Shown here: one piece after another, positions 1-64,000 of the stretch
Position numbering within the stretch: position 1 is the stretch's first letter
How the letters are laid out: each line of letters opens with the position of its first letter
NCBI RefSeq assembly: GCF_001434665.1
Contig: NZ_AZDG01000009.1
Span: 1 to 64,000 of the forward strand
Reading direction: 5' to 3'
DNA from: Companilactobacillus tucceti DSM 20183
GTDB lineage: Bacteria; Bacillota; Bacilli; Lactobacillales; Lactobacillaceae
DNA length: 64,000 nucleotides
Program-made: the position numbers and the translations under genes
Notes under the pieces: model-generated
Database searches by the model: none
The model's input: the letters and a program-made list of their open reading frames with translations, nothing else
Told to the model about the DNA's origin: nothing

Positions 1-57
1 GCCGAAAACCTACATTTCTTTCTGCCGAAAACCTACATTTTTAAACTGCCCTTGACA
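1..57. mobile_element. Probable end of an insertion sequence (IS21-like terminal repeats)
   Basis: The 17-base word GCCGAAAACCTACATTT occurs twice in direct orientation (1-17 and 24-40), followed by a stretch ending in ...TTGACA. Multiple short direct repeats just inside the end, and a CA terminus, fit IS21-family ends. The toxin-like reading frame to the right loses its expected first strand exactly here, which supports insertion. The transposase would lie outside the window, so the family is an inference. Confidence 0.5.
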
Positions 58-580
58 GACAACTTTATCTAATGCTAAAAGTATTTTAAAAGATAGACAT
101 TTTACATATAAAAGGCGTGTTAATCATTGGTTGGGTAATGGGGCTTACTTTTTCATAGAAGATAGAGATGCTGCAAAATGGTGGTCCAGTTGTATAAAGG
201 ATCAAGGGAAAAAAGCAGTACTGTCTGTTGATATACAAATTGATGAGTCAGATTTGTTGGATTTAGATAGTATGGGTGGGTCTAAGGAATTTATGGATTT
301 TTATAATGACTTAAAGGACGCTCCCTTTCAATTTAAGTTTACTGAAGAGGAACAAGACTTTATTCATAAACACCCTAAAGAAAAGAATCATGTCATATGG
401 TCTAAAATATTAGAATTATACATGCAATTAAATCCTTATAGGGCGTGTTGTAGAACTTTTGAAGTTAATGTAAATAAGTTTAAAATAGAAGAAATCGGAT
501 TTTATGCTCAAGAAAGGCAATTAAATATTAAAGATCAACAACTTATAGATTTTGACAGAATCGAGTTGATGAATGTATAG
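58..580 (+). pseudogene. 5'-truncated ADP-ribosyltransferase-like toxin (CmdT-like position)
   Basis: The open frame runs from just inside the putative IS end. The ordinary start prediction (TTG at 131) would begin in the middle of the motif HWLGNGAYFF; in-frame codons upstream read LSNAKSILKDRHFTYKRRVN, so coding similarity extends left to the IS boundary. The pattern 'xxNAxxIL...WLGxGxYFF...AxxWW' is typical of ADP-ribosyltransferase folds of the H-Y-E type, where an upstream 'YHGT' strand carries the histidine and GAYFF carries the tyrosine. The HGT strand is missing here, so the protein is probably inactive. It is followed 26 bp later by a small gene and then a SecB-like chaperone gene, the order toxin, antitoxin, chaperone. 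Assignment to the ART fold is by motif memory only. The remaining C-terminal half (residues after the WW) is not recognised. Confidence 0.55.
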
Positions 581-606
581 TATAATTATCAATGGAGGTG
601 GGACTT

Positions 607-930
607 ATGTACACCAAAGAACAAATATTAAAAGCAGCTGAGGAAATAGGATTAGCTGTTGAATTGGCTCCAGAAGGTACTAAAGCAGCATTTGTTTCGC
701 CAGATGGTACTATTTATAGTAAGTTAGAAGATAATCCTGTGGAGGACTTCCTACCAGATATTAATTTAAATTATCGTTCATTCGGAGAAATTGAGTTTAA
801 TGATTATAGTGAATATTCTGATAATTTGGAATTTTCCAATGAATTTAATAATGGATCTATTAATAAAAATATAAAGAAGGAGAAGCAAAAAGATGCTTCT
901 CTTTTTTGTTGTATTTTTATGCTATTATAA
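607..930 (+). CDS. Small acidic protein, putative antitoxin of a toxin-antitoxin-chaperone module
   Basis: This 107-residue protein is not recognised by name. The ATG at 607 is chosen because GGAGGTGGG lies 5-13 bases upstream; an earlier ATG at 592 is inside that region. The first ~55 residues look globular (helix, then a strand pair around FVSPDGTIYSKL). The second half (about residues 56-87) is acidic and sprinkled with Phe and Tyr, resembling the unfolded aromatic-rich tails that SecB-like chaperones bind in TAC antitoxins. A perfect 8-bp hairpin followed by six T lies inside the last codons, so the final ~16 residues may be run-on sequence. Its place between an ART-like toxin remnant and a SecB-like gene is the main argument for an antitoxin role. 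Confidence 0.5.
   Translation: MYTKEQILKAAEEIGLAVELAPEGTKAAFVSPDGTIYSKLEDNPVEDFLPDINLNYRSFGEIEFNDYSEYSDNLEFSNEFNNGSINKNIKKEKQKDASLFCCIFMLL
880..907 (+). terminator. Intrinsic terminator inside the 3' end of the small antitoxin-like gene
   Basis: GAGAAGCA and TGCTTCTC pair perfectly around a 6-base loop and are followed by TTTTTTG. The stop codon of the surrounding reading frame lies about 20 bases further on, so a terminated transcript would have no stop codon. Confidence 0.6.
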
Positions 931-969
931 AGTCATAATTCAATTAGATTACTATTTGGGGAAATAATT

Positions 970-1404
970 ATGACGAAGAGTACAGAACCAATAATGAAGT
1001 TAAACGGATATTCTATAAAAGATTTAGAATACACAAAAGAAAAGAATAGATTGGAAAAGTATGATTCCGGTTTTCAGTATTCTCCATCAGTTGGTGTCGA
1101 CTTTAAAGAGAACAAATCTATAGTTACGCTTAAAATTTCTTTAAAAGACGGAAGTAGTAGATTTGGTGTCAAACTTGTTATACAAGGACAATTTGATATT
1201 AGTGAATCGCTATCTAAAAGTGGTGAGGATGCAATTGCTGAAGCTATGTTTGTTAATGGTACGGCAATATTGTTTCCTTATGCTCGTAGTGTGATTTCTA
1301 TGATTACTGGTCTGGATTCTAGTAGTACCGTTTTATTGCCAACAATTAACACAACAGAATTATGGGAAAACTATAGCGATAAATCAAAAAATAATGGCAA
1401 GTAG
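970..1404 (+). CDS. SecB-like chaperone (CmdC/TAC-chaperone candidate)
   Basis: A 144-residue SecB-family protein. The signature NGTAILFPYARSVISMITG (about residues 96-114) followed by VLLPTIN matches the 'LFPYARexIt.mv......l.P.N' core of E. coli SecB. Length (usual 150-165) also fits. Firmicutes generally lack export SecB; solitary SecB-like genes in such genomes often belong to toxin-antitoxin-chaperone modules, where the chaperone folds and protects the antitoxin. Here it is the third gene after an ART-like toxin remnant and a small acidic gene, all on the same strand. GGGGAA precedes the ATG by 8 bases. A terminator separates it from the second gene, so it may have its own promoter or depend on read-through. 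Family call is firm; the defence role is inferred from context. Confidence 0.8.
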   Translation: MTKSTEPIMKLNGYSIKDLEYTKEKNRLEKYDSGFQYSPSVGVDFKENKSIVTLKISLKDGSSRFGVKLVIQGQFDISESLSKSGEDAIAEAMFVNGTAILFPYARSVISMITGLDSSSTVLLPTINTTELWENYSDKSKNNGK

Positions 1405-1459
1405 TAAATCTAAGCAAGTTGCTTTAACCAATAACGCCCGACATTTCACTGGTGAAAAA

Positions 1460-1493
1460 ATAACCATCCTATCGCAAGTAGGATGGTTATTTA
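1460..1493. terminator. Strong bidirectional hairpin terminator, copy 1 of a twin
   Basis: A perfect 12-bp stem (ATAACCATCCTA / TAGGATGGTTAT) with the loop TCGCAAG, with A-rich and T-rich flanks. It lies between the SecB-like gene and the convergent tetR gene. The same stem core and identical loop recur at 3275-3309. Confidence 0.75.
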
Positions 1494-1519
1494 TATGTTG
1501 GGTATAACACAGTTTCTCA

Positions 1520-2077
1520 TTATTTTTGAGTAGAAAAAATTTCCTTTTCTTTTTCAGATAAATTATCCATTAATATTTTAGAAATTTCTTCTGGTGTTTC
1601 CTTGCAACCATTTATTACCCAACACTTGGTTGCTTGTGTTAAACCGGCCACATTGAACTCTGCTAAATATATTAATTTAGTATCCAATTTTTTTATATTT
1701 AGTTTAGTTTTATATTGATCAGTTGTATATTCCATAGCACTTTTTCGGTAGTAATCGGTGAATGAATTTTGTCCTTCGTACTCGAATATTTTTTTGAAAA
1801 AGTTCTTATTGTTATATATCATAGTTGATGTGTCTATCGATAATTGTCTGAAGTTGTTATCAATTTTGTATTTTTCTTGAATGTCCTTATTAAATGTTTC
1901 AAATATCCAGTTTACTAAATCGAACTTATCTTTGAAGTGGCGATAAAATGTTGCTCTTGATACATTTGATTTGGAAGTAATATCTTGAATTGAAATATCT
2001 TTTAAATCAATATTTTCAGAAAGTAATTCCTGTAAAGAATTTGAGAGGGATTCGTCGATCAGGTTATTTACGCTCAT
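1520..2077 (-). CDS. TetR/AcrR family transcriptional regulator
   Basis: A 185-residue repressor-type protein. The N-terminal helix-turn-helix is evident from ISIQDITSKSNVSRATFYRH followed by FKDKFDL, the classic TetR_N pattern (about residues 28-54). The C-terminal ligand domain is not diagnostic but resembles the DhaS/TetR_C_8 type common in lactobacilli. It is transcribed divergently from the nitronate monooxygenase gene, with a 148-bp shared gap carrying an inverted repeat, so it probably represses itself and/or that enzyme. The ligand is unknown. GGAG lies 8-11 bases ahead of the ATG. Confidence 0.85.
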   Translation of the reverse strand: MSVNNLIDESLSNSLQELLSENIDLKDISIQDITSKSNVSRATFYRHFKDKFDLVNWIFETFNKDIQEKYKIDNNFRQLSIDTSTMIYNNKNFFKKIFEYEGQNSFTDYYRKSAMEYTTDQYKTKLNIKKLDTKLIYLAEFNVAGLTQATKCWVINGCKETPEEISKILMDNLSEKEKEIFSTQK

Positions 2078-2123
2078 TTGAATTTCTCCTATTTAAATAA
2101 AATGTGTGACATAAAGGATAATT

Positions 2124-2140
2124 TGTCTATTAGTGAGACA
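2124..2140. promoter_or_regulatory. Candidate TetR operator
   Basis: The interrupted palindrome TGTCT-N7-AGACA lies in the middle of the gap between the divergent tetR and monooxygenase genes, a usual place for a TetR-family operator. The arms are only 5 bp, so the call is tentative. Confidence 0.35.
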
Positions 2141-2225
2141 CGTTAACTATATTGTAACTTAAAATATTAATACGAATATCTTATTGTCATAGGTGGAAAG
2201 AGATTTTGAATCGAGGTAAATGACT

Positions 2226-3224
2226 ATGGGAAATAGGATCACTGAAATTTTAAATATTGAAAAGCCAATTATTCAAGGACCATTATTATGGTTAACTGAC
2301 GCCAAACTAGTGGCAGCTGTAAGTAACGCTGGTGGTATGGGTATGTTAGGTTTTAATGCCGGACAAACAGCCGTTACAAAATCAATCGATGAAACTATCG
2401 AAAGAATGCGTCAAGAAATTGAAAAAACAAAGAAATTAACAGATAAACCATTTGGAATCAATTTTGGACCAACTGGAACTGATAATGATCCTTTCTCAGA
2501 ACCAATGTTGAAGCTCATCATCGAAGAAAAGATTCCTGCCGTTACATACGTAGGACCGATTGTACCTGAGCTATTTAAGAAATTAAAAGATAACAATATC
2601 AAAATCATTTATCGCTACATTACCCCAACTATCGAGAATGCTAAAGAGGCTGAAAAAAATGGTGCTGATATTATAGTTGCTACTGGATTTGATGAAGGTG
2701 GTACTGTGCCTGAAAGAGTTATCGGAACTTTCTCAATCGTTCCTATGATTGTAGATGCAGTGGATCATACGCCTGTAATGGCAGCAGGTGGAATTACTGA
2801 TGAACGTACCGCTAAGGCTGCGTTTGCACTAGGTGCCGAAGGTGTTTATGTTGGAACGGCATTTTTAGCTAGTGAAGAATCAAGAATGGCAGATAATATC
2901 AAACGACAAATGCCAGATATAAATGCTGAAGATGTGTTGATGTATCGTTCTGTGCCTGCATATTATCGTTCTATTCCAGGAGAGCTTCCAAACAAATTGG
3001 TTGAGATGGATAAAGCAGGAAAGAGTAATGAGGATATATTTAATGCATCTAATAGATATGAGGGCATGCGTTTAGGAATGCTAGAGGGTGACTTAAGTAA
3101 AGGATACGCTTCATTTGGACTCGGTATTTCTAATATTCATGCCATAGAATCTGTTAAAACTATTGTCGATAGGCTTAATGAAGGTATTGAAGAAGCTGAA
3201 AGATCAGATAAAGAGTTAATTTAA
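2226..3224 (+). CDS. Nitronate monooxygenase / FabK-like FMN oxidoreductase
   Basis: A 332-residue TIM-barrel FMN enzyme of the 2-nitropropane dioxygenase family. Visible signatures are IIQGPLLWLTD at the N-terminus, AVSNAGGMGMLG, GADIIVATGFDEGGT and PVMAAGGITD followed by GVYVGTAFLASEES, which form the phosphate-binding end of the barrel. The family oxidises alkyl nitronates or, as FabK, reduces enoyl-ACP; sequence alone does not decide, and standing alone beside a TetR regulator favours a detoxifying or redox role over a fatty-acid cluster. The start at 2226 is preferred to an ATG at 2220 because GAGG at 2213 gives 9-base spacing. Upstream regulation is probably by the adjacent TetR protein. 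Confidence 0.8.
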   Translation: MGNRITEILNIEKPIIQGPLLWLTDAKLVAAVSNAGGMGMLGFNAGQTAVTKSIDETIERMRQEIEKTKKLTDKPFGINFGPTGTDNDPFSEPMLKLIIEEKIPAVTYVGPIVPELFKKLKDNNIKIIYRYITPTIENAKEAEKNGADIIVATGFDEGGTVPERVIGTFSIVPMIVDAVDHTPVMAAGGITDERTAKAAFALGAEGVYVGTAFLASEESRMADNIKRQMPDINAEDVLMYRSVPAYYRSIPGELPNKLVEMDKAGKSNEDIFNASNRYEGMRLGMLEGDLSKGYASFGLGISNIHAIESVKTIVDRLNEGIEEAERSDKELI

Positions 3225-3274
3225 ATTTTTTATTTACAAATATTAGAGTTTAAAAATTAGTTAAGGATATTAAA

Positions 3275-3310
3275 AAATCACCATCCTATCGCAAGTAGGA
3301 TGGTGATTTA
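3275..3310. terminator. Hairpin terminator, copy 2 of a twin
   Basis: A perfect 14-bp stem (AAATCACCATCCTA / TAGGATGGTGATTT) with the loop TCGCAAG, identical in core and loop to the hairpin at 1460-1490. It ends the monooxygenase transcript. The two copies enclose the tetR-monooxygenase pair. Confidence 0.75.
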
Positions 3311-3424
3311 TGTTCTGTAAATCATGCAGTATGTGTTTACGTGGTAATTATAACACAAATTTTCTCATTATTTTTTCACACTTATCTATCTTGTTTAAGA
3401 AATCCTTTAGTATCGAATACTTCG

Positions 3425-3519
3425 TTGATTAGAAAATTTATGACAAATATAATGTAATTAGTGGAAGTAGGCCTACCCTAAATTTCCCACAAATCTTTTA
3501 CATCTCGAGGGGGATAAAC
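3425..3519 (+). promoter_or_regulatory. Strong promoter and structured leader of the S-layer-type gene
   Basis: TTGATT and TATAAT (3448-3453) are separated by exactly 17 bases. The expected leader of about 60 nt holds the palindrome GTAGGCCTAC inside a weaker outer pairing (GTGG...CCAC), then a GAGGGGG ribosome binding site. Long structured leaders that stabilise message are known for lactobacillar S-layer genes; that role here is inferred. The remainder of the gap back to 3310 is AT-rich without other clear features. Confidence 0.65.
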
Positions 3520-4992
3520 ATGAAAAAAAATATTAAATATGCTGGAATCACAGCTGCTACATTGCTAGCTGTTGCTCCAGTAGCTGCACCTGTTGTTAGT
3601 TCAGTTACAACAGTGCAAGCTGATACAACATATGCTACAGCTACAGATGCTGGTAAGTATAATGACCAATTCAAGAAATCTGACACATATACACCAGCAC
3701 AAGCTAAGAATTTCACAGCTGCTGATTATAATGCTGATGGAACAAAAGCCTTGGCATCTTCATTTGGAGCTAGTGAATTCTTGGAAAATGCATTCTTTGG
3801 TCAATTTTTAGATAATGATTCATTGACGACAAAAATCGATAATAACAATGGAAAAATCGTTGCCATTTCAGCAACACAAAATGGTAGTTCTAATACACCA
3901 TTAAGTTTTTCAGATGCTCAAAGCATTTTGAATAATAAAGATGGTAAGGGTGTTACATTCTCAATCACTCTTAAATATAATACAGATGCATCAAATACCG
4001 CTGACGAAACTATCGTTATCAATTTAACACCTGCTAAAGAAGAAGCTGCTAAAACTGTTAGTGCATTAAATGCTAAATTCACTACACCTTATAAGGTTGC
4101 ATATAACTCAAGTACAACAGATGCTAAGTTGCAAAAATCAACTGATTTATCTTTGACAGATCAAGATGGTAACAACTTGTTGACAGATTCTGCTGAAGTT
4201 ACAAGTTACAAATTAGGTGACTTCTACGGTTCATATGCTTCAGCTTTGAATAATGGTACAACTGTTTCAGTTGGTTCAACTTTCACAACTAAAGATGGTT
4301 CAGCTGCTACATATTATCAACCAATTACAGTTACAGTTGCAGACAATTCATTGCTAGCAACATACTTAACAAGCAACTCAAATAGCTCAACATATACTAT
4401 TAATGGTTCTTCAAAGACAGAAACAGATAATGGTAAAGTTAGTGGTAAGACAATTACTTTTGTACGTACAGTAACAGTTGGTTCAAAAGATGATTCAGCT
4501 TGGACGGTTAAAGATGCTGACGGTATCGTTACTGCTAAATCAGACAAGCAATTCTACACACTACACAACGATAACGACGAACTAGTTTCAAACCGTGCTA
4601 TTTCAAAGAACTCACCATGGAGAACAGATAAGGTTCGTACAAATGCTGCTGGTGAAAAACAATACCGTGTTTCAACACACGAATGGATTCCTGAATCAGA
4701 TGTAACTTTCAACGGTACAGAATCAGGTAATGACTCAGGTTCAAATACTGATCCAGAAGGTGCATTGACTGTTACAAAACTTGACAAGAACAAGATTGTT
4801 AACGTTTCAACATCAGGAATGGTTTACTTCTTGTACAACTCAAAGGGTGTTAAATCAGATACACGTGCCCTTGGTGGTGGTACTGCATGGCAAGTAGATA
4901 AGATTGCTAAAGATGCTGCTGGCAATACTTACTACGGTGTTTCAACAGATGAATTTGTTAAAGCTGGCGAAGGCGTAGTTTTAGCTAACTAA
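3520..4992 (+). CDS. Secreted SLAP-domain protein, probable abundant S-layer-type protein
   Basis: A 490-residue exported protein. The signal peptide is MKKNIKYAGITAATLLAVAP... with probable cleavage after VQA (residue ~35). Residues ~40-335 are a Thr/Ser/Asn/Ala-rich region without recognised domains. Two C-terminal SLAP cell-wall-binding repeats follow (about 345-400 and 425-488), with the signatures YRVSTHEW and YGVSTDEF. The domain attaches S-layer proteins non-covalently to wall polymers. Codon choice is strongly biased (ACA, TTC, AAC, GGT and almost no rare codons), unlike its two downstream paralogues, suggesting very high expression; the near-consensus promoter agrees. There are no adjacent export genes. 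It heads a tandem family of three with similar signal peptides and tails but unrelated middles. Confidence 0.8.
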   Translation: MKKNIKYAGITAATLLAVAPVAAPVVSSVTTVQADTTYATATDAGKYNDQFKKSDTYTPAQAKNFTAADYNADGTKALASSFGASEFLENAFFGQFLDNDSLTTKIDNNNGKIVAISATQNGSSNTPLSFSDAQSILNNKDGKGVTFSITLKYNTDASNTADETIVINLTPAKEEAAKTVSALNAKFTTPYKVAYNSSTTDAKLQKSTDLSLTDQDGNNLLTDSAEVTSYKLGDFYGSYASALNNGTTVSVGSTFTTKDGSAATYYQPITVTVADNSLLATYLTSNSNSSTYTINGSSKTETDNGKVSGKTITFVRTVTVGSKDDSAWTVKDADGIVTAKSDKQFYTLHNDNDELVSNRAISKNSPWRTDKVRTNAAGEKQYRVSTHEWIPESDVTFNGTESGNDSGSNTDPEGALTVTKLDKNKIVNVSTSGMVYFLYNSKGVKSDTRALGGGTAWQVDKIAKDAAGNTYYGVSTDEFVKAGEGVVLAN

Positions 4993-5003
4993 TTTCAACT
5001 TTA

Positions 5004-5037
5004 GAAGATAATCGATATTTGATTATCTTCTTTTTTT
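5004..5037 (+). terminator. Terminator of the S-layer-type gene
   Basis: GAAGATAATC pairs perfectly with GATTATCTTC and is followed by seven T. Confidence 0.85.
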
Positions 5038-5103
5038 ATACCCGAAACAAGTTATAATGAGGTTGTACATACTAATATAATGATTTTTGCAGGGAGAAAA
5101 GTT

Positions 5104-7113
5104 ATGAAGAAAACAATTAAATATGCAGGGATTGCGGCTGCTACTTTATTAGCTATTTCACCAGTGGCAACGCAAGTATTGACAGAATCAGGAACGGTAG
5201 TGAAAGCTGCGACAACAGCAACACCGAGTGATGATGATATAAAAATTATGGATGATTTAAGGGAATCATTTAATGATACTGCTTATAGTGATACGGCTGA
5301 ATTTCCTAATATATTAGGTGATAACCTTGGCTTTGATTCTTCATTTATTATGATGAATGGAAATAATGCAACTCAATTTATAGATAGTAAGTTTTTTAAA
5401 AGCTTGAAAGATACGAAAACGATTCAAATGAGTGACAACACTCTAAGTCCTATTTCAATTTTGAACCAAGTTGTGGATAGCAAAGGAAATGCGTTAAATA
5501 TTTCGGATGACAATGCCCAATCTATTAATTCACCTAATTTTGCTAATGCGTTAGATCTTGTTAAGAATGTTAGTGATAATGGTGGAACTCTAAAACTTAG
5601 GGCCACAATTATGTACAATAATAAAGCATATGGTGATCCTATTGATTACTCGTTGACTAATAGTGATATGATTTCTACTTCATCAGAAGACGCAGAAAGT
5701 GTTGCTAATACTTTTCAGCAAAATTTAAAAAGCAATGTTGCTCTAAACGATCGTGATTACCAAAATAATGGAAGTAATTTGTTATCTTTAGATATGGGAC
5801 CTTCAAATGCCTACAATTTAGGATTTTACTATCCAGGTCAAAAAGTATTTTATAGTCAAAATATGGATGAACTATTTAAAACATCTGTAATAAGTAAGGC
5901 TTTATCGGATATTTCTACATCTGTTCAAGATGCTTTAAAAAAAGAACATATAAATGTTGTTGTAAAAGCTACAAATGCTGATGGAACCCCTGTAACATCT
6001 AAGGCAGGCTTAGATAATATAGGTGACAATAAAGAGTCATTTAAACTAGCTTTCAGTTTCCAATATCCTGATGGAAAAGGTAATATTCAAACAATAGACA
6101 ATAATGCAGAAACTTCTTTCGAACATGCAAAGGTTCCAAGTAGTGTTGATGGAACTTATGATAATAAGCCTATTCATGTAAAGGACGGTTCCAAGGTTAG
6201 TGATGTTGATTTTGGAAGCCTAACTCTAAAAGCTGGAGATGATAGTTATGCTTCTGAGGCAAAAGCCTCTGGCAATTTATATTTGACTGAAGCTGATGCC
6301 TGGAATTCCTTAACTGATAATCCTCCTCAACCAGAAACTATTGATACTTTTGATGCAAGTAAAAAAGCAGAGTATTATCAAGTTGTTAGTGCACCTGTTC
6401 CCGGGGATCTCTCTGATTTTATGGGAAAATGGTTGGATGATAGTAATTGGTCAGATGGAAACTCAGTTAATTACAAATTATTAATTAATGGTCAAGAGAT
6501 TCCCATAAATATGGATAGTAATCAAATGTGGGTTATTCCAGATGCTCCCATTAAAGTTTGGGCTAGTAACAACGCTATTTACTACATCCGTGAAATCAAC
6601 GTAGATAAATCAGACAGTAATTCTAATAACAACAATAATTCAAACAATTCAGGAAACATCCAATCCATTTCTGGTGTAGCAACTACACACAACGACAACG
6701 GTTTCTACTTCTTATATAACGATAATAATGAAAAAGTTGATAATCGTGCGTTAGGTAAGAACTCATCATGGAAAGTTGATGAAGTTAGAACTGTAAATGG
6801 TGTTAAGCAATATCGAGTATCAACACATGAATGGGTAAACGCGTCAGATGTGGATTTTGATGAAAATGGTGAAATTACTGAAGGGATGTCTGTTCAAAAA
6901 TTAGATACTCCAAAACAAATAAACTTAGGGACTAAACACAGTCGTTATGGATTACATAATTCAAAACTCAAATTATCTACAACACGTGCTTTGGCAGGTG
7001 GGACAAGTTGGATAGTTGATAAAGTCGGAACTGATTCTAATGGTGATACTTACTATGGAGTTTCAACCGATGAATTTGTTAAAGCCGGCGATGGTGTAAC
7101 ACTCGTTAAATAG
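5104..7113 (+). CDS. Secreted SLAP-domain surface protein, paralogue 2
   Basis: A 669-residue exported protein. The ATG at 5104 is chosen: it begins the signal peptide MKKTIKYAGIAAATLLAISP and follows AGGGAG by 7 bases; the frame is open further upstream. Signal cleavage is likely near VVKA-ATT (about residue 34). The middle (about 40-490) is Asn/Asp/Ser-rich with no recognised fold. An Asn-rich linker (SNSNNNNNSNNSGN) leads into two SLAP repeats (about 520-580 and 605-667) with YRVSTHEW and YGVSTDEF. The N-terminus and SLAP repeats closely match the preceding gene, whereas the middle does not, consistent with tandem duplication followed by divergence. Codon use is less optimised, so lower expression is expected. 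Probably a wall-associated protein of unknown ligand. Confidence 0.75.
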   Translation: MKKTIKYAGIAAATLLAISPVATQVLTESGTVVKAATTATPSDDDIKIMDDLRESFNDTAYSDTAEFPNILGDNLGFDSSFIMMNGNNATQFIDSKFFKSLKDTKTIQMSDNTLSPISILNQVVDSKGNALNISDDNAQSINSPNFANALDLVKNVSDNGGTLKLRATIMYNNKAYGDPIDYSLTNSDMISTSSEDAESVANTFQQNLKSNVALNDRDYQNNGSNLLSLDMGPSNAYNLGFYYPGQKVFYSQNMDELFKTSVISKALSDISTSVQDALKKEHINVVVKATNADGTPVTSKAGLDNIGDNKESFKLAFSFQYPDGKGNIQTIDNNAETSFEHAKVPSSVDGTYDNKPIHVKDGSKVSDVDFGSLTLKAGDDSYASEAKASGNLYLTEADAWNSLTDNPPQPETIDTFDASKKAEYYQVVSAPVPGDLSDFMGKWLDDSNWSDGNSVNYKLLINGQEIPINMDSNQMWVIPDAPIKVWASNNAIYYIREINVDKSDSNSNNNNNSNNSGNIQSISGVATTHNDNGFYFLYNDNNEKVDNRALGKNSSWKVDEVRTVNGVKQYRVSTHEWVNASDVDFDENGEITEGMSVQKLDTPKQINLGTKHSRYGLHNSKLKLSTTRALAGGTSWIVDKVGTDSNGDTYYGVSTDEFVKAGDGVTLVK

Positions 7114-7115
7114 TA

Positions 7116-7146
7116 AAAGATTTGCCTATTAGGCAAATCTTTTTTT
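7116..7146 (+). terminator. Terminator after SLAP paralogue 2
   Basis: AAAGATTTGCC pairs with GGCAAATCTTT around TATTA and is followed by a T run. Confidence 0.85.
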
Positions 7147-7204
7147 ATTAGAGTTATACTAAAAAGTGTATTCATGTAGGTATAAAAAAAGAGGGTATTT
7201 AAAC

Positions 7205-8305
7205 ATGAAAAAATCAATTAAATATGCAGGGATAGCTTCAGCATTGATGATTACAGTTTCACCAATCACTGTGCCAATGATTCATATTGTTAAAGCTGAA
7301 AGCGTTGCTACTGATCCAGCTACAGCTAAGGAAATAAATATTAAAGTAGGGACTACGGATTATATCGATCCGGGGACTCCGATACTAGGAGTGGTCAATA
7401 GTAGTAATGAAGTGGTAAAGGTAAATTATTCTATCACTGATGAAAATGATAATTCGTTAGGTTCCTTTACCCGTGAAGAATATGATTCTGATTTATTTAC
7501 TAGTGAAGAAGACGCTAAAAATCTTACAAATCCAGTAGATTTTGGTGATTACGATGGGGAATTTAAAGAAGGAGATATTTATTATCAAAGAGTTGGCCTC
7601 CTCTTTGGGTCATCTAGTCCTATTAATACGGCTTTATTAAAATGGAATCCACAAGATACTAAGCTAACCTTGAATGGTACGATATTGAGTGATTTTAGTA
7701 AAGCCAAATCTGTTGATAGTTTCATTTCGTTTTCTAATGAAGGATTAAATTATGTCCGTAAATTAGTAGTAGGTACAAAACCATCAACAAATCCCGGAGG
7801 CAACACGGGTACTAACACCGGAACAAATACAAATAATAACAGACCAGTGGTAGTTGCTAAAAAGGGAATAGTAACAACACATATTGATAAGAGTAGTTAC
7901 GATTTATATAATGAAGACAATAAAAAAGTTGATAATCGTGCTTTATTAGCCAACTCATCGTGGAAGATGGACGGCGAAAGAACTGTTGATGGTATTAAAC
8001 AATATCGAGTATCAACACACGAATGGGTCAATGCTTCTGATGTTGATTTCATTGAAGACGGAAAAGTGACTGAGGGCATGACAGTTACTAAATTGGATAA
8101 ACCTAAAGCAATTCTTTTAGCAACAACACATAATACTTATAGCTTAAGAAATTCTAACAATGAAGTACTAACTAACAGAGCCTTGTCTGGTGGAACAAGT
8201 TGGATGGTAGACAAAATTGGAACTGATATGCATGGTGGAGTTTACTATGGGGTTTCAAATGACGAGTTTGTGAAAGCACAAGACGGAGTAGACGCAAGTC
8301 TATAG
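7205..8305 (+). CDS. Secreted SLAP-domain surface protein, paralogue 3
   Basis: A 366-residue exported protein. The ATG at 7205 begins the signal peptide MKKSIKYAGIASALMITVSP, preceded by AGAGGG; an earlier in-frame GTG at 7166 lacks a ribosome binding site. Cleavage is likely after VKA (about residue 31). The unique region (35-200) is short and acidic. A Gly/Thr/Asn linker (around NPGGNTGTNTGTNTNNN) leads to two SLAP repeats (about 225-285 and 305-365) with YRVSTHEW and YGVSNDEF. It completes the tandem trio with the two upstream genes. The wall-binding role is from the family; the function of the exposed region is unknown. Confidence 0.75.
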   Translation: MKKSIKYAGIASALMITVSPITVPMIHIVKAESVATDPATAKEINIKVGTTDYIDPGTPILGVVNSSNEVVKVNYSITDENDNSLGSFTREEYDSDLFTSEEDAKNLTNPVDFGDYDGEFKEGDIYYQRVGLLFGSSSPINTALLKWNPQDTKLTLNGTILSDFSKAKSVDSFISFSNEGLNYVRKLVVGTKPSTNPGGNTGTNTGTNTNNNRPVVVAKKGIVTTHIDKSSYDLYNEDNKKVDNRALLANSSWKMDGERTVDGIKQYRVSTHEWVNASDVDFIEDGKVTEGMTVTKLDKPKAILLATTHNTYSLRNSNNEVLTNRALSGGTSWMVDKIGTDMHGGVYYGVSNDEFVKAQDGVDASL

Positions 8306-8340
8306 TGTTGTTATTTAAGATAGAGATAAACTTAGCCGGA

Positions 8341-8499
8341 GGAAGCAAAAATTTAGGCAGCTGTGAATGTGGCGTTAGCACTTTAGTGCTTACACCACAG
8401 GACGAATTTTGAAATTCGCGTACTTTGCGAAGTTCAAAATCGAGATTGGAGTCCGTGACTCCAATCGGTGGTCCCACAGCAGCCTAGATTTTTGCTTCC
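8341..8499. repeat. Cloverleaf structured element, family 2 copy A
   Basis: Arms 8341-8365 and 8475-8499 pair over 25 positions with two mismatches. Inside are three hairpins: 8368-8399 (TGTGGCGTTAGCAC with GTGCTTACACCACA, three mismatches), 8403-8442, and 8444-8466 (GATTGGAGTC / GACTCCAATC, perfect). It lies about 35 bp after the stop codon of SLAP paralogue 3. A second copy with changed but still paired stems lies reversed at 61887-62064. It has no CCA end or anticodon loop and is not a tRNA. Reading frames across it are artefacts of the inverted repeats. Whether it acts as RNA, terminator or DNA element is unknown. Confidence 0.7.
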
Positions 8500-8534
8500 G
8501 TAGGCGGCAATATATAAAATATTTAAATAAATAG

Positions 8535-8564
8535 CAGGTTCATACAAGTGAGCCTGTTTTTTTT
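8535..8564 (+). terminator. Intrinsic terminator
   Basis: CAGGTTCA pairs with TGAGCCTG (one G-T pair) and is followed by eight T. It would end transcripts crossing the cloverleaf element. Confidence 0.75.
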
Positions 8565-8611
8565 CGCATTTAGGGTATAATTAGGATAAAGCTTAAAAAG
8601 GTGGTAATACA

Positions 8612-8854
8612 ATGCTAGAAAACGTAAACGGTATTGTTAAGGTAAACCAAGATGACCGCTACGTGGTCTTCCTATTCGATACATATGAAATGGATCGTAA
8701 AATGTTACAAGATAAGTTTGTCAAAGGACAAACAGCATGGTATACAGATGCCCGCGGAATCGGTGATGATGGCAAGGCCTTCTATCGTATTGCTAAAGAT
8801 GGCGAATGGATAGAAGCGGATTATGTTGACTATATCGATCGTAATGAAGAATAA
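8612..8854 (+). CDS. Stand-alone SLAP-like domain protein without signal peptide
   Basis: An 80-residue protein that looks like a single SLAP-type module: VNGIVKVNQDDRYVVFLFDT, then GQTAWYTDARGI and AFYRIAKDGEWIEADYVDY, matching the order of the SLAP repeats next door (turn, 'Ra..G..W..D', 'YRvs..eWv.a.dv'). It has no signal peptide or membrane segment, so it either stays in the cytosol or leaves by another route. GGTGG lies 8-12 bases before the ATG. It sits between the tandem SLAP genes and the SLAP-bearing glucosaminidase. It is followed by its own terminator, so it is probably expressed as a single gene. Function unknown. Confidence 0.7.
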   Translation: MLENVNGIVKVNQDDRYVVFLFDTYEMDRKMLQDKFVKGQTAWYTDARGIGDDGKAFYRIAKDGEWIEADYVDYIDRNEE

Positions 8855-8860
8855 AATAAT

Positions 8861-8911
8861 ACCCTTAAGATAAACAAATTTGTAGTGGATTTGTGCGTCT
8901 TAAGGGTTTTT
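8861..8911 (+). terminator. Terminator after the small SLAP gene
   Basis: ACCCTTAAGA pairs perfectly with TCTTAAGGGT around a 27-base loop and is followed by TTTT. Confidence 0.65.
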
Positions 8912-9020
8912 ATATTTAAGATAAAAATTTGAAATTAAACAATTAATTGTGCAAAAATATATGAATTTGAAATTTGTTTCAGTTATATTAAATTTTTTGC
9001 TCAAATGTTTAGAATTTATT

Positions 9021-9054
9021 ACGGTTTACTTGATGTTATTGAACAGAAAACCGT
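9021..9054. promoter_or_regulatory. Inverted repeat upstream of the glucosaminidase gene
   Basis: ACGGTTT and AAACCGT form 7-bp arms 20 bases apart in the AT-rich leader region about 60-90 bases before the start codon. It could be an operator or a leader hairpin; no regulator is suggested by the neighbours. Confidence 0.3.
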
Positions 9055-9109
9055 TACATAGTAGTCTGATATTAGACGAGAAATTTTTTTAAAACAGGGG
9101 AAATTAGAC

Positions 9110-10912
9110 ATGAACAAAAAATGGGTAGCATCAACTGCGCTAGCTAGTGTTCTGGCTGCAGTTGGTATTTCATCAAATACGTCCCACGTAAGAGCGGCCG
9201 TTTCAGCTGATGATAAAAGCAATGATAATGATGCAGCAGAAAAAATAGGTTCAAATGGCAAGGACAATAGTGTAGCTAGTGTTATGGATGAGCAAGGAGC
9301 ACCAGTTTCCGACTCGACTGATACTCCAGCTGAAGGGTCAGATGCGTCTGACGTTAAAGCAGCTAAAAGTAGTTTGTTAAGGGCACAAACTGCGGCTTTG
9401 ACACAAGCTACTACTACTGCCGGTGCAACTGTTGCACAACAACAGTCATTTTTGGCAATGGCTGTTCCGATGGCTCAAAAAGTTTCAGCAAAATATGGTG
9501 TTTATACATCAATTATGTTAGCTCAAGCTATCCTCGAAAGTGGCTGGGGAGTATCTGACCTAGCTACTGAAGGAAATAATTTATTTGGTATCAAAGGTGA
9601 TTACAATGGTGCCTATATTACGATAAAAACTGCAGAATGGGATGCTTCCCAAGGTTGGTATTATATTTATGCTAATTTCTGTAAGTATCCTAGTTACTAT
9701 GAATCATTTGCGGACAACGGTAATAAGCTTCGTAATGGTGTTTCATGGGATCATAAATATTACAGTGGTGCATGGAAAGAAAATGCTGCGACATATAAAG
9801 ACGCAACTGCGGCTTTACAGGGGAAATATGCCACAGCACCAACTTATGCTGCAACACTGAATAAAATGATTGAAACTTATAATTTAAGCAAATATGATGA
9901 AGATTCTGAAACTAACAGTGGTTCAGAAGACAATAATAGTGGATCTGAAGATAACAACAATAATAATGGCGGTGCAACTCAACAAGTAAATGGTACACAA
10001 ACAAAGATCGATGATGTTGCGACTGTAACTAAGAAAGGTGCCGCACCACTTTATACTGATGCCTATCCTGACCAACAAGTAAGCACTCGTGCTTTAGGTG
10101 AAGGAACTCCTTGGAGAGTGATTTCTAAAGTTGTTACTCCAGAAGGTGAAACTTACTACCAAGTTTCAACACATGAGTTTGTTAAAGCTTCAGATGTTAA
10201 ATTGAAGTCAGACGAAACTACAGCAACTCAACCTCCAGTTTCTATCAGTGATACTGCAACTATTTCTAATACAAATGGTGCCAAGGTCTATTCGTCAGGC
10301 AACTCTAATTCAGTAACTGATCGTACTTTGCCTTACAAATCCTCATGGGTCACAACAGCCTATGTTCTTGGTGATGATGGAGCAAAGTATTATTTAGTAG
10401 GAACTGATTCTTATGTTAAAGACTCAGATATTCAACTAGCTTCAGAAACTAATACTGATGATTCAGATCAAGATGTCGTGATCGATTATCCTGATGTGGT
10501 TCACGTAATTGCCACACCAAGTGCTAGATTGTATAACTCAAAGCACCAAGTAAGTACAAACAGAGCTTTAGCTGCTAATACTGACTGGAAAGTTGATAAG
10601 AAATCAACTCATACAGATGGCTCGATCTGGTATCGTGTTTCATCTGACGAATGGGTCAGTGCAAATGATGTACAAGCAACAGGCTCAAATTATGTAACAT
10701 CTGTAAATGGTACGGTCAAGATCAATTACATTCCGGGATATGGTGTAAATGTATACAATAGTCCGGCTAAAAATCATAAATTTACAGGTAAACGATTGGC
10801 AGACGGGACAACTTGGAAAGTAAATTCTAAACAGATTGTTGATGGAACTACTTGGTATCAAGTTGTCGGTGGCTGGGTCGATGGAAAATATTGTATTTAT
10901 ACTGCTGTTTAA
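9110..10912 (+). CDS. Secreted GH73 N-acetylglucosaminidase autolysin with C-terminal SLAP repeats
   Basis: A 600-residue peptidoglycan hydrolase. The signal peptide is MNKKWVASTALASVLAAVGI... with cleavage near VRA (about residue 29). A low-complexity acidic spacer (30-105) precedes the GH73 glucosaminidase domain (about 110-260): AQAILESGWG with probable catalytic Glu143, then GNNLFGIKG and the family aromatic pattern FCKYPSYYESF. An Asp/Ser/Asn linker (265-290) is followed by four SLAP modules (about 300-365, 378-445, 460-525, 530-600), the last degenerate. GH73 enzymes cleave the GlcNAc-MurNAc bond and serve in cell separation. SLAP anchoring puts the enzyme in the same wall layer as the tandem surface proteins upstream. 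Its gene has its own terminator. Confidence 0.88.
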   Translation: MNKKWVASTALASVLAAVGISSNTSHVRAAVSADDKSNDNDAAEKIGSNGKDNSVASVMDEQGAPVSDSTDTPAEGSDASDVKAAKSSLLRAQTAALTQATTTAGATVAQQQSFLAMAVPMAQKVSAKYGVYTSIMLAQAILESGWGVSDLATEGNNLFGIKGDYNGAYITIKTAEWDASQGWYYIYANFCKYPSYYESFADNGNKLRNGVSWDHKYYSGAWKENAATYKDATAALQGKYATAPTYAATLNKMIETYNLSKYDEDSETNSGSEDNNSGSEDNNNNNGGATQQVNGTQTKIDDVATVTKKGAAPLYTDAYPDQQVSTRALGEGTPWRVISKVVTPEGETYYQVSTHEFVKASDVKLKSDETTATQPPVSISDTATISNTNGAKVYSSGNSNSVTDRTLPYKSSWVTTAYVLGDDGAKYYLVGTDSYVKDSDIQLASETNTDDSDQDVVIDYPDVVHVIATPSARLYNSKHQVSTNRALAANTDWKVDKKSTHTDGSIWYRVSSDEWVSANDVQATGSNYVTSVNGTVKINYIPGYGVNVYNSPAKNHKFTGKRLADGTTWKVNSKQIVDGTTWYQVVGGWVDGKYCIYTAV

Positions 10913-10935
10913 GACGCCTAAGGCGTCTTTTTTTT
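10911..10935 (+). terminator. Terminator after the glucosaminidase gene
   Basis: AAGACGCC pairs with GGCGTCTT; the T run follows at once and the stop codon overlaps the hairpin foot. Confidence 0.85.
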
Positions 10936-10991
10936 GTGGGAGCGTTTTTACGCATTTGAACCACGAAAAATATAAAATGGAGCTGTAAAGC

Positions 10992-11762
10992 ATGCATAAT
11001 ATTTACCAGTTTTCTAACCAAGTGATCAGTAAGGAATGGTTATTGGATCAAGGATTGAGGCTCTTATATATTGATGATAATTTTATAGTTGATAATGATA
11101 TTGTGGCATTGTTTGATATCAAAGATCAGGGATTGGCTTACGGAAATTCATTGGTAGTTCATGACACAAAAGGAGTCTTCATTGTTGAAAGAACAACTAA
11201 GCAGTTAATGAATGAATTTCACCAAAGCAATCGTGTTGGTTTTATGGTCTCCAGAATTTTATCTAGTTATTTTAAGTTCAAACATTTTTTACCATTAGTT
11301 CATGGCAATGTCGGTTATATGCCACTAACTGGTGGAAGTCGTAGTAATGCTGACTGGATCGGTTTACATTATGTGGCTGGTTTTAGTCAGGTTGATCAAA
11401 TTGCTAAATTTGAATCTACACAAGGATTCAATATTGAATTTGATTTTCCCAAAGGAAACCTTAGTACAAGAGTTCATGACGTAAGTGTCATGGCAGAATA
11501 TTTTGTTTCTTCAGCTCAGATTTATTTAAGGTCGATGAATTTAAAAGTCACTGTCGCAAATAGTGGAAGTATCCTAACTGCATTTTCTACGTGTATTTGT
11601 CCTAGTCACCAAAAAATTCCACAAAAATATCAAGAAGTAGAACAGGGAGTTGACCATTTAGTCGATTCGATTTTCTTGAAAATGTGTCGTGGCGAGTTGG
11701 GATACCGAGAAACAGTTATTATTTACAAACAAAAAATAAGTAAAACTAAACGCAATTACTAA
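10992..11762 (+). CDS. comK: ComK-like competence transcription factor
   Basis: A 256-residue protein resembling ComK. The diagnostic stretch is PLVHGNVGYMPLTGGSRSNA followed by DWIGLHYV (about residues 97-125), which parallels 'Pi...y.f.ptsp..pdc.Wi.h.hi' of Bacillus ComK. The N-terminal 'I..ewll' region and the distal conserved VFIVERTTKQLMNEF also fit. ComK activates DNA-uptake genes in Bacillus by binding two AT-boxes. The protein is longer than Bacillus ComK (about 192 residues), with an extended tail ending in basic residues. It lies just upstream of a competence-type sigma factor on the same strand, separated by a terminator, suggesting two layers of competence control in one place. 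The family call rests on remembered motifs. Confidence 0.65.
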   Translation: MHNIYQFSNQVISKEWLLDQGLRLLYIDDNFIVDNDIVALFDIKDQGLAYGNSLVVHDTKGVFIVERTTKQLMNEFHQSNRVGFMVSRILSSYFKFKHFLPLVHGNVGYMPLTGGSRSNADWIGLHYVAGFSQVDQIAKFESTQGFNIEFDFPKGNLSTRVHDVSVMAEYFVSSAQIYLRSMNLKVTVANSGSILTAFSTCICPSHQKIPQKYQEVEQGVDHLVDSIFLKMCRGELGYRETVIIYKQKISKTKRNY

Positions 11763-11765
11763 AAG

Positions 11766-11795
11766 AGACGTCCTAATTGGGCGTCTTTTTGTTTT
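11766..11795 (+). terminator. Terminator after the comK-like gene
   Basis: AGACGTCC and GGGCGTCT pair (one G-T) around TAATT, followed by TTTT. Confidence 0.7.
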
Positions 11796-11878
11796 GAAGG
11801 TTTTATTCACTATTGTCGGATACGTTTTTATATTGAGGAATAGCAACTAATATTACATAAAAATTATCGTTATTATTA

Positions 11879-11934
11879 GTTCATTCACAGGCCTGTGAGT
11901 AAAAAACTTAGGAGCTTACTCACAATGAATGAAC
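11879..11934 (+). promoter_or_regulatory. Nested inverted repeats enclosing the start of the sigma factor gene
   Basis: Two perfect 8-bp inverted repeats are nested: GTTCATTC (11879-11886) with GAATGAAC (11927-11934), and GTGAGTAA (11895-11902) with TTACTCAC (11916-11923). A 12-bp palindrome CACAGGCCTGTG overlaps the left side. The AGGAG site (11910-11914) lies in the inner loop and the ATG (11925) abuts the outer arm, so folding would hide the start from ribosomes. Binding of a dimeric protein is the alternative reading. Confidence 0.6.
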
Positions 11935-12401
11935 AAGGATTTATTTCAGCAATTGAAAACGAACGTCTGATTCACGGAGTTTTAAAAAGAGTTCATATTT
12001 ATCCAACTAGATTTGATTATGAAGATTATTTTCAAGAGGCAGTCATTCTTTATGCTTTAGGATTTGAGAAAGCGCAAAATCAAAATAATCCTCAAGTTTA
12101 TCTATATCAGCACTTAGTTTGGAAGCTAACTGATTTATTGAGAAAGGAGAAACAGTACAAGGAAGTACATTCTCTGGAAGAATTTGATTTTAGAAAAATT
12201 GAAGAAAAAGAAATACTCAACTTAATACAAGATGTGGATTTACAGAAATTTGCTAAAATGGAAATTATTTTATTGCAGGAACATTTCATAAATCAAGAAT
12301 CTTTAGTAACATTGGCGAAGCGTTATGACTGTTCCACACGTAACCTTAGACACTGGCGCAGTAAGCTTCGTAGCAAATTGCAAATGATGGTAGCGTCATA
12401 A
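11925..12401 (+). CDS. Competence-type alternative sigma factor (ComX/SigH-like)
   Basis: A 158-residue sigma-70-family protein of the short ComX/SigH class. Region 2 is visible around YEDYFQEAVILYALGFEKA and VWKLTDLLRKEK (about residues 22-80), and a C-terminal region 4 helix-turn-helix around QESLVTLAKRYDCSTRNLRH (about 124-143). Such factors direct RNA polymerase to com-box promoters of late competence genes. The ATG at 11925 follows AGGAG by 10 bases; an in-frame GTG at 11895 is less likely. The start lies in a nested inverted repeat, hinting at control of translation. A ComK-like gene lies directly upstream. The family is confident; equivalence to ComX is inferred. Confidence 0.7.
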   Translation: MNEQGFISAIENERLIHGVLKRVHIYPTRFDYEDYFQEAVILYALGFEKAQNQNNPQVYLYQHLVWKLTDLLRKEKQYKEVHSLEEFDFRKIEEKEILNLIQDVDLQKFAKMEIILLQEHFINQESLVTLAKRYDCSTRNLRHWRSKLRSKLQMMVAS

Positions 12402-12502
12402 AGTTTACTATCTGATTACAGCTTTATTACTTTTGTCAATTTTACAGAAAATGTTGTTATAATTAGTGGTTAAGAAATTTAACGGTGGGAAGGATAATTT
12501 AT

Positions 12503-13477
12503 GTGGTATCAAAAAAGAGATTAATGGCTACTCTAGCAACGTCTGTTGCACTAGCCGGTGCGGGATATGTAACGGTGAACCAAGTGGTTCCCCAAGTATC
12601 AATTCAACAAACAGCAAAAGCTTCAGCAATTAACGATTATATAGCAGCTAATAATATTAAACCTGTTTCAATTCAAAATGAAGAAGGAACATTTGATCAA
12701 TGGTTCGGTTATTCTAACGGTGTTGGTAAGCCTATCGGTGTTGTTGTCCATGAGACAGCTACTCCAGGTGCATCAGCACGTAATGAGGTAACTTACTTCA
12801 ATCGCGAGTGGAGAAATGCTCAGACTTATGTTCATGCTTTCGTTGACGCAAACGAGATCATCAATATTCACAACACTGATTATGGTGTTTGGGGTGCTGG
12901 ACATACTGCCAATAACAATTATGTTCAAGTAGAGCTTTGTGAAGTTAACACAACTGATCAATTTGCTAGATCAGTAGCAAATGACGCATATTACATTGCT
13001 TCTAAGTTGATTCAATACAACTTACCATTTACACCTGGTAAGACAGTTGTATCACATGATGATATTTCTAAGATGTACGGTGAAACAAACCATAATGATC
13101 CTATTGGTTACTTCAATAACTGGGGCTACAGTATGTCACAGTTGTACGAATTGATTGGTCAATACTACAATAATTTGAAGAACAACGGTACTACAGATGG
13201 TAACGGTTCAACAAATGGTGGCGACGACGCTAACAATAATACTGGTGACAAAGATGTTATCGGTGTAACACAAGTTAATAATCCAGATGGTTCTTATGTT
13301 CCTATCTACATGTTCAATGAAGATACTGGACTACCTGAAAAACAAACTGTTCGTGCTCTAGCTAATAACACACCTTGGGCCGTAGCTGAAACAAAGACAT
13401 TTAACGGTCACGTATACTATCGTGTATCAGTTAAAGAATGGGTAATGGATACATACTCACAATATTCAGCATTCTAA
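12503..13477 (+). CDS. Secreted N-acetylmuramoyl-L-alanine amidase with one SLAP domain
   Basis: A 324-residue wall hydrolase. The GTG at 12503 is chosen because GGGAAGGA precedes it by about 8 bases; an earlier in-frame GTG at 12485 lacks a site. The signal peptide VSKKRLMATLATSVALAGAG is followed by likely cleavage near AKA (about residue 40). An Amidase_2 (PGRP-like) zinc domain spans about 70-225: GVVVHETATPGA carries the first zinc His, and YVHAFVDANEIINIHNTDYG, GAGHTANNN and VVSHDDISK supply the rest. A Gly/Asn/Asp linker leads to one SLAP module (about 255-324). It cleaves the bond between MurNAc and the stem peptide. Its place beside competence regulators recalls fratricidal or remodelling hydrolases, but this is only contextual. 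Confidence 0.85.
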   Translation: MVSKKRLMATLATSVALAGAGYVTVNQVVPQVSIQQTAKASAINDYIAANNIKPVSIQNEEGTFDQWFGYSNGVGKPIGVVVHETATPGASARNEVTYFNREWRNAQTYVHAFVDANEIINIHNTDYGVWGAGHTANNNYVQVELCEVNTTDQFARSVANDAYYIASKLIQYNLPFTPGKTVVSHDDISKMYGETNHNDPIGYFNNWGYSMSQLYELIGQYYNNLKNNGTTDGNGSTNGGDDANNNTGDKDVIGVTQVNNPDGSYVPIYMFNEDTGLPEKQTVRALANNTPWAVAETKTFNGHVYYRVSVKEWVMDTYSQYSAF

Positions 13478-13495
13478 TTTGAATAGCTTTAAAAG

Positions 13496-13518
13496 AATCC
13501 CGTTAGGGATTTTTTTTA
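13496..13518 (+). terminator. Terminator after the amidase gene
   Basis: AATCCC pairs with GGGATT around GTTA and is followed by eight T in a row. Confidence 0.75.
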
Positions 13519-13578
13519 TACTTTCATTAGGGTACCGCGTTGTATAATGTCTTTATATATATGAAAGGTTTTTAAGAT

Positions 13579-14994
13579 ATGTGGAAAAAACTTTTATCAA
13601 TTTTGGCTGTGTTAGCTTTTTTTATCGTAATTTTAGGATGTAGCAAAAAAGACAATGCAGTAGTGACTGCTACGAACCATACTTGGTATCTATATCAAGA
13701 TCAAGGCGAGGATAATGTTGTTTCAGTGAAGTTTACTGATAAAAGAGCAATTGTTAATGACATGTCATCGATCGGTGATAAAGTCGGTATTCAGCGATTA
13801 AATGTACATAATAAGAGACCTACTTTTACATTGGATAATAATGGTAAGACGATCACTGTTAATAGTGCCAATAAATTAGCTTTTACTCTTGGTAAAAAGT
13901 ACAAAGAAAATGTCTATGGGCGCCATATGCAAGGTTATTATGTAACTTATAAGGGTGATACATACAAATTTGCTTACATTACTAAGACCGATAAGAAATC
14001 TAAGGCCGTTCAGGAAAATAAGAGTCGATCACAAAAAATTAGTTATGAGCAGATGAAGAATCATATTGTAAATATTGATTATGGTGCTGAAGCTCCAAAA
14101 AACACTAATTTTATTGGAAAGTATAATTTCAAAACAATTATTAATTATCGTCGAACTGACGGTAATTTAACCGTTAATAATGATGGAACTTACCAAATGA
14201 CATTGACTGAACATGCTGCGCAGGCTTTAAATGATAAAGTCGATAATCCTACTATCATGACGACGCTAGTTACTTCGAGCCAAATTAAAAGTTTATATGG
14301 AAAGTATTATTTGGTACCCAAGAATTTATTGACGATCGAATATTACTTCCACGGTCAAAATCAGGACCATCTTTTGCCTAAGAGTGTCAATTTGAAGGTT
14401 GATTCAAAATCTACAGGGAATCAAATTGACTTAGCTCGAACAAGGATCGAAGAAGATTCCAATCAGTTGTATCTATTTTCCAGTGATTATACCGTTAGAC
14501 AACAAGAAGGCCAGTCTAATAGTAAAGGGAATCTTTTGACCAAATCTAATTCTAATCAGACTGAATTAAAGGACGCCATTACTCAAACTAATAATTATTA
14601 TCTATCTTATTTGGCGAACCCTGTCCAGTCTAACGCTGATTTTATGCAATTGGTTGCTGCAATTTCTGACAACAATAAGCAAAAAGTCGGTGATGTAGAA
14701 GTTGATTTTGGTGGTAAATATAGTACTAATCAAAACGTCAGTGATTACAAAGGGGTTGATGTAGATGGAAATAGTCAACCTGATATGCAATATGTTTTCT
14801 TAGTGACCGCTGCACAAAATGGGGATAATAGTCCGACTGTTGCAACAAGTAAAGGGAAATTCTTAGTTTATGGGATGCTTAATAATAAACTGTATCTTTT
14901 GAGACAACCTGATAAAGATTCTACTACGGTCACTTGGACCTTAGTAAAAGATGTCTCATTAAAGGTTCCAGCTTTGAAGTTTACTGTAAATTAA
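13579..14994 (+). CDS. Large lipoprotein of unknown function
   Basis: A 471-residue lipoprotein. The signal peptide MWKKLLSILAVLAFFIVILGC ends in a lipobox with Cys21, the predicted diacylglyceryl attachment site, so the mature protein is tethered to the outer face of the membrane. The rest is rich in beta-prone, Asn/Lys/Thr segments; a repeated small-lipoprotein-like motif 'W...g..v.vkFt...a.v' occurs near residue 50, and a C-terminal part includes DVDGNSQPDMQYVFLVTAA. No enzyme family is recognised. It is followed only 15 bp later by the YdcF-like gene and then the AI-2E family gene, so the three probably form an operon concerned with the cell envelope. Confidence 0.75.
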   Translation: MWKKLLSILAVLAFFIVILGCSKKDNAVVTATNHTWYLYQDQGEDNVVSVKFTDKRAIVNDMSSIGDKVGIQRLNVHNKRPTFTLDNNGKTITVNSANKLAFTLGKKYKENVYGRHMQGYYVTYKGDTYKFAYITKTDKKSKAVQENKSRSQKISYEQMKNHIVNIDYGAEAPKNTNFIGKYNFKTIINYRRTDGNLTVNNDGTYQMTLTEHAAQALNDKVDNPTIMTTLVTSSQIKSLYGKYYLVPKNLLTIEYYFHGQNQDHLLPKSVNLKVDSKSTGNQIDLARTRIEEDSNQLYLFSSDYTVRQQEGQSNSKGNLLTKSNSNQTELKDAITQTNNYYLSYLANPVQSNADFMQLVAAISDNNKQKVGDVEVDFGGKYSTNQNVSDYKGVDVDGNSQPDMQYVFLVTAAQNGDNSPTVATSKGKFLVYGMLNNKLYLLRQPDKDSTTVTWTLVKDVSLKVPALKFTVN

Positions 14995-15009
14995 TCTTTG
15001 GAGGGATTT

Positions 15010-15807
15010 ATGCTCTATTTTTTGGGAATAGTTAGTATTGCAATTATAGAGTTTTTCTTAGTTAAGGATTCAAGACTGATATTTAGTCGTTGGCCTTGGC
15101 TATTTATGAGTTTAACAGGAATTTTTTTGATAATACTGGGAAGTGTACCAGAATGGAGTATGGTACCTATCTTTAGTAGTGTTGTTGGAATGCTATTTTT
15201 TATTAATTTAGTTTTTTTCATTGTAATGAGTGTTTATATAATTGAGGTATGGCTTTTTAAAGATTCTACTATTAAGGATGTAGATTATATTGTTGTTTTG
15301 GGAACGAGAATTATGAGTAGTAGAATTCCGCCCAATCTTAAAAGTAGGTTAGATAAAGCTATTGAAACGTATCGACGATTAAAGTGTCGTCCTAAAATTT
15401 TAGTAAGTGGTGGGTATAGTTCTGCTAGTCCTGAGTCAGAAGCTTCTATGATGCAGGAATATTTGATAAAAAATGGGATTGATCCATCCTATATATTGAC
15501 TGAGGATAGATCTTTGAATACGATGCAAAATTTGGAATTCTCATCAGTTGAGATTAGAGCAGATTGGAAGAATAATTATTTTCCACATGTTTTGATCGTG
15601 ACTAGTGAGTATCATGTACCTCGGGTAAACCGGTATTCTAAAGATTTAAATCTACGTCCACACTTCGTTTCTGCTAAAACTTTACAACTTTTCAAATATC
15701 CGGCCATGTTTAGAGAATTCACGGCAATTGTCTGGTATCATAGGTACACTCTTGTAACGACATTTGTAATGATGTTTGTTATTCTAGTTAGTACATTAGT
15801 AAGTTAG
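15010..15807 (+). CDS. YdcF/ElyC family membrane protein (DUF218)
   Basis: A 265-residue protein with three N-terminal membrane segments (about 1-20, 30-50, 57-82), a cytosolic or extracytosolic DUF218 domain (about 90-235), and a C-terminal membrane helix. Domain signatures are DYIVVLGTRIMSSRIPPNLK, ILVSGGYSSASPESEASMM, ILTEDRSLNTMQNL and VLIVTSEYHVPR, the standard order for YdcF/SanA/ElyC proteins. Members are linked to envelope carbon/lipid-II metabolism but most are uncharacterised. The ATG at 15010 follows GGAGGG; an upstream in-frame TTG coincides with that ribosome binding site. The gap to the lipoprotein gene is 15 bp and to the next gene 10 bp, indicating an operon. Confidence 0.8.
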   Translation: MLYFLGIVSIAIIEFFLVKDSRLIFSRWPWLFMSLTGIFLIILGSVPEWSMVPIFSSVVGMLFFINLVFFIVMSVYIIEVWLFKDSTIKDVDYIVVLGTRIMSSRIPPNLKSRLDKAIETYRRLKCRPKILVSGGYSSASPESEASMMQEYLIKNGIDPSYILTEDRSLNTMQNLEFSSVEIRADWKNNYFPHVLIVTSEYHVPRVNRYSKDLNLRPHFVSAKTLQLFKYPAMFREFTAIVWYHRYTLVTTFVMMFVILVSTLVS

Positions 15808-15817
15808 GGAGATTTTT

Positions 15818-16876
15818 ATGTTTTCATATGATAAGTTCGTTGCCAATTTAAGGCTGAGACGAGTAACTCTACTACTTGTGGTCATTTTAGTATTTTATCT
15901 TTTCCGCAGTATGATGAGTTTATTTCTTCTGACCTTTACTTTTACATTTTTGTCCGTTCAGTTTGTCAGGTTTGTGCAAAAAAAGATCAATGTTAAGCCA
16001 GTTTGGATCATTGTGCCGGTGTATTTGTTGATAATAGCCATGCTGGTGTTCGCAGTAACTAATTATGTTCCACAATTAGTTAGCCAAACTGTCAAGATGT
16101 TCTCATCTTTACAGACTTTTTATCAGAGTAAGGAGATGCGTTCTAATCCTTACTTGCAAGTAGTTTATGATTATCTACAACAGATCAACTTGGATAATCA
16201 AATTAAGGTTGCAGTAACACAATTAGTCAACTACATTACTAGTGTAGGTGCAGTTGGATTGAATATTCTTTTGTCATTCCTATTGAGTTTCTTCTATACT
16301 AGTCAAGTAGAGCAGATGAATGAATTTGGACGTCAGTTTTTAGATAGTAAATATGGTTGGTTATTCGACGACCTTCGTTACTATGGACAAAAATTCGTTA
16401 ATACATTTGGAGTTGTTATTGAAGCTCAATTGATGATTGCCATCGTTAATACAACTTTGACTACTATTACGTTGGTCATTATGGGGATGCCAGGAGTAAT
16501 TGCATTGGCAGTTATGGTATTTATCTTGTCACTTATTCCAGTTGCCGGAGTGATTATTTCCTTGATACCACTTAGTTTTGTAGCGTACTCAGTTGGTGGT
16601 ATTAAATATGTTCTTTATATAATCATTATGATTATTGTTATTCATATGATCGAAACATACTTCTTAAATCCACAGTTCATGTCTAGCATGACGCATCTGC
16701 CAATTTTCTTTACGTTTGTTGTCTTATTAGTTTCTGAAGAATTGATCGGTACATGGGGATTGATCATTGGTATTCCAATTTTCGTCTTCTTCCTAGATAT
16801 TTTGGGAGTACATTCAATTGGCGGAAATAAAAAAAGAAGTAAAATTAGACTAAAAAAATATCGTAAAACTAAATAG
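15818..16876 (+). CDS. AI-2E family transporter / PerM-like permease (UPF0118)
   Basis: A 352-residue polytopic membrane protein with about seven to eight hydrophobic helices, typical for the family (340-370 residues). Distinctive parts are the central amphipathic region (residues ~80-130) and the C-terminal motif run GTWGLIIGIPIFVFFLDILG. Family members export diverse small molecules or ions; the autoinducer-2 label comes from one member and should not be taken literally. The tail is very basic (KKRSKIRLKKYRKTK). The preceding YdcF-like gene ends 10 bp upstream, with AGGGAG before this ATG. The substrate cannot be told from sequence. Confidence 0.8.
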   Translation: MFSYDKFVANLRLRRVTLLLVVILVFYLFRSMMSLFLLTFTFTFLSVQFVRFVQKKINVKPVWIIVPVYLLIIAMLVFAVTNYVPQLVSQTVKMFSSLQTFYQSKEMRSNPYLQVVYDYLQQINLDNQIKVAVTQLVNYITSVGAVGLNILLSFLLSFFYTSQVEQMNEFGRQFLDSKYGWLFDDLRYYGQKFVNTFGVVIEAQLMIAIVNTTLTTITLVIMGMPGVIALAVMVFILSLIPVAGVIISLIPLSFVAYSVGGIKYVLYIIIMIIVIHMIETYFLNPQFMSSMTHLPIFFTFVVLLVSEELIGTWGLIIGIPIFVFFLDILGVHSIGGNKKRSKIRLKKYRKTK

Positions 16877-16933
16877 AATTTATTGTTTGGCGTATATTAT
16901 AATTAGGTTATTGAGTATAGAGGAGACGCGCAT

Positions 16934-18340
16934 ATGTCATTTTTTGATAGGAAGAAAAAAGATAGTCCAGATACAGGCAATAATTATGAACAAAATAATA
17001 TGGAGCCTTATCAAGGATCACAATTTCAGCCAGAATTTAACAATGATCCTCAACAATTTCAACAGGTTCAACCACAAGAACAACCTCAACAAGGCCCAAC
17101 ACAGCCTTACTCTCAAGGTCCTGAGATGCCAGGATACTATTATGAAGAACAACCTGTTCCTGAAGCAGAAAATGCTGACGATTGGCAATATACTGAACAA
17201 GATCTAGAAAATGTCTTGGAACAAACTGATTCTTTGAAGAGTAAACTGCGCCATGAATTACTTGCTGAAAGAAGTTATAGTAATCATATTTTGCGTAGTG
17301 CTGGTGTTGATGAAAACGACCTTCGTGAAAATGCGGCCGCTAAAATCAAGACAATCAATGATTCGTTACGTAAATGGTTTGATACCGACGAAATGGCTAA
17401 CGAAATTTTCTTAGATCCTAATCGTAATTATTTCATTTTTACGGATCACTTATCAGCTGATCCCGATCATCATGAATCTCAGATGTGGAAACAAATCAAT
17501 CAAACCTTATTAGAGAAGAATTTGATTGCTAATGCAATTTCTGTTTCTTATGATGATCATGCAAATGAGACGTGGATGGATTATCAAAATAATGATATGG
17601 CCAGCAATAATGCCTACTTATTAAATATGTATAATGATCTTCAAGATAGAAACAATAATATTCCAATCACACCAGCTGAAGTTCCTTTTGAAGAAGATTA
17701 TCACGTTGAACATTTAGATGATAATAAAGATAAAATAATCAATTCTAATAATGAATTGATCATGGAAGTTTCTCGTGACAATGATCAAAACTTGCAAGTT
17801 ATTCGTCATTATAAGAAGGGTAAGTTGCTAAGTCGTGATATTTTTGATGTTAATGGAGTGATTTCCGCAACTCAATTTTATGATCATCATGATCCTAATA
17901 AAGTTGTCCGCGAAAACTTCTATCGTCAAGATGGAACGTTGGTTATGATCAAGAGCTACACAGATGATGAACCTTTGATCCAATTGTTCACACCTGGAAA
18001 TGTTTTGATCAATACATTTGAATCTGATGACGAGTTAATTGTTTGGTGGTTAAAGCATCAGGCATTGCGTCAAGTTTCAGCTACAATTTTCGTGTCTATT
18101 GATTCTAAGTACTATAAAGAATTGCTAGATCTTAGAAAGGCTGGATTTGAGATAATTCCAGTCGTTATGACACAAGACCAAAATGCTAAATCAATTTCTG
18201 AATTATTGAATGGAACTGATAAGATTACTGCCGTATTTGCAGGTAGTGATAAAGTAAATGGCTACTTAAATAAGAATGCAAAAATTAAAATGGATATTTC
18301 GACATTAGCTGATGTTGAGACACCAGTTTATAAGCAATAA
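16934..18340 (+). CDS. Cytosolic protein with beta-meander domain resembling glycosyltransferase accessory regions
   Basis: A 468-residue soluble protein not recognised by name. Residues 1-80 are a Gln/Asn/Pro-rich disordered segment with repeated Q-P pairs. Residues ~80-250 are helical and acidic. Residues ~255-360 contain runs such as IRHYKKGKLLSRDIFDVNGV and FYRQDGTLVMIKSY that resemble the 'DUF1975' beta-meander found in the N-terminal part of GtfA/Gtf1-type glycosyltransferases. The C-terminal ~100 residues look Rossmann-like (VSATIFVSIDS, GFEIIPVVMTQ, KITAVFAGSDKV), which could be a degenerate transferase half. It has no signal peptide. GGAG precedes the ATG. It may have a role in surface protein or teichoic acid glycosylation, but this is speculative. 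Confidence 0.6.
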   Translation: MSFFDRKKKDSPDTGNNYEQNNMEPYQGSQFQPEFNNDPQQFQQVQPQEQPQQGPTQPYSQGPEMPGYYYEEQPVPEAENADDWQYTEQDLENVLEQTDSLKSKLRHELLAERSYSNHILRSAGVDENDLRENAAAKIKTINDSLRKWFDTDEMANEIFLDPNRNYFIFTDHLSADPDHHESQMWKQINQTLLEKNLIANAISVSYDDHANETWMDYQNNDMASNNAYLLNMYNDLQDRNNNIPITPAEVPFEEDYHVEHLDDNKDKIINSNNELIMEVSRDNDQNLQVIRHYKKGKLLSRDIFDVNGVISATQFYDHHDPNKVVRENFYRQDGTLVMIKSYTDDEPLIQLFTPGNVLINTFESDDELIVWWLKHQALRQVSATIFVSIDSKYYKELLDLRKAGFEIIPVVMTQDQNAKSISELLNGTDKITAVFAGSDKVNGYLNKNAKIKMDISTLADVETPVYKQ

Positions 18341-18362
18341 AACTGAAAACGTTTTTATAAGA

Positions 18363-18398
18363 AAGTTATGTTCCTTTTAAGGAACATAACTTTTTTTT
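18363..18398 (+). terminator. Intrinsic terminator
   Basis: AAGTTATGTTCCTT pairs perfectly with AAGGAACATAACTT and is followed by eight T. Confidence 0.85.
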
Positions 18399-18455
18399 GT
18401 TGTCTTTTTCGTGTAAAATGTGGAGTTGTATAAGAAATGAAAAGAGGATTTTTAA

Positions 18456-19145
18456 ATGTCAAAATTAGTTTTCATTCGTCACGGACAAAGTGAATGGAAT
18501 TTATCAAACCAATTTACTGGCTGGGTTGACGTTGACCTTAGTGAAGAAGGAGTTAAGCAAGCACAAAATGCTGGTAAACTTCTTAAAGAAGCTGGAATTG
18601 AATTCGACCAAGCATATACATCTGTATTGACACGTGCTATCAAGACATTGCACTACGCTCTTGAAGGCTGTGACCAACTATGGATCCCTGAAACAAAGAC
18701 ATGGAGACTTAACGAACGTCACTATGGTGCTTTGCAAGGATTAAACAAAAAAGAAACAGCTGAAAAATACGGTGATGAACAAGTTCATATCTGGAGACGT
18801 TCATATGATACTTTGCCACCATTATTGAAAGCTACAGACGAAGGTTCAGCAGCTAACGATCGTCGTTACGCAAACCTTGACCCAAGAATCGTTCCAGGTG
18901 GTGAAAACCTTAAAGTTACTTTGGAACGTGTAATTCCATTCTGGGAAGATGAAATCGCACCTAAATTGCTTGATGGCAAGAACGTAATCATCGCTGCACA
19001 CGGTAATTCACTACGTGCTTTGACAAAATACATTGAAAACATTAGTGATGCTGACATCATGGACGTTGAAATGGCTACTGGTGAACCAGTTGTTTATGAC
19101 TTGGATGATAAGTTACAAGTTGTAAGTAAGAAGAAGTTGAACTAA
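18456..19145 (+). CDS. gpmA: 2,3-bisphosphoglycerate-dependent phosphoglycerate mutase
   Basis: A 229-residue glycolytic enzyme that interconverts 3- and 2-phosphoglycerate in the cytosol. The phosphohistidine motif [12 protein letters not shown] is at residues 4-15 (His10 is the nucleophile site by family analogy), followed by [35 protein letters not shown] and the second catalytic histidine in [10 protein letters not shown]. Length is exactly typical for the dPGM class. Codon use is optimised, as expected for an abundant glycolytic enzyme. AAGAGG precedes the ATG. It stands alone with its own terminator. Confidence 0.97.
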
Positions 19146-19148
19146 TAA

Positions 19149-19181
19149 GTAATTCTTAACGGCTATGCCGTTTAGAATTAC
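19149..19181. repeat. Hairpin repeat, left copy flanking the RibD-C gene
   Basis: GTAATTCTTAACGGC pairs with GCCGTTTAGAATTAC (one mismatch) around TAT, directly after the gpmA stop codon. A perfect version lies at 20080-20112. The 16-base word AATAAGTAATTCTTAA at 19144-19159 recurs at 20021-20036. Confidence 0.7.
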
Positions 19182-19185
19182 TAAA

Positions 19186-19222
19186 AATACGACCGCACAT
19201 TGTGTGTTGGTCGTATTTTTTT
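19186..19222 (+). terminator. Terminator after gpmA
   Basis: AATACGACC pairs with GGTCGTATT, with a loop holding CACATTGTGTG, followed by a T run. A terminator with a similar loop word (CACAGTGTGTG) lies at 20175-20210. Confidence 0.75.
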
Positions 19223-19310
19223 GTCCCATTAAATAATCCTAAATAAATTTGACTTCAAGTCGACTTTAAGTATTACACTGTCCGTAATATAAATTAAGGA
19301 GACCTATTTT

Positions 19311-20036
19311 ATGCAAAGACCTACTATTTTTTGCCATATGACAATGTCCTTAAATGGGAAAATTGTCGGAAAATATCATCAAGCCAAAAATGCTGGCGAT
19401 GCAGGTGAACTATTTTATCATGCAGCGTTTGAACCAGGTGGAGCTTTTGACCCCAATGAAGGTTGGTTATCAGGACGAAAAACTACTGATGATAATTTTA
19501 CTTTCTATAAACAGCCTGACTTGGATAAAACAGCAGCACGTGTTCCGGATGGTGATTTTATTGTGCCCAATACTCATCCAAAATATTATTTTTCAATTGA
19601 TCCGCATGGTCGTTTGGGCTGGGAAAGTAATCAACTTCACTATAATGACACCACAGCAACTGTTGTTGAGGTGTTGACTAATCAAGCCAGTAACGCCTAC
19701 AAAGCATTCTTACGTCAGAAACAGATATCTTATGTGATTGCAGGGGACAAGATTCTTGATGCACCTTTAGCAATTTCTAAATTAACAAAAGCCTTTAATT
19801 TGCACCGCATTATGTTAGGTGGTGGCGGAGTCCTCAATTGGTCATTTATCAAACAAGGTTTATGTGATGAAGTCAGCATTGTCTTGATTCCTGGTGTTGA
19901 TGGCGATAGTCAAACTCCAGCGTTATTCCAACCATTACCAACTGATGATCCGGATAAACTCGTAAACTTCACTCTAAAATCAGCTACCCCAGTTGGCGAT
20001 ACTGTATGGTTACGATATTCAATAAGTAATTCTTAA
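19311..20036 (+). CDS. RibD C-terminal domain (dihydrofolate-reductase-like) reductase
   Basis: A 241-residue NADPH-dependent reductase-fold protein of the RibD_C family. The signature N-terminus is PTIFCHMTMSLNGKIVGKYH, and later IMLGGGGVLNWSFIKQGLCDEVSIVLIPGV gives the characteristic GGG..L cofactor loop and 'DE.....P' strand (about residues 165-200). The deaminase half of RibD is absent, so this is one of the stand-alone reductases whose substrate is often unknown. The last codons (SNS-stop) are made from the 16-base direct repeat that also follows gpmA, and hairpins flank the gene, suggesting recombination or insertion at this site. GGAG precedes the ATG. Confidence 0.82.
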   Translation: MQRPTIFCHMTMSLNGKIVGKYHQAKNAGDAGELFYHAAFEPGGAFDPNEGWLSGRKTTDDNFTFYKQPDLDKTAARVPDGDFIVPNTHPKYYFSIDPHGRLGWESNQLHYNDTTATVVEVLTNQASNAYKAFLRQKQISYVIAGDKILDAPLAISKLTKAFNLHRIMLGGGGVLNWSFIKQGLCDEVSIVLIPGVDGDSQTPALFQPLPTDDPDKLVNFTLKSATPVGDTVWLRYSISNS

Positions 20037-20112
20037 TAGCATGTCAAAGGAATGCCGTCGCCTTGAGGCGACCCCATAAGTAATTCTAAACGGCGTAGCC
20101 GTTTAGAATTAC
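20021..20112. repeat. Direct repeat and hairpin, right copy flanking the RibD-C gene
   Basis: AATAAGTAATTCTTAA (20021-20036) duplicates 19144-19159. About 45 bp later GTAATTCTAAACGGC pairs perfectly over 15 bp with GCCGTTTAGAATTAC (20098-20112) around GTA. A small GTCGCCTTGAGGCGAC hairpin lies between. The hairpin at the far right lacks a T tract. Confidence 0.7.
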
Positions 20113-20174
20113 TAATTGTATGAAATTTATAAAAAGTCTATAATTATAAACATAATATGATGTTTAACTTGATA

Positions 20175-20210
20175 AATAAGACGTTGCACAGTGTGTGAGT
20201 CTTATTTTTT
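20175..20210 (+). terminator. Intrinsic terminator
   Basis: AATAAGAC pairs with GTCTTATT, with a 16-base loop, followed by TTTT. It ends immediately before the MFS transporter gene. Confidence 0.6.
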
Positions 20211-20240
20211 GTTGGGATGTTAATAGGAAGAAGTAGGGGT

Positions 20241-21722
20241 ATGAGTAGAAATCGTAAAATTTTAGTTACGTTTGCGTTAGTTCTATCTAATATGATGGCG
20301 GGGTTAGATGCAACTATCATCAATACCGCGTTACCAGCTATTATTAGTGATTTGCATGGTATTCAGTATATGGGCTGGATCGTTGCTATTTTTCTTTTGG
20401 GGATGGCTGTTTCCACTCCGTTGTGGAGTAAATTTGGAGAAAAAAAGGGGAATAAGGTTGCTTATATTACAGCAACAATCGTTTTCATGTTGGGAGCGTT
20501 GTTCCAAGGATTAGCACCTAACATTATTTGGTTTATTACGGCCAGAAGTGTCATGGGAATTGGTGCTGGCGGTATGAATACCATTCCGTTTATTATTTAT
20601 TCACAACTTTTCAAAAATATTAAACGTCGGTCGCAAGTTATCGGTATTGCCTCTGCAGGTTTTAGCGGAACTTCGATCGTAGGGCCTTTGATTGGTGGCT
20701 GGATCGTTGATACTTTCAGTTGGCATTGGGTGTTCTATATTAATTTGCCATTGGCTTTATTATCGATTATGATTGTTGCTCTATTCTTTAATTTGAAAGA
20801 AAAACTAAATCAAGAAAAAGTCGATTATTACGGTGCTGTCTTGATGGTTTTAGGATTAACATCGGTTTTAATTGGTATTCAGTTATTAGGTGTATCGTCT
20901 ATTTTTATCACGATTGGATTTATCGTCCTAGGTGCTGGATTAATTTATTGGATGTCACGAGTTGAGGCTAAAGTTGATGATCCTATAGTTCCTAATCGTT
21001 TGTTCAAAAATGAAAAATTGGTTATTGATTTGATTTTATTTGCTTTGTTATGGGGATCATTCGTGGCCTTTAACATTTATATTCCAATGTGGGCTCAAGG
21101 TATTATGGGCTTGAGTGCTTTGATTGGTGGAATGACTCAAATTCCAGGTGCGATTGCCAACTTTATTGGTTCTGAATGGGAGCCATTTATGCAACGAAAA
21201 TTGAGTCGCTATTCCATTGTTGCGATTGGTACGGCTGCATTTTTGATTTCCTTTGCTGGATTATATTTAGCCAATCAGCATGCCAGTTATACTTTCTTGT
21301 TAGTAATGGGAGTTTTTGAAGGATTTGGTGTCGGAGTTTGTTTTAATGCTTTATTGATTGCAGTTCAATTTGATGTAGAGCCAAGGGATGTCCCAATTTC
21401 AACTTCGTTTGCCTACCTAGTACGAATTTTGAGCCAAACATTTATGTCTTCAATTTATGGTGTAATTTTAAATTTGGCCTTGATCAAAGGTGTTCGTGAG
21501 AGTCATGGTCATATTACGATTTCAATGTTGAATAAATTGAGTAATGCGGCGGTAGCTAAGGAATTGCCAAAAGCTTATGTACCGCAGATGAAACGAATTT
21601 TCTTTTCGGGAATTCATAATATTATGTTGACGGCTTTGATTCTGATTATTGCTGTTATTTTGATTTTAGGTTACTTGTTTAGACGTGAAGCAGTTAAGAA
21701 ACGTGATTTAACGACAAATTAG
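20241..21722 (+). CDS. MFS multidrug exporter, DHA2 (EmrB/QacA) type
   Basis: A 493-residue inner-membrane proton-driven exporter with the 14 hydrophobic segments of the DHA2 group. Motif D1-like LDATIINTALPAII occurs at the first helix (about 23-36), motif A as FGEKKGNK, and motif C as SGTSIVGPLIGGWIVDTFSW. These proteins export lipophilic cations, bile salts or antibiotics. The ATG at 20241 is preferred over 20217 because AGGAAG lies 10 bases upstream. No adjacent regulator is present, and the substrate is unknown. Confidence 0.88.
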   Translation: MSRNRKILVTFALVLSNMMAGLDATIINTALPAIISDLHGIQYMGWIVAIFLLGMAVSTPLWSKFGEKKGNKVAYITATIVFMLGALFQGLAPNIIWFITARSVMGIGAGGMNTIPFIIYSQLFKNIKRRSQVIGIASAGFSGTSIVGPLIGGWIVDTFSWHWVFYINLPLALLSIMIVALFFNLKEKLNQEKVDYYGAVLMVLGLTSVLIGIQLLGVSSIFITIGFIVLGAGLIYWMSRVEAKVDDPIVPNRLFKNEKLVIDLILFALLWGSFVAFNIYIPMWAQGIMGLSALIGGMTQIPGAIANFIGSEWEPFMQRKLSRYSIVAIGTAAFLISFAGLYLANQHASYTFLLVMGVFEGFGVGVCFNALLIAVQFDVEPRDVPISTSFAYLVRILSQTFMSSIYGVILNLALIKGVRESHGHITISMLNKLSNAAVAKELPKAYVPQMKRIFFSGIHNIMLTALILIIAVILILGYLFRREAVKKRDLTTN

Positions 21723-21724
21723 AG

Positions 21725-21766
21725 GATAGATTCATTTGTTTTAAATGAATCTATTCTTTTTTTACT
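21725..21766 (+). terminator. Terminator after the MFS exporter
   Basis: GATAGATTCATTT pairs with AAATGAATCTATT and is followed by a T run. Confidence 0.8.
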
Positions 21767-21877
21767 TTAAAAAAATAATTTACGCATTTAATGCTAATTA
21801 TAGTAATTAAATGTTTACTTTTTACGAATTTGCATAATAATCAATATTAGTTAGTTTAATTAAAATGGGGTGTTCAT

Positions 21878-23482
21878 ATGGGACTACTTGTTTCTACAGT
21901 AGTATTGATTGTTGGCGCTATGTTTAGCATTGTCGCTAATCGTCGTTGGTTACCAAGATTGTCCATAAACTACGTTAGTATGCTTATCGGCGCAGGGATA
22001 GCAATTATCCCTTTCTTAAACGGATTAATTGAAAGATTTGATTCAGAAATATTTATCGGTTTAATTGTTGCTCCACTATTGTATTTTGAAGGTCAGAATA
22101 CTCGGTTAAATTTAGTTGGGAAACATGTTGGCGAAATTATCAGTTTAACTGTGGGGATGGTCACTTTATGTGCTGTTTTTGCAGGGGTTGGTGGTCATTT
22201 ATTAACCGGAGTAGGATTGCCATTAGCGTTTATTTTGGCAGCAATTAGTACACCAACTGATGCAACTGCCACTGAATCTGTGACAATGGGATTAATTTTA
22301 CCTCACCGTGAGAAAATTAGTTTAAAACTGGAATCATTATTTAATGATGCTTCAGGTATCATCTTACTTAATATGGCTATCTTGTGGTATGTCAACGGAT
22401 ATATTAACTATCCACAAACGCTTTGGAATTTTGTTTATTCTGCAGGTGGCGGAATTGTTTTTGGTGGTGTAGTTAGTGTTCTGATTGTTTATATTCGCCA
22501 GTTGATGCTTCGTTCCAAATTGAATTTCATTAATAATACTTATAATAATGGAACTCCACTTAAGGTGGTTTATCTTATGACACCGTTTATCCTATATTTT
22601 GGTGCTGAAAAAGTAGGCGTTTCAGGTATTATTGCAGTTGTATTTGCTGGATTAGTACATAACGCTGAAGGAGACCGCAGTACATTAGCTAATCCACAAT
22701 TAGCTAGTGATATTGGTCAATTAGTCGGATTGTTGAGTGATATTTTAAATAGTATTGTATTTATTATTTTGGGTATTATGTTGGTTCGTATAACTATGGA
22801 TAGGTCTGTAAATTACAATGGTTCGTTGTTGTGGATCACCATGGGAGTTATTCTCTATTTGGCAAATTTATTGATTCGATATGTATACGTCCGATTGTTC
22901 CATAAAGTATCTAATCGAGAGTCTTGGATCTTTGCTTTAGGTGGAATTCATGGAGCTGTAACATTTGCTTTAGCTTTTACAGTTGCCGAAACACAAGTTA
23001 AAACTGCTGATTTTAATCTAGTATTAATGTCGGAAAGTTTATTGATTATTTTGAGTTTGTTAGTTCCGACAATTCTTTTCCGATTTTTATTGCCAAGAGT
23101 TAAAGTTGATGCTGATGCAAACGCTAAAATGGCAATAATTCGACAAAAAATGATTGATACCGGAATTGAGGAATTGTGGTCAATGCCAATATCGCAAGAA
23201 TTTAAGGAAGCTATAACTTTTGATTTAAGATCGCAAAATGGTCACACAACTGTTCGACAATTTTTCATGGAATGGAAGAGAATTGTTAAGCATGATGAAT
23301 ATACGCCTGAGCAGGTACATGAACTTATGTCCATTTATCGTCAAGTATTTCAGACGGAACGAGATTATCTTTTAAAACGATATGAAGTTCATCATGAGAT
23401 CAATGAAGACCTGTTTAATGTTCTTTATCGTGAAATTACGATGGCTGAAATTGTTGTTCTGAGATATGGTGTGGATAGATAA
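21878..23482 (+). CDS. CPA1-family Na+/H+ antiporter
   Basis: A 534-residue membrane protein of the monovalent cation:proton antiporter-1 family. About 12 helices occupy residues 1-405. The ion-binding helix contains STPTDATATESV and the core helix LFNDASGIILLN carries the conserved Asn-Asp pair. GGIHGAVTFALAFTV is the conserved helix 10-like segment. A C-terminal hydrophilic tail (about 410-534) is helical and charged, as is usual for regulation by pH. The protein exchanges sodium (or potassium) for protons for pH and salt homeostasis. The gene is preceded by an AT-rich gap and GGGG before the ATG, with its own terminator. Confidence 0.9.
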   Translation: MGLLVSTVVLIVGAMFSIVANRRWLPRLSINYVSMLIGAGIAIIPFLNGLIERFDSEIFIGLIVAPLLYFEGQNTRLNLVGKHVGEIISLTVGMVTLCAVFAGVGGHLLTGVGLPLAFILAAISTPTDATATESVTMGLILPHREKISLKLESLFNDASGIILLNMAILWYVNGYINYPQTLWNFVYSAGGGIVFGGVVSVLIVYIRQLMLRSKLNFINNTYNNGTPLKVVYLMTPFILYFGAEKVGVSGIIAVVFAGLVHNAEGDRSTLANPQLASDIGQLVGLLSDILNSIVFIILGIMLVRITMDRSVNYNGSLLWITMGVILYLANLLIRYVYVRLFHKVSNRESWIFALGGIHGAVTFALAFTVAETQVKTADFNLVLMSESLLIILSLLVPTILFRFLLPRVKVDADANAKMAIIRQKMIDTGIEELWSMPISQEFKEAITFDLRSQNGHTTVRQFFMEWKRIVKHDEYTPEQVHELMSIYRQVFQTERDYLLKRYEVHHEINEDLFNVLYREITMAEIVVLRYGVDR

Positions 23483-23492
23483 AATTTATTAG

Positions 23493-23536
23493 ATAGAGAC
23501 TGTGGCTTGTGTCACGGTCTCTATTTGCTTTTTTTA
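23493..23536 (+). terminator. Terminator after the antiporter gene
   Basis: ATAGAGACTGTG pairs with CACGGTCTCTAT and a T run follows shortly. Confidence 0.75.
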
Positions 23537-23587
23537 AACTTTTTTTCCTTTTGTTTACACAAATTTTATTTTCACGGTAAAACTCTT

Positions 23588-23641
23588 TTGCACTTTAAAC
23601 AGCTGTGCTTTACAATAAAGTTGTGATTGAGAGCGCTTTCA
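23588..23641 (+). promoter_or_regulatory. ppsA promoter with a cre (CcpA) site
   Basis: TTGCAC and TACAAT (23611-23616) are spaced 17 bases apart. Directly downstream TGAGAGCGCTTTCA (23628-23641) matches the catabolite-responsive element consensus with a perfect GAGCGCTT-type core and outer TTGTGA/TCACAA symmetry. A cre just after the start point implies CcpA repression by road-block when glucose is present. Confidence 0.85.
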
Positions 23642-23678
23642 CAATCTATTTTTGTTTCACTCAAAAGGAGGTAATTTC

Positions 23679-26081
23679 ATGATTGATCGTAATACGGCAA
23701 ATGTTTTATGGTTCAACGAATTACATCGCCAAGATGTTAACTTAGTTGGTGGTAAGTCTTCTTCACTAGGAGAAATGACGTCATCAATGGATGTTCCAGT
23801 ACCTTATGGTTTTGCAACAACTGCTAGTGCATACAGGTATTTTATGCAGACAACGGGGCTAAATGATAAAGTCAATGCTTTGCTCAATGGCATGAAAGAT
23901 TATGAAGATTCAGACGAACTCCGAACAATGTGCAAGCAGATTCGTGATTTAATTGTTGGTGCTAAAATGCCAGATGATTTAGCGGCAGATATTAAGAAAG
24001 CATATGCAGATCTTGCTGATAAGATGGATCAAAAAGACCCATTTGTAGCAATTCGCTCGTCTGCTACTGCGGAAGATCTTCCGGATGCTTCCTTTGCAGG
24101 TCAACAAGAATCATATTTAAATATTAAAGGTGGAGATGACGTAGTTAACCGTGTTCAACAATGCTACGCTTCACTATTCACAGATCGTGCTACTTATTAT
24201 CGTCACAAGCAACAATTCCCATATGAAAAAGTTGCTTTATCAGCAGCTGTTCAAATGATGGTCTTTTCAAAGGCTTCAGGAATTATGTTCTCTGTTGATG
24301 TATCAAATGGTGATGATTCTAAGATCACTATCGACGGTATTCGTGGTTTAGGTGAATATATTGTTTTAGGAAAAGTTACTCCAAATCATTTTGTTATAGA
24401 TAAAAAAGCTCAAAAAATTGTTGAAAGAAATGTTGTTAAACAAACTATTCAGTTAACTAGAGTTGCTGATGGTGGAACTAAAGAAGAGGCAGTACCAGAA
24501 GAGTTACAAGACAAACAAGTCTTAACTGATGAACAAGTACTTGAACTTGCCGGCTATGCTAAGAAGATCGAAGAGCATTATGGCTGTTACATGGATATGG
24601 AATATGCCTTAGATGTTAATACAAATCGTCTTTGGATCGTGCAAGCTCGTCCAGAAACATATTGGTCACAAAAAAATAAAGAAGATAATGATGACACTAA
24701 TACTGGAGATGATAACGTGGTTGCAGAATCAGATGCTAAAGTTGTTGTTCGTGGATTGCCAGCAAGTCCTGGATTAGCCAGTGGTGTAGTTCATGTTATT
24801 GACGATCCAAAAGATATTGACCAATTTAAGAAAGGTGAAGTACTTGTTACATTGATGACTTCTCCTGATTGGGTTCCAGCTATGAAGAAAGCCGCTGCTA
24901 TTATTACCAATAATGGTGGTATGACATGTCACGCCGCAATCGTTTCACGTGAAATGCAGATTCCATGTATCGTCGGAACAGAGAGTAGACATGTAGCTGC
25001 TACTGATGCTTTGAAGAATGGTGATGTAGTAACTGTTGATGCCAAAAATGGTGTTGTTTATGCAGGCAAAGTAGAAGGACTTTTAAAGAAATCAGATTCA
25101 GGAAATCAAGTTGGCCAAGTAGTTGCCGCTGAAACATTTGCTCCAACAGCAACAGGTGTAATGATGAATTTAGGTGACCCAGAGTTAGCCGACAAGTATT
25201 CATCACTTCCTGCTGACGGTATTGGTTTGATGCGTGAAGAATTTATTTGGACATCATATATTCATGAACATCCTCTATACCTAATTGAACAAGGCCATCC
25301 AGAAAAAGTTGTCAATATGCTTTCTGATGGAATTTCTAAAGTTGCGCGTGCAATGGCACCAAGACCAGTTGTATTGCGTTTATCTGACTTTAAGTCTAGT
25401 GAGTATCGTAATCTAAAAGGTGGAGATAAATACGAACCACATGAACCAGCTGATTTGTTAGGTTGGCGTGGAGCTTCTCGTTATTATGATCCAAAATATA
25501 TCAATGCCTTTAAACTAGAACTAGAAGCAGTTAAGAAAGTTAGAAATGAGTATGGCTTGAAGAATCTAAATATTATGATTCCATTCATTCGTACAGTTGA
25601 TGAAGCTAGAAAAGTTACTGATATTATTAGAGATCAAGGATTAGTAAGAGGTGCAGACTTTAAGATCTATATGATGGCTGAAATTCCTTCGAATATTATT
25701 TTGGCCGATCAATTTAACCAATTCGTTGATGGATATTCAATCGGATCAAATGATTTAACAATGTTGTTGCTTGGTTGTGACCGTAATAATGACACAGTTT
25801 CTTCATTGTTTGATGAGCGTAACCTTACCGTTAAACGTGCAATTCGTCATTTGATCAAGACAGCACACAAAGATGGAAGAACCGTTTCAATTTGTGGACA
25901 AGCACCTTCAGAATTTCCTGACTTTACAAACTTCTTAATTCAAAGTGGTATTGACTATGTATCTGTTAACCCAGATATGGTCAAAGAAACAAAACGTAAC
26001 GTAGCTCACTTTGAACAAAGAATTATGTTAGATAAAGCTACTGGAAATGGATTGATTGATCCTGTTGATTATGAATGGTAG
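23679..26081 (+). CDS. ppsA: Phosphoenolpyruvate synthase
   Basis: An 800-residue cytosolic enzyme that makes PEP from pyruvate and ATP (giving AMP and phosphate). The ATG at 23679 follows AGGAGG by 7 bases. The ATP-grasp N-terminal domain shows VGGKSSSLGEM and FVAIRSSATAEDLPDASFAG (about 122-141). The swivelling phosphohistidine domain has TNNGGMTCHAAIVSRE with the phosphorylated His (about residue 422). The C-terminal PEP/pyruvate TIM barrel includes GLMREEFIW, YSIGSNDLTMLLLG and the catalytic-loop Cys in VSICGQAPSE. Length matches the family. The cre site upstream fits a gluconeogenic enzyme shut off by glucose, as expected in a heterofermentative-to-flexible lactic acid bacterium growing on organic acids. 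Confidence 0.95.
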   Translation: MIDRNTANVLWFNELHRQDVNLVGGKSSSLGEMTSSMDVPVPYGFATTASAYRYFMQTTGLNDKVNALLNGMKDYEDSDELRTMCKQIRDLIVGAKMPDDLAADIKKAYADLADKMDQKDPFVAIRSSATAEDLPDASFAGQQESYLNIKGGDDVVNRVQQCYASLFTDRATYYRHKQQFPYEKVALSAAVQMMVFSKASGIMFSVDVSNGDDSKITIDGIRGLGEYIVLGKVTPNHFVIDKKAQKIVERNVVKQTIQLTRVADGGTKEEAVPEELQDKQVLTDEQVLELAGYAKKIEEHYGCYMDMEYALDVNTNRLWIVQARPETYWSQKNKEDNDDTNTGDDNVVAESDAKVVVRGLPASPGLASGVVHVIDDPKDIDQFKKGEVLVTLMTSPDWVPAMKKAAAIITNNGGMTCHAAIVSREMQIPCIVGTESRHVAATDALKNGDVVTVDAKNGVVYAGKVEGLLKKSDSGNQVGQVVAAETFAPTATGVMMNLGDPELADKYSSLPADGIGLMREEFIWTSYIHEHPLYLIEQGHPEKVVNMLSDGISKVARAMAPRPVVLRLSDFKSSEYRNLKGGDKYEPHEPADLLGWRGASRYYDPKYINAFKLELEAVKKVRNEYGLKNLNIMIPFIRTVDEARKVTDIIRDQGLVRGADFKIYMMAEIPSNIILADQFNQFVDGYSIGSNDLTMLLLGCDRNNDTVSSLFDERNLTVKRAIRHLIKTAHKDGRTVSICGQAPSEFPDFTNFLIQSGIDYVSVNPDMVKETKRNVAHFEQRIMLDKATGNGLIDPVDYEW

Positions 26082-26090
26082 ATAGAAATT

Positions 26091-26119
26091 AAGACCTCAC
26101 TGATGTGGGGTCTTTTTTT
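26091..26119 (+). terminator. Terminator after ppsA
   Basis: AAGACCTCAC pairs with GTGGGGTCTT (one G-T-like mismatch) around TGAT and is followed by seven T. Confidence 0.8.
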
Positions 26120-26235
26120 GAAATTATTAAATTTAAAATTACTGATTGAACATATATTATATTAAGAACTTGTGTCCGACAACGTAAGTGGATATTATAT
26201 TCATAATAAATTCTATTATAAAAGGAGTATATTGT

Positions 26236-27660
26236 TTGACTAAATTATTGATTACAGAAGTAGAAGCTAATATTTTACGAGTTAGTAATTTTATAGGTAA
26301 GCCTGGGGAATTAGGCTATGTTTATAATCTTCTTAAGAAGCATAATAATATATATGAAAATGATGTTAAAGATGAGTCGCGAATATTAGAAATAAAACAT
26401 AGAGTCAATGATTGGGTACGGGTATCTTTAGGTGAGTGGCGAGTTGATAATACACGTTCACCATATGAAATAAAAAATAAAGAAAAGGATGGGCATCAAT
26501 TCAAATGCGCCTTCTGTAATAGAAATTTGAAGTCTATAGTTTATTATGCATCGAATAGAACGGATGGTAGATATATTACTCTAGGATCTAGTTGCGTGCA
26601 GAAATTAGGTGATAATGAGTTTATGGCTAGTGCTCATGTTGCAAATAATGATAGGGAACAATCAAGATATGAACATCTTATAAAGAAATATCCTCGTATT
26701 GAGTATGTTATGAATGCTGGGCGTAATAAAATATTGCTGGAAAAATACGTATTGCCACAAGAATTAATAAATAGATTCTGGGGAGACTTCGATTTATTAA
26801 AAAGATATGTTCGATCTTATTTAAAAATTGGATCATTCACCAGAGAATCAAGAAAAATGCAAGAGAAATTAAACAATTATAATAAAACTTGTAAGTTGAT
26901 TGAGGAGTACCAAAATAAATGTATGGATAAACCCAATTTTCATTTAGATAAAGATACTGTACATAATGAAGAAAAAATAAACAAAGAGAAAATTAAAGAA
27001 ATTAAAAAAGAAGTTGAAAAAAATAATGGTATTATGCGAACAGATTTAGCTGCTAATATGATGAGCGTACCTTATTTAGATAGAATTAAAAGAACATATG
27101 ATCATAATGAAAATATATCATCACTTAATATTACTGTTGTGGATAATGGACTATTTAATGTAACTTTCAAAATAGATTCAATTTCGTATAAATTTAATGT
27201 AAGTTCTAAAAGAATTATTTCTCTATTTGGATTTCCACAATTGAATGATGAAGTTCCATCTGGATTAAATATTGCCAAGGCTATTGGAAATCATTTTGAA
27301 CCAGATGAAAGTACTAAATTTAAATTATTGGAAGATTCAATAATTATTTTAGGTTCTGAAATGGAATTAACACAGTTATCATTTGGGGCTGCTAATATTT
27401 GGAACAATTCTAGCAGGCAACAGGAGAATTGGTTTAAGGATGAATATGGTAAATATATAATTTTTAAAGATGGGTCCAATGTTTTAACTTTGTTGGATAG
27501 CAAAGATATGATTGAAATAGCATTGTGGTATGAACTAAAATTAAAAGAAATGAAAGAAATAATGGAATTTATAAAATATAAGTCGATTAAGTATTCTTCT
27601 AAGAAAGAATTAATTGATGGCATTAAAAATTCATATGATGTATCTCAATCCTTTTATTAG
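26236..27660 (+). CDS. Unrecognised protein with a Cys-x2-Cys motif
   Basis: A 474-residue soluble protein, not recognised. The TTG at 26236 is chosen because AGGAG lies 8 bases upstream; the open frame further left would add a hydrophobic stretch encoded by intergenic DNA. A partial zinc-ribbon-like element occurs early: FKCAFCNRNL (Cys91, Cys94), then TLGSSCVQKLG (Cys120), the fourth ligand being unclear. Residues ~230-290 are Lys/Glu/Asn-rich and probably helical or coiled. The C-terminal ~180 residues alternate strands and helices. Base composition is more AT-rich than its neighbours, suggesting acquired DNA. With the next, convergent gene it forms a two-gene island of unknowns between ppsA and the lectin genes. 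Confidence 0.55.
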   Translation: MTKLLITEVEANILRVSNFIGKPGELGYVYNLLKKHNNIYENDVKDESRILEIKHRVNDWVRVSLGEWRVDNTRSPYEIKNKEKDGHQFKCAFCNRNLKSIVYYASNRTDGRYITLGSSCVQKLGDNEFMASAHVANNDREQSRYEHLIKKYPRIEYVMNAGRNKILLEKYVLPQELINRFWGDFDLLKRYVRSYLKIGSFTRESRKMQEKLNNYNKTCKLIEEYQNKCMDKPNFHLDKDTVHNEEKINKEKIKEIKKEVEKNNGIMRTDLAANMMSVPYLDRIKRTYDHNENISSLNITVVDNGLFNVTFKIDSISYKFNVSSKRIISLFGFPQLNDEVPSGLNIAKAIGNHFEPDESTKFKLLEDSIIILGSEMELTQLSFGAANIWNNSSRQQENWFKDEYGKYIIFKDGSNVLTLLDSKDMIEIALWYELKLKEMKEIMEFIKYKSIKYSSKKELIDGIKNSYDVSQSFY

Positions 27661-27761
27661 GCATAATTACTAATAATTTAACAATATATCCTTCTTACGT
27701 GAAAATTCTTATAAATGATAAAGTATATATTGTTTGAATCACATTTGTCATGTTCTTAAAG

Positions 27762-28682
27762 CTAAAATCTCAATTCAGAAAGGCTTTCTAAATTGTTTTT
27801 TTCGATATTACTATATTGAATTTTAGACTTCCAATTTAGATGAAGAATTTTTCCGTATGGATTTTTGTAACTTTTATTTGGACCGCCAATTACTAATCTG
27901 TATTCGTGCTGGTTTTGATACTTGTTGGGTTTGAAGAAAAAAATTTTATTAGGATTAAATGATATTTCGCTTTGAGTTAGAGGATAAATATCTTGATAAT
28001 ATGTAACTATACCATGATTACCTTTAAAATTTATTTTACGTAATTCTTTCAAAAAATCAGAGAAATTTATGTATACCCAATTTCTATCTTCTGCAATTTC
28101 TGAAATATCATCGATATATTGCTTTTTGAGATGTCCGTTAATAATATCTTTTCTTTTGATTGTGGCAAAACAGGAAATCTTGCATGTACTATCTTTGCCG
28201 TAACTAATTTGGGCGTTTTTAATCAAGTAATCTGTTATTAGTTTTTTTTTCGATTTGTCGTAATATGCATTTTGATAGTAATCTACAGGGCTCAAAAATA
28301 AATCATATTCGTTTGATAGATTGGCATTATAATATTTTGACAAAGAATTTAAATTTATATTGTTTTTGTATCCTAAAAACGGACTTGATTTAAAAGTACT
28401 TACTATTTGTATTATTTTAGATGATTTGTTAAAAATGAATCCTTTTGGAGTTTCAAAAGAGTTATTATTAACAATTTGATGGTTTGTCCAATCTTTAATG
28501 ATTGTAGATTTTACACTACCCTCTACGGCCTTCTGCCCCGGTCCTAATTTTGCATTTTTAGAAAAAAGGCTTGGATCATTAAAAAAAATGTTTCCCTTTT
28601 TTAAATCTTCGAAAGGAGTGGATCCATTATCAAGTTTTTTGTTAGAAGAAAATTTTATTATCCCTATTATATTGTTTGCCAT
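27762..28682 (-). CDS. Unrecognised protein with DUF2971-like features
   Basis: A 306-residue soluble protein. The ATG at 28682 is used because AAAGGAA lies about 10 bases upstream; the frame stays open further upstream but through a hydrophobic leader without a ribosome site. The N-terminus 'IIGIIKFSS...L.nGs.pFEDLKKGNIFFNDPSLFS' and the late motif FFFKPNKYQNQHEYRLVI recall the DUF2971 pattern, where 'L....l.fs.p..FNDP' near the start is paired with 'K...ys.E.EyRl' near the end. The function of that group is unknown, though members turn up in defence islands. It is very AT-rich and faces the unrecognised gene at 26236. Confidence 0.5.
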   Translation of the reverse strand: MANNIIGIIKFSSNKKLDNGSTPFEDLKKGNIFFNDPSLFSKNAKLGPGQKAVEGSVKSTIIKDWTNHQIVNNNSFETPKGFIFNKSSKIIQIVSTFKSSPFLGYKNNINLNSLSKYYNANLSNEYDLFLSPVDYYQNAYYDKSKKKLITDYLIKNAQISYGKDSTCKISCFATIKRKDIINGHLKKQYIDDISEIAEDRNWVYINFSDFLKELRKINFKGNHGIVTYYQDIYPLTQSEISFNPNKIFFFKPNKYQNQHEYRLVIGGPNKSYKNPYGKILHLNWKSKIQYSNIEKNNLESLSELRF

Positions 28683-28758
28683 TTTTAAAGTTCCTTTCAT
28701 ACTATGAATCCCTAATATAAAGTTTTGAATTATTATTTTATTTTCAGTAATTAGTAAA

Positions 28759-28797
28759 AATAACCCGAATAAATCATAATAATTTATTCGGGTTATT
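28759..28797. terminator. Bidirectional terminator downstream of lectin/WxL gene 1
   Basis: A perfect 16-bp stem (AATAACCCGAATAAAT / ATTTATTCGGGTTATT). It lies between the stop of the lectin gene and the start region of the DUF2971-like gene, both on the minus strand. Confidence 0.75.
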
Positions 28798-28803
28798 CTC
28801 TGT

Positions 28804-31275
28804 TTAATTATTTCCAATTACATCTGACGTTGTCCAAGTTAATGTACCAGTATAATGACCAGCTGGACTTAATCCTAATTGCTTTAAAAGCAATCCAGTA
28901 TCATTGGTCCAATCTCCTGAAATATTATTAGTAGTACTTGTAGTGTATGATTGGTCATTTGTTGCAACTATTACTGGTGTGTCGCCAATATTAACGTAAT
29001 CAGAATTATTATCTTTTCTATAAACTAGGTTCATATTTTTATTAAGACTATTATCGGTGTTATATAACCCATTTGATGTAACGGATAATTGCCATGGTTC
29101 ACGTAGACTAGTTACGCTTAAATTAAAATCTGAAGCACGTTTTAGATAGGTTGACTTATTACCAAAGTGAATATTTTGAAAGGCCAAACTATCTGAAACA
29201 TTTAGAGCAAGTGATTTATCCGGCATAACGTTAACGTTGTATGTAACTTCATTAGATATTAAGCCATTAGTTCTGTCGATAGCTTTAACTTTAATTTGTT
29301 GGGTTGAATTTACTGGGAACACATCCCCAAAATTATCTCCAGCACCTTCAATTAATTTCTTGAAGTCTACAGTTGCAGAAGATGTCTGGCCACTTTGAAG
29401 GCTTAAGTCTTGAGCAGCAGTGTAATTGTGATCTCCAATTGTTACGTTGAAGACGATATCTGAACCCTTGAGATCACTAGGCGCATTACTACTATATCCT
29501 AGATTAAGGTTTGAACTTAAACTTGCATCTTCATTTTTGTATAACAATTTGTAGTCAGTATTATCTGTACTTAGGTTTAGACTGTAATCTTTTTTAGCCA
29601 AAATAGTGAAGGCAGGAGAACTTGTCATCGCAATGCTATTCGTACCTGTAAATGAAGCAGGCGCTTGTTTTACGTTGATGTCACTTGATGTATCGTTCGT
29701 GGCAGTACCTGAAATAGAAATGTTAGCAACGTTATTATCATTGGATAGGACTCTTAATAACTGATGTTGAAGAGTTCCGGTGTCGTGTTGCCATTCGTCA
29801 TTTGTAATCACTTCAGGTTCCTTACCATCAGAATATGTGATAGTGGCGACGTTTAATTGAGCATCAGGTTTAATTTCAAAGTTATCAGGAATCTTTATCT
29901 TAGAAACAATTGATTTCCAGTCGTCGTCACCACGAATGTATTCAAGATTGTAATCAAGTGAAAGGTCATCACCATTAGCCACTGTCTTGTCAGTTGATTC
30001 GTCGGTGATTTTTTTGTGTAATGTTTTATCTGTGATTGATGCACTTACATCAGTAGTAGGTGATTCAGGGATTGAATCAAATGCTATTAATTTTGTAGCA
30101 GCATAATCAGATGGGGTGGTAGCACCAGTAAATCCCCAAAGGACCTTGTTTGAAGCTGGTGCTTTCAAATTATCGATATTTATTGGGTTACTTACTGTTT
30201 TAGAATTAGTATTTTCTATTCCACCTTTACTAATATCATTATATGTATATGTTAAAGTGGCAATACCTTTATTAGAACCAGTAGTAGGAGCTGGTGTCCA
30301 ATTAATAGTCATGTGGTGCCAATAAACAGGATTACCATTGGCATCTTTATCATTAGTTAGATCTACGTCGGTGGAGTTTGATTTAACCATCATAGTGAGT
30401 TTATTAAAATGATCATAATTACTATAATCACTGAACTCATCAGTTTGGGAATAGGTGTCTGTTAGCGCTGGGTAAGTTACGGAAATGTTACCATATTGAC
30501 CACCGTTGGTACCATAAGAAAGTGTCCCAAGAATTTTTGAGGAGGTCGGTATCCCACCTGGATGAGTATCAAAACTATTTTGTGAATACAATGAACTATC
30601 TGAGGCTAGTCCTTCTTTTTTTAACTGAATGGGTGACTCTTTATGGAAATTATTATTTTTGGCATCAATTTCTAATGCCATACTATTTTGAACCGCTGTT
30701 GTGGCCATATAACTTGGTGTCTTAGAAGTATAAGACTCAGGTGTAAGTAGAAAACCAGGGCTATAAGTAGCAGTATCAGCACCATAAACACCTAAGCCTT
30801 CAAGACCGGCTCCTAAAGCGGCAGTACCTCTACTATCATTTTGAAGGACGAAAGAGATACCTTCGCCATTTATATCGTCTGATGCAGCTCCCGTTCCGAA
30901 ATAAACCCAAAAAGAAATGGTTTGAGGTTTAGTAATATCAAATGTTCGACCATTTGACCAAAGGGCACCATAGGAAGATCTACCATTAGCTAGAGAAATA
31001 ATATTACCCGTAGATGGTGCTGAGGCTCCGCTTCGATCTAATATTTGTGCGGAGTTAGTTTTATACGGAAACTTATCATCCCCTGGTGGGTTTGTAACAG
31101 TTGATTTAGTCAAGTAATTACCAATTGCAACACCATCAGGAGCGTCTTGCAAGACATCTTTATCGTCTCTGGTGATTAAGTCAGCTGAAACGTTGTTTGT
31201 ATTTGTTATTAAGATAGCAAAAATGCTCATGAGGAATATAAGTCCCCACAAGTTTAATTTGTATTTATTTTTCAT
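28804..31275 (-). CDS. Secreted L-type lectin-like protein with C-terminal WxL domain, copy 1
   Basis: An 823-residue exported protein. The start is the ATG at 31275, preceded by AGGGGGG; the signal peptide MKNKYKLNLWGLIFLMSIFA ends near VSA (about residue 33). Residues ~60-400 form a bacterial L-type lectin-like domain (KPQTISFWVYFGTG, ISFVLQNDSRGTAALGAGLE, YWHHMTINWTPAP). Middle beta-sandwich-like segments follow. The C-terminal ~180 residues are a WxL domain: EPWQLSVTSNGLY and a final TGTLTWTTSDVIG. WxL domains bind peptidoglycan non-covalently. Such proteins often bind glycans on hosts, plants or neighbouring cells. No DUF916-type WxL partner is nearby. A close paralogue lies directly upstream. 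Confidence 0.82.
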   Translation of the reverse strand: MKNKYKLNLWGLIFLMSIFAILITNTNNVSADLITRDDKDVLQDAPDGVAIGNYLTKSTVTNPPGDDKFPYKTNSAQILDRSGASAPSTGNIISLANGRSSYGALWSNGRTFDITKPQTISFWVYFGTGAASDDINGEGISFVLQNDSRGTAALGAGLEGLGVYGADTATYSPGFLLTPESYTSKTPSYMATTAVQNSMALEIDAKNNNFHKESPIQLKKEGLASDSSLYSQNSFDTHPGGIPTSSKILGTLSYGTNGGQYGNISVTYPALTDTYSQTDEFSDYSNYDHFNKLTMMVKSNSTDVDLTNDKDANGNPVYWHHMTINWTPAPTTGSNKGIATLTYTYNDISKGGIENTNSKTVSNPINIDNLKAPASNKVLWGFTGATTPSDYAATKLIAFDSIPESPTTDVSASITDKTLHKKITDESTDKTVANGDDLSLDYNLEYIRGDDDWKSIVSKIKIPDNFEIKPDAQLNVATITYSDGKEPEVITNDEWQHDTGTLQHQLLRVLSNDNNVANISISGTATNDTSSDINVKQAPASFTGTNSIAMTSSPAFTILAKKDYSLNLSTDNTDYKLLYKNEDASLSSNLNLGYSSNAPSDLKGSDIVFNVTIGDHNYTAAQDLSLQSGQTSSATVDFKKLIEGAGDNFGDVFPVNSTQQIKVKAIDRTNGLISNEVTYNVNVMPDKSLALNVSDSLAFQNIHFGNKSTYLKRASDFNLSVTSLREPWQLSVTSNGLYNTDNSLNKNMNLVYRKDNNSDYVNIGDTPVIVATNDQSYTTSTTNNISGDWTNDTGLLLKQLGLSPAGHYTGTLTWTTSDVIGNN

Positions 31276-31442
31276 CTGTATTGCCCCCCTGTTAGAACAA
31301 TAAATGTAAATCATTTTATAACTGTCTGATATAAGTAATTATATCATTATGAGAAAAAAGTAACCAAATTTATGTAATAAATATAAATTAAAAAATGATT
31401 TTGGGAGAAAAATATTATTGTCTTTAAACAGGTGGCATAAAT

Positions 31443-31560
31443 GTGCAATGATACACAGCTTTTTCCGCTTAAAGCAAAAGATCCTATCAATCTAAAATCG
31501 GATTGATAGGATCTTTTACCTTAATGCTCGAAAGCTGAACGTGTATCATTGCACTCTTTT
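31443..31560 (-). repeat. Structured 3'-region repeat, family 1 copy R1
   Basis: Outer arms GTGCAATGATACAC (31443-31456) and GTGTATCATTGCAC (31541-31554) pair perfectly over 14 bp. An inner AGCTTT/AAAGCT helix and a perfect 17-bp central hairpin (31476-31517) follow. On the minus strand the element starts 2 bases after the stop codon of lectin gene 2. The conserved loops read GCATTAAGG and TTAAGCGGAAAA. Confidence 0.8.
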
Positions 31561-31561
31561 T

Positions 31562-33991
31562 TTAATTATTTCCAATTACGTCTGATGTTGTCCAAGTGAG
31601 TGTACCAGTATAATGACCGACTGGACTTAATCCTAATTGTTTTAAAAGTAATCCAGTATCACTGGTCCAGTTTCCTGAAATATTATCAGTAGTACTTGTA
31701 GTATATGATTGATTGTTTGTTGCGACGATTACTGGTGTTTCGCTGACATTCATGTAATCAGAATCGTTATCTTTTTTATAAACTAGGTTCATATTTTTAT
31801 TAAGACTATTATCGGAATTATATAATCCTTTTGATGTAACTGATAATTGCCATGGCTCGCGTAAGCTAGTTACACTTAAATTGAAATCGGAAGTACGTTT
31901 TAGATAGGTTGACTGATTACCGTAATGAATATTTTGAAAAGCTAAGCTATCTGAAACGTTCAACGTAAGTGACTTATCCGGTAGAACATTAACGTTGTAA
32001 GTAACTGCATTAGATACTAATCCGTTAGTTCTATCGATTGCCGTAACTTTAACTTGTTGAGTAGAGTTAACTGGGAATACGTCCCAGAAATTATCTCCAG
32101 CACCTTCAATTAATTGTTTTATATCCATAGTTGAAGAAGTTGTTTGACCAGTTTGAAGACTTAAATCTTGAGCGGCAGTGTAATTATGATCTCCAATAGA
32201 TAAGTTGAAAACAATATCTGATCCTTTAAGATCACTTGGTGCGTTACTACTATATCCTAGATTAAGATTTGAACTTAAACCAGCATTTTCATTCTTATAT
32301 AACAAGTCGTATTCAGTTTTATCTGTGCCAAGAACTAAACTGTAATCTTTTTTGGCCAAAATGGTGAAAGCAGGAGAACTCGTCATTGCAATACTATTTG
32401 TACCTGTAAATGAAGCGGGTGCTTGTTTTACGTTGATATCACTTGATATCTCGTTCACGGCAGTTACTGAAATAGAAATTTTAGCGGAACTATTATTTGT
32501 ATCGAGTTCTTTTGCCAAAGTATATTGAAGATTTCCTCCAACGATATCATCTTTAGATATCTTAGTTGGACTTTGACCATCACCATAATCTATAGTAGCA
32601 ATGTTCTCATTAGCATCAGGCTTTAAAGTGACGTTATCAGGAATTTTTATTTTAGAAGCAATTGATTTCCAGGATTCCTTACCACGTATATAGTTAAGAT
32701 TATAATTTAATGATAAATCGTCACCATTAGAAACGGTTTTATCTGTGGAGCTGTCTATGATAGTTTTGTTTAAAGTTTTATCAGTGATCGATGCACTTAC
32801 ATCAGAAGTAGGTGATTCAGGGATTGAATCAAAAGCCACTAGTTTAGTAGCAACTAAATTAGATGTACCATTTGCTCCTGTAAAGCCCCAGCGAACTAAA
32901 TTATCTGTTGCGTTTAACTTGGTGGTATCAATATCTATAGTTTTTGTAGTAGGGGTTTTCTCTAGTCCTTCCTTAGTTATGTCATTAAAAGCGTAAGAAA
33001 GTTTTGCAATATTAGATCCAGATGGTGCTGGTGTCCAATCGATGGTTACGTGATGCCAGTAGACTGGATTATTTGATGAGTCAGTATAATCGGTTAAATC
33101 AGCTAATTGTGAGTCTACATGAACCATGACTGTTGCTTTATCAAATCCGGGATAGTTACTATTGATGTTTGAATCGATACTTGTTTGATAATAGGTTCCA
33201 GCAAAAGCGGGATAGATTACTGCTATATTTCCGTACCGGCTAGCACTTCCATATGTTAGGGTGCCCGGTATTCCAAGCGAAGAAGGTGGCGTTGTCCCTA
33301 ATTGAGTATCATAAGCATTTTGAGAAAAAGTAGTTCCGACAAGGGGAATCCCACTTGAGCTCATATTTATGGGAGCATTTTTGGAGTTATACATGTTGTT
33401 TTTTGCCGTATCAAATTCTAGTGCAACGCTGTTTTGGATGGCTGAATTTTGCATGAAAGATACTTTTTCTGAATAAGTATTAAAGACACTAGATGTAGAT
33501 TTGTCGAAACCATATGCGCCTATACCGTCTAATCCAGCACCTAATGCACCATTACCACGGGCATCATTTTGAAGAACGAAAGTGATACCCTCACTGTTTA
33601 TATCGTCCTCACCGTTACCAGATCCAAAATACATCCATGCTGAAATAGTTTGAGGTTTAGTAATATCAAAAGTTTTTTTTGTTGACCAAAGTGATCCGTA
33701 GGTATTCTTACCATTTGCTAGAGAAATTATATTTCCATCGGTAGAGTTATCACCAGAGTGATCAACTATTTGAGCTGAATTAGTTTTAAAAGGACTTCCC
33801 GATACGGGAGTTGGAGTGGAATTTGACATGTATTGGCTGAGTGGGAGCCCATTAGGGGCTTCTTTTAAAACAGCCAAATCAGTGCTACTGGTTAAAGTAG
33901 CGGAAACGTTAGTGGCATTAGCCGTTACTATAACAAAAATGCTCATGAGGATAATAGATCCCCATAAGCTCAGTAGATATTTTTTCCTCAT
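31562..33991 (-). CDS. Secreted L-type lectin-like protein with C-terminal WxL domain, copy 2
   Basis: An 809-residue paralogue of the downstream gene. The ATG at 33991 follows GGAGGG. The signal peptide MRKKYLLSLWGSIILMSIFV ends near VSA (about residue 33). The lectin part (about 60-390) again shows KPQTISAWMYFGSG, ITFVLQNDARGNGALGAGLD and YWHHVTIDWTPAP, but with many substitutions. The second half is almost identical to the paralogue, from DVSASITDKTLN to the WxL end TGTLTWTTSDVIG. This points to duplication with ongoing homogenisation of the C-terminal half and divergence of the glycan-binding half. Both copies face away from the giant adhesin gene across a 490-bp gap. Confidence 0.82.
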   Translation of the reverse strand: MRKKYLLSLWGSIILMSIFVIVTANATNVSATLTSSTDLAVLKEAPNGLPLSQYMSNSTPTPVSGSPFKTNSAQIVDHSGDNSTDGNIISLANGKNTYGSLWSTKKTFDITKPQTISAWMYFGSGNGEDDINSEGITFVLQNDARGNGALGAGLDGIGAYGFDKSTSSVFNTYSEKVSFMQNSAIQNSVALEFDTAKNNMYNSKNAPINMSSSGIPLVGTTFSQNAYDTQLGTTPPSSLGIPGTLTYGSASRYGNIAVIYPAFAGTYYQTSIDSNINSNYPGFDKATVMVHVDSQLADLTDYTDSSNNPVYWHHVTIDWTPAPSGSNIAKLSYAFNDITKEGLEKTPTTKTIDIDTTKLNATDNLVRWGFTGANGTSNLVATKLVAFDSIPESPTSDVSASITDKTLNKTIIDSSTDKTVSNGDDLSLNYNLNYIRGKESWKSIASKIKIPDNVTLKPDANENIATIDYGDGQSPTKISKDDIVGGNLQYTLAKELDTNNSSAKISISVTAVNEISSDINVKQAPASFTGTNSIAMTSSPAFTILAKKDYSLVLGTDKTEYDLLYKNENAGLSSNLNLGYSSNAPSDLKGSDIVFNLSIGDHNYTAAQDLSLQTGQTTSSTMDIKQLIEGAGDNFWDVFPVNSTQQVKVTAIDRTNGLVSNAVTYNVNVLPDKSLTLNVSDSLAFQNIHYGNQSTYLKRTSDFNLSVTSLREPWQLSVTSKGLYNSDNSLNKNMNLVYKKDNDSDYMNVSETPVIVATNNQSYTTSTTDNISGNWTSDTGLLLKQLGLSPVGHYTGTLTWTTSDVIGNN

Positions 33992-34481
33992 TAAAGTTGC
34001 CCTCCCTCAAGAACAATTAATGTTGATTATTTTTTATTTATTTGACTACTTAATTATATCATCTATGAAAATGATAAACTATTAAAGTAGTTGTAATGAA
34101 AATAAGTAAAATTATTGTATTAATTTGATTAGTTATTTCGAGAGATAGAGATAGACCTATGATTTGGTTGAATCATAGGTCTTTTTTTATGCAAATTCTA
34201 AACTAGAACAGTTCAACAAGGATAAATTCATTGCAGATTGTGTTGAATATATCCAACTGTTGAACTATATTATAGACGTTATAATTATTTTTATGAAAAG
34301 GCCAGTAAAACCTTTGCTGACAGTTATTTAAAGGAAAGTGAGGTTATAGTTTTACTATTAGTTTTAAATATAATTTGAGGAACTTACAAACACGAAATTG
34401 TCATAATGTCGAAGTTAAATTCAGGGAAAATAGAGATAAATCGATTATATCTAATAATTGATCTAAAAGGGGATCTAAACT
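33992..34481. promoter_or_regulatory. Divergent intergenic region between the lectin gene and the giant adhesin gene
   Basis: This 490-bp AT-rich gap must hold both promoters. A terminator-like hairpin AGACCTATGATT / AATCATAGGTCT with seven T lies at 34153-34188. AGTTCAACA (34210-34218) and TGTTGAACT (34258-34266) form a perfect 9-bp inverted repeat, with an extra TGTTGAA between. AAGGGG lies 9 bases before the adhesin start. No short gene was seen. Confidence 0.5.
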
Positions 34482-37400
34482 TTGAGACAAAAAGTGACCA
34501 ACGGTGATGTTAAGAAGAGATTCATATTATATAAGGGACACACCGGTTGGAAAATCAAGACGAGAATATTTGGTGGTTTACTAGTAAGCTTTTCAGTATT
34601 TGCGATTGCTGAAAGTATGGGAGTCGTTGATGCCCATGCATCAGCTGTAACAACACAAACTACTATGTCAAATAGTGCTGCGGAGTCACCGGTGCCAACA
34701 GGAGATAGCGCTGGTGATACGACCGAAAGTACATCTAATACAACAAGTAATACCTCAAAAAATCAACCGGTAGCACAAGCTACTGCGCAAACACAACAGG
34801 GCAGTACAACACAAGATAGTACGAATGCAACTAAGTACCCAGTTTTATCCCAGAATCAAAATGTTAGTGTCGGTGCTGACACATCGACTGTTAATCTAAC
34901 ATCTGATCAAATTGCAGGGCACTTTACCGCTAACGTTGAAAATAGAGATGGCGGGGATTCGGATTCTGATGCTGCTGATAACACACACAATATTCAAATT
35001 GGTTCTGATGGTTCTGTTGACCTTACAACACTTGGGGATCATCAGTATTATTCTTCACCTGGCAGATCAAGTTCTATATCAGGACACCAGTCTGCTCACG
35101 TTTCATTCGAACATGAAATCGATTTTGGACATAATTTTGATATGTCAGGAGCTTTAGGTATTGGTAGTAAAAGTTCCGGTGGTGCTGACAGTGTTGGCTT
35201 TATCTTTGCACCAGGAGATCCTGCTGAAGCTACTAAAGGTGGCTCTGGTGGACAATTAGGCCTTGGTGGTTTGAGTAATGCCTTTGGATTTGTTTTTGAT
35301 GAATATTATAATAGCAACTTTAATGATCCTAGTACATATAGTTATAACTATCCATATATAGGTTGGAGAACAACTGATTCATCTGGTAGTTTGCAAAGTA
35401 CCAATACTGGGGATGTTCAGTCATCTAGTAACTTGGGACTAACTCGTAGTTCACAACCAGTTAATGATTTTACAATGCACTACGATGCTTCCACACAAAT
35501 GTTAACTGTTACATTAAACGGAACATCTTTTAGTCGCCACATTGATGATATCAGTACTGGTTATTCACTTTCAGTTGCCGCTTCAACCGGTGGTAGCTTG
35601 AATGATTATTCTGCTAAAATAAGTAGCTTTAGTTATACACCTAAGACGATTCCATTAACAATTAATTTGGTTGATTCAGCGGATCAAGGAGCTTTATTAG
35701 ATAAAACAAACGTTAAAGCTGTCGCCAATATCGGTGATACTATTTCAATTTTCTCAACTCAAGCTGCTGCAGATCGTGCCGTTGCAGATGGTGAAGTTGA
35801 TCCTTCATTAGTAGCGGTTATACCAACAGATTCAGCTGGTAATGTTTATGTGATCGATAGTAGCAAAGTTGTTTCAAATAATAACGGAACGGTCCACGTT
35901 ATCAAGGACGAGGATGGTATTGCAGATAGTACTTACTATAGTTATACAGTTACGGATGCTGATAATCAGCAGATGACAGTTCCGGTGAGATTGGCTTTTA
36001 AAGCGAAGGTCACTCCCGTTGATTCCACAACTAAAAAGCCTATTAGTGGATTAGATCCAGTGACAGTAGTGGCAGTTGACGGTAAACCGATTCTGGTTCA
36101 AATTCCAGGATATACACCTACATCGGTTATTTTAAATAAACCCGCTGATGGTCAGGCAATAGCCGACGATGTTTTACCAATTGATCAAGGTACAACTAAT
36201 ACAGATACATCAACGACTACAGGTACGGCTAATCCAGTAGGACATTATTACACTGGAACAGGTAAAACAGTTGACGGTAAATCCGTTGTAGATAATGCTA
36301 CCGTCGGAACAGGTCAATCAATTTCTGATACTTTAGATAAACAAGCTTACCAGGATTCTAAGGGCAATGCTGTAGCTAGTGGTGGAAAAACTGCTATTAA
36401 TAGTGATGATTATTATTGGTCAGATGTTGGTAACGCTAATGCAACCGATTCTCTAGATAGTACAAAACCTCAAAGTGTCGATAGTATTCTTTTACCAACT
36501 ACTGCCACTTTAGATTATTGGGAACAACAAGCTACCGCTAATCAAACTAAAGCTGACGATTATAAACAACAAGCTCAAACCATGTATGATACTTTTGTTG
36601 GTTTGTCAGGCCTAACTACGGCTCAAAAAGCAGCCGCTGATAAATTATTACAATCAGTTGTTAATATTTATGAAGAAGTTTCTGATAAAAACGGGCAAGC
36701 TAAAGCCGCTTTTGAAAAAGGCAAGACAGATACCGCCGCTACAGATATTTATAACGATGGACAAACTGGCTATGAAAACCTGGAAGCCGTTAAAAACTTA
36801 TTGATCAGTTTTAATGATGATCTGACATCTTTGAAAACAACTAATAAGGATGCACAAAACAGTTTGGCAACATTTGACTCATGGAGTGTAACTTATGGTG
36901 ATGATAATGGATTCCCTAATGTCAGTTTTGGTCCGGATTTTGGAACCCCTACTACCGCTCAAATTCAAGGCTTAGATAATCCAAATTATTATCAGTTTTA
37001 TACTTGGGGTGCTTCAGGTAAAGGTGATACTCCCGTTACTCCAAAAGATGTCGGTCAATATGTTTTAATGCTGACTGATGCTGGACGTACTTACTTAAAG
37101 AGCTTGAGTACGAATGATAATGCCGGACTTTATGTTTCCGGCGTTTTAACGATCAATCCAAAGAGTGTTGAAGCGAATGTCAATAATTTAACAGTAGCAT
37201 ATGGAGATACTCCGGTTTTGAGTGGCAATGTAGATACGATTAAGACAGATGCAACTGATTTGGAAATATTTGATAATGCAGCAAACAAAGTAGTCACAGC
37301 TAACCAATTGCAAGCTGGCGGAGACTATTCAATTAGATATACAGACAAAGCTCAAACCGATTTAAGTAAAGGAAATTATACTATTACGACATTCAACACT

Positions 37401-40400
37401 GGGAAATTAACAGTTACTAAACGTCCATTGACTGTGACAGTTCCAAAGGGAATATATGGTAAAACGTACGGTGATAGTGATAATAGTGAACCTGAATTTG
37501 TTGGCACTACTGACGACTTAGTCAATGGTGATACTTTGGAAAGTATTGGCGTTAAGTTATCTAGGGATCATGGTGATGATGCTGGTGAATATCCAATTAA
37601 TATGGATCCTTCAATAAAACTTTCTGATATTAAAAATTATGATGTCACTGTAGTACCAGGTACTTTTATTATTGGTAAAAAGCCAGTTACCGTAACAGCT
37701 GATAATTTAGGTAAAGTTTATGGGGAAAAAGATCCAGAACTTACTTTTGACAGTATAAAAGACGGTTCTCTTGTTGGTGATGACACTAAGTCTGCTTTAG
37801 GTGTGACTTTGGAGCGTGTTAAAGGTGAAGATGTCGGAACATATGACATAACTGGTACTAGTGATAGCAAGAACTATAATGTGACGATAAATCCTGGTAC
37901 ATTCACGATTGCAAAAGCACCAGCTGATATCGATATAACTCCAAAAACAATAACTTATGGTGATGCACCAACATTTGCTTGGAGTGTGGATCATACTGAT
38001 GCAGTTGATAATTTAACAGCAGATGATTTTGAAGTTGTTGATTCCACAGGTAAAGCAGTGGATTCTAAATTCCAAGTTGGTGAAGATTATAATATCCAAC
38101 TAAAAGATGGTGTACTAAAGACTCTTAACGACGCTAATTCTAATTATGAATTTAGTGCTCCGAAAGTGGCAAAATTAACCGTAGATCCAAAGAATATTAC
38201 AGTTACAGCTTCGGATAGCCATAAAACTTATGGTGATGCTGATCCAAGTGAATTCACTTTAACTGATGATTCCGCAAAAGGTTTAGTAAATGGCGATACA
38301 CTTACAAGCTTGGGTGTTAAATTAAGCCGTGATAAGGGCGAAGATGTTGATACATACGGCATAAATAAAGATGTTTCTTCAACTCTAAATAAGAATTACA
38401 ACATTACAGTTACACCCGGCACATTTACTATCAATAAAAAGAACATTACAGTGACAGCGGCTGATAGTACTAAGGTTTACGGCAACGATGACCCTACATT
38501 TACATTGACTGTTGACTCTGCTAAACGACTTGTTAATAATGATAAATTAACTGATTTGACGGTTAATTTAACACGTGTAGCAGGGGATGATGTCGGAGAT
38601 TATGCAATAAGTGGAACGGCAACGAACCCTAATTACGAAATCACTGTAACTCCAGGTACATTTACTATTACAAAGGCAGATGCTAGTTTTGACATCGGTC
38701 ACACTGACGTGGTTTATGGTGATACTCCTATATTTACTGGAACATCTAAAGCTAATGATTTTACTAATAATTTAGATTCAACTGATTATGAGATTTTTGA
38801 CTCTGATAATAATAAAGTGGCAAATACTGACTTGAAGGTTGATGGTCAATATACTATTAAATTAGCAGATGGCGCTTTAAACAAATTAACTTCAGCAAAT
38901 AAGAATTATAGTTTCAATAACTTTAATGGAAATACATTAGCCGTTACACCAAAAGAAATTGTTGTTACAGCTGATAATAATAGTAAGACTTACGGAGCAG
39001 ATGAGCCTAAGCTCACTTTAACAAGTAATTCAGCTGATGAATTAGTGAACGGCGACACACTTGAAGACTTGGGAGTTAATTTAGTCCGTAATACTGGCGA
39101 AGATGTTGGATCCGATTATGCGATTAATCTCGATAAGTCGTCTAAATTGAATGACAATTACAAGATCACAGTCAATCCAGGAACGTTTACAATAAATCCA
39201 CTTGCAATTACAGTTACTGCAGCAGATAACAGTAAAGTTTATGGATCAACTGATCCAGAATTAACTTTGACTCCTGACTCAGCTAAGGTACTTGTAAATG
39301 GTGATGAACTTTCAGATTTAGGTGTTAAATTAGTACGTGCAGACGGTGAACATGCCGGAACTTATGCTATTAAATTAGACGATTCATCTAATTTGGATAA
39401 GAACTATGAAATCACAGTCAACTCAGGAACATTTACGATCAAGCCTGCTGCTGTTACAGCTGACAGTATCACAATTGAACCTACTAAAGTTGTTTATGGT
39501 GATACACCTAACTTTGTGAGTGATATAAATGTCGGTGGAGTTTCTAACACTCTTGAACAAAGCGACTATGAAATTGTGGATCCAAACGGAAACGCCGTAA
39601 CTACTAACTTACAAGTTGGTGGAACTTACTTTGTTAAATTAAAAGCTGAAGCATTAGACAAACTTCATGATGCAAATCCTGATTATACTTTCAATAACCC
39701 AGAACGAGCAGAACTCACTGTAACTCCAAGAGATATTACAATTACTGCTGACAATAGTAGTAAAGTTTATGGAAATACTGATCCAACTAAGTTCAATTTA
39801 ACAAAGGATTCAGCTGATGGATTAGTAAACGGTGATACTCTTGACAGTTTAGGAGTTAAATTAAGTCGAGTCGCTGGTGAAAATGTTAATGACTATGCAA
39901 TTAATCTCGATAATCCATCTGATTTGAATAATAACTACAATGTTACTTTCAAAGCAGGTAAGTTTAGTATTACAAAGAAACCAGTAACAGTAATTGCTGA
40001 AGATAGTAGTAAAAATTATGGTGATAAAGATCCAGAATTAAAATTAACTGACGAATCTAGCGATGTTCTCGTAAAGGGCGATAAACTTTCAGATTTAGGA
40101 GTTAAATTAAGTCGTGTTGATGGTTCTGATGTTGGAACATACGCCATAACTGGTACTGTTAATAGCGCTAACTACGATGTTACAGTTACACCTGGGACAT
40201 TTACGATCAAACCAGCATCAGCTAGTGTAAAAGTGAATGATTCAAAGATGACTTACGGAGATAAGCCTAGTTTTTTAGCCACACCTAGCGTTGGTAAAAC
40301 AACATTCAGCCAAGATGATTTTGAAATTCTAAAAGATGGGAATGTCGTTAATAAAGCTGACTTACAAGCTGGAAGTTACGATATTAAATTGACTGATGTA

Positions 40401-41747
40401 GCTATAAATAGATTGAAATCTGAAAATCCTAATTATAGTTTTGGCGATGACTCAATTAATACGGCTACATTGACTGTTGCAAAGCGTCCAATCGTTATTA
40501 CAGTTGATAATCAGACAGTATATGTTGGTCAAGACGATCCTGAAAATAAGGCTATATTAAGAAATCCTAGAATCGGCGATAATAATTTATTAAATAGTCT
40601 ACATTTAAGTTATCAAGAACCTGATGCTACAACAGTTGGTGCATATGATATTAAAGCATCAAGTGACAATCCTAATTACGATATCACTATTGTTCCCGGA
40701 CAATTAACTGTTTTGGGTAAAGATACTGACAAAGATGGAAATGTTACGATAACTCAAAAAGATAAAGATGGAAATGTTGTTAAAGTAACAAAGGAATGGA
40801 ACAATGATGGAAATAAACAGACTGTCTACAATTATGACCCTACAACAGGTACAAAGACTGTTAGTGAATCTGATGATGGCAAAGAAGTTGAGAACCAAAC
40901 TATCGATCCTACTAAAGGTAAGGCAATTCTTCCAGATGAAGATGGTGCTGCAACCGTTGTAACTACTGATGATTCTGGTGAACCAAAGATCATCCATTAT
41001 ACATCTGATCCTGATAAGGACGGATTAACTAGTGCAGATGAATTGATCAAGTATGGCACTGATCCTCTAAATCCCGATACAGATGGAGACGGAATTAGTG
41101 ATGGTGATGAAGTTAAAAATCATACAGATCCTTTGGTAGCTAATATCTCTAATGATGATTCAGCAAAAATAGTCAAGAAGAATCAAACAGTTGGTACTAC
41201 AACTAAGACGGTTAAGTTATATAACAGAGACGGCAAATTGATTTCTGATAGAATGCTTGGAATAAATACCGATTGGCTCAGTGATGAAGAATATACTTTA
41301 GATGACGTTCTTTATTACCGTGTATCGACAAATGAATTTGTTAAAGCAAGCAATGTTTATGTATATCTTTATCAAGGACCAACATTTATTAGAGTATATA
41401 ATAATGAAAAAGGTGATTTGATCAATTATACTGGAGCTCCTGTTAGTCGAAGTTTAAGACCAAGTACTGAATGGAGAACTGACAGAATTGCGGTTATAAA
41501 TGGTCGAAATTATTATCGTGTATCAACAAATGAATTTGTTCCAGTCGAAGAAGTTTATGAATACGAAAGTGTACATAATAATATAACTACTGACGAACCA
41601 ACTACCGTTTACGATGAACGTGGCAATCAAACTGGAGTTGTACTACCAGCTAATGCCGCTTATAAAGTAGATAAAGTTGTAGTTATCAATGGGGATGTTT
41701 ATTATCGAGTTGCAACGAATGAATTTATTAAAAATGATGTAAAGTAG
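34482..41747 (+). CDS. Giant modular adhesin: KxYKxGKxW-type signal, lectin, MBG-type repeats, calcium-type repeats, SLAP domains
   Basis: A 2421-residue secreted protein. The TTG at 34482 is used because AAGGGG lies 9 bases upstream. The N-terminus has a KxYKxGKxW-like signal (RFILYKGHTGWKIKTRIFGG), typical of proteins exported by the accessory or long-signal route. Then come a Ser/Thr-rich stretch (60-120), an L-type lectin-like domain (about 140-390), spacer domains, and a helical segment (about 675-790). Residues ~893-2077 are five A-type (~95 aa, 'YGDTP.f') and nine B-type (~80 aa, 'K.YG..DP.l...L.nGD.L..LGV') MBG-like beta modules in the order ABB four times, then AB. DPDKDGLTSADELIKYGTDP and DTDGDGISDGDE (about 2180-2215) are calcium-type repeats. 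Three SLAP modules end the chain, so it is wall-bound without LPxTG. Role in adhesion is inferred. Confidence 0.85.
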   Translation: MRQKVTNGDVKKRFILYKGHTGWKIKTRIFGGLLVSFSVFAIAESMGVVDAHASAVTTQTTMSNSAAESPVPTGDSAGDTTESTSNTTSNTSKNQPVAQATAQTQQGSTTQDSTNATKYPVLSQNQNVSVGADTSTVNLTSDQIAGHFTANVENRDGGDSDSDAADNTHNIQIGSDGSVDLTTLGDHQYYSSPGRSSSISGHQSAHVSFEHEIDFGHNFDMSGALGIGSKSSGGADSVGFIFAPGDPAEATKGGSGGQLGLGGLSNAFGFVFDEYYNSNFNDPSTYSYNYPYIGWRTTDSSGSLQSTNTGDVQSSSNLGLTRSSQPVNDFTMHYDASTQMLTVTLNGTSFSRHIDDISTGYSLSVAASTGGSLNDYSAKISSFSYTPKTIPLTINLVDSADQGALLDKTNVKAVANIGDTISIFSTQAAADRAVADGEVDPSLVAVIPTDSAGNVYVIDSSKVVSNNNGTVHVIKDEDGIADSTYYSYTVTDADNQQMTVPVRLAFKAKVTPVDSTTKKPISGLDPVTVVAVDGKPILVQIPGYTPTSVILNKPADGQAIADDVLPIDQGTTNTDTSTTTGTANPVGHYYTGTGKTVDGKSVVDNATVGTGQSISDTLDKQAYQDSKGNAVASGGKTAINSDDYYWSDVGNANATDSLDSTKPQSVDSILLPTTATLDYWEQQATANQTKADDYKQQAQTMYDTFVGLSGLTTAQKAAADKLLQSVVNIYEEVSDKNGQAKAAFEKGKTDTAATDIYNDGQTGYENLEAVKNLLISFNDDLTSLKTTNKDAQNSLATFDSWSVTYGDDNGFPNVSFGPDFGTPTTAQIQGLDNPNYYQFYTWGASGKGDTPVTPKDVGQYVLMLTDAGRTYLKSLSTNDNAGLYVSGVLTINPKSVEANVNNLTVAYGDTPVLSGNVDTIKTDATDLEIFDNAANKVVTANQLQAGGDYSIRYTDKAQTDLSKGNYTITTFNTGKLTVTKRPLTVTVPKGIYGKTYGDSDNSEPEFVGTTDDLVNGDTLESIGVKLSRDHGDDAGEYPINMDPSIKLSDIKNYDVTVVPGTFIIGKKPVTVTADNLGKVYGEKDPELTFDSIKDGSLVGDDTKSALGVTLERVKGEDVGTYDITGTSDSKNYNVTINPGTFTIAKAPADIDITPKTITYGDAPTFAWSVDHTDAVDNLTADDFEVVDSTGKAVDSKFQVGEDYNIQLKDGVLKTLNDANSNYEFSAPKVAKLTVDPKNITVTASDSHKTYGDADPSEFTLTDDSAKGLVNGDTLTSLGVKLSRDKGEDVDTYGINKDVSSTLNKNYNITVTPGTFTINKKNITVTAADSTKVYGNDDPTFTLTVDSAKRLVNNDKLTDLTVNLTRVAGDDVGDYAISGTATNPNYEITVTPGTFTITKADASFDIGHTDVVYGDTPIFTGTSKANDFTNNLDSTDYEIFDSDNNKVANTDLKVDGQYTIKLADGALNKLTSANKNYSFNNFNGNTLAVTPKEIVVTADNNSKTYGADEPKLTLTSNSADELVNGDTLEDLGVNLVRNTGEDVGSDYAINLDKSSKLNDNYKITVNPGTFTINPLAITVTAADNSKVYGSTDPELTLTPDSAKVLVNGDELSDLGVKLVRADGEHAGTYAIKLDDSSNLDKNYEITVNSGTFTIKPAAVTADSITIEPTKVVYGDTPNFVSDINVGGVSNTLEQSDYEIVDPNGNAVTTNLQVGGTYFVKLKAEALDKLHDANPDYTFNNPERAELTVTPRDITITADNSSKVYGNTDPTKFNLTKDSADGLVNGDTLDSLGVKLSRVAGENVNDYAINLDNPSDLNNNYNVTFKAGKFSITKKPVTVIAEDSSKNYGDKDPELKLTDESSDVLVKGDKLSDLGVKLSRVDGSDVGTYAITGTVNSANYDVTVTPGTFTIKPASASVKVNDSKMTYGDKPSFLATPSVGKTTFSQDDFEILKDGNVVNKADLQAGSYDIKLTDVAINRLKSENPNYSFGDDSINTATLTVAKRPIVITVDNQTVYVGQDDPENKAILRNPRIGDNNLLNSLHLSYQEPDATTVGAYDIKASSDNPNYDITIVPGQLTVLGKDTDKDGNVTITQKDKDGNVVKVTKEWNNDGNKQTVYNYDPTTGTKTVSESDDGKEVENQTIDPTKGKAILPDEDGAATVVTTDDSGEPKIIHYTSDPDKDGLTSADELIKYGTDPLNPDTDGDGISDGDEVKNHTDPLVANISNDDSAKIVKKNQTVGTTTKTVKLYNRDGKLISDRMLGINTDWLSDEEYTLDDVLYYRVSTNEFVKASNVYVYLYQGPTFIRVYNNEKGDLINYTGAPVSRSLRPSTEWRTDRIAVINGRNYYRVSTNEFVPVEEVYEYESVHNNITTDEPTTVYDERGNQTGVVLPANAAYKVDKVVVINGDVYYRVATNEFIKNDVK
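37163..40714 (+). repeat. Internal tandem ABB modules of the giant adhesin
   Basis: The A modules start near 37163, 37920, 38677, 39446 and 40216, a period of about 760 bp. Each of the first four is followed by two B modules, the fifth by one degenerate B module. DNA identity between modules is moderate, so the array is old rather than freshly amplified. Confidence 0.75.
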
Positions 41748-41753
41748 GAGAGA

Positions 41754-41882
41754 GTGGGACAAAACATGTTCAACTTTCGAGCATTAAGGCAAATGACTCC
41801 AGTAATCCGATTTTGGATTACTGGAGTCATTTGTATTAAGCGGAAAAAGTTATGTTTTGTTCCACGTTTATGCTGCATGTTT
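41754..41882 (+). repeat. Structured 3'-region repeat, family 1 copy R2
   Basis: Outer arms GTGGGACAAAACAT (41754-41767) and ATGTTTTGTTCCAC (41852-41865) pair with one G-T. The inner helix is AACTTT/AAAGTT, where copies R1 and R3 have AGCTTT/AAAGCT, a compensated change. The central stem is 18 bp (41791-41832). The tail GTTTATGCTGCATGTTTAAG matches the tail of copy R4. It starts 4 bases after the adhesin stop codon. Confidence 0.8.
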
Positions 41883-41928
41883 AAGGGAAAATGGTTTTAC
41901 CACAGCCCCTGTTTTTGATTTCTAACTT

Positions 41929-41992
41929 TTGTTGCACTCTTTTGCTGTGTTACAATTTACAATTAAGTAGAAATAACGCAATTCTAATTGCG
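41929..41992 (+). promoter_or_regulatory. Promoter and palindromic operator of the orphan hicA gene
   Basis: TTGTTG and TACAAT (41951-41956) are 16 bases apart. CGCAATT-CT-AATTGCG (41977-41992) is a perfect palindrome between promoter and start codon, the usual place for a HicB-type repressor site. Confidence 0.5.
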
Positions 41993-42010
41993 AGAATTCA
42001 AGGTAATAAA

Positions 42011-42208
42011 ATGGCAATGAAGCCTCAAAAAATTGTTAAGTTATTAAGACAAAATGGGTTTGTGGAAAAATCCCAAAAAGGTTCACACTTAAAAATGTAT
42101 AATCCAACAACTAATGTAACTGTTCCTGTTCCGATTCATCATGATAAAGAGTTGGAACATGGAATTGAAAGTAAAATATTGAAACAAGCGGGAATTGAAC
42201 AATCATAA
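42011..42208 (+). CDS. hicA: HicA-family mRNA interferase, orphan
   Basis: A 65-residue double-stranded-RNA-binding-fold toxin. The ATG at 42011 follows AAGG by 8 bases; the longer open frame upstream covers promoter and operator. Signatures are 'K..KLLR.NGF...QKGSHLKM' with the catalytic His in KGSH (about residue 30), then PVPIHHDKELEHG and a final ILKQAGI, exactly the HicA layout. HicA cleaves mRNA and is held off by HicB, normally encoded next to it. Here no hicB is adjacent: the adhesin lies upstream and a convergent DtxR-family gene begins 4 bp downstream. The toxin may be a silent remnant or be controlled by a distant HicB. Confidence 0.82.
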   Translation: MAMKPQKIVKLLRQNGFVEKSQKGSHLKMYNPTTNVTVPVPIHHDKELEHGIESKILKQAGIEQS

Positions 42209-42212
42209 GTAC

Positions 42213-42875
42213 TTATTCAAGTATTGCTTTACTAGTTTCAACTATTCTAATAGAACCAGCTAATACTTTAGGTAATAGTTGTTTACTATTAGTTCTATAG
42301 TTATAAATGATCACAATACCATCAATAATATCTAATATCTTTATAGAATCATTCAATTTAATATCGACTGTTTCTAAAAGGCCAAATATGTAGTCATCTT
42401 CAGAAAAGCTCTGAACTACGTATGTTTGGTCTTTTTTTAGTTCATCAGTTAATGTCAAAGGATCATCGGTGATAATTTCAGAATTATTGGGAATGACATT
42501 ACCGTGTGGACAAATTTTGGGATAGTTTAAATATCTATTTAATCTGGAGACAAAATTATCACTTACGGATGTTGACAATATGTCAGCCTCAATATGGCTA
42601 TCTTTTAAAGAATAATCCAAGTTATTTACTAGCCAAGTTTCAATTAATCTTTGTTGTTGGATATACGGTTTAAGTAATTCGATTCCTTTTTTGGTAAGTT
42701 GAGATCCGTAATAACGCCGATATGTTAGAAACTCTGTATTTTCATAGATATTCTTTGTGCGCTCCGTTACAGAGGCGTTACTCAAACGGGCTTTCTTTGC
42801 TATGGCACCGTTGCTGACGGGATGTAAGAAACCGCCTAATTCATATATTAATTTCAGAAAATTTAAGTCATTCAT
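42213..42875 (-). CDS. mntR: DtxR/MntR-family metal-dependent regulator
   Basis: A 220-residue regulator. The N-terminal winged helix (PVSNGAIAKKARLSNASVTE, residues ~18-37) matches the DtxR/MntR pattern, followed by the dimerisation and metal-binding domain (LIETWLVNNLDYSL, HIEADILSTSVSDNFVSRLN), and FeoA/SH3-like C-terminal segment (about 135-218, with PKICPHGNVIP just before). It probably senses Mn(II) and represses the divergent usp-mntH unit. The gap between them contains a hyphenated palindrome ATTAG-N6-CTAAT. The gene ends 4 bp from the convergent hicA. Family is confident; Mn specificity is inferred from the neighbouring mntH. Confidence 0.85.
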   Translation of the reverse strand: MNDLNFLKLIYELGGFLHPVSNGAIAKKARLSNASVTERTKNIYENTEFLTYRRYYGSQLTKKGIELLKPYIQQQRLIETWLVNNLDYSLKDSHIEADILSTSVSDNFVSRLNRYLNYPKICPHGNVIPNNSEIITDDPLTLTDELKKDQTYVVQSFSEDDYIFGLLETVDIKLNDSIKILDIIDGIVIIYNYRTNSKQLLPKVLAGSIRIVETSKAILE

Positions 42876-42942
42876 TATTGATCACCAGAATATTTTTTAA
42901 TACTTTAAGCATATTTTGAGATAATCTAGCTGTCAACATAAA

Positions 42943-42958
42943 ATTAGCTAAACCTAAT
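42943..42958. promoter_or_regulatory. Candidate MntR box
   Basis: ATTAG-CTAAAC-CTAAT resembles the TTAG...CTAA boxes bound by DtxR-type regulators and lies about 70 bp upstream of the mntR-like start. The rest of the 337-bp gap is AT-rich, with a CACTGC/GCAGTG inverted repeat around 43026-43054 of unknown use. Confidence 0.4.
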
Positions 42959-43159
42959 ATTAATATTTAACAGGCTAAATAATTTTTAATAAAATGAACT
43001 GGAAATTATTTCTTCTATTAGTTACACTGCCGATATATAACGTTTTGCAGTGCAATCTTGTTTAAACTTATATTGCAAATTGATTGACTAAATCACTTTT
43101 GAGGTTAGAATTCAAGATAAATAATCAAAAAGATTTTATTAGCATGGACTAAAAAAATC

Positions 43160-43187
43160 TTTACAGATTATTAATTTGTACTAGAAT
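43160..43187 (+). promoter_or_regulatory. Promoter of the usp-mntH unit
   Basis: TTTACA and TAGAAT are 16 bases apart, with AAAGGAG following before the usp start codon. Confidence 0.6.
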
Positions 43188-43213
43188 GGGAAACGTAGAA
43201 AGGAGCAATTAAC

Positions 43214-43654
43214 ATGTCAAAAGATAAAAATACTTTCAATAGAGTTCTAGTGGGTGTTGATGATTCAGCAGATGCTCAACTTGCATTTAGATATGCAATG
43301 AGACGTTGTATCAAAGATGATTCCACGATGATAATTACTTCTATTTTGGAAAATGATGAAATGAATGTTTATCAAGCATTAACCAAAGATTATGTTCATG
43401 GTGAGCGTAAAGAGTTGGAAGAACACATCAAGGAATATCGCCAAGTGGCACTTGATGCAGGTGTTAAACGTGTAGAAATGTTTGTCGCCGAAGGTGACCC
43501 TGGTGAAACTATCGTCAAAGAAGTTGTACCAGCAACAGAAGCTGACTTGTTGGTTATTGGTTCATTATCCAAAAAGGGAATTAGAAAATATTTTGGATCA
43601 CAAGCAGCGTACATGGCTAAGTATTCACCAATCTCAATCATGATCGTACGTTGA
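43214..43654 (+). CDS. Universal stress protein UspA family
   Basis: A 146-residue cytosolic nucleotide-binding protein. The N-terminal strand RVLVGVDDSADAQLAFRYAM, the central VAEGDPGETIVKEV and the C-terminal LLVIGSLSKKGIRKYFGSQA are the standard UspA sequence landmarks, the last being the phosphate-binding 'G.....G..g' loop (here degenerate). Proteins like this often accompany transporters in lactobacilli. Here the gene precedes mntH by 38 bp on the same strand and shares its promoter, so the two are probably co-transcribed and Mn-controlled. Confidence 0.9.
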   Translation: MSKDKNTFNRVLVGVDDSADAQLAFRYAMRRCIKDDSTMIITSILENDEMNVYQALTKDYVHGERKELEEHIKEYRQVALDAGVKRVEMFVAEGDPGETIVKEVVPATEADLLVIGSLSKKGIRKYFGSQAAYMAKYSPISIMIVR

Positions 43655-43692
43655 AAATAAAATATCGTAATTTGCACTAAGGGAGATTATTT

Positions 43693-45279
43693 ATGACAAA
43701 GGAAAACGAAACTCCACGTAAGCATAAACTTATCCAATATGCTAACGGTCCTTCTCTAGAAGAGATTAACGGGACAGTTTCAGTACCAAAGGATAAAGGA
43801 TTTGTAAAAACATTATTGGCTTATTCAGGACCAGGTGCACTAGTCGCAGTTGGTTACATGGATCCAGGTAATTGGTCAACTTCAATTACTGGTGGTCAAA
43901 ATTTCCAGTACTTACTAATGTCAGTTATTCTAATTTCTAGTTTAATTGCCATGTTATTACAATATATGGCAGCTAAACTAGGGATTGTAAGCAGTATGGA
44001 TTTGGCGCAAGCCATTAGAGCCAGAACGAGTAAGGCATTAGGAATCGTTTTATGGATTTTAACAGAGTTTGCGATTATGGCGACAGATATTGCCGAAGTT
44101 ATTGGTGCCGCAATTGCTTTGTACTTGTTATTCCACATACCATTAGTTATCGCGGTATTCATTACCGTTTTAGATGTTTTAGTTTTGCTATTATTAACAA
44201 AAATTGGATTCAGAAAAATCGAAGCAATTGTTGTTTGCTTGATTTTAGTCATTTTATTCGTATTCGTATATCAAGTCGCTTTATCAAACCCTGATTGGAG
44301 TGGAGTATTCGGTGGATTGATTCCAACATCAAGAACCTTTTCAACTAGTGAAAAGATTGCTGGTATGACTCCATTAAGTGGTGCTTTAGGTATTATTGGT
44401 GCTACTGTTATGCCTCATAATTTATACTTGCATTCAGCTATTTCACAAACACGTAAAGTTGATCATAATGATGAAGAATCTGTTGCTAGAAACGTTAAGT
44501 TTTCAGCTTGGGATTCAAATATTCAATTAACGGCCGCATTTTTCGTTAATGCCTTGCTATTGATCATGGGTGTTGCCGTATTTAAGACAGGTGCTGTTAA
44601 AGACCCTTCATTCTTTGGATTATATGAAGCATTGTCAGATACTTCTACATTAAGTAATGGAATTTTAATTGGCGTTGCCAAATCAGGTATTTTATCAACA
44701 CTATTTGCCGTTGCCTTATTGGCATCTGGTCAAAATTCAACTATTACAGGTACACTTACAGGACAAGTTATCATGGAAGGTTTCGTCCACATGAAGATGC
44801 CTCTTTGGTTGAGAAGATTAGTTACACGTTTGATCTCAGTTATTCCAGTTTTGATCTGTGTTATGTTGACTAGTGGAAAGAGTGCAGTTGACGAACATAC
44901 AGCATTGAATAACTTAATGAATAATTCACAGGTATTCCTAGCTTTCGCTTTACCATTTTCAATGTTGCCATTATTGATGATGACAGATAGTGCTATGGAA
45001 ATGGGTAACAGATTCAAGAATAGCCTATGGGTCAAGGTTCTAGGTTGGTTATCAGTTATCGGATTAACAATATTGAACCTTATAAGTTTGCCTGATCAAA
45101 TTTTGGCATTCTTCGGTGATCACCCAACAGCAGGTGATGTAGATGCCTCAAAAATTATTGCTTACATTCTAATTATTGCCGTATTGGCATTGTTAGTTTG
45201 GACAGTTGTTGATTTGCATCATGGTAATAAGAGATTAGCAGCACAAGTAAAAAGTGAAAAACTTGCCGCTGAAGAATAA
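43693..45279 (+). CDS. mntH: Nramp-family manganese transporter
   Basis: A 528-residue proton-coupled divalent metal importer with 11-12 membrane helices. The hallmark helix-1 motif GYMDPGNWSTSITGG (about residues 54-68) and the helix-6 motif GATVMPHNLYLHSAI (about 235-249) carry the Asp-Asn and Met-His metal ligands. Lactobacilli rely on manganese in place of superoxide dismutase, and mntH copies are usual. It follows the usp gene and is divergent from the mntR-like gene, which probably represses it when Mn is plentiful. A family-1 structured repeat begins directly after its stop codon. Confidence 0.95.
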   Translation: MTKENETPRKHKLIQYANGPSLEEINGTVSVPKDKGFVKTLLAYSGPGALVAVGYMDPGNWSTSITGGQNFQYLLMSVILISSLIAMLLQYMAAKLGIVSSMDLAQAIRARTSKALGIVLWILTEFAIMATDIAEVIGAAIALYLLFHIPLVIAVFITVLDVLVLLLLTKIGFRKIEAIVVCLILVILFVFVYQVALSNPDWSGVFGGLIPTSRTFSTSEKIAGMTPLSGALGIIGATVMPHNLYLHSAISQTRKVDHNDEESVARNVKFSAWDSNIQLTAAFFVNALLLIMGVAVFKTGAVKDPSFFGLYEALSDTSTLSNGILIGVAKSGILSTLFAVALLASGQNSTITGTLTGQVIMEGFVHMKMPLWLRRLVTRLISVIPVLICVMLTSGKSAVDEHTALNNLMNNSQVFLAFALPFSMLPLLMMTDSAMEMGNRFKNSLWVKVLGWLSVIGLTILNLISLPDQILAFFGDHPTAGDVDASKIIAYILIIAVLALLVWTVVDLHHGNKRLAAQVKSEKLAAEE

Positions 45280-45281
45280 GA

Positions 45282-45411
45282 GTGCAACTCAGCATGCCCA
45301 GCTTTCGAGCATTAAGGCAAATAAGGACAGTAATCCAACGGATTACTGTCCATATTTGTATTAAGCGGAAAAAGCTATGCTGAGTTGCACGTTTAAGTAG
45401 CAAGTTTGAGG
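45282..45411 (+). repeat. Structured 3'-region repeat, family 1 copy R3
   Basis: GTGCAACTCAGCAT (45282-45295) pairs perfectly with ATGCTGAGTTGCAC (45377-45390). The inner helix is AGCTTT/AAAGCT and the central hairpin GGACAGTAATCC/GGATTACTGTCC has the loop AAC. It starts within 3 bases of the mntH stop codon. Confidence 0.8.
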
Positions 45412-45434
45412 ATAAAGATAAAAGGTGAATTCGT

Positions 45435-45480
45435 TCCTATTTGTATTAAGCATAAAAAGCTATGCTGAGTTGCACATTTA
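45435..45480 (+). repeat. Partial duplicate of the 3' half of copy R3
   Basis: The stretch TATTTGTATTAAGC...AAAAAGCTATGCTGAGTTGCAC repeats 45352-45390 nearly exactly, without the 5' half. It cannot form the outer stem alone but could compete with the R3 3' arm for the same 5' arm. Confidence 0.75.
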
Positions 45481-45533
45481 GGTAACGAATAAAAAATTAT
45501 GTCACAGTCGCCTTTTTCGTCTAAAATAAAATC

Positions 45534-46280
45534 ATGAAAATAATAATAGCGCCTGCCAAAAAGATGGTTGTAGATACAGATACTTTTAATTATGAGGATT
45601 TGCCACAGTATCTGGAAAAAACCGCAATAATTTTGGCTGAAATGAAAAAATTAACTTATATAGAAGCAAAAAGACTTTGGCAGTGTAGTGATAAATTGGC
45701 CAAGGAAAACTATGAGTGGCTTCAAAAACTTGATATAAACAAGCATCTGACACCTGCATTGATAGCTTTTAGTGGTATTCAATATCAATACATGGCACCA
45801 GATCTTTTTACTGAATCTGCACTTGACTACGTTAAAGATAATTTGAGAATATTATCAGGATTTTATGGAATATTACGCCCATTTGATGGTATAGTGCCGT
45901 ATCGTTTAGAGATGCAATCTCGAATTAAAGTTGCTGGAGCTAAAAATCTTTATAGTTTTTGGGGAGAACAAATTTATCGGGCTTTGTCGAATAATGAAGA
46001 ACCAATTGTTAATTTAGCTTCAAAAGAATATTCAAAAGCTATAACGCCATTTCTATCACCAAATCAAAAATTCGTTACAATTGTTTTTGGAAGTATCGTA
46101 AATGGAAAGCTAAAAACTAAAGCCACATTGGCTAAAATGGCACGTGGTGAAATGGTTCGTTTCATGGCTGAAAATAAAGTTGAACATATTGAAGAAATAA
46201 AAAAGTTTTCTGATCCTGACTGGAAATATTCACCTGATCACTCTGGTGAAAATGAAATAGTGTTTATTTATCAAAAATAG
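45534..46280 (+). CDS. yaaA: YaaA family peroxide stress protein (DUF328/UPF0246)
   Basis: A 248-residue cytosolic DNA-binding-fold protein. It begins with MKIIIAPAKKMVVDTDTF, the family's usual 'M.iiISPAK.M', and shows ALIAFSGIQYQYMAPDLF, ILSGFYGILRPFDGIVPYRLEM (the diagnostic 'LSGlYG.LrP.D.i.pYRLEM') and FVTIVFGS...NGKLK...ATLAKMARGEMVRFM. YaaA lowers free iron and DNA damage during peroxide stress in E. coli. Its place just after mntH fits oxidative-stress defence by metal control, but it appears to be a separate unit. No strong ribosome binding site is seen. Confidence 0.92.
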   Translation: MKIIIAPAKKMVVDTDTFNYEDLPQYLEKTAIILAEMKKLTYIEAKRLWQCSDKLAKENYEWLQKLDINKHLTPALIAFSGIQYQYMAPDLFTESALDYVKDNLRILSGFYGILRPFDGIVPYRLEMQSRIKVAGAKNLYSFWGEQIYRALSNNEEPIVNLASKEYSKAITPFLSPNQKFVTIVFGSIVNGKLKTKATLAKMARGEMVRFMAENKVEHIEEIKKFSDPDWKYSPDHSGENEIVFIYQK

Positions 46281-46385
46281 ATGTCAAATAGGACACTTTA
46301 TTTCTAAACTCAAGTAGCCTATCATAAGACTTATCGTGCTAATTGTATATATAATATTAAATTAATGATAAGAGGAAGGGTAATA

Positions 46386-47516
46386 ATGACGTGGTCTGAT
46401 TGGCAATTACCACCTTTTGTAACGAGTGTTTTCTTTATACTAGGTGTCTTTACTTTATATTGGGTTACTTATAATTGGATTATTTCTTGGGTACATTCAC
46501 GACATATGGACGTTTCGGATGACCTTGTTAATGGATGGTATGGTGTTCTCTACATGCTAGTGTTTGTATTCAGTATTCAAACGTTAGTAGTTGGTAAAAG
46601 TACATCGTGGCAGTTTATGAATTTTCAGTTATTAGCAATTACATTTTGTGCATACTTCTTAAATATCCATGTTCCATACTACTTTTTCGGTCCAATCGTT
46701 TTAGTTTATATGGTATTTAATCAATCGTTAGGGTACTGGCAATCTTGGGGCCATGCGATAACTTTGATGGCATTTTTCTGGACACTCAATTTTGTTCGAC
46801 TTAGATTCCATAATCTAAAAATCGAACCCTTTGTTTATATGATTACTGTAATTGGATATGGAGGTCCATTGTGGACTTGGATGAAATTTAAGTTTAACTT
46901 CACCTGGTCTACATTTTGGCAAGAATGGTTATACATGACCATTTTTGAAGCACTGTTATACATTTACATAACGATGTTATCTCATGATTCTGAAGTAAAA
47001 CTACAATTGGAAAAGTTTGCTAGTCACGACGCTTTGACTCAAACAGGTAATTTTGCGGCCTATAAAGATGATATTGAATGTCTCTTTAGTGATAGTGTTA
47101 AAAAAGAGCGGCCTTTGTCGATGATGATGTTTGATATTGATCATTTTAAAAATATTAATGATACATACGGACATTTAACGGGTGACCATGTATTGCAACA
47201 AGTTTCTTCAGTCGTACAAACCGTTTTAGATGCCAATGATAGTAAGGTTTTGTTTTACCGTACTGGTGGTGAGGAATTCAATGTTGTTTTCCCCGGATAT
47301 ACGGTTAATGATACGAAAATAATTGTTAATCAAATCTTTATAGCGATAAATCATTTGCAAATTCATTCTGGAGTAAAGCCCGTAAGTGTTTCGATATCTG
47401 TTGGGGTATCTGAATTGACTTCAGATGATAAAACTTCAATGGATTTCTATAATCGTGTTGACCAAAACTTATATTATTCAAAGCGTAATGGGCGTATGAG
47501 AGTCACAGTAGCATAG
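46386..47516 (+). CDS. Membrane diguanylate cyclase (GGDEF), copy 1
   Basis: A 376-residue membrane enzyme that would make cyclic di-GMP from two GTP. The ATG at 46386 follows GAGGAAGGG by about 6 bases; an earlier start at 46365 lacks one. Six or so hydrophobic helices span residues 8-200. The C-terminal GGDEF domain (about 215-375) has MMMFDIDHFKNINDTYGHLT and the active-site GGEEF at residues 294-298. No RxxD inhibitory site lies just before it, so product feedback is unlikely. A second such gene lies 4 kb downstream, and a PgaC/PgaD-like pair, the kind of complex activated by c-di-GMP, is near 54-56 kb. Confidence 0.92.
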   Translation: MTWSDWQLPPFVTSVFFILGVFTLYWVTYNWIISWVHSRHMDVSDDLVNGWYGVLYMLVFVFSIQTLVVGKSTSWQFMNFQLLAITFCAYFLNIHVPYYFFGPIVLVYMVFNQSLGYWQSWGHAITLMAFFWTLNFVRLRFHNLKIEPFVYMITVIGYGGPLWTWMKFKFNFTWSTFWQEWLYMTIFEALLYIYITMLSHDSEVKLQLEKFASHDALTQTGNFAAYKDDIECLFSDSVKKERPLSMMMFDIDHFKNINDTYGHLTGDHVLQQVSSVVQTVLDANDSKVLFYRTGGEEFNVVFPGYTVNDTKIIVNQIFIAINHLQIHSGVKPVSVSISVGVSELTSDDKTSMDFYNRVDQNLYYSKRNGRMRVTVA

Positions 47517-47528
47517 TTATTTTTATTT

Positions 47529-47557
47529 AAGATCTCATTTATATGAGGTCTTTTTTA
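47529..47557 (+). terminator. Terminator after diguanylate cyclase 1
   Basis: AAGATCTCAT pairs with ATGAGGTCTT and is followed by TTTTTT, which touches the first PTS operator. Confidence 0.75.
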
Positions 47558-47673
47558 TATGTTTAAACATATATTGCAAAATTCATAAAAATAATTATCC
47601 TAATATAATGTTTAAACATCTTTTAATTATAGTATCTTATATTTGTAAACAAGAGCTAGGAGGTGTTTAAACA
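47556..47673. promoter_or_regulatory. Three identical palindromic operators upstream of the PTS gene
   Basis: TGTTTAAACA occurs at 47560-47569, 47609-47618 and 47664-47673. The first extends to a perfect 18-bp palindrome TATATGTTTAAACATATA, the second to 12 bp. The third sits between the AGGAGG site and the start codon, whose A is its last base. Spacings are 49 and 55 bp, near five helical turns, suiting a looping or cooperative repressor. Confidence 0.7.
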
Positions 47674-49661
47674 TGAGCAACACTATGAATATGCTAGCCC
47701 CAGTAGGGGGAAATCTAGTGAATATTTCTGATGTTCACGATCCAATGTTTTCCGAAAAAGCTATGGGTGAAGGCTTTGGTATATTGCCTAATGATAGTAA
47801 AATCGTATCTCCAGTTTCAGGTAAAGTGGTTTTGATTGCCAGCACTAAACACGCAATTGGAATTGATACTGATGATGGAATGGAAATTTTACTTCATATG
47901 GGTGTTGATACAGTTGAACTAGATGGTGAACCCTTTAATATTTTGATTAAAGAAGGAGACCACATAGAGGCTGGACAACAAATTGCCACTATGGATATTG
48001 ATCAAATTAAAAATGCAGGGAAAATAACTGATGTCATTGTTGCTATTACTAATACAGCAATGGTCCTCAAAGAAATCGATATTCACGTAGGTGAAGTTGA
48101 AGCCGGCAATAAGGCTGCTACCGTCAGTCTATTGGCTAAAGGAGAAAATGAATCAGATAACAACGGTGCGAGTAAGAAAAAAGTGGACTTTGATGAACTT
48201 GCTAAAAATATTATAAAAAATGTCGGTGGCGCTAGTAACGTTGATAATGTTATCCATTGTATAACTCGTGTACGCTTTTATTTAAAAGATGAATCAAAAG
48301 CAAATGATGAAATCATTAAGAATTTAAATGGAGTTCTTGATGTTGCTAAAGCTGGAGGTCAATATCAAGTTGTTATTGGACCTGCGGTAGAAGATGTTTT
48401 TGATGCAGTTGTTTCTCAACTTGGACCAGGAATTGGCACTAACGATAATGAATCAAAAGCACAAAAGGAACCAGCTCCTAAGGGAATATGGCCTAAAACA
48501 AAATACTATTTTAGTTCATTGATTGGCGTTATAACGGCTAGTATGATGCCGGTAATTGGATTGTTGGCTGCCTCAGGTATTCTAAAAGGATTATTATCGT
48601 TGATTGTTTCAGCAAAATGGTTATCTAATACAAGCAGTACTTATATGATAATTAATGCAATGGGAGATTCAGTATTCTACTTCTTGCCTATTTTAGTTGG
48701 ATTTACAGCCGCTAAAAGGTTAGGCGCAAATCAGATAATTGTTGGAGTTATCGGTGGAGTTCTAGCATATCCAACATTAGTTCAATTAGCTTCAAAAACT
48801 AGTTCAGTTCAAATGACTATGAATGCGGATTTCTTTGGTATTCCAATTCATGTCGCAAATTATACATATTCGATCTTTCCAATGATTGCTGCTGCATGGA
48901 TGGCATCAATTATTGAACCTTGGTTAAAGAAACATATTCCAGCAACAGTTAGAATGATTGTAAGTCCACTTGTTGAAGTGTTTGTAGTTAGTGCAATTAT
49001 TTTAATAGTAGTTGGACCAGTTATTACATTAATGAGTTCATATTTAGCTATGGGAATCGTAGCGTTACTTAACTTTAGTCCTGCTATTTCGGGATTGATC
49101 ATAGGTGGATTTTATCAATGTTTGGTTATCTTTGGATTACATTGGGCTGTTATTCCAGTCGTTGCTAATCAGATTGCTACAACGGGTCATAGTGCGTTGA
49201 ATGCTATTATATCAGCAACAATGGTTGCTCAAGGTGCCGCCGTTATGGCTGTATTCTTTAAAACAAGAAAGAATGTTGCTATGAAACAAATTGCCGGTGC
49301 TGCTACAATTTCAGCTTTTGCTGGTATAACGGAACCTGCAATGTATGGTATTAATTTGAAATATGGCAGAATCTTTTGGACAGCCAATATCGGTGGAGCC
49401 ATTGGTGGTTTATTAACAGGTTTACTTCACGTTGATATGTGGGGATTTGCCGGCTCACTTATCGGATTTGCTTCATTTATCAATCCAAAAGGAATCGATA
49501 GTAGCTTTACAGGATTCTTAATTGCTTCTGCTGCTGCTTTAATAGTTTCATTTACATGTACTTACTTCTTTGGATTTAAGGAACAAGACTTAGAAGAAAG
49601 CGTACATGAAGTTGAAAAAGTAAGATTAGGAAGTCGTGAACCAGCTGTTAAAGATGCTTAA
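47673..49661 (+). CDS. PTS transporter, glucose/beta-glucoside superfamily, subunits IIA-IIB-IIC in one chain
   Basis: A 662-residue sugar-phosphorylating permease. The IIA(Glc-type) domain comes first (about 1-165): SPVSGKVVLIAST, HAIGIDTDDGMEILLHMGVD with phosphorylated His75. IIB follows (about 175-265) with NVIHCITRVRFYLKD, phosphorylated Cys196. IIC (about 280-640) has about ten helices with GVIGGVLAYP and ITEPAMYGINLKYGR. Most beta-glucoside enzymes are ordered BCA; the A-first order is less common. Substrate is not decided by sequence; beta-glucosides, sucrose or trehalose are candidates. No phospho-glycosidase gene is adjacent. A small XRE regulator follows 28 bp later and three identical palindromes lie upstream. 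Confidence 0.9.
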   Translation: MSNTMNMLAPVGGNLVNISDVHDPMFSEKAMGEGFGILPNDSKIVSPVSGKVVLIASTKHAIGIDTDDGMEILLHMGVDTVELDGEPFNILIKEGDHIEAGQQIATMDIDQIKNAGKITDVIVAITNTAMVLKEIDIHVGEVEAGNKAATVSLLAKGENESDNNGASKKKVDFDELAKNIIKNVGGASNVDNVIHCITRVRFYLKDESKANDEIIKNLNGVLDVAKAGGQYQVVIGPAVEDVFDAVVSQLGPGIGTNDNESKAQKEPAPKGIWPKTKYYFSSLIGVITASMMPVIGLLAASGILKGLLSLIVSAKWLSNTSSTYMIINAMGDSVFYFLPILVGFTAAKRLGANQIIVGVIGGVLAYPTLVQLASKTSSVQMTMNADFFGIPIHVANYTYSIFPMIAAAWMASIIEPWLKKHIPATVRMIVSPLVEVFVVSAIILIVVGPVITLMSSYLAMGIVALLNFSPAISGLIIGGFYQCLVIFGLHWAVIPVVANQIATTGHSALNAIISATMVAQGAAVMAVFFKTRKNVAMKQIAGAATISAFAGITEPAMYGINLKYGRIFWTANIGGAIGGLLTGLLHVDMWGFAGSLIGFASFINPKGIDSSFTGFLIASAAALIVSFTCTYFFGFKEQDLEESVHEVEKVRLGSREPAVKDA

Positions 49662-49689
49662 TTTTTATTGATTGAAAGGAGAAAGACTA

Positions 49690-49953
49690 ATGATCGTATG
49701 GGATAATATAAAAGATAAGACTAGTAGCATTAATGAAGATGAGATGAAAGTGGTAACCACTTTATCAAAGTTGCATGATAGTCGGATAAAACTTGGAGTT
49801 ACTCAAAAGGAATTAGCCGATAGAATTGGTATGCAACAACCTCAACTAGCAAAAATCGAACGTATGGACTCAATGCCAACACTAGTTACATTGAATAGAT
49901 ATGCTCGTGGATTAGGATTAGAAATTCAAATGTCATTAGTCTCTTCCAAATAA
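49690..49953 (+). CDS. Small XRE-family helix-turn-helix regulator
   Basis: An 87-residue DNA-binding protein. The ATG at 49690 follows AAGGAG by about 9 bases. After a short acidic N-terminus the HTH_3 core reads LGVTQKELADRIGMQQPQLAKIER (about residues 39-62), followed by SMPTLVTLNRYARGLGLEIQ, a layout shared with HigA-type antitoxins. No HigB-type toxin is next to it. Its position 28 bp after the PTS gene, apparently in one transcript, makes it a candidate for the protein that binds the three palindromes upstream. An autonomous antitoxin-like role is the alternative. Confidence 0.8.
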   Translation: MIVWDNIKDKTSSINEDEMKVVTTLSKLHDSRIKLGVTQKELADRIGMQQPQLAKIERMDSMPTLVTLNRYARGLGLEIQMSLVSSK

Positions 49954-49999
49954 GAGTAACGAAGACAAAAGATATTCAAACCTTTTACTATCAAATTAA

Positions 50000-50039
50000 A
50001 GCTCTGTAATCGATTTTAGATTATGGAGCTAATTTTTTA
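50000..50039 (+). terminator. Terminator after the PTS-XRE unit
   Basis: AGCTC-N2-TAATC pairs with GATTA-N2-GAGCT and a run of T follows. It ends against the -35 box of the cadD-like promoter. Confidence 0.65.
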
Positions 50040-50069
50040 TTGACATATAACATATGTGTAATATGATAT
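50040..50069 (+). promoter_or_regulatory. Promoter and ArsR/SmtB operator of the cadD-like operon
   Basis: TTGACA and TATGAT (50062-50067) are 16 bases apart. ATAACATAT-N5-ATATGATAT (50047-50069) is an 8-of-9 inverted repeat resembling SmtB-type boxes and covers the spacer and -10, so repressor binding would block transcription. Confidence 0.75.
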
Positions 50070-50092
50070 ACGTATTCAAAAAGGAGGATATT

Positions 50093-50656
50093 ATGAATTT
50101 CGGGATTTTAACATTAACCTTTATAAGTGTTAACTTGGATTTCTTTTTTATGCTGTTGTTTCTATTAAAGAAGTATCGCTTAACGCAGGTTATTTTGGGG
50201 TATTTATTAGGAAATATTATTTTACTTACAGCAAGCTTTTTTGTTGGTAAAGCTTTGTTACTATTTTTGCCAGAGTGGATCCTGGGATTATTGGGATTTT
50301 TACCTATTTATTTAGCCTTGAGAAAAGATGATGATGACTCTAATGATAGAACTAGTAAGTCACCTGTCTTAAGTGTTTTGATCACATACTTGTCAGTTTG
50401 TGCTGGATGCAATTTATCGATTTTCTTACCTGTCTTGGTAGGTGAAACTATGCTAAACTTTGCTTTGACGTTAGTATTTATTGGCATATTGACAATTATT
50501 GTAGTTTTGGTCGTTAAATTAATTGCTGATATTCCAATGGTTGCAAATGTAATGACTGCCCACGGAGAAAAATTGATGAAGTTTTGCTACATTATAATTG
50601 GATTGTATGTCTTCTGGGATAGTGGTCTGATCAGTCATTTGATTGCATTATTTTAA
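50093..50656 (+). CDS. cadD: CadD-family cation resistance transporter
   Basis: A 187-residue membrane protein with five to six helices. The ATG at 50093 follows AAGGAGG. Features of the CadD family are the N-terminal TFISVNLDFFFMLLFLL, a charged cytosolic loop (LRKDDDDSNDRTSKSP, about residues 80-95), and the LSVCAGCNLSIFLPVLVG segment with a Cys pair. CadD proteins confer cadmium (and some zinc) resistance in Gram-positive bacteria. The next gene, 17 bp downstream, encodes an ArsR/SmtB sensor with an alpha-5 metal site, completing a cadD-cadX-like operon. Confidence 0.85.
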   Translation: MNFGILTLTFISVNLDFFFMLLFLLKKYRLTQVILGYLLGNIILLTASFFVGKALLLFLPEWILGLLGFLPIYLALRKDDDDSNDRTSKSPVLSVLITYLSVCAGCNLSIFLPVLVGETMLNFALTLVFIGILTIIVVLVVKLIADIPMVANVMTAHGEKLMKFCYIIIGLYVFWDSGLISHLIALF

Positions 50657-50673
50657 TTAAGAGGTAATTGAAG

Positions 50674-50988
50674 ATGGAAGTAAGTGATGCGCTATTAAAC
50701 GAGGCGGCTAAAATATATAAAGTTTTAAGTAATAGTGGTCGTATTAAGATTTTGTATTTTTTAGAAAATAATGAGGCAGATGTAAGTAGTATCGTAGAAG
50801 AAGTAAATTTGCCACAGCCCTTGGTATCACGCCAACTTGCCATGCTCCATCAATACCAATTAGTATCTAGAATAAAAAAAGGTAAACACGTCTATTATAA
50901 ATTAGATGATCCCCATATTTTAGAAATGGTAAATGCTATGTTAGGACATGTTTCACATGAAATTAAGCATGAACCACATCATTATTAG
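50674..50988 (+). CDS. ArsR/SmtB metal-sensing repressor
   Basis: A 104-residue winged-helix repressor. The ATG at 50674 is preferred since AGAGG lies 9 bases upstream; an in-frame TTG at 50668 is too close. Helix-turn-helix residues are VSSIVEEVNLPQPLVSRQLAML (about 37-58), with the wing RIKKGKHVYYKLDD. The tail DPHILEMVNAMLGHVSH holds D-x-H-x10-H-x2-H, the alpha-5 site used by CzrA/SmtB sensors for Zn or Co. No Cys-based alpha-3 (cadmium/lead) site is seen. So the sensor probably responds to zinc-like ions even though its partner is CadD-like. It would bind the palindrome over the operon's promoter. Confidence 0.9.
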   Translation: MEVSDALLNEAAKIYKVLSNSGRIKILYFLENNEADVSSIVEEVNLPQPLVSRQLAMLHQYQLVSRIKKGKHVYYKLDDPHILEMVNAMLGHVSHEIKHEPHHY

Positions 50989-50991
50989 AGA

Positions 50992-51110
50992 GTGTAAAAA
51001 AAGGCGTTTTGCCACCGGAGCGTAGCCTAGAACCACGAATGATTGGCACTATCAATCGTTCGTGGTTTTAGACTATGTGGAGGTTGCAGCTTTTTTTTAC
51101 ACGTTTAGGC
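50992..51110 (+). repeat. Structured 3'-region repeat, divergent family 1 relative
   Basis: It begins with GAGAGTGTAAAAAAAGGC directly after the stop codon and ends GCAGCTTTTTTTTACACGTTTAGG, matching family-1 ends, but the core differs: AACCACGAATGATTG and its complement form the central hairpin. The short element at 58878-58920 shares these ends. Confidence 0.65.
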
Positions 51111-51244
51111 TATAAAAACTCAGAAACACACGATATATGTCATAACCGCCTTTATAAATATAATTATTTTAAAAACATGTAGTATACTTGTAATTGACTG
51201 CTCAGCAGTTAGTTTAATTTAAAAAATAAATTTAGAGGTACGGA

Positions 51245-52453
51245 ATGACAACACAGCTAGAAGCTGGTACTTTTCAAAGACTTTTAAACATAGATGCTAA
51301 TATCAATGCAATTATTATTGGCTTGATAACAGTTGGTTTGATTACGATTTTAACTTTTATGTCATATTATTTTGAGGATCTATCTAGAAGGCATACTAAA
51401 AAATCGTTTATTATGCTTCTTGGATTTATTGAAGTAGCTGCTCTTGTTGTAGGAATGATTTTGGTTCAGCACATTTTTAAAGCTATAAATGCTGGAAGTT
51501 CAACTAATTGGTTCTATGCAACAACTCAAATGACTTTATTACTTTATTGTCTATACACGATGCAAAATCACTTTATTGATGCGGTAAATATTTTGGCTCC
51601 ACTTTACATTTTTGGACACCATTTATCATCTGGTAATATGGGATTCAATATTTTCTTTATTGCAATTTTGATTGCTATGGCAATAACTGTCATTTACATT
51701 GCTTTTAATAAAAATACAATTATAAGTACAGAATGGAAATACCTAGCGTTACAAATAATTTATGGTGGAATTTGGTGGATCTTGATCTGGTCTATTTATA
51801 AATTCTCTCCATTAAAGACGATTTATATGATAATTGGATTTGTTATTTACATGTGGATCATTAGATTGTTTTCAAAATGGATCAGAACATCATTCAATGA
51901 CTACAATATTATGTCTAGAAAAGTTAACTATGATGAGTTAACAGGTATAAGAAATAGGGCTAACTTTGATGAAACTATTGACGAAATTTTTAAAGTTTAT
52001 AGTAAAGAAAACAGTGCTCCTTTAACAATGGGAATGTTTGATATTGATAAATTTAAAGATTTTAATGATAAATATGGTCATTCAGCAGGTGATAAAGTAT
52101 TGCGTCATGTTGCTGAGGTATTCCATCATCAATTGTTCAAACAGACATCAAAAGGACAATTGTTTAGATATGGCGGAGAGGAATTCGTTGTGATTTTTAA
52201 AGGGATGAATGTTGATGACTCTTCAAAAATCATTCGTTCTATTAGAAATCAGTTGATAAATGATCCATTATATTATGATGGTAATGAGTTAAACGTTAGA
52301 GTTTCTTTTGGCGTTTCAGAACTTGTATCGACGGATAAAGATATCAAAGATTTATTTAGACGTGTCGATCATTATTTATATCAATCTAAGAAGTCTGGAA
52401 GAAATCGTATTACAATTGAAGATAAGACTTTTAAGTTTGAAACAGGTATTTAA
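51245..52453 (+). CDS. Membrane diguanylate cyclase (GGDEF), copy 2
   Basis: A 402-residue membrane protein. About six helices lie in residues 18-215. The GGDEF domain (about 230-390) includes YDELTGIRNRANFDETI, MGMFDIDKFKDFNDKYGHSA and the active-site GGEEF at 310-314, with no preceding RxxD site. Its membrane part does not align by eye with that of copy 1, so the two probably sense different signals. It precedes a sugar transporter and lies about 3 kb from the convergent PgaC/PgaD-like pair. AGAGGT precedes the ATG. Confidence 0.92.
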   Translation: MTTQLEAGTFQRLLNIDANINAIIIGLITVGLITILTFMSYYFEDLSRRHTKKSFIMLLGFIEVAALVVGMILVQHIFKAINAGSSTNWFYATTQMTLLLYCLYTMQNHFIDAVNILAPLYIFGHHLSSGNMGFNIFFIAILIAMAITVIYIAFNKNTIISTEWKYLALQIIYGGIWWILIWSIYKFSPLKTIYMIIGFVIYMWIIRLFSKWIRTSFNDYNIMSRKVNYDELTGIRNRANFDETIDEIFKVYSKENSAPLTMGMFDIDKFKDFNDKYGHSAGDKVLRHVAEVFHHQLFKQTSKGQLFRYGGEEFVVIFKGMNVDDSSKIIRSIRNQLINDPLYYDGNELNVRVSFGVSELVSTDKDIKDLFRRVDHYLYQSKKSGRNRITIEDKTFKFETGI

Positions 52454-52526
52454 AATTGGATATCCGTGCGCTGATCACAAATTAGTGTTAGGGTGAAAAT
52501 AGTGGTAGTTGGAAAGACTGCAAGAA

Positions 52527-52556
52527 AACAGCATATTTAGGTAGGCTGTTTTTTTG
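52527..52556 (+). terminator. Terminator after diguanylate cyclase 2
   Basis: AACAGC pairs with GCTGTT around a 12-base loop and seven T follow. Confidence 0.65.
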
Positions 52557-52616
52557 TTGATTTAATTACTATATTCAAGTTTTCTTTTTGTTTTAAATAT
52601 TTTCAGAGGTGGTTGA

Positions 52617-54026
52617 ATGAGAGAAGAAAACGCGATAAATATCGAAGATGAGACTTCAGATGACAATGACAATGTTGTCCGAAAACTGAAAGGAATTGCT
52701 AGTGTAGCAACTATTGGTGGACTACTATTTGGTTTTGATACTGGTGTCATTAATGGTGCCATTAGCTATATGGCTAGTCCAAAGGAATTAAATCTATCCC
52801 CATCAAATGAGGGATTAGTAACAAGTAGTGTCACTTTAGGAGCTGCTTTTGGGGCTATTGTTTCAGGACATCTATCAGATAAGGCTGGAAGAAAACGCCT
52901 GATTATTATTTTGGCAATTCTATTCTTCTTTGGAACCTTGGGATGTTCAATAGCGCCAAATGTTATCTCTATTATTTTCTTTAGAATTATTGTTGGTTTA
53001 GGAGTAGGTGGTGCTTCAGTAGTTGTACCTACTTATCTATCCGAAATTGCTACGACTGATCTTAGAGGACAATTAGTTACTCAAAATGAGTTTATGATCG
53101 TTACTGGTCAGTTGTTAGCTTTCGTTGTTAACGCCTTATTTGCTAATTTTGTAAATGTTCCACATATTTGGCGTTATATGTTGGGATTTGGAATGATTCC
53201 AGCTACTGCTTTGTTTATTGGAATGCAATTTTTACCAGAATCTCCGCGCTGGTTAGTTCTTAAAGGCAGAGATGAAGAAGCTCTCAAAATTTTGTCAACT
53301 ATTAGAAGAGACGAAAGTGATGGCAGAAGAGAGCTTAGAACTGTTCATTCTATAATGAATAAAAATACTGAAAAAATAAAACCAGTTAAAGAACTTAGAA
53401 AACCTTGGATTCGTCGCCTAGTCGTAATAGGTGCCGGATTAGGTATTATGCAACAATTTATTGGTGTGAATATCATGATGTATTATGGAACCAGTATATT
53501 GAATCAAGCTGGATTTACAAAGAGTTCTTCGATGATCGCCAATATTGGTAACGGTATTGTAGCGGTCATTGCAACAATTGTAAGTATGCACTTGATAACT
53601 CAATTGAATCGTCGTAAATACATGTTGACCGGTATTGCTGGCACAACAGTTTCATTGATTACTTTAGTAATACTATCTCATGTTTTGAATTCAGCAATGC
53701 TTCCTTATGGTGTAATTATTTGTTTGATGACATTTATGGCCTTTTTCCAAGGAGCAATATCACCACTAGTCTGGGTTTTGCTTTCTGAAATATTTCCACA
53801 ACATATTCGTGGATTGGGAATGGGAGCTGCAACATTCTTCTTATGGATATCAAACTTTGTAGTTGGGTATGTATTCCCAATTATGAATTCCACTATGGGT
53901 CCAAGTTTAACCTTTATAATTTTTGCGATATTTAATGTTATTGCTTGGTTCTTTGCATATAAATGTGTTCCAGAAACACGTGGTTTGACACTTGAAGAGA
54001 TCCAACAGAAGTTTATTAATGAGTAA
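52617..54026 (+). CDS. MFS sugar porter (IolT/AraE-like)
   Basis: A 469-residue proton-coupled sugar or polyol importer with 12 helices. Motifs of the sugar porter family are present: GGLLFGFDTGVINGAI (helix 1), GHLSDKAGRKR (loop 2-3), FLPESPRWLVLKGRDEEA (after helix 6), QQFIGVNIMMYYG (helix 7) and PETRGLTLEEIQ at the end. The closest-known types are inositol, arabinose and xylose transporters; no catabolic genes are adjacent to decide. GAGGTGG lies 7 bases before the ATG. Confidence 0.9.
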   Translation: MREENAINIEDETSDDNDNVVRKLKGIASVATIGGLLFGFDTGVINGAISYMASPKELNLSPSNEGLVTSSVTLGAAFGAIVSGHLSDKAGRKRLIIILAILFFFGTLGCSIAPNVISIIFFRIIVGLGVGGASVVVPTYLSEIATTDLRGQLVTQNEFMIVTGQLLAFVVNALFANFVNVPHIWRYMLGFGMIPATALFIGMQFLPESPRWLVLKGRDEEALKILSTIRRDESDGRRELRTVHSIMNKNTEKIKPVKELRKPWIRRLVVIGAGLGIMQQFIGVNIMMYYGTSILNQAGFTKSSSMIANIGNGIVAVIATIVSMHLITQLNRRKYMLTGIAGTTVSLITLVILSHVLNSAMLPYGVIICLMTFMAFFQGAISPLVWVLLSEIFPQHIRGLGMGAATFFLWISNFVVGYVFPIMNSTMGPSLTFIIFAIFNVIAWFFAYKCVPETRGLTLEEIQQKFINE

Positions 54027-54084
54027 TGATCTTCCTTAAACGCGACAAGAAACACAACTTTTACCTTAAACATGCAGCTTAAAC

Positions 54085-54199
54085 GCGTCAAAAAACACAG
54101 CCTTTTCCGCTTAAAACAAACACCCTCATCAATCCATTCGGATTGATGAGGGTGTTTGCCTTAATGCTCGAAGGCTGAGCGTGTTTTTTGACGCTCTCT
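54085..54199 (-). repeat. Structured 3'-region repeat, family 1 copy R4
   Basis: GCGTCAAAAAACAC (54085-54098) pairs perfectly with GTGTTTTTTGACGC (54181-54194). The inner helix AGCCTT/AAGGCT shows a compensated change from AGCTTT/AAAGCT. The central stem is a perfect 18 bp (54118-54157). On the minus strand it starts just after the stop codon of the glycosyltransferase gene. A truncated relative lies at about 54034-54080. Confidence 0.8.
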
Positions 54200-54205
54200 A
54201 CAGCT

Positions 54206-55507
54206 CTATTTCCTTTTCATATGACGTTCAGGGCTTTTCCAAGTACCTTGTCCATATCCCATAATGGTTTTTATTGCTGGTATAAAGGTTGTAACTACAG
54301 AAAGTGCATTTACTTGCCAATAGACTAATGAATAAAAAGGCATGAACATTAGATATTTAAACTTGGCTGCTTTACCATCAATTATTAAAGCTGCGGCTAA
54401 TTGCATAACTCCGGCTATCATTTCAAAGGTTAGAAATACAAATGACATTGCAAATAAGAAAATCACTTGTTCTAGATTTCCAGTAAAAATGAAGCCGACT
54501 AATGATCCTAGAAAAAGCATTAAACTTATGAAATAGAAAAATGACCAGACGGTACTAAAGGTTTGATCTACTAAAAATGCTATTTGGCGAATGTATTTTA
54601 GAGGATGGAGGAATATTTTCCAAAAATTTGCTAACCAAACTTCTGTCCCGCCTTTAGCCCAAAGTTTTCTTTGATGGTATAAGCTCTTTAAGTCGTCAGG
54701 AACATTCATATAAAATACAATATTTGGAGCAAAAACGGTTGACCAGCCACTGATTTGATGGTCCCAGGCAATACTAATATCTTCGGTTGCACGATCTTGT
54801 CTGAATAATCCAACATCGATCAAAGCGTCACGGCGATACATTGTATTGGCTCCGCTATAAGCGTACATATTTCCAAAAACACCAATTTGGCTTCGCTTGA
54901 TTATGCCAACGATACTAGAAAATTCAACGGTTTGAGATTTAGAAATAATCGTATCTCGATTTAAAACATCTGTGTTGGCCGTTACGGCGGCAATATTTTG
55001 TCCTTCAGAAGTATCAAAGTAATTCATATATTTCCAAATAGCGTCTGGTTCAGGTAGTGAGTCGGCGTCGTTACTTAGAATAAATTCCCCTTTAGTAAAA
55101 GCAATGCCAATATTAAAAGCATGAGCTTTACCTTGGTTCTTTTCGATACGGATAACTTTTAAATTTTGATATCTTAACATCAGATGTTTCAGTATTTCAG
55201 GGGTTTGGTCTGTTGATCCATCATCTATGACTAATACTTCATAGTTAGAATAATTCAAGTCATTCATTAAATAATTGATTGTATGTTCGATCATGATTTC
55301 TTCGTTATGAGCCGGGATCATGATCGTTACAAATGGTTGAATATTTTTATCTATATGTTTGTAATTTTTGATTTTGTGGGCATAGAGAAATTGATAGCAG
55401 ATAGTTCCGATCATCCAACAAAATGAACCTAATATTGGGTATGAAATCAAGATCAATAACAGAAAATTAGCCACAGAATCAAAAACTGAGATTCCTGTTT
55501 TGATCAT
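54206..55507 (-). CDS. Processive membrane glycosyltransferase family 2 (PgaC-like)
   Basis: A 433-residue polymerising transferase. There are two N-terminal helices (about 10-45), a GT-A domain (about 58-280) and three to four C-terminal helices. Catalytic motifs are VTIMIPAHNEE, VIDDGSTDQT, LSNDADSLPEP (DxD), ATEDISIAWD (TED base) and QRKLWAKGG (Q-x2-RW-like). This is the pattern of PgaC/IcaA poly-N-acetylglucosamine and related synthases. It overlaps the upstream gene by ATGA, so the two are translationally coupled. In PgaC/PgaD systems c-di-GMP binds at the interface; two diguanylate cyclases lie within 10 kb. The polymer made here is not known. Confidence 0.88.
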   Translation of the reverse strand: MIKTGISVFDSVANFLLLILISYPILGSFCWMIGTICYQFLYAHKIKNYKHIDKNIQPFVTIMIPAHNEEIMIEHTINYLMNDLNYSNYEVLVIDDGSTDQTPEILKHLMLRYQNLKVIRIEKNQGKAHAFNIGIAFTKGEFILSNDADSLPEPDAIWKYMNYFDTSEGQNIAAVTANTDVLNRDTIISKSQTVEFSSIVGIIKRSQIGVFGNMYAYSGANTMYRRDALIDVGLFRQDRATEDISIAWDHQISGWSTVFAPNIVFYMNVPDDLKSLYHQRKLWAKGGTEVWLANFWKIFLHPLKYIRQIAFLVDQTFSTVWSFFYFISLMLFLGSLVGFIFTGNLEQVIFLFAMSFVFLTFEMIAGVMQLAAALIIDGKAAKFKYLMFMPFYSLVYWQVNALSVVTTFIPAIKTIMGYGQGTWKSPERHMKRK

Positions 55508-56025
55508 AATTTAGCGTCCTCGAATTTACTATAAATTTTGTCTATGGTTTTGATCTCAAAATTATTTTCAGGTGTTACTACATAATATCTAATTTCATTT
55601 CTTCGATAATAACGTTCTCCGAATTTTGAACTATAGAAATCCTTGATAGCTTCGCGACGAGCAAATAATTTTTTCTCGTTGTAAATAGTATGCTTTTTAA
55701 CGTGATAGGTTGTGTAGTAATTATTATAGAGAGTAAAAGCTACTGTAATAATGGTTAGAACAAGGAATGCGTCAGTTAAAAAGTGTCCAAAGAAGTCAAA
55801 TAAATCTTTTCCTTCTGGAACGGACCAAGGTTGTCCTTGCATATTTTTATTAGCAAAAACAGTTAATGACAATGTCCAATAAATCGGGACGATCATTATT
55901 ATCCAAGCTAGAATCGTGATGATTATTTGTCTTATTTTTAAAAGAACATGGCCTCGTTCAAAAAAAGCATCGTGGATATATTTTCTCATAGGGTCATAAT
56001 CTTTTTGCGATGTTGTTATTTTCAT
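55504..56025 (-). CDS. PgaD-like accessory membrane protein
   Basis: A 173-residue protein with two strong membrane helices (about 30-55 and 88-110), a basic cytosolic region between and after them, and a short C-terminal domain. Size, topology and coupling to a PgaC-like synthase fit PgaD, the partner whose helices and cytosolic residues help bind c-di-GMP. Sequence similarity is weak to the eye. The ATG at 56025 is chosen because GGGTGA lies 6 bases upstream; in-frame ATG/GTG codons up to 56034 are alternatives. Confidence 0.6.
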   Translation of the reverse strand: MKITTSQKDYDPMRKYIHDAFFERGHVLLKIRQIIITILAWIIMIVPIYWTLSLTVFANKNMQGQPWSVPEGKDLFDFFGHFLTDAFLVLTIITVAFTLYNNYYTTYHVKKHTIYNEKKLFARREAIKDFYSSKFGERYYRRNEIRYYVVTPENNFEIKTIDKIYSKFEDAKL

Positions 56026-56242
56026 TGTCATCACCCATAACTATTACCATGTTTAAATAGTAATTTTTTTAAAATCTAAAGGCCGAATATGTGTATAAAA
56101 GTAATTGATTATGGGTATTTTAATATACATATATGATACTAGGCCTCTGATTTCCCTTAATACTAAACAGTTATTATTTGATTGCAAGAAAAATGAACCC
56201 AAAAAAGAGGACCCATTTAAGAGTCCTAAAAGACAGTATTGT

Positions 56243-56287
56243 TTGCATATTTTTTGTAATGGTATTATAGTGTACTAATGAACTATA
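56243..56287 (+). promoter_or_regulatory. Promoter and operator of the gntR-ABC operon
   Basis: TTGCAT and TATAGT (56266-56271) are spaced 17 bases. TATAGT-N10-ACTATA (56266-56287) is a perfect 6-bp-arm palindrome over the -10 and start point, as expected for auto-repression by the YtrA-type regulator just downstream. Confidence 0.65.
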
Positions 56288-56308
56288 ACAATAGAGAGGA
56301 GAATGATT

Positions 56309-56683
56309 TTGAATTTTGACGATAAGGTTCCAATCTATTACCAAATAAAAAATTATCTCTATCATAAAATTATCACTGGCACTTTAGCTCCTGGTGCAAA
56401 ATTACCATCGGTGAGACAATTAGCTATCGATGTTACTGCTAATGTTAATACGGTACAAAGAGCACTTGCTGAAATGATAACTGAAAAAATAATTATATCT
56501 CAAAGAGGCAAGGGTAATTTTGTCACAGAAGATATTGATAGTATCAAACATTTAAAAAAAGCATTAGTTACAAAACAATTATCACTGTCATACAAACAGT
56601 TACATGCCCTGAACTTGACTGACGATGAAATTTTAGCCGAATTAAAAGATTATATGAAAAATAGGAGTGGTGAACATGAGTGA
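56309..56683 (+). CDS. GntR-family regulator, YtrA type
   Basis: A 124-residue repressor. The TTG at 56309 is chosen over the ATG at 56303 because AGGAG at 56297 gives 7-base spacing. The N-terminal winged helix shows VPIYYQIKNYLYHKIITGTL, KLPSVRQLAIDVTANVNTVQ and the wing ISQRGKGNFV. The short C-terminal part (about 50 residues) is the two-helix YtrA dimerisation segment, not a ligand domain. YtrA regulators control the ABC transporter genes they are encoded with, here the next two genes, and usually react to wall-active antibiotics. Its end overlaps the ATPase start by 8 bp. Confidence 0.9.
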   Translation: MNFDDKVPIYYQIKNYLYHKIITGTLAPGAKLPSVRQLAIDVTANVNTVQRALAEMITEKIIISQRGKGNFVTEDIDSIKHLKKALVTKQLSLSYKQLHALNLTDDEILAELKDYMKNRSGEHE

Positions 56684-57386
56684 TTTACTAAAAATCGATA
56701 ACTTAAATTACAGTCATAGTTTAAAAAACATTTTACATGATGTTAATTTAACAATTGAAAGCGGAAAAATCGTTGGTTTACTTGGTGAAAATGGTGCCGG
56801 TAAAACAACTTTGATGAGACTTATCACTGGAAGTGCACATGGAAGCGGCAATATAGCTGTTAAAGACGCGACAACAGCTGCAAAGAGAAAAAGTTATGTT
56901 AGTTTTACAGATCATCTAGGTGGTTTTCCTTCTGGAATGAAGATTGAGAAACTACGTAATTTCTATAGTACTGTCTATGCTGACTTTGATAAGGAACGTT
57001 TTGATGAATTATTAGAGTTTTCTCAATTAGATAAAACTGCTAAAATTTCTACTTTATCTAAAGGTATGAAAGAAAAGTTGATAATTACTTTGACTCTGGC
57101 ACGAAAGGCAGATCTTTATTTACTAGATGAACCATTTGGTGGAATAGATAGTATGAGTCGTAAGAAAATTATCAATAGTATTATCAAATGGAAGTCTGAA
57201 GATTCAACAATGATTATTAGTGACCACTATGTTGCTGAAATTGCTCCAATTTTAGATGAAATTGTAGTTGTTAAAGATAAGACTATTAATTGTCATAAAA
57301 AGACTGATGAGATTCGTGAAAATGCTGGTCAAAGTATTGAAGAATTTTATGAAGGTTTGTATGAGGAAGGTGATTCAAATGACTAG
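56676..57386 (+). CDS. ABC transporter ATP-binding protein
   Basis: A 236-residue ATPase. The ATG at 56676 follows AGGAG by 8 bases. The Walker A is GENGAGKTT (about 36-44), the Q-loop region is SFTDHLGG, the signature is LSKGMKEK in place of LSGGQ, and the Walker B is LYLLDEPFGGID (about 149-160) with the switch His in ISDHYV. The degenerate signature is common in YtrB/EcsA-like exporters. It energises the permease encoded next, whose start overlaps its end by 8 bp, and is under the YtrA-type regulator. Confidence 0.92.
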   Translation: MSDLLKIDNLNYSHSLKNILHDVNLTIESGKIVGLLGENGAGKTTLMRLITGSAHGSGNIAVKDATTAAKRKSYVSFTDHLGGFPSGMKIEKLRNFYSTVYADFDKERFDELLEFSQLDKTAKISTLSKGMKEKLIITLTLARKADLYLLDEPFGGIDSMSRKKIINSIIKWKSEDSTMIISDHYVAEIAPILDEIVVVKDKTINCHKKTDEIRENAGQSIEEFYEGLYEEGDSND

Positions 57387-58149
57387 TTTTGGAAAATTAT
57401 TTAAAGTTACTATCAATGAGAGATTCAAATCAATGAATTTTATCCTATTGATCGATTTAATTGCCATTGCAGTTAGTTCGATTTGGGTAGCAATTACAGG
57501 AAATATGAGTACAGAAACATTTTCTAGCATCGTATTTTCTTGGTCATCCCTTGTATTTATCTTTGCTTTTGTTCGCCTGGCAGTCCTTCAGGAATCAACT
57601 TTTACTCGTGATAGTTATCGTTTGATACCTATCAGTGATACAAAATTCTATCTTGCCAATTTAGCATCTACTTTGGTTTCATTCTTATATGTAGTTTTGA
57701 TAGAAGGAATTCTTTATGGAATTGTTATTGCAATGAATTGGAACGCGGTTCAAGAAGTGATAACTTATATGAAGTTAATGCATCGTTTTACAACAGCAAA
57801 CGGAATATTAGCAGGGCTAACAGGTCTTATATTAACAATTGCCATGGTAGTTTTAGGATGGACAACAATTAATTTGATTCACTTAGTTGGACGTTCCGCA
57901 AGTAACTTTTTACCTAGTACAGGACGCAAAGTTTTAAATATTGTGATGTATATCTTAGTTATTTGGTTAGTTCTTAGAGTTGTCGGATTTTTGAGTGAAC
58001 AAATTGGTAATTCAATGGCGTTGATCAGTAACTCAAATGATTTTTGGACATTCCTATTGAACGTTTCTGTATTCTTATTGGTAGCTATAATTGAAGCGGT
58101 AGTAAGTATCTATTTATTAAATAGATGGGTTGAAACAATTACTGAATAA
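57379..58149 (+). CDS. ABC transporter permease
   Basis: A 256-residue membrane protein with six predicted helices (roughly 18-40, 50-72, 100-125, 145-170, 180-205 and 220-245). The ATG at 57379 follows GAGGAAGG by 8 bases and gives MTSFGKLFKVTINERFKS; the frame runs far upstream inside the ATPase gene but with no support. It completes the gntR-ATPase-permease operon. Such small two-component exporters respond to envelope stress. The substrate is unknown. Confidence 0.85.
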   Translation: MTSFGKLFKVTINERFKSMNFILLIDLIAIAVSSIWVAITGNMSTETFSSIVFSWSSLVFIFAFVRLAVLQESTFTRDSYRLIPISDTKFYLANLASTLVSFLYVVLIEGILYGIVIAMNWNAVQEVITYMKLMHRFTTANGILAGLTGLILTIAMVVLGWTTINLIHLVGRSASNFLPSTGRKVLNIVMYILVIWLVLRVVGFLSEQIGNSMALISNSNDFWTFLLNVSVFLLVAIIEAVVSIYLLNRWVETITE

Positions 58150-58211
58150 AAATGGTTAAAATCTTTTATTGATTGAAAGAATAGTATATATTTTAAATAT
58201 GTAGCGTAGAC

Positions 58212-58326
58212 GTGTAATAAAGCACAGTTTTTTTCGTTTAAAAAAGGACCCAATTAATCCAAAATCGGATTGATTGGGTCCTTTACCTTAATGCGCAAAA
58301 GCTGACCATGCTTTGTCGCACTCTTA
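58212..58326 (-). repeat. Structured repeat, family 1 copy R5
   Basis: The outer arms (58212-58224 and 58309-58321) pair with three wobble pairs and one mismatch. The inner helix and the central stem AAAGGACCCAATTAATCC/GGATTGATTGGGTCCTTT follow the family layout with one wobble. Unlike the other copies it does not follow a stop codon in its own orientation; its start lies just upstream of the glutathione peroxidase gene. Confidence 0.7.
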
Positions 58327-58343
58327 CAGAAGGGAGTATCTCC

Positions 58344-58814
58344 ATGGCAACTATTTACGATTTTTCAGAAATAGAAATGAACGGTAACAAAATCAACTTT
58401 AATGAATATAAAGGTAAGGTAGTATTAATTGTTAATACTGCAAGTAAATGTGGGCTAGCTCCACAACTTGAAGCAATTGAGGGATTGTATAAGAAGCATC
58501 ACGATCAAGGCTTTGAGGTATTGGGGTTACCATCTAATCAATTTCATCAGGAATTAGGTTCAGATGAGGAAACAAGTGACTATTGTCAGATGCATTATGG
58601 AGTGACATTTCCAATGACAAAGCAAGTAAAAGTAAATGGTGAAGACGAGGATCCATTGTTTACTTATTTAAAGGAAACCGCAGGTAATGGTCGTATCAAA
58701 TGGAATTTCACCAAATTCTTGATTGGTCGTGATGGTCAAGTGATAAAACGTTATGCGCCAGTTACTAAACCTGAAAAAATTGAACCTGATATTATTGAAG
58801 CACTCAAAAACTAA
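58344..58814 (+). CDS. Glutathione peroxidase family thiol peroxidase
   Basis: A 156-residue thioredoxin-fold peroxidase. The ATG at 58344 follows AAGGGAG. The peroxidatic Cys is in NTASKCGLAPQ (about residue 35), the Gln in LPSNQFHQELGSDEE (about 70), and the Trp-Asn in IKWNFTKFLIGRDG (about 123), completing the catalytic tetrad. The usual 'GFPCNQF' has Ser for Cys, so a resolving Cys at that site is absent; the Cys in SDYCQMHYG (about residue 87) could serve. Lactobacilli without glutathione use thioredoxin as reductant for such enzymes. The gene is followed by a terminator. Confidence 0.92.
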   Translation: MATIYDFSEIEMNGNKINFNEYKGKVVLIVNTASKCGLAPQLEAIEGLYKKHHDQGFEVLGLPSNQFHQELGSDEETSDYCQMHYGVTFPMTKQVKVNGEDEDPLFTYLKETAGNGRIKWNFTKFLIGRDGQVIKRYAPVTKPEKIEPDIIEALKN

Positions 58815-58826
58815 ATAATTTGATAC

Positions 58827-58867
58827 AAAAAAGTCGAAACCTTCAGATTTGAAGATTTCGACTTTTT
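58827..58867. terminator. Terminator after the glutathione peroxidase gene
   Basis: AAAAAGTCGAAA pairs perfectly with TTTCGACTTTTT, with a small inner CTTC/GAAG helix. Both strands have T runs. Confidence 0.8.
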
Positions 58868-58877
58868 ATATCCTAAA

Positions 58878-58920
58878 CGTGCAAAAAAAGCTGCAGACCG
58901 CCTGTTTTTGCACTCTCCTT
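58878..58920 (-). repeat. Short relative of the family 1 structured repeat
   Basis: On the minus strand GAGAGTGCAAAAACAGGCGG...GCAGCTTTTTTTGCACGTTTAGG begins a few bases after the acetolactate decarboxylase stop codon. GTGCAAAAA pairs with TTTTTGCAC. It has the ends of the longer elements but almost no core. Confidence 0.65.
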
Positions 58921-58923
58921 TAT

Positions 58924-59637
58924 TTACCCTTCGGCTTTATGTACGTCGTCGAGAATATTATCTTTAGAAAAATCATGTTCCATATATTCTTTATTATCAG
59001 TAGGTAAGTGCTGTTCTAATGTATCGAATTGTTGGAAAGATACAACGCCGGTTACTGATTCGAAGCTTAAAATATGTCCACCAAAACTATGGTCGTTTGA
59101 TAGAAAATGACTGTGGAAACCACCAACTGCTGCTCCATCGAATAGAGTAGGTGAATGATAACTTATCAATGTACCAGTTACCTCGTCTTTGTTGAACGTA
59201 TTTTGATTTTCGGCAGTTTTTGCTAGAGAATCATATGGTTTTGATGATTTTCTAACGGCTCTTGTCGTCATATTTTTGAAAGTACCAGTTATCTTAATGG
59301 AGAAGAAAGTATTATCGCTGTTAGCGGCTTGTTTGATTTGTGATTGTAAATCATCACGCTCAATATTTTCAATTTCCATCATTTCTGCATAATCAGCGAA
59401 GTGGCTGTTTGCAAAAGGCATTATAAAATCACCATCAATAATGTTTATATTGCCATCACCATCTAATTGGTATGGTGTGCCATCAAGAATGATCAATTCA
59501 CCATCTAAACCTTCACCAGTTCCAATACCAGTATCACCGTGTTTTAATAATTCGTTCATGGTGAGTGTTCCATCAAGCAAACCAGGTACTAATAAAGCTA
59601 AAGTACCATGTTGATAAAGAATATTTGTCTTTGACAT
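58924..59637 (-). CDS. aldC: Alpha-acetolactate decarboxylase
   Basis: A 237-residue enzyme converting alpha-acetolactate to acetoin. Family landmarks: LYQHGTLALLVPGLLDGTL near the start, GDTGIGTGEGLDGELIILDG, and the zinc site GGFHSHFLSNDHSFGGHIL (about residues 172-190) with three His. Length is typical (230-240). It is the second gene after the acetolactate synthase gene, 17 bp apart, forming the acetoin pathway operon that diverts pyruvate and consumes acid. Expression is probably controlled by the divergent MarR-type regulator. Confidence 0.96.
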   Translation of the reverse strand: MSKTNILYQHGTLALLVPGLLDGTLTMNELLKHGDTGIGTGEGLDGELIILDGTPYQLDGDGNINIIDGDFIMPFANSHFADYAEMMEIENIERDDLQSQIKQAANSDNTFFSIKITGTFKNMTTRAVRKSSKPYDSLAKTAENQNTFNKDEVTGTLISYHSPTLFDGAAVGGFHSHFLSNDHSFGGHILSFESVTGVVSFQQFDTLEQHLPTDNKEYMEHDFSKDNILDDVHKAEG

Positions 59638-59653
59638 AATAAGTTCCTTCCTA

Positions 59654-61330
59654 TTAGTTCAATACGTCTTCGAGCAATGTTGAAACAAGTTTGATATTGT
59701 CACTGTAGTCAACAGGAATATCAATTACAACTGGACCAGAAGTCTTGAAAGCTTCTGCTAAGCGGTCCTTTAATTCATCAGCTGTTTCAGCGCGCATACC
59801 AGTTGCCCCAAAACTCTCAGCGTATTTAGCAAAGTCTACTTTACCCAGTGTAACACCTGAATAACGACCATACTTTGCAACTTCTTGGAATTTAACCATG
59901 TCATAAAAACCATCGTTCCATACTAGTTGAACGATATTAAGATTTAAGCGGACCGCAGTTTCAAGTTCTTGACCTGAGAATAAGAAACCACCATCACCAG
60001 CAACAGAGACAATTGGCTGTTCTGGACGCTCTAGTGCTGCGGCAATAGCCCATGGTAGAGCTACACCAAGAGTTTGCATACCATTACTGAATAGTAAATG
60101 TCTTGGTTTGTAACTTCTGAAATGTCTAGCCATCCAAATATAATGACTACCAACATCAACTGTAACAGTTGTATCATCGTTAACTTGGTTTTGAAGAGCA
60201 TGAACGATTTCTAGGGGATGCAATCCCTTGCCAGCCTTACTTTCAGGAACTTTATCTTGAGAAACGAAACTTACTTGCATTTCGTGTAAATGTTTCTTTA
60301 AATCATCACTTAAACCAATGTCATCAGGTAAGTTGTGTGCAAGATCTCTAATTGTTTTAGCAATATCTGCTTGAACAACTAAATCAGGTTGGTATTCATT
60401 TGAAATTTCTGGAGCGATACTATCAAGATTAATGATCTCACCGCTAAGGTCAACGTTCCAAATTCTTGCTTCGTATTCAACAGGGTCATATCCAATGGCG
60501 ATAACTAGATCACTTTCTTTAAGCATGGCATCACCAATTTGGTTTCTAAATAATCCGACACGACCATAATAGTTTTTTTCAAGGTCTCTTGAGATAACTC
60601 CGGCACCTTGGAAAGTTTCAACAACTGGGATCGAGAACTTGTGTAAGAAATGATGAATAGCTTCAGTTACTTCTTCACTTGAAGAACGCATACCAGCTAA
60701 AATAACAGGGAGTTTGGCGTGTTTTATTTTGTCGATAATTTGAGAAATAGTATCGCTGTCGGCTCCACCTTGTTGAATGGGTGCGAGTGTTTTAATCTCA
60801 TCATCAGTTACGGAATCGTCTAGCACATCTTTTGGTAGTGAAATAAAAGTTGCACCAGATTTTGGAGCCATAGCTGTTTGATAAGCATTAGCGAATGTTT
60901 CAGAGATATTGTTGGCGTCTTGAACTTCAACACTATCTTTTGTAGCAGAATTTAGAAGTTCCTTACTAGGAATACTTTGGTGTGTCAATCTAGAAACGTC
61001 ATTACGAGGAACTTGTCCACCAAGAGCAACAACAGGGTCACCTTCAGAAGTAGCTGTGATCAATCCAGTTGCTAGGTTTGAAACACCGGGACCTGAAGTA
61101 GTTGCAACAACTCCTGGCTTTCCTGTTAAACGACCAATACCTGATGCGATAAAGGCAGCGTTTTGTTCATGGCGAGTAATGATGAGTTTAGGGGCTTTAG
61201 GATCTTTGCTGTATTCTAGTAGGTCAAAAAGTTTATCGACCTTGGCACCTGGAAGTCCAAAGACGTACTTAACCCCTTGGTTTACCATCGAATTGAATAA
61301 AGCTTCAGCACCGTTTTTTTCAGTTGACAT
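59654..61330 (-). CDS. alsS: Catabolic acetolactate synthase
   Basis: A 558-residue thiamine-diphosphate enzyme condensing two pyruvates to acetolactate. The ATG at 61330 follows AGGAGG, giving MSTEKNGAEALFNSMVNQG; the open frame upstream covers the promoter and operator. The catalytic Glu is in RHEQNAAFIASG (about residue 50), with TSGPGVSNLATGL after it. The ThDP/Mg motif is GDGGFLFSGQELETAVRLNL ending in NDG. As an AlsS-type enzyme it needs no FAD or regulatory subunit, and no ilvN gene is next to it. It is co-transcribed with aldC. TTGACA and TATATT, 17 bases apart on the minus strand, form its promoter, overlapped by the MarR-type operator. Confidence 0.95.
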   Translation of the reverse strand: MSTEKNGAEALFNSMVNQGVKYVFGLPGAKVDKLFDLLEYSKDPKAPKLIITRHEQNAAFIASGIGRLTGKPGVVATTSGPGVSNLATGLITATSEGDPVVALGGQVPRNDVSRLTHQSIPSKELLNSATKDSVEVQDANNISETFANAYQTAMAPKSGATFISLPKDVLDDSVTDDEIKTLAPIQQGGADSDTISQIIDKIKHAKLPVILAGMRSSSEEVTEAIHHFLHKFSIPVVETFQGAGVISRDLEKNYYGRVGLFRNQIGDAMLKESDLVIAIGYDPVEYEARIWNVDLSGEIINLDSIAPEISNEYQPDLVVQADIAKTIRDLAHNLPDDIGLSDDLKKHLHEMQVSFVSQDKVPESKAGKGLHPLEIVHALQNQVNDDTTVTVDVGSHYIWMARHFRSYKPRHLLFSNGMQTLGVALPWAIAAALERPEQPIVSVAGDGGFLFSGQELETAVRLNLNIVQLVWNDGFYDMVKFQEVAKYGRYSGVTLGKVDFAKYAESFGATGMRAETADELKDRLAEAFKTSGPVVIDIPVDYSDNIKLVSTLLEDVLN

Positions 61331-61378
61331 TAATGTATATCCTCCTTGAGTATCTTGGTTCGTGATGTTATTGTAGTA

Positions 61379-61410
61379 AATATAAATCGTTGGTGTTGAT
61401 TTGTCAACAC
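61379..61410 (-). promoter_or_regulatory. alsS promoter with MarR-type operator
   Basis: On the minus strand TTGACA (61407-61402) and TATATT (61384-61379) are 17 bases apart. GTGTTGA-TTTG-TCAACAC (61393-61410) is a perfect 7-bp-arm palindrome over the -35 box, the expected size for a MarR dimer site, and lies 23 bases before the divergent marR start. Confidence 0.8.
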
Positions 61411-61432
61411 ATAAAACTTGGAGAATTTTAAG

Positions 61433-61861
61433 ATGAAAAATATTGGATATTTGGCCCAAGATATATCGATCTTGCATCGAAAATACTATAAAGATACAAA
61501 AGAACAATTTGATAAATTACAGTTAAATCCAACAGCCGCATGTATTTTATTGTCGATTGGTGACTATAAAGAAGTCAGTCAAAATCAAGTCGCAAGATTG
61601 CTTGTGGTTGATAAAGGATTAGCTACTAGAGAGATCAATAAGATGAAAAAATTGAATTACTTGAGTAAAGTTGATGGAGCAGGTAAAACTAAAATTCTCA
61701 AATTAACTGATACTGGTAAAAAGGTTGTCAAAAAAGTTCAACAGATAAGAATTGACTGGTGGGAAGATAGATTTGCCGAAACTGGTATTAAAGCAGATAG
61801 TCCCTTAGTTGAAGCAATTGAAAGTGTTGTTGACGGTATTGTGGAACCGGTTGAAGAATAG
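61433..61861 (+). CDS. MarR-family regulator of the acetoin operon
   Basis: A 142-residue winged-helix regulator. The ATG at 61433 follows GGAGA by 8 bases. The DNA-binding part shows KEVSQNQVARLLVVDKGLATREINKMKKLNYLSK (read as two segments, about residues 44-77) with a wing at VDGAGKTKILKLTDTGKKVV, the common MarR layout. It is divergent from alsS-aldC, with a perfect palindrome in the shared gap, so it most likely represses both transcripts. Known als operons in Bacillus use a LysR-type activator, so MarR control is a lactobacillar variant. The inducer is unknown (acid or pyruvate are candidates). Confidence 0.85.
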   Translation: MKNIGYLAQDISILHRKYYKDTKEQFDKLQLNPTAACILLSIGDYKEVSQNQVARLLVVDKGLATREINKMKKLNYLSKVDGAGKTKILKLTDTGKKVVKKVQQIRIDWWEDRFAETGIKADSPLVEAIESVVDGIVEPVEE

Positions 61862-61886
61862 ATTTTATATATTTATATAGTGGTGT

Positions 61887-62064
61887 AACTGGAAATCATG
61901 AATAATTCCACCTGTTGTGTGGACGTCTTCAGCCAAGGTCTGAAGACTCACTTTGAAACTTTGCATAATTCGTAAATTTTCAAAGATGCCAGTGGAGTAA
62001 GGTCGGAAGTTCATCGACCTAACTCCACTTTCACAACTGGTTCCATTATTCATGATTTTCAGTT
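61887..62064. repeat. Cloverleaf structured element, family 2 copy B (reversed)
   Basis: Arms of 33 bases (61887-61919 and 62032-62064) pair over most positions. Inside are GTCTTCAG/CTGAAGAC (61925-61947), CTTTGAAA/TTTCAAAG (61951-61985) and AGTGGAGTAAGGTCG/CGACCTAACTCCACT (61991-62029). Its reverse strand aligns with copy A at 8341-8499: shared words TGTGAA-GTGG-GTTAG, TTAC-CCAC-GG and AG-CC-TG occur in the same places, while stems differ with pairing kept. It fills the gap between convergent marR and def-like genes. No gene was seen here. Confidence 0.7.
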
Positions 62065-62106
62065 TTTTATTATTGTTTTTAGGATGGATTTAAATAAAGA
62101 AATACA

Positions 62107-62137
62107 AAAAAGGCCTGACATTTTTGTCAGACCTTTT
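62107..62137. terminator. Terminator of the deformylase-like gene
   Basis: AAAGG-C-CTGAC pairs with GTCAG-A-CCTTT; both strands have suitable T runs. The stop codon of the gene overlaps the hairpin foot. Confidence 0.7.
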
Positions 62138-62546
62138 ATATTAAAATCCCGTCCAGATGATCTATTTCATGTTGGATAATTTCAGCTACAAAATCACTGA
62201 AATCTTGTTTTTGTGGTTTAAATGAAGCATCTGAATAAGTAACTGTAATGTGTTTGAATCGTTTAGTTTTTCTTTCACCAATTAGCGATAAGCATCCTTC
62301 TTCAGTATCATAAGAATCACTCTTTTTGATAATTACTGGATTTATCATTGGAATGGCCATGTTACCTAATTGAAAGGCAATGATTCGTTTGTTTATACCA
62401 ATCATATTTGCAGCCATTCCTACGCAGTCTTCTTGGTGTGATTTTAGTGTGTCTATTAAATCAGTTATAGCCTGACTATCTTTGGGGGTTGCTGGTGTAG
62501 ATTTTTGTGAAAGTAGAGTTGTATCTTTGTTGATTTGTTTGATCAT
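62136..62546 (-). CDS. Peptide deformylase-like protein (short form)
   Basis: A 136-residue metalloenzyme-like protein. The three deformylase motifs are present: GMAANMIGINKRII (usually GxGLAAPQ), EGCLSLIGE (metal Cys) and QHEIDHLDGIL (metal and catalytic His-Glu-His). Lengths near 136 are common for the second PDF of lactobacilli. The usual 'AAPQ' is AANM, so substrate handling may differ. It would remove formyl from nascent peptides or act as a PDF-like protein of uncertain role. The main def gene is presumably elsewhere. AGGAG lies before the ATG on the minus strand. Confidence 0.88.
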   Translation of the reverse strand: MIKQINKDTTLLSQKSTPATPKDSQAITDLIDTLKSHQEDCVGMAANMIGINKRIIAFQLGNMAIPMINPVIIKKSDSYDTEEGCLSLIGERKTKRFKHITVTYSDASFKPQKQDFSDFVAEIIQHEIDHLDGILI

Positions 62547-62692
62547 AATGGGCTCCTTTAGTGATTGTTAATCAATCATATCAAAAATATCCTTTGAGCA
62601 TAAACTTTGACTTAAAAATACACTACAACTACGCTTTATATATAATAAAAGAATTTATATTATATATTATAAGAATGGCTGAGGGTGACTGA

Positions 62693-63283
62693 ATGATTAC
62701 AAAAATAGGAATAATTTTGGGTAGTGTGCGTGGAGATGCTTTAGGAAGTAAGATTTTTAAACATTTAAAGTCAATAATGAAAGATACAGAAAATGTTAAA
62801 TATACTTGGTTAGATTTACATGATTTTCCATTACCAGTATATGACCATGAAGAGATTCCTTTAATGGCAAAGGTTTCTGGTACAACGGATATGGAAGATA
62901 AGTGGCTCAATGCTGTCGAAGAGCAAGATGGATATATCATGATGACTCCAGAATACAATCATGCTATTCCCGGTGGTTTCAAGAATGCTTTAGATTTGGT
63001 GGGATCTCAAGTAAGCAAGAAACCAGTTCAAATTATAAGTTATAGTTGTTTTAGTGATGGAGGCATGTTGGCAGCTACTTCAATGGTCCCAATTTTACAA
63101 ATTATGGATATGATCGTAATGCCAAAGCCGGTTCTAGTTTGGAATGCAGAGTCAAACTTTGAAGCTGATGGGACTTTGAATAAAGATGTTGAAAATAGTG
63201 AACATTTTGAAAAACGTTTTGGAGAATCTTTCCATGACATTGAATTTTATGCAAAAGTTTTAAAAGAGAATCCTTATAAGTAG
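62693..63283 (+). CDS. NADPH-dependent FMN reductase family protein
   Basis: A 196-residue flavodoxin-like oxidoreductase. The FMN phosphate loop is GSVRGDALGSKI (about residues 10-21), and MTPEYNHAIPGGFKNALDLV (about 83-102) is the family's diagnostic flavin-contacting segment. Such enzymes reduce quinones, azo dyes or chromate with NAD(P)H. It appears to be monocistronic; a family-1 repeat-like fragment (GAGTGTGACAAAAAGCG) follows immediately after its stop codon, then a terminator. Confidence 0.9.
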   Translation: MITKIGIILGSVRGDALGSKIFKHLKSIMKDTENVKYTWLDLHDFPLPVYDHEEIPLMAKVSGTTDMEDKWLNAVEEQDGYIMMTPEYNHAIPGGFKNALDLVGSQVSKKPVQIISYSCFSDGGMLAATSMVPILQIMDMIVMPKPVLVWNAESNFEADGTLNKDVENSEHFEKRFGESFHDIEFYAKVLKENPYK

Positions 63284-63284
63284 A

Positions 63285-63322
63285 GTGTGACAAAAAGCGT
63301 TTTGCTACATGTTTTTGATAAA
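63285..63322 (+). repeat. Fragment of a family 1 structured repeat
   Basis: GAGTGTGACAAAAAGCGTTTTGC starts right at the stop codon, and TACATGTTTTTGATA echoes the family tail (GCATGTTTAAG). The core is missing. Confidence 0.45.
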
Positions 63323-63338
63323 TAGTGTGTGTACAGAG

Positions 63339-63366
63339 GGCTATGACCAATATCATGGCCTTTTTT
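63339..63366 (+). terminator. Terminator after the FMN reductase gene
   Basis: GGCTATGA pairs with TCATGGCC (one G-T) and is followed by TTTTTT. Confidence 0.75.
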
Positions 63367-63394
63367 GTTATACTGAGTTTGGAGGTGGGATGAT

Positions 63395-64000
63395 ATGAAT
63401 TTATTATTTGCAATTGATGATAATGTTGTTAAACAAATGTTAACTACTTTGTATTCGATAAAAATGAACACTAAAGGGAATTTTGATATTTATGTTCTTC
63501 AAAAAGATAAATTGAAGGAAATAAAAAGAATTCAGGATTTTTGCGATAAAGTAGGAATGAAATACCATCCCATTATCGTCGATGGAGCTCGTTTTAAAGA
63601 CGCTCCTATAACGGACCGATATCCAGCAACTATCTATTATCGATTACTTGCACACGAGTATTTACCAGATATTGATCGAATTTTATATTTAGATGCTGAT
63701 ATATTGGTTATAAATGATCTGCATACACTTTATAACTTGGATCTTGGCGATAATTTATATGCGGCAGCTAGTCATTCAGCTTTGACCAGTAATATGACGG
63801 AACCATTTAACAAAGTAAGATTGGGTAATTATGAAGCTGAGAGTTATTACAATTCAGGAGTTTTATTATTTAATCTTCCTAAAATTCGTCAAACTGTTAA
63901 AGCAGGTGACATATTTGCATACATTAAAGAAAATGAACTGACATTATTTTTACCAGATCAAGATGTTTTGAATGGTCTATATGGCCATCAAATAATGAAA
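63395..64000 (+). CDS. Glycosyltransferase family 8 protein (partial, cut by the window end)
   Basis: The first 202 codons of a family 8 transferase; the frame is open at the edge. GGAGGTGG lies 7-14 bases before the ATG. It opens with MNLLFAIDDNVVKQMLTTLY, then YRLLAHEYLPDIDRILYLDADILV carries the DxD motif (Asp-Ala-Asp) that binds the metal and nucleotide sugar, and YYNSGVLLFNL and LPDQDVLN complete the GT8 signature. Members move glucose or galactose onto lipopolysaccharide-like or wall polymers and surface glycoproteins. The acceptor is unknown; any partner genes would be beyond the window. Confidence 0.9.
   Translation, partial: MNLLFAIDDNVVKQMLTTLYSIKMNTKGNFDIYVLQKDKLKEIKRIQDFCDKVGMKYHPIIVDGARFKDAPITDRYPATIYYRLLAHEYLPDIDRILYLDADILVINDLHTLYNLDLGDNLYAAASHSALTSNMTEPFNKVRLGNYEAESYYNSGVLLFNLPKIRQTVKAGDIFAYIKENELTLFLPDQDVLNGLYGHQIMK

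Follow-up and report, generated by a model that had tools for sequence, protein, structure and literature searches.

The window, a stretch of 64,000 nucleotides from the genome of Companilactobacillus tucceti, contains two copies of a branched hairpin element, copy A and copy B (Table 1). Copy A is preceded by a surface-protein ORF, which ends at 8305, and followed by a small ORF at 8612. The neighbours of copy B are, as read from their translations, a MarR-like ORF with its end at 61861 and, at 62136-62546 on the minus strand, a deformylase-like ORF. A run of ORFs near copy A, at 3520-8305 and 9110-10912, corresponds to secreted proteins with a common repeated C-terminal module (..NRAL..W.VDK....Y.VS..E.V..).

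The element has a length of about 175 bp and comprises a long outer stem, three hairpins and one extra closing helix. The outer arms are 25 nt long in copy A and 33 nt in copy B. The outer stem and three inner hairpins proposed for both copies in the initial annotation were borne out by the complementarity of the arms and by the minimum-free-energy folds, which reached -93.9 kcal/mol for copy A (z -11.8) and -79.7 kcal/mol for copy B (z -10.5); for either copy, 0 of 200 shuffled sequences folded equally well. The term cloverleaf used there is appropriate for the outer stem and the three hairpins, but many copies add a GGAC/GTCC helix that closes hairpins 2 and 3. Copy B had been described as a partner of the same plan. 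It is indeed a second element in the window, but its orientation is opposite: the covariance model (R1) places copy A on the plus strand and copy B on the minus strand, so that their junction words match as reverse complements. Two terminator-like stems were found at copy A, one inside hairpin 3 (minus strand) and a separate one after the element at 8533-8558.

Table 1. Location of copies A and B and of their structural parts in the window (I3 and I6, inverted repeats; R1, covariance model).
Feature	Position	Strand	Evidence
Copy A, whole element	8334..8508	+	R1 covariance-model match, 161 bits, E 7e-43; fold z -11.8
Copy A, ends: left foot AGCCGG, right foot GGCGGC	within 8334..8508	+	
Copy A, outer stem, 5' arm (variable arm + CAGCTGTG)	8341..8365	+	Inverted repeat I6, 92% complementary
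Copy A, outer stem, 3' arm	8475..8499	+	Inverted repeat I6
Copy A, hairpin 1 (GTGGCGTTAG..CTTACACCAC)	8369..8398	+	Fold; covarying pairs 36-65, 38-63, 45-56
Copy A, hairpin 2 (GACGAATTTTGAAATTCGC..GCGAAGTTCAAAATCG)	8401..8442	+	Fold; covarying pairs 74-106 to 84-96
Copy A, hairpin 3 (GATTGGAG TCCGTGA CTCCAATC)	8444..8466	+	Fold; covarying pairs 112-132 to 116-128
Copy B, whole element	61885..62064	-	R1 match, 157.8 bits, E 5.7e-42; fold z -10.5
Copy B, outer stem arm	61887..61919	-	Inverted repeat I3, 85% complementary
Copy B, outer stem arm	62032..62064	-	Inverted repeat I3
Copy B, hairpin 1 (minus-strand GTGGAGTTAGG..CCTTACTCCAC)	61992..62028	-	Fold
Copy B, hairpin 2	61951..61985	-	Fold
Copy B, hairpin 3 (minus-strand loop AGACCTTGGCT)	61925..61947	-	Fold; anchor motif found (L009)

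A dispersed family with conserved pairing

The model R1 was built from 25 copies found by DNA searches. A search of the 2.17-Mb C. tucceti genome (G000) with this model revealed 31 distinct copies (46 rows, 15 of which are the same places on the other strand). Matches at E<=1e-3 were obtained in 32 of 36 Companilactobacillus genomes, in 14 of them at E below 1e-35, and the copy number within the genus ranged from 0 to hundreds per genome. In four genomes 150 candidates each were scored, and every one of them matched the model. Evenly spaced samples (ten of 20 kb each) contained 26 copies in 120 kb of genome G002 and 11 copies in 80 kb of genome G029, which extrapolates to about 590 and about 380 copies per genome, respectively. 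Among the matches listed for the core pattern in GTDB, 79 of 80 loci came from nine Companilactobacillus species; the remaining one, from a MAG, gave no model match. In an order-wide sample at least 11 of 198 genomes, the own genome included, matched at E<=1e-8, in at least 8 of 54 genera; these figures are a lower bound, the best 13 candidates per genome being scored. The elements of other genera keep the plan, with very long variable outer arms, hairpins and a hairpin 3 of the AGAC..GGCT type. Exceptions without hairpin 3 or with another arrangement occur in other genera (L319, L322) and in Companilactobacillus (L278/L285). Plasmids and phages gave no blastn match to copy A, and viral contigs none to the core pattern. 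In agreement with the initial annotation, which recognized no named RNA family, an Rfam search of the window gave 0 matches; Rfam on four copy-bearing loci gave nine sub-threshold matches, none at its gathering score. The open-access literature on Lactobacillus and Companilactobacillus repeats yielded no description of the hairpin family, which is apparently a large, undescribed repeat family of Companilactobacillus and relatives.

The different stem sequences that still pair, noted initially for copies A and B, recur throughout the family. Among 25 copies of the own genome 44 of 55 pairs were changed on both sides, and 96.8% of the cells were paired; shuffles reached 77.7% and slid structures 34-41%. 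With more copies aligned the case became stronger: the covariation score of these 25 copies was 0.570 versus 0.199 in shuffles, 0 of 500 shuffles being as high. For a larger alignment, 219 copies carrying an anchor motif in hairpin 3 were collected by means of this motif. Structure-free mutual information ranked the stem pairs of these copies at the top and revealed, in addition, covariation at 67-138, an extra pair by which hairpins 2 and 3 are closed. These results strongly support the maintenance of the structure through compensatory change. The loop of hairpin 3 across the family is AGACCNNGGCT, with exactly AGACCTTGGCT in 161 of the 219 copies. A conserved A·G mismatch was found in stem 2 (116 of 163 copies), the stem 3 loop was seen both as TT/AA and as TC/GA, and whole hairpins differ between otherwise similar copies. 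At the outer end, a triplet (alignment columns 4-6 and 165-167) is found in two states: GGA opposite GGA, which do not pair, and a flipped form that does, such as TCC opposite GGA, which resembles a local inversion.

Copies often stand as inverted pairs. Neighbours less than 800 bp apart were arranged minus-plus in 43 of 47 cases at pattern-selected loci and in 8 of 8 cases in the own genome; in the evenly spaced samples, 7 of 7 neighbours less than 300 bp apart showed this arrangement. In Companilactobacillus the outer feet of the pairs are GCCGYCTCC..GGAGRCGGC. The partners in a pair are unlike, with a mean identity of 0.668 (range 0.58-0.80; 42 pairs) compared with an all-pairs mean of 0.684. 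In copy-rich species most pairs have unrelated spacers: among 17 pairs of one type combination, 3 of 136 comparisons exceeded the 99% null. This may mean either that single hairpins also move or that spacers are quickly replaced. The gene contexts of 39 pairs were +- in 14, -- in 13, ++ in 6 and -+ in 6 cases. A role as 3' terminator was rejected: terminator-like hairpins are present in some spacers but missing from most, and pairs are found in every gene context. At G000:C6:6984-7408 and at its orthologue in genome G018 an inverted pair is present in both genomes with the hairpin types on swapped sides, by inversion or by independent insertion.

Mobility of the repeat units

In G018, which at about 87% in coding DNA is the nearest relative, the locus orthologous to that of copy B lacks the element. 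This locus holds another hairpin repeat, one of a second palindromic family that is also present in the window (see below). At C49:59008-59473 the first (B-type) copy is common to the own genome and G018, the partner is missing in G018, and the shared copy shows compensatory changes in G018 (outer arm CA/TG to TG/CA). A clean filled/empty pair was not obtained, since the empty orthologues differ by more than the element; at the orthologues of the deformylase locus presence and absence were seen, but no clean junction.

Whole units were found repeated at unrelated loci. In genome G159 a 248-bp unit is 99.2% identical at two unrelated loci with sharp edges. In G199 the whole pair with its spacer (667 columns, 91.9%) is present at two unrelated loci, again with sharp edges, and the first cloverleaf is deleted at a third locus. 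In G018 a whole pair (631 columns, 87.8%) occupies two unrelated loci; its right end lies at GCGGCA, and on the left side homology continues into a common terminator-like hairpin, so that the left edge is a tentative one. By eye, no target duplication was evident at the edges of the repeated units and pairs. The comparison of these genomes indicates that the family is mobile, and the moving unit may be a single hairpin in some lineages and a pair in others.

In G159 the 248-bp unit has terminal inverted repeats GGAGCTGGGAATAA / TTATTTCCCAGTCCC. A MITE family of about 130 bp in the same genome (L333-L342) has ends GGGGCTGGGAAATAA..TTTTTTCCCAKCCCC that are closely similar to those of the 248-bp unit, and the hairpin there may therefore be a passenger. 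The inner hairpin of this MITE occurs with ACACCGTCAA and with ACACCTTCAA, the other arm being changed to match. A composite transposon was considered at C34:24252/27843 and rejected, the intervening 3.4 kb looking like host genes (LysR-like, oxidoreductase-like and flavodoxin-like ORFs, names read from the translations).

The search for a mover gave no candidate gene. Y1/RAYT (PF01797) had no match in the own genome or in the copy-rich genomes G002 and G006. Across the genus PF01797 was present in 7 of 14 copy-rich and 11 of 22 other genomes; its presence is not associated with copy number, and RAYT/Y1 was rejected as the mover. No autonomous parent with the same ends was found by one pattern search in one genome and by listing the ORFs between widely spaced copies.

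Mismatch intermediates and changes in the arms

If the element were selected as a transcript, G·U pairs, reached in one step, would be expected in large excess over A·C pairs; about equal numbers of G·T and A·C would place the constraint mainly at the DNA level. Over 25 pair columns, picked for high pairing, the 219 copies contained 5081 Watson-Crick pairs, 72 G·T, 71 A·C and 129 other combinations. The same kind of count in 38 tRNAs of the own genome gave 58 G·T versus 0 A·C, a control that is favoured because ARAGORN itself accepts G·U. A stricter count of isolated mismatches yielded 32 G·T versus 13 A·C in the outer stem, 3 versus 11 in stem 2 and 22 versus 12 in stem 3, summing to a mild G·T excess (57 versus 36). 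An early tally with unrestricted arms was dropped for the outer stem (142 versus 96) owing to misaligned arm tails; it gave 163 versus 34 for stem 2 and 18 versus 6 for stem 3. In stem 2, 145 of the G·T were in one orientation and may reflect a fixed loop-closing position. As judged from this comparison, the constraint on the element appears to act mainly at the DNA level.

Selection on RNA, which the initial annotation had put forward, was accordingly not borne out by the equal G·T and A·C counts, by the free orientation of the element to genes and by its inverted pairs. A structured RNA read from the plus strand of the element, either a small RNA or a cis element, would account for the very strong covariation, the low folding energy and the mild G·T excess of the strict counts. 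We nevertheless consider it improbable, since there is no overall G·U preference, the inverted pairs present both orientations, the position relative to genes varies and promoter-like sites at copy A are no more numerous than in shuffles. The cruciform or DNA hairpin offered as the other option is a better fit than RNA, but each element belongs to a mobile family with dispersed copies and is not half of an RNA-gene pair. A functional RNA is commonly regarded as proven when covariation is strong. In the hairpin family, covariation is near-perfect at hundreds of loci and G·T and A·C intermediates are equally frequent, an observation that points to DNA. The family provides a large natural data set to separate RNA selection from template-switch or DNA-hairpin processes, and the G·T/A·C test could be used in RNA-discovery pipelines.

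The changes between nearest neighbours were compared at different levels of identity. At an identity of >=0.90, 20 one-sided changes were counted versus 6 two-sided Watson-Crick changes, whereas two-sided changes prevailed at 0.85-0.90 (66 versus 40) and at 0.80-0.85 (156 versus 66). The excess of one-sided changes in the closest copies indicated that compensation is at least partly stepwise. Neighbouring double changes exceeded the expectation in stem 2 (13 versus 7.5, p 0.007) and in the outer stem (29 versus 20.7, p 0.009); their clustering was not significant in stem 3 (p 0.116). These values refer to a within-comparison null with a shorter stem 2 pair list, which replaced a first null without divergence control. 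The clustered double changes match the pattern described for template switching between inverted-repeat arms, although the exchange of whole hairpins among copies would produce clusters as well. Template switching is described as homogenising the arms of inverted repeats, inverting loops and yielding multibase compensatory changes (PMC8604942, PMC8794818).

A proposed folded mobile DNA repeat and its alternatives

Taken together, the element is probably a non-autonomous, REPIN/MITE-like mobile DNA repeat that acts as a branched folded DNA of about 175 nt, its arms being kept complementary by copying at the DNA level and by selection. Once a strand is single, most simply in replication, a branched hairpin would form from the element alone or from the inverted pair including its spacer. 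A putative trans-acting enzyme would then cut and paste the unit, which it would recognize by the mismatches that are conserved, by the loop AGACCNNGGCT and by the conserved feet AATAAACTAGYCGG / GRCGGCAT. A mutation in one arm could be copied to the other at the DNA level by template switching or hairpin repair, and versions that no longer pair would stop moving; by both routes the arms would stay complementary. The partners of a pair may differ (58-80% identical) because near-identical inverted copies in close proximity would form an unstable long palindrome.

Alternatively, an ordinary transposase could move the unit as a duplex by its outer ends, as a passive MITE, while the palindromes go unrecognized and are made and kept by template switching only. 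Such arm changes are among those reported for template switching (PMC8604942, PMC8794818), the double changes cluster, the stem 3 loop occurs in both TT/AA and TC/GA form, and the terminal inverted repeats of the G159 unit are common to another MITE. We regard this explanation as rather unlikely: the conserved junctions, together with the A·G mismatch and the loop AGACCTTGGCT retained at the frequencies given above, imply that the fold is read, as does a plan that persists from genus to genus with new sequences in its arms. A site of host DNA architecture or protein binding that spreads among copies by recombination and not by transposition would be in line with hundreds of intergenic copies and with whole-hairpin differences between similar copies, as mosaic exchange would give. 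This is very improbable given a copy number from 0 to hundreds within one genus and sharp-edged, near-identical whole units at unrelated loci.

Among known systems, the repeats come close to REPINs and BIMEs, inverted REP doublets mobilized by RAYT. These doublets are described as extragenic palindromes of high copy number and are inferred to function in the form of folded single strands (PMC3116915); REPs are units of 20-40 bp (PMC3733652). The lactobacillar repeats resemble REPINs/BIMEs in their high copy number, extragenic position, palindromic inverted doublets with a short spacer and a copy number that varies between species. They differ in that the unit is a branched hairpin of about 175 nt with four to five helices instead of a short single palindrome, the pair partners are unlike, the Y1/RAYT gene is missing from the own genome, G002 and G006, and the foot is CTAG-like and may differ from GTAG. 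With MITEs they share short, non-coding, dispersed and sharp-edged units, including the G159 relative with terminal inverted repeats; in contrast, target duplication and a parent transposase were not found in the comparisons and searches given above, and the internal multi-hairpin fold is kept by compensation. In Firmicutes, bcr1 and other structured repeats of Bacillus cereus are comparable by description, bcr1 being a mobile repeat of about 155 bp with conserved folding.

The folded mobile repeat proposed here could tentatively be extended, at a low probability, to a Lactobacillales-wide class of mobile DNA with a multi-branched single-strand recognition unit, unlike inverted pairs, a non-Y1/RAYT enzyme and hypervariable arms renewed by arm copying. 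Searches can be aimed at the enzyme by which structured repeats have spread to several hundred copies in lactobacilli lacking RAYT.

Two further hairpin repeats were observed in the window. The second palindromic family is represented at 31456-31537 and 54098-54177 (I1/I2), with feet CAGCYTTTTCCGCTTAAA / CCTTAATGCTCGAARGCTG and arms that are variable but complementary. The third repeat, at 41784-41839 and 45312-45364 (I7/I8), has the form TTAAGGCAAATNNNNNCAGTAATCC / GGATTACTG..ATTTGTATTAA with a variable middle.

Follow-up and report, generated by a model that had tools for sequence, protein, structure and literature searches.

The 64,000-nt stretch of a 2.17 Mb Companilactobacillus genome (G000) analyzed here, called the window below, carries several copies of a long imperfect hairpin of about 120–175 bp that, on balance, seems to be a dispersed, non-autonomous element which is recognized by its fold and lands at the 3′ ends of genes, with the apex of its dominant subfamily (subfamily 1) acting as a transcription terminator. 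A covariance model (R1) was built from 41 copies in G000, themselves found by a DNA search that gave dozens in the genome, and a search of G000 with R1 gives at least 77 sense copies at 84 bits or more, plus fragments (a hand count among the matches listed). The covariance search over the genome that the initial annotation had proposed thus shows a larger family than was first reported. Partial and tandem copies also exist, and congeners differ in abundance, with 1 to at least 80 copies per genome. All five full copies first listed in the window are recovered with R1, and the shorter relatives listed with them are also real, one of them (50989) being a full member of another subfamily. The window copies are as follows.

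41751–41887, + strand: full copy of subfamily 1 (160.1 bits with R1), 3 nt past the stop of a surface-protein gene (34482–41747, + strand; a 2421-aa MBG/lectin/SlpA-type protein by Pfam)
45279–45412, + strand: full copy (R1) whose own first A completes the TAA stop of an Nramp transporter gene (43693–45279; Pfam)
45435–45481, + strand: a further, incomplete 3′ half following the 45279 copy
31421–31557, − strand: full copy (R1), 4 nt past the stop of an 809-aa gene (31562–33991, − strand)
54063–54197, − strand: full copy (R1), 8 nt past the stop of a glycosyltransferase gene (54206–55507, − strand; Pfam)
58190–58324, − strand: full copy (R1), exceptional in having no same-strand stop ahead of it and in overlapping the start of a glutathione-peroxidase ORF (58308–58814, + strand; Pfam)
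50989–51124, + strand: full element of another subfamily (CCTAG type; 69.1 bits with R1), immediately past the stop of an ArsR-type gene (50668–50988; Pfam)
58875–58916, − strand: solo outer stem, AGAG..CGTTT, with the inner part deleted, behind an acetolactate decarboxylase gene (58924–59637, − strand; Pfam) and followed by an ordinary terminator hairpin
63282–63332, + strand: 5′ fragment, weak when taken alone (R1 E = 0.33), whose AG forms the TAG stop of a flavin-reductase gene (62693–63283; Pfam)

Two other features of the window deserve mention. The adjacent large genes at 28804–31314 and 31562–33991 (−), the second of which has no Pfam match, represent a tandem gene duplication and share long direct repeats (89% and 74% over 300 nt). 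An ORF at 19311–20036 is flanked by a pair of 39-nt inverted repeats (19144–19182 and 20079–20117; 92% complementary, each arm itself palindromic).

The 41751 copy folds at −62.1 kcal/mol, compared with −27.8 ± 3.7 kcal/mol for shuffled versions of it (z = −9.4). Its parts, which include the 14-bp outer stem and 6-bp inner helix just as they were first described, are these.

41751–41753, + strand: unpaired 5′ AGA, constant across genera (alignments within the genome and across genera)
41754–41767, + strand: 5′ arm of the 14-bp outer stem, with both-sided change at 11 of 14 pairs in G000 and 12 of 14 across genera
41768–41771, + strand: one-sided bulge, GNNC here and GNTT/GGTT-like in other subfamilies (alignments)
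41772–41777, + strand: 5′ strand of the inner helix, AACTTT here, with 6 of 6 pairs covarying across genera
41778–41787, + strand: near-invariant 5′ strand of the core, made up of a CGA loop, GC, a bulged A and TTAA (alignments)
41790–41833, + strand: apical hairpin, the most variable part and fully compensated (41-copy covariation)
41829–41839, + strand: U-rich tract behind the apical hairpin, ATTTGTATTAA here and typically TTTGTTTTAA, the candidate termination point
41836–41845, + strand: 3′ strand of the core, TTAAGCGGAA (alignments, cross-genus covariation)
41846–41865, + strand: 3′ strand of the inner helix (41846–41851) and 3′ arm of the outer stem (41852–41865) (alignments)
41865–41885, + strand: 3′ end CGTTT and tail ATGCTGCATGTTTAAG (alignment)
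41892–41915, + strand: degenerate distal 3′ arm with a T-run, GTTTTACCACAGCCCCTGTTTTT

The fold is directly supported by compensatory change. In the refined structure of the 41-copy G000 alignment, which has 45 pairs, 97.8% of the cells are paired and 27 of the 45 pairs have changed on both sides, so the earlier statement that the stems change together holds in a larger alignment. The covariation score of these copies is 0.417 versus 0.152 when shuffled, and it falls to 0.05–0.07 when the register is slid. Among 24 elements from several genera, 22 of 26 body pairs covary and 95.4% of the cells are paired. GAGS pairs with AASCG in 119 of 121 distinct elements, the C/G alternative on one side being matched by its partner on the other, and CGTTT is kept in nearly all family members seen. 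The “loop words” of the initial annotation are indeed conserved internal loops but are not wholly loop, since they contain a short helix of GC(A)TTAA with TTAAGC, next to which lies an internal loop rich in G and A. In long inverted repeats, templated repair can leave changes that look compensatory, and correction of imperfect palindromes in a DNA repeat might in this way yield covariation with no selection on the fold. Such repair would, however, also be expected to remove the bulged A, the GA-rich loop and the one-sided bulge, all of which persist across genera, and it leaves the constant AGA and CGTTT and the placement of the element unexplained; it is a very improbable source of the pattern.

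What varies in the element is the sequence of the outer stem, and what stays constant is the fold together with the unpaired and loop bases. A constant end sequence is required by enzymes that recognize double-stranded ends, but not by enzymes and other proteins that read folded strands. Because the end-stem sequence varies while the loops and fold are constant, we infer that a folded strand is recognized, probably through the unpaired AGA, an outer stem of free sequence, the one-sided bulge, the inner helix, the purine-rich core GAGCA/AAGCGGA and the 3′ CGTTT. The suggestion of a protein-binding element made at the outset is borne out to the extent that the conserved internal loops are of a sort that a protein or enzyme could bind.

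Placement and orientation are also direct observations. The initial annotation had all but one copy beginning just past a stop codon, and this is so for four of the five full copies (−1 to +8 nt, same strand), with 58190–58324 the exception. A simple ORF caller puts a same-strand gene upstream of 40 of the 44 full copies in G000, mostly with −9 to +17 nt between its stop and the copy, and for 35 of the 44 the distance to a same-strand stop is no more than 20 nt; when position and orientation were drawn at random inside the same gaps, the mean was 15.0 and the maximum 24 in 5000 runs, and placement relative to stops is therefore not random. Copies in C. baiquanensis (G018) and in G002 have the same placement, and the first base or bases of some copies complete the stop codon itself, for example at 45279 and 63282. 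The genes that host copies have nothing obvious in common by Pfam, and 28 of 51 copies and fragments lie between convergent genes. The many copies in such convergent gaps, the patchy copy number, and the occurrence of fragments and tandem copies would all suit a purely selfish hairpin repeat that has no role in termination and prefers gene ends through selection against insertion elsewhere. This explanation is nevertheless unlikely, given that random placement in the same gaps produces neither the stop adjacency nor the orientation, and that ordinary terminators are missing behind subfamily-1 copies.

That absence was measured with a detector that accepts a hairpin of up to 36 nt with an energy of −4 kcal/mol or lower, provided that 6 or more of the 8 nt after it are T. 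Element-free gene ends at the G000 loci have such a terminator in 32 of 56 cases (5 of 56 when shuffled). Downstream of the element one is found at only 4 of 35 ends in G000 (Fisher p = 1e-5 against the 32 of 56 control ends), and 28 of these 35 element-bearing ends have a sense-strand site at the apex, no more than 140 nt past the stop. A stable hairpin followed by a sense-strand U-rich tract, the usual mark of an intrinsic terminator, is thus present in subfamily 1 in three species: besides G000, a site lies inside the element in 5 of 6 copies in C. baiquanensis (antisense 1 of 6, downstream 0 of 6; controls 168 of 363, shuffled 18 of 363) and in 19 of 20 in G002 (antisense 7 of 20, downstream 1 of 20). 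In subfamily 1 the U-rich stretch that follows the apical hairpin is UUUGUUUU; the sense tract is only moderately T-rich, passing a strict threshold in 19 of 41 copies versus 4 of 41 on the antisense strand. Other subfamilies in C. baiquanensis are without an inner terminator site, some of them being followed at a greater distance by an ordinary terminator; since they lack the inner site, the conserved body is not itself a terminator and it is the subfamily-1 apex that is the candidate. The initial annotation held that few copies have a T tract and that they are not plain terminators, which is half right. The copies do have a conserved second hairpin body that plain terminators lack, but the U-rich tract behind the apical hairpin and the T-run behind a distal 3′ arm in many copies were missed, and the contrast with terminators is not supported, as the subfamily-1 apex resembles an intrinsic terminator, occupies the terminator sites of congeners and rarely has another short-hairpin terminator behind it.

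The distal copy of the 3′ arm, which with its T-run lies behind many copies, is a possible second terminator; the detector ignores long-loop hairpins such as one formed by the 5′ arm and this distal arm. In G000 it is not significant as a general alternative to the near 3′ arm in pairing with the 5′ arm (p = 0.16). In 38 copies with a recognizable distal arm, pooled over species without control for relatedness, own pairing slightly exceeds that of permuted sets (9.45 versus 9.11 of 11), with 0 of 5000 permutations reaching the observed value. In some shorter forms (L014, 2002–2124; L017, 2001–2116; L024, 1991–2113) a CTC(T)-like end follows the near 3′ arm without a break, as if the near and distal arms had recombined.

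The same gene ends were compared in congeners. It is observed directly that a position filled by an element in G000 can hold a simple terminator, or a member of another subfamily, in a congener. At the best aligned site (L010) both flanks align with C. baiquanensis, which has a plain terminator, GTGTATCAGAT..ATCTGATACAC plus a T-run, exactly where G000 has the element; no target-site duplication was seen at L010, and the congener site is a terminator and not a clean empty site. At the end of the Nramp gene (45279), close congeners have plain terminators, and four others have an element of another subfamily at the stop. C. baiquanensis has another subfamily in the same orientation at three sites (L021, L039 and 54077), and at L024 both species have subfamily 1 with different apical stems. 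These comparisons at orthologous sites indicate that gene ends have been occupied repeatedly by different family members; no recent insertion was observed inside a single species. In G043 (L184) the position of the G000 element directly after the Nramp gene is taken by a small palindrome, GAGTCTGGGACAAAACTCTAGACTC, which looks like the distal arm in reverse complement.

The favored reading, a mobile hairpin with a terminator at its apex, would work as follows. The element would spread within genomes, presumably by a transposition that makes new copies and that would be carried out by a hairpin-specific enzyme, and would land at or a few bases past a stop codon in the orientation of the gene. 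If the subfamily-1 apex is an intrinsic terminator, and transcription really ends there, a landed copy should take over termination for the upstream gene. A weak point is that the 3′ half would not be transcribed if most transcripts stopped at the apex. Conservation of the covarying outer stem would then need a separate cause, which may be movement as DNA or a function in read-through RNA.

Another reading is a 3′-UTR element acting after transcription, with the folded RNA binding a protein or blocking 3′-to-5′ exonucleases and so setting half-life or 3′ processing. The sense orientation and stop adjacency agree with this, as do the conservation of the purine-rich internal loops and the fact that other-subfamily elements without a U-tract still sit at stop codons. 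Moreover, G·U exceeds A·C on the sense strand by 63 to 22 cells, which favors the sense strand as the folded one, but the excess is weaker by pair types (26 to 16) and strand-biased mutation could contribute to it. The host genes, on the other hand, have no obvious common theme and copy number varies widely between close species, and we consider such an RNA element a somewhat doubtful alternative.

The family extends beyond the genus. A motif pattern scanned over 295 genomes of the order Lactobacillales finds tens of copies in several further genera of the Lactobacillaceae, compared with a background of about 0–3 elsewhere; eight near-identical hits in one genome (G160) are unlike the element in appearance. 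Fetched examples share an architecture of AGAG, a free outer stem, a CG(G)(G)TTAG-like bulge, a free inner helix and GAG[C/G]AT in the first half, and a variable hairpin, AA[G/C]CGGA, the helix partners and CGTTT in the second. A scan for AGA, a stem and CGTTT alone, over 800 kb of C. baiquanensis plus the window, gave 18 hits, all 18 of which have the core, and this is an independent check of the element's definition. In G034, which belongs to another family of the order (probably Enterococcaceae), a distant relative of the element gives about 55 matches. Many of these form head-to-tail arrays, and several arrays begin precisely at a stop codon. At four of its loci (L345, L347, L348 and L351) the head-to-tail unit is AGAAAAGC..CTCGGTCAGC..GAGCATTA..GCTAGACA, in some cases interleaved with a second hairpin type.

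Several known systems resemble the element in part. The attC sites of integrons are imperfect hairpins with one-sided bulges and a variable apex that lie just behind a gene's stop and are recognized by their fold. The element shares this shape and position, but its copies in G000 are dispersed single sites and not cassette arrays, and attC identity is rejected because RYYYAAC/GTTRRRY end boxes are absent, the 3′ CGTTT having T where a purine is required and the 5′ end being AGAG. REPs and BIMEs with their RAYT (TnpA-REP) proteins are likewise high-copy imperfect hairpins at gene ends; REPs, however, are 20–40 bp long with a GTAG or CGTC tag and an associated Y1 transposase, whereas the element is about 120 bp or more and has no such tag at its foot, its ends being AGAG and CGTTT. 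GTAG REPs often supply the TAG stop codon of the neighboring ORF (PMC3733652), as some copies here also supply a stop. The element may work in a mode like that of REPs or attC sites, by analogy and with no claim of membership in either. It does not have the constant terminal inverted repeats of a MITE, the outer stem varying freely in sequence with only pairing kept. Plain intrinsic terminators share with the subfamily-1 apex, which replaces them, a stable hairpin and a sense-strand U-rich tract, but they have no second conserved, covarying hairpin body such as the one in which that apex is nested. MRSC-65-2 and other mobile or repeat sequence candidates have a long covarying stem and dozens of copies per genome, and are thought to be selfish, with their DNA or RNA form unclear (PMC11109978). 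The element has the same kind of stem and copy number, but MRSC-65-2 has a repeated UYCCGG, which is not the element core, and the element's orientation agrees with that of the upstream gene. Among named families the closest in kind, judged by description, is EFAR (Efa) of Enterococcus faecalis, a family of long intergenic hairpin repeats, larger than REPs and preferentially near gene 3′ ends (PMC1590033), that is listed among bacterial MITEs (PMC3733652). The element is also a long hairpin repeat near gene 3′ ends, and a link of EFAR to the G034 tandem arrays is possible, as that relative may or may not be EFAR.

Searches of reference collections gave no name for the element. No window match in Rfam 15 lies above a curated threshold, and this and the other subfamilies have only chance-level hits below it. 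The window copy has no match in the plasmid and phage collections searched, and carriage by either is rejected on that ground. The Y1 transposase domain (PF01797, Y1_Tnp) is absent from three genomes with at least 75 copies each (G000, G002 and G006), which rejects Y1/RAYT mobilization, and mobilization by a resident reverse transcriptase is rejected because G000 and G002 have no PF00078 domain. Only general surveys of Lactobacillus repeats were found in the literature, and no paper with the five core words, in a search that misses most subscription journals, so that an earlier description is possible. We suggest only tentatively that these hairpins constitute a so far undescribed, structure-recognized class of mobile elements of the Lactobacillales, in which a folded single strand would be moved by a putative enzyme, would target stop codons or terminators, and would distribute portable terminators through the genome.

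If the favored reading is correct, a mobile hairpin family would define an appreciable fraction of the gene 3′ ends of these food and gut bacteria, and insertion could rewire transcript ends. A conserved fold with freely changing arms points to a structure-specific enzyme or an RNA-binding protein, and looking for such a protein is practical because close species range from few copies to many. The model R1 would also let annotators label many nameless intergenic regions.
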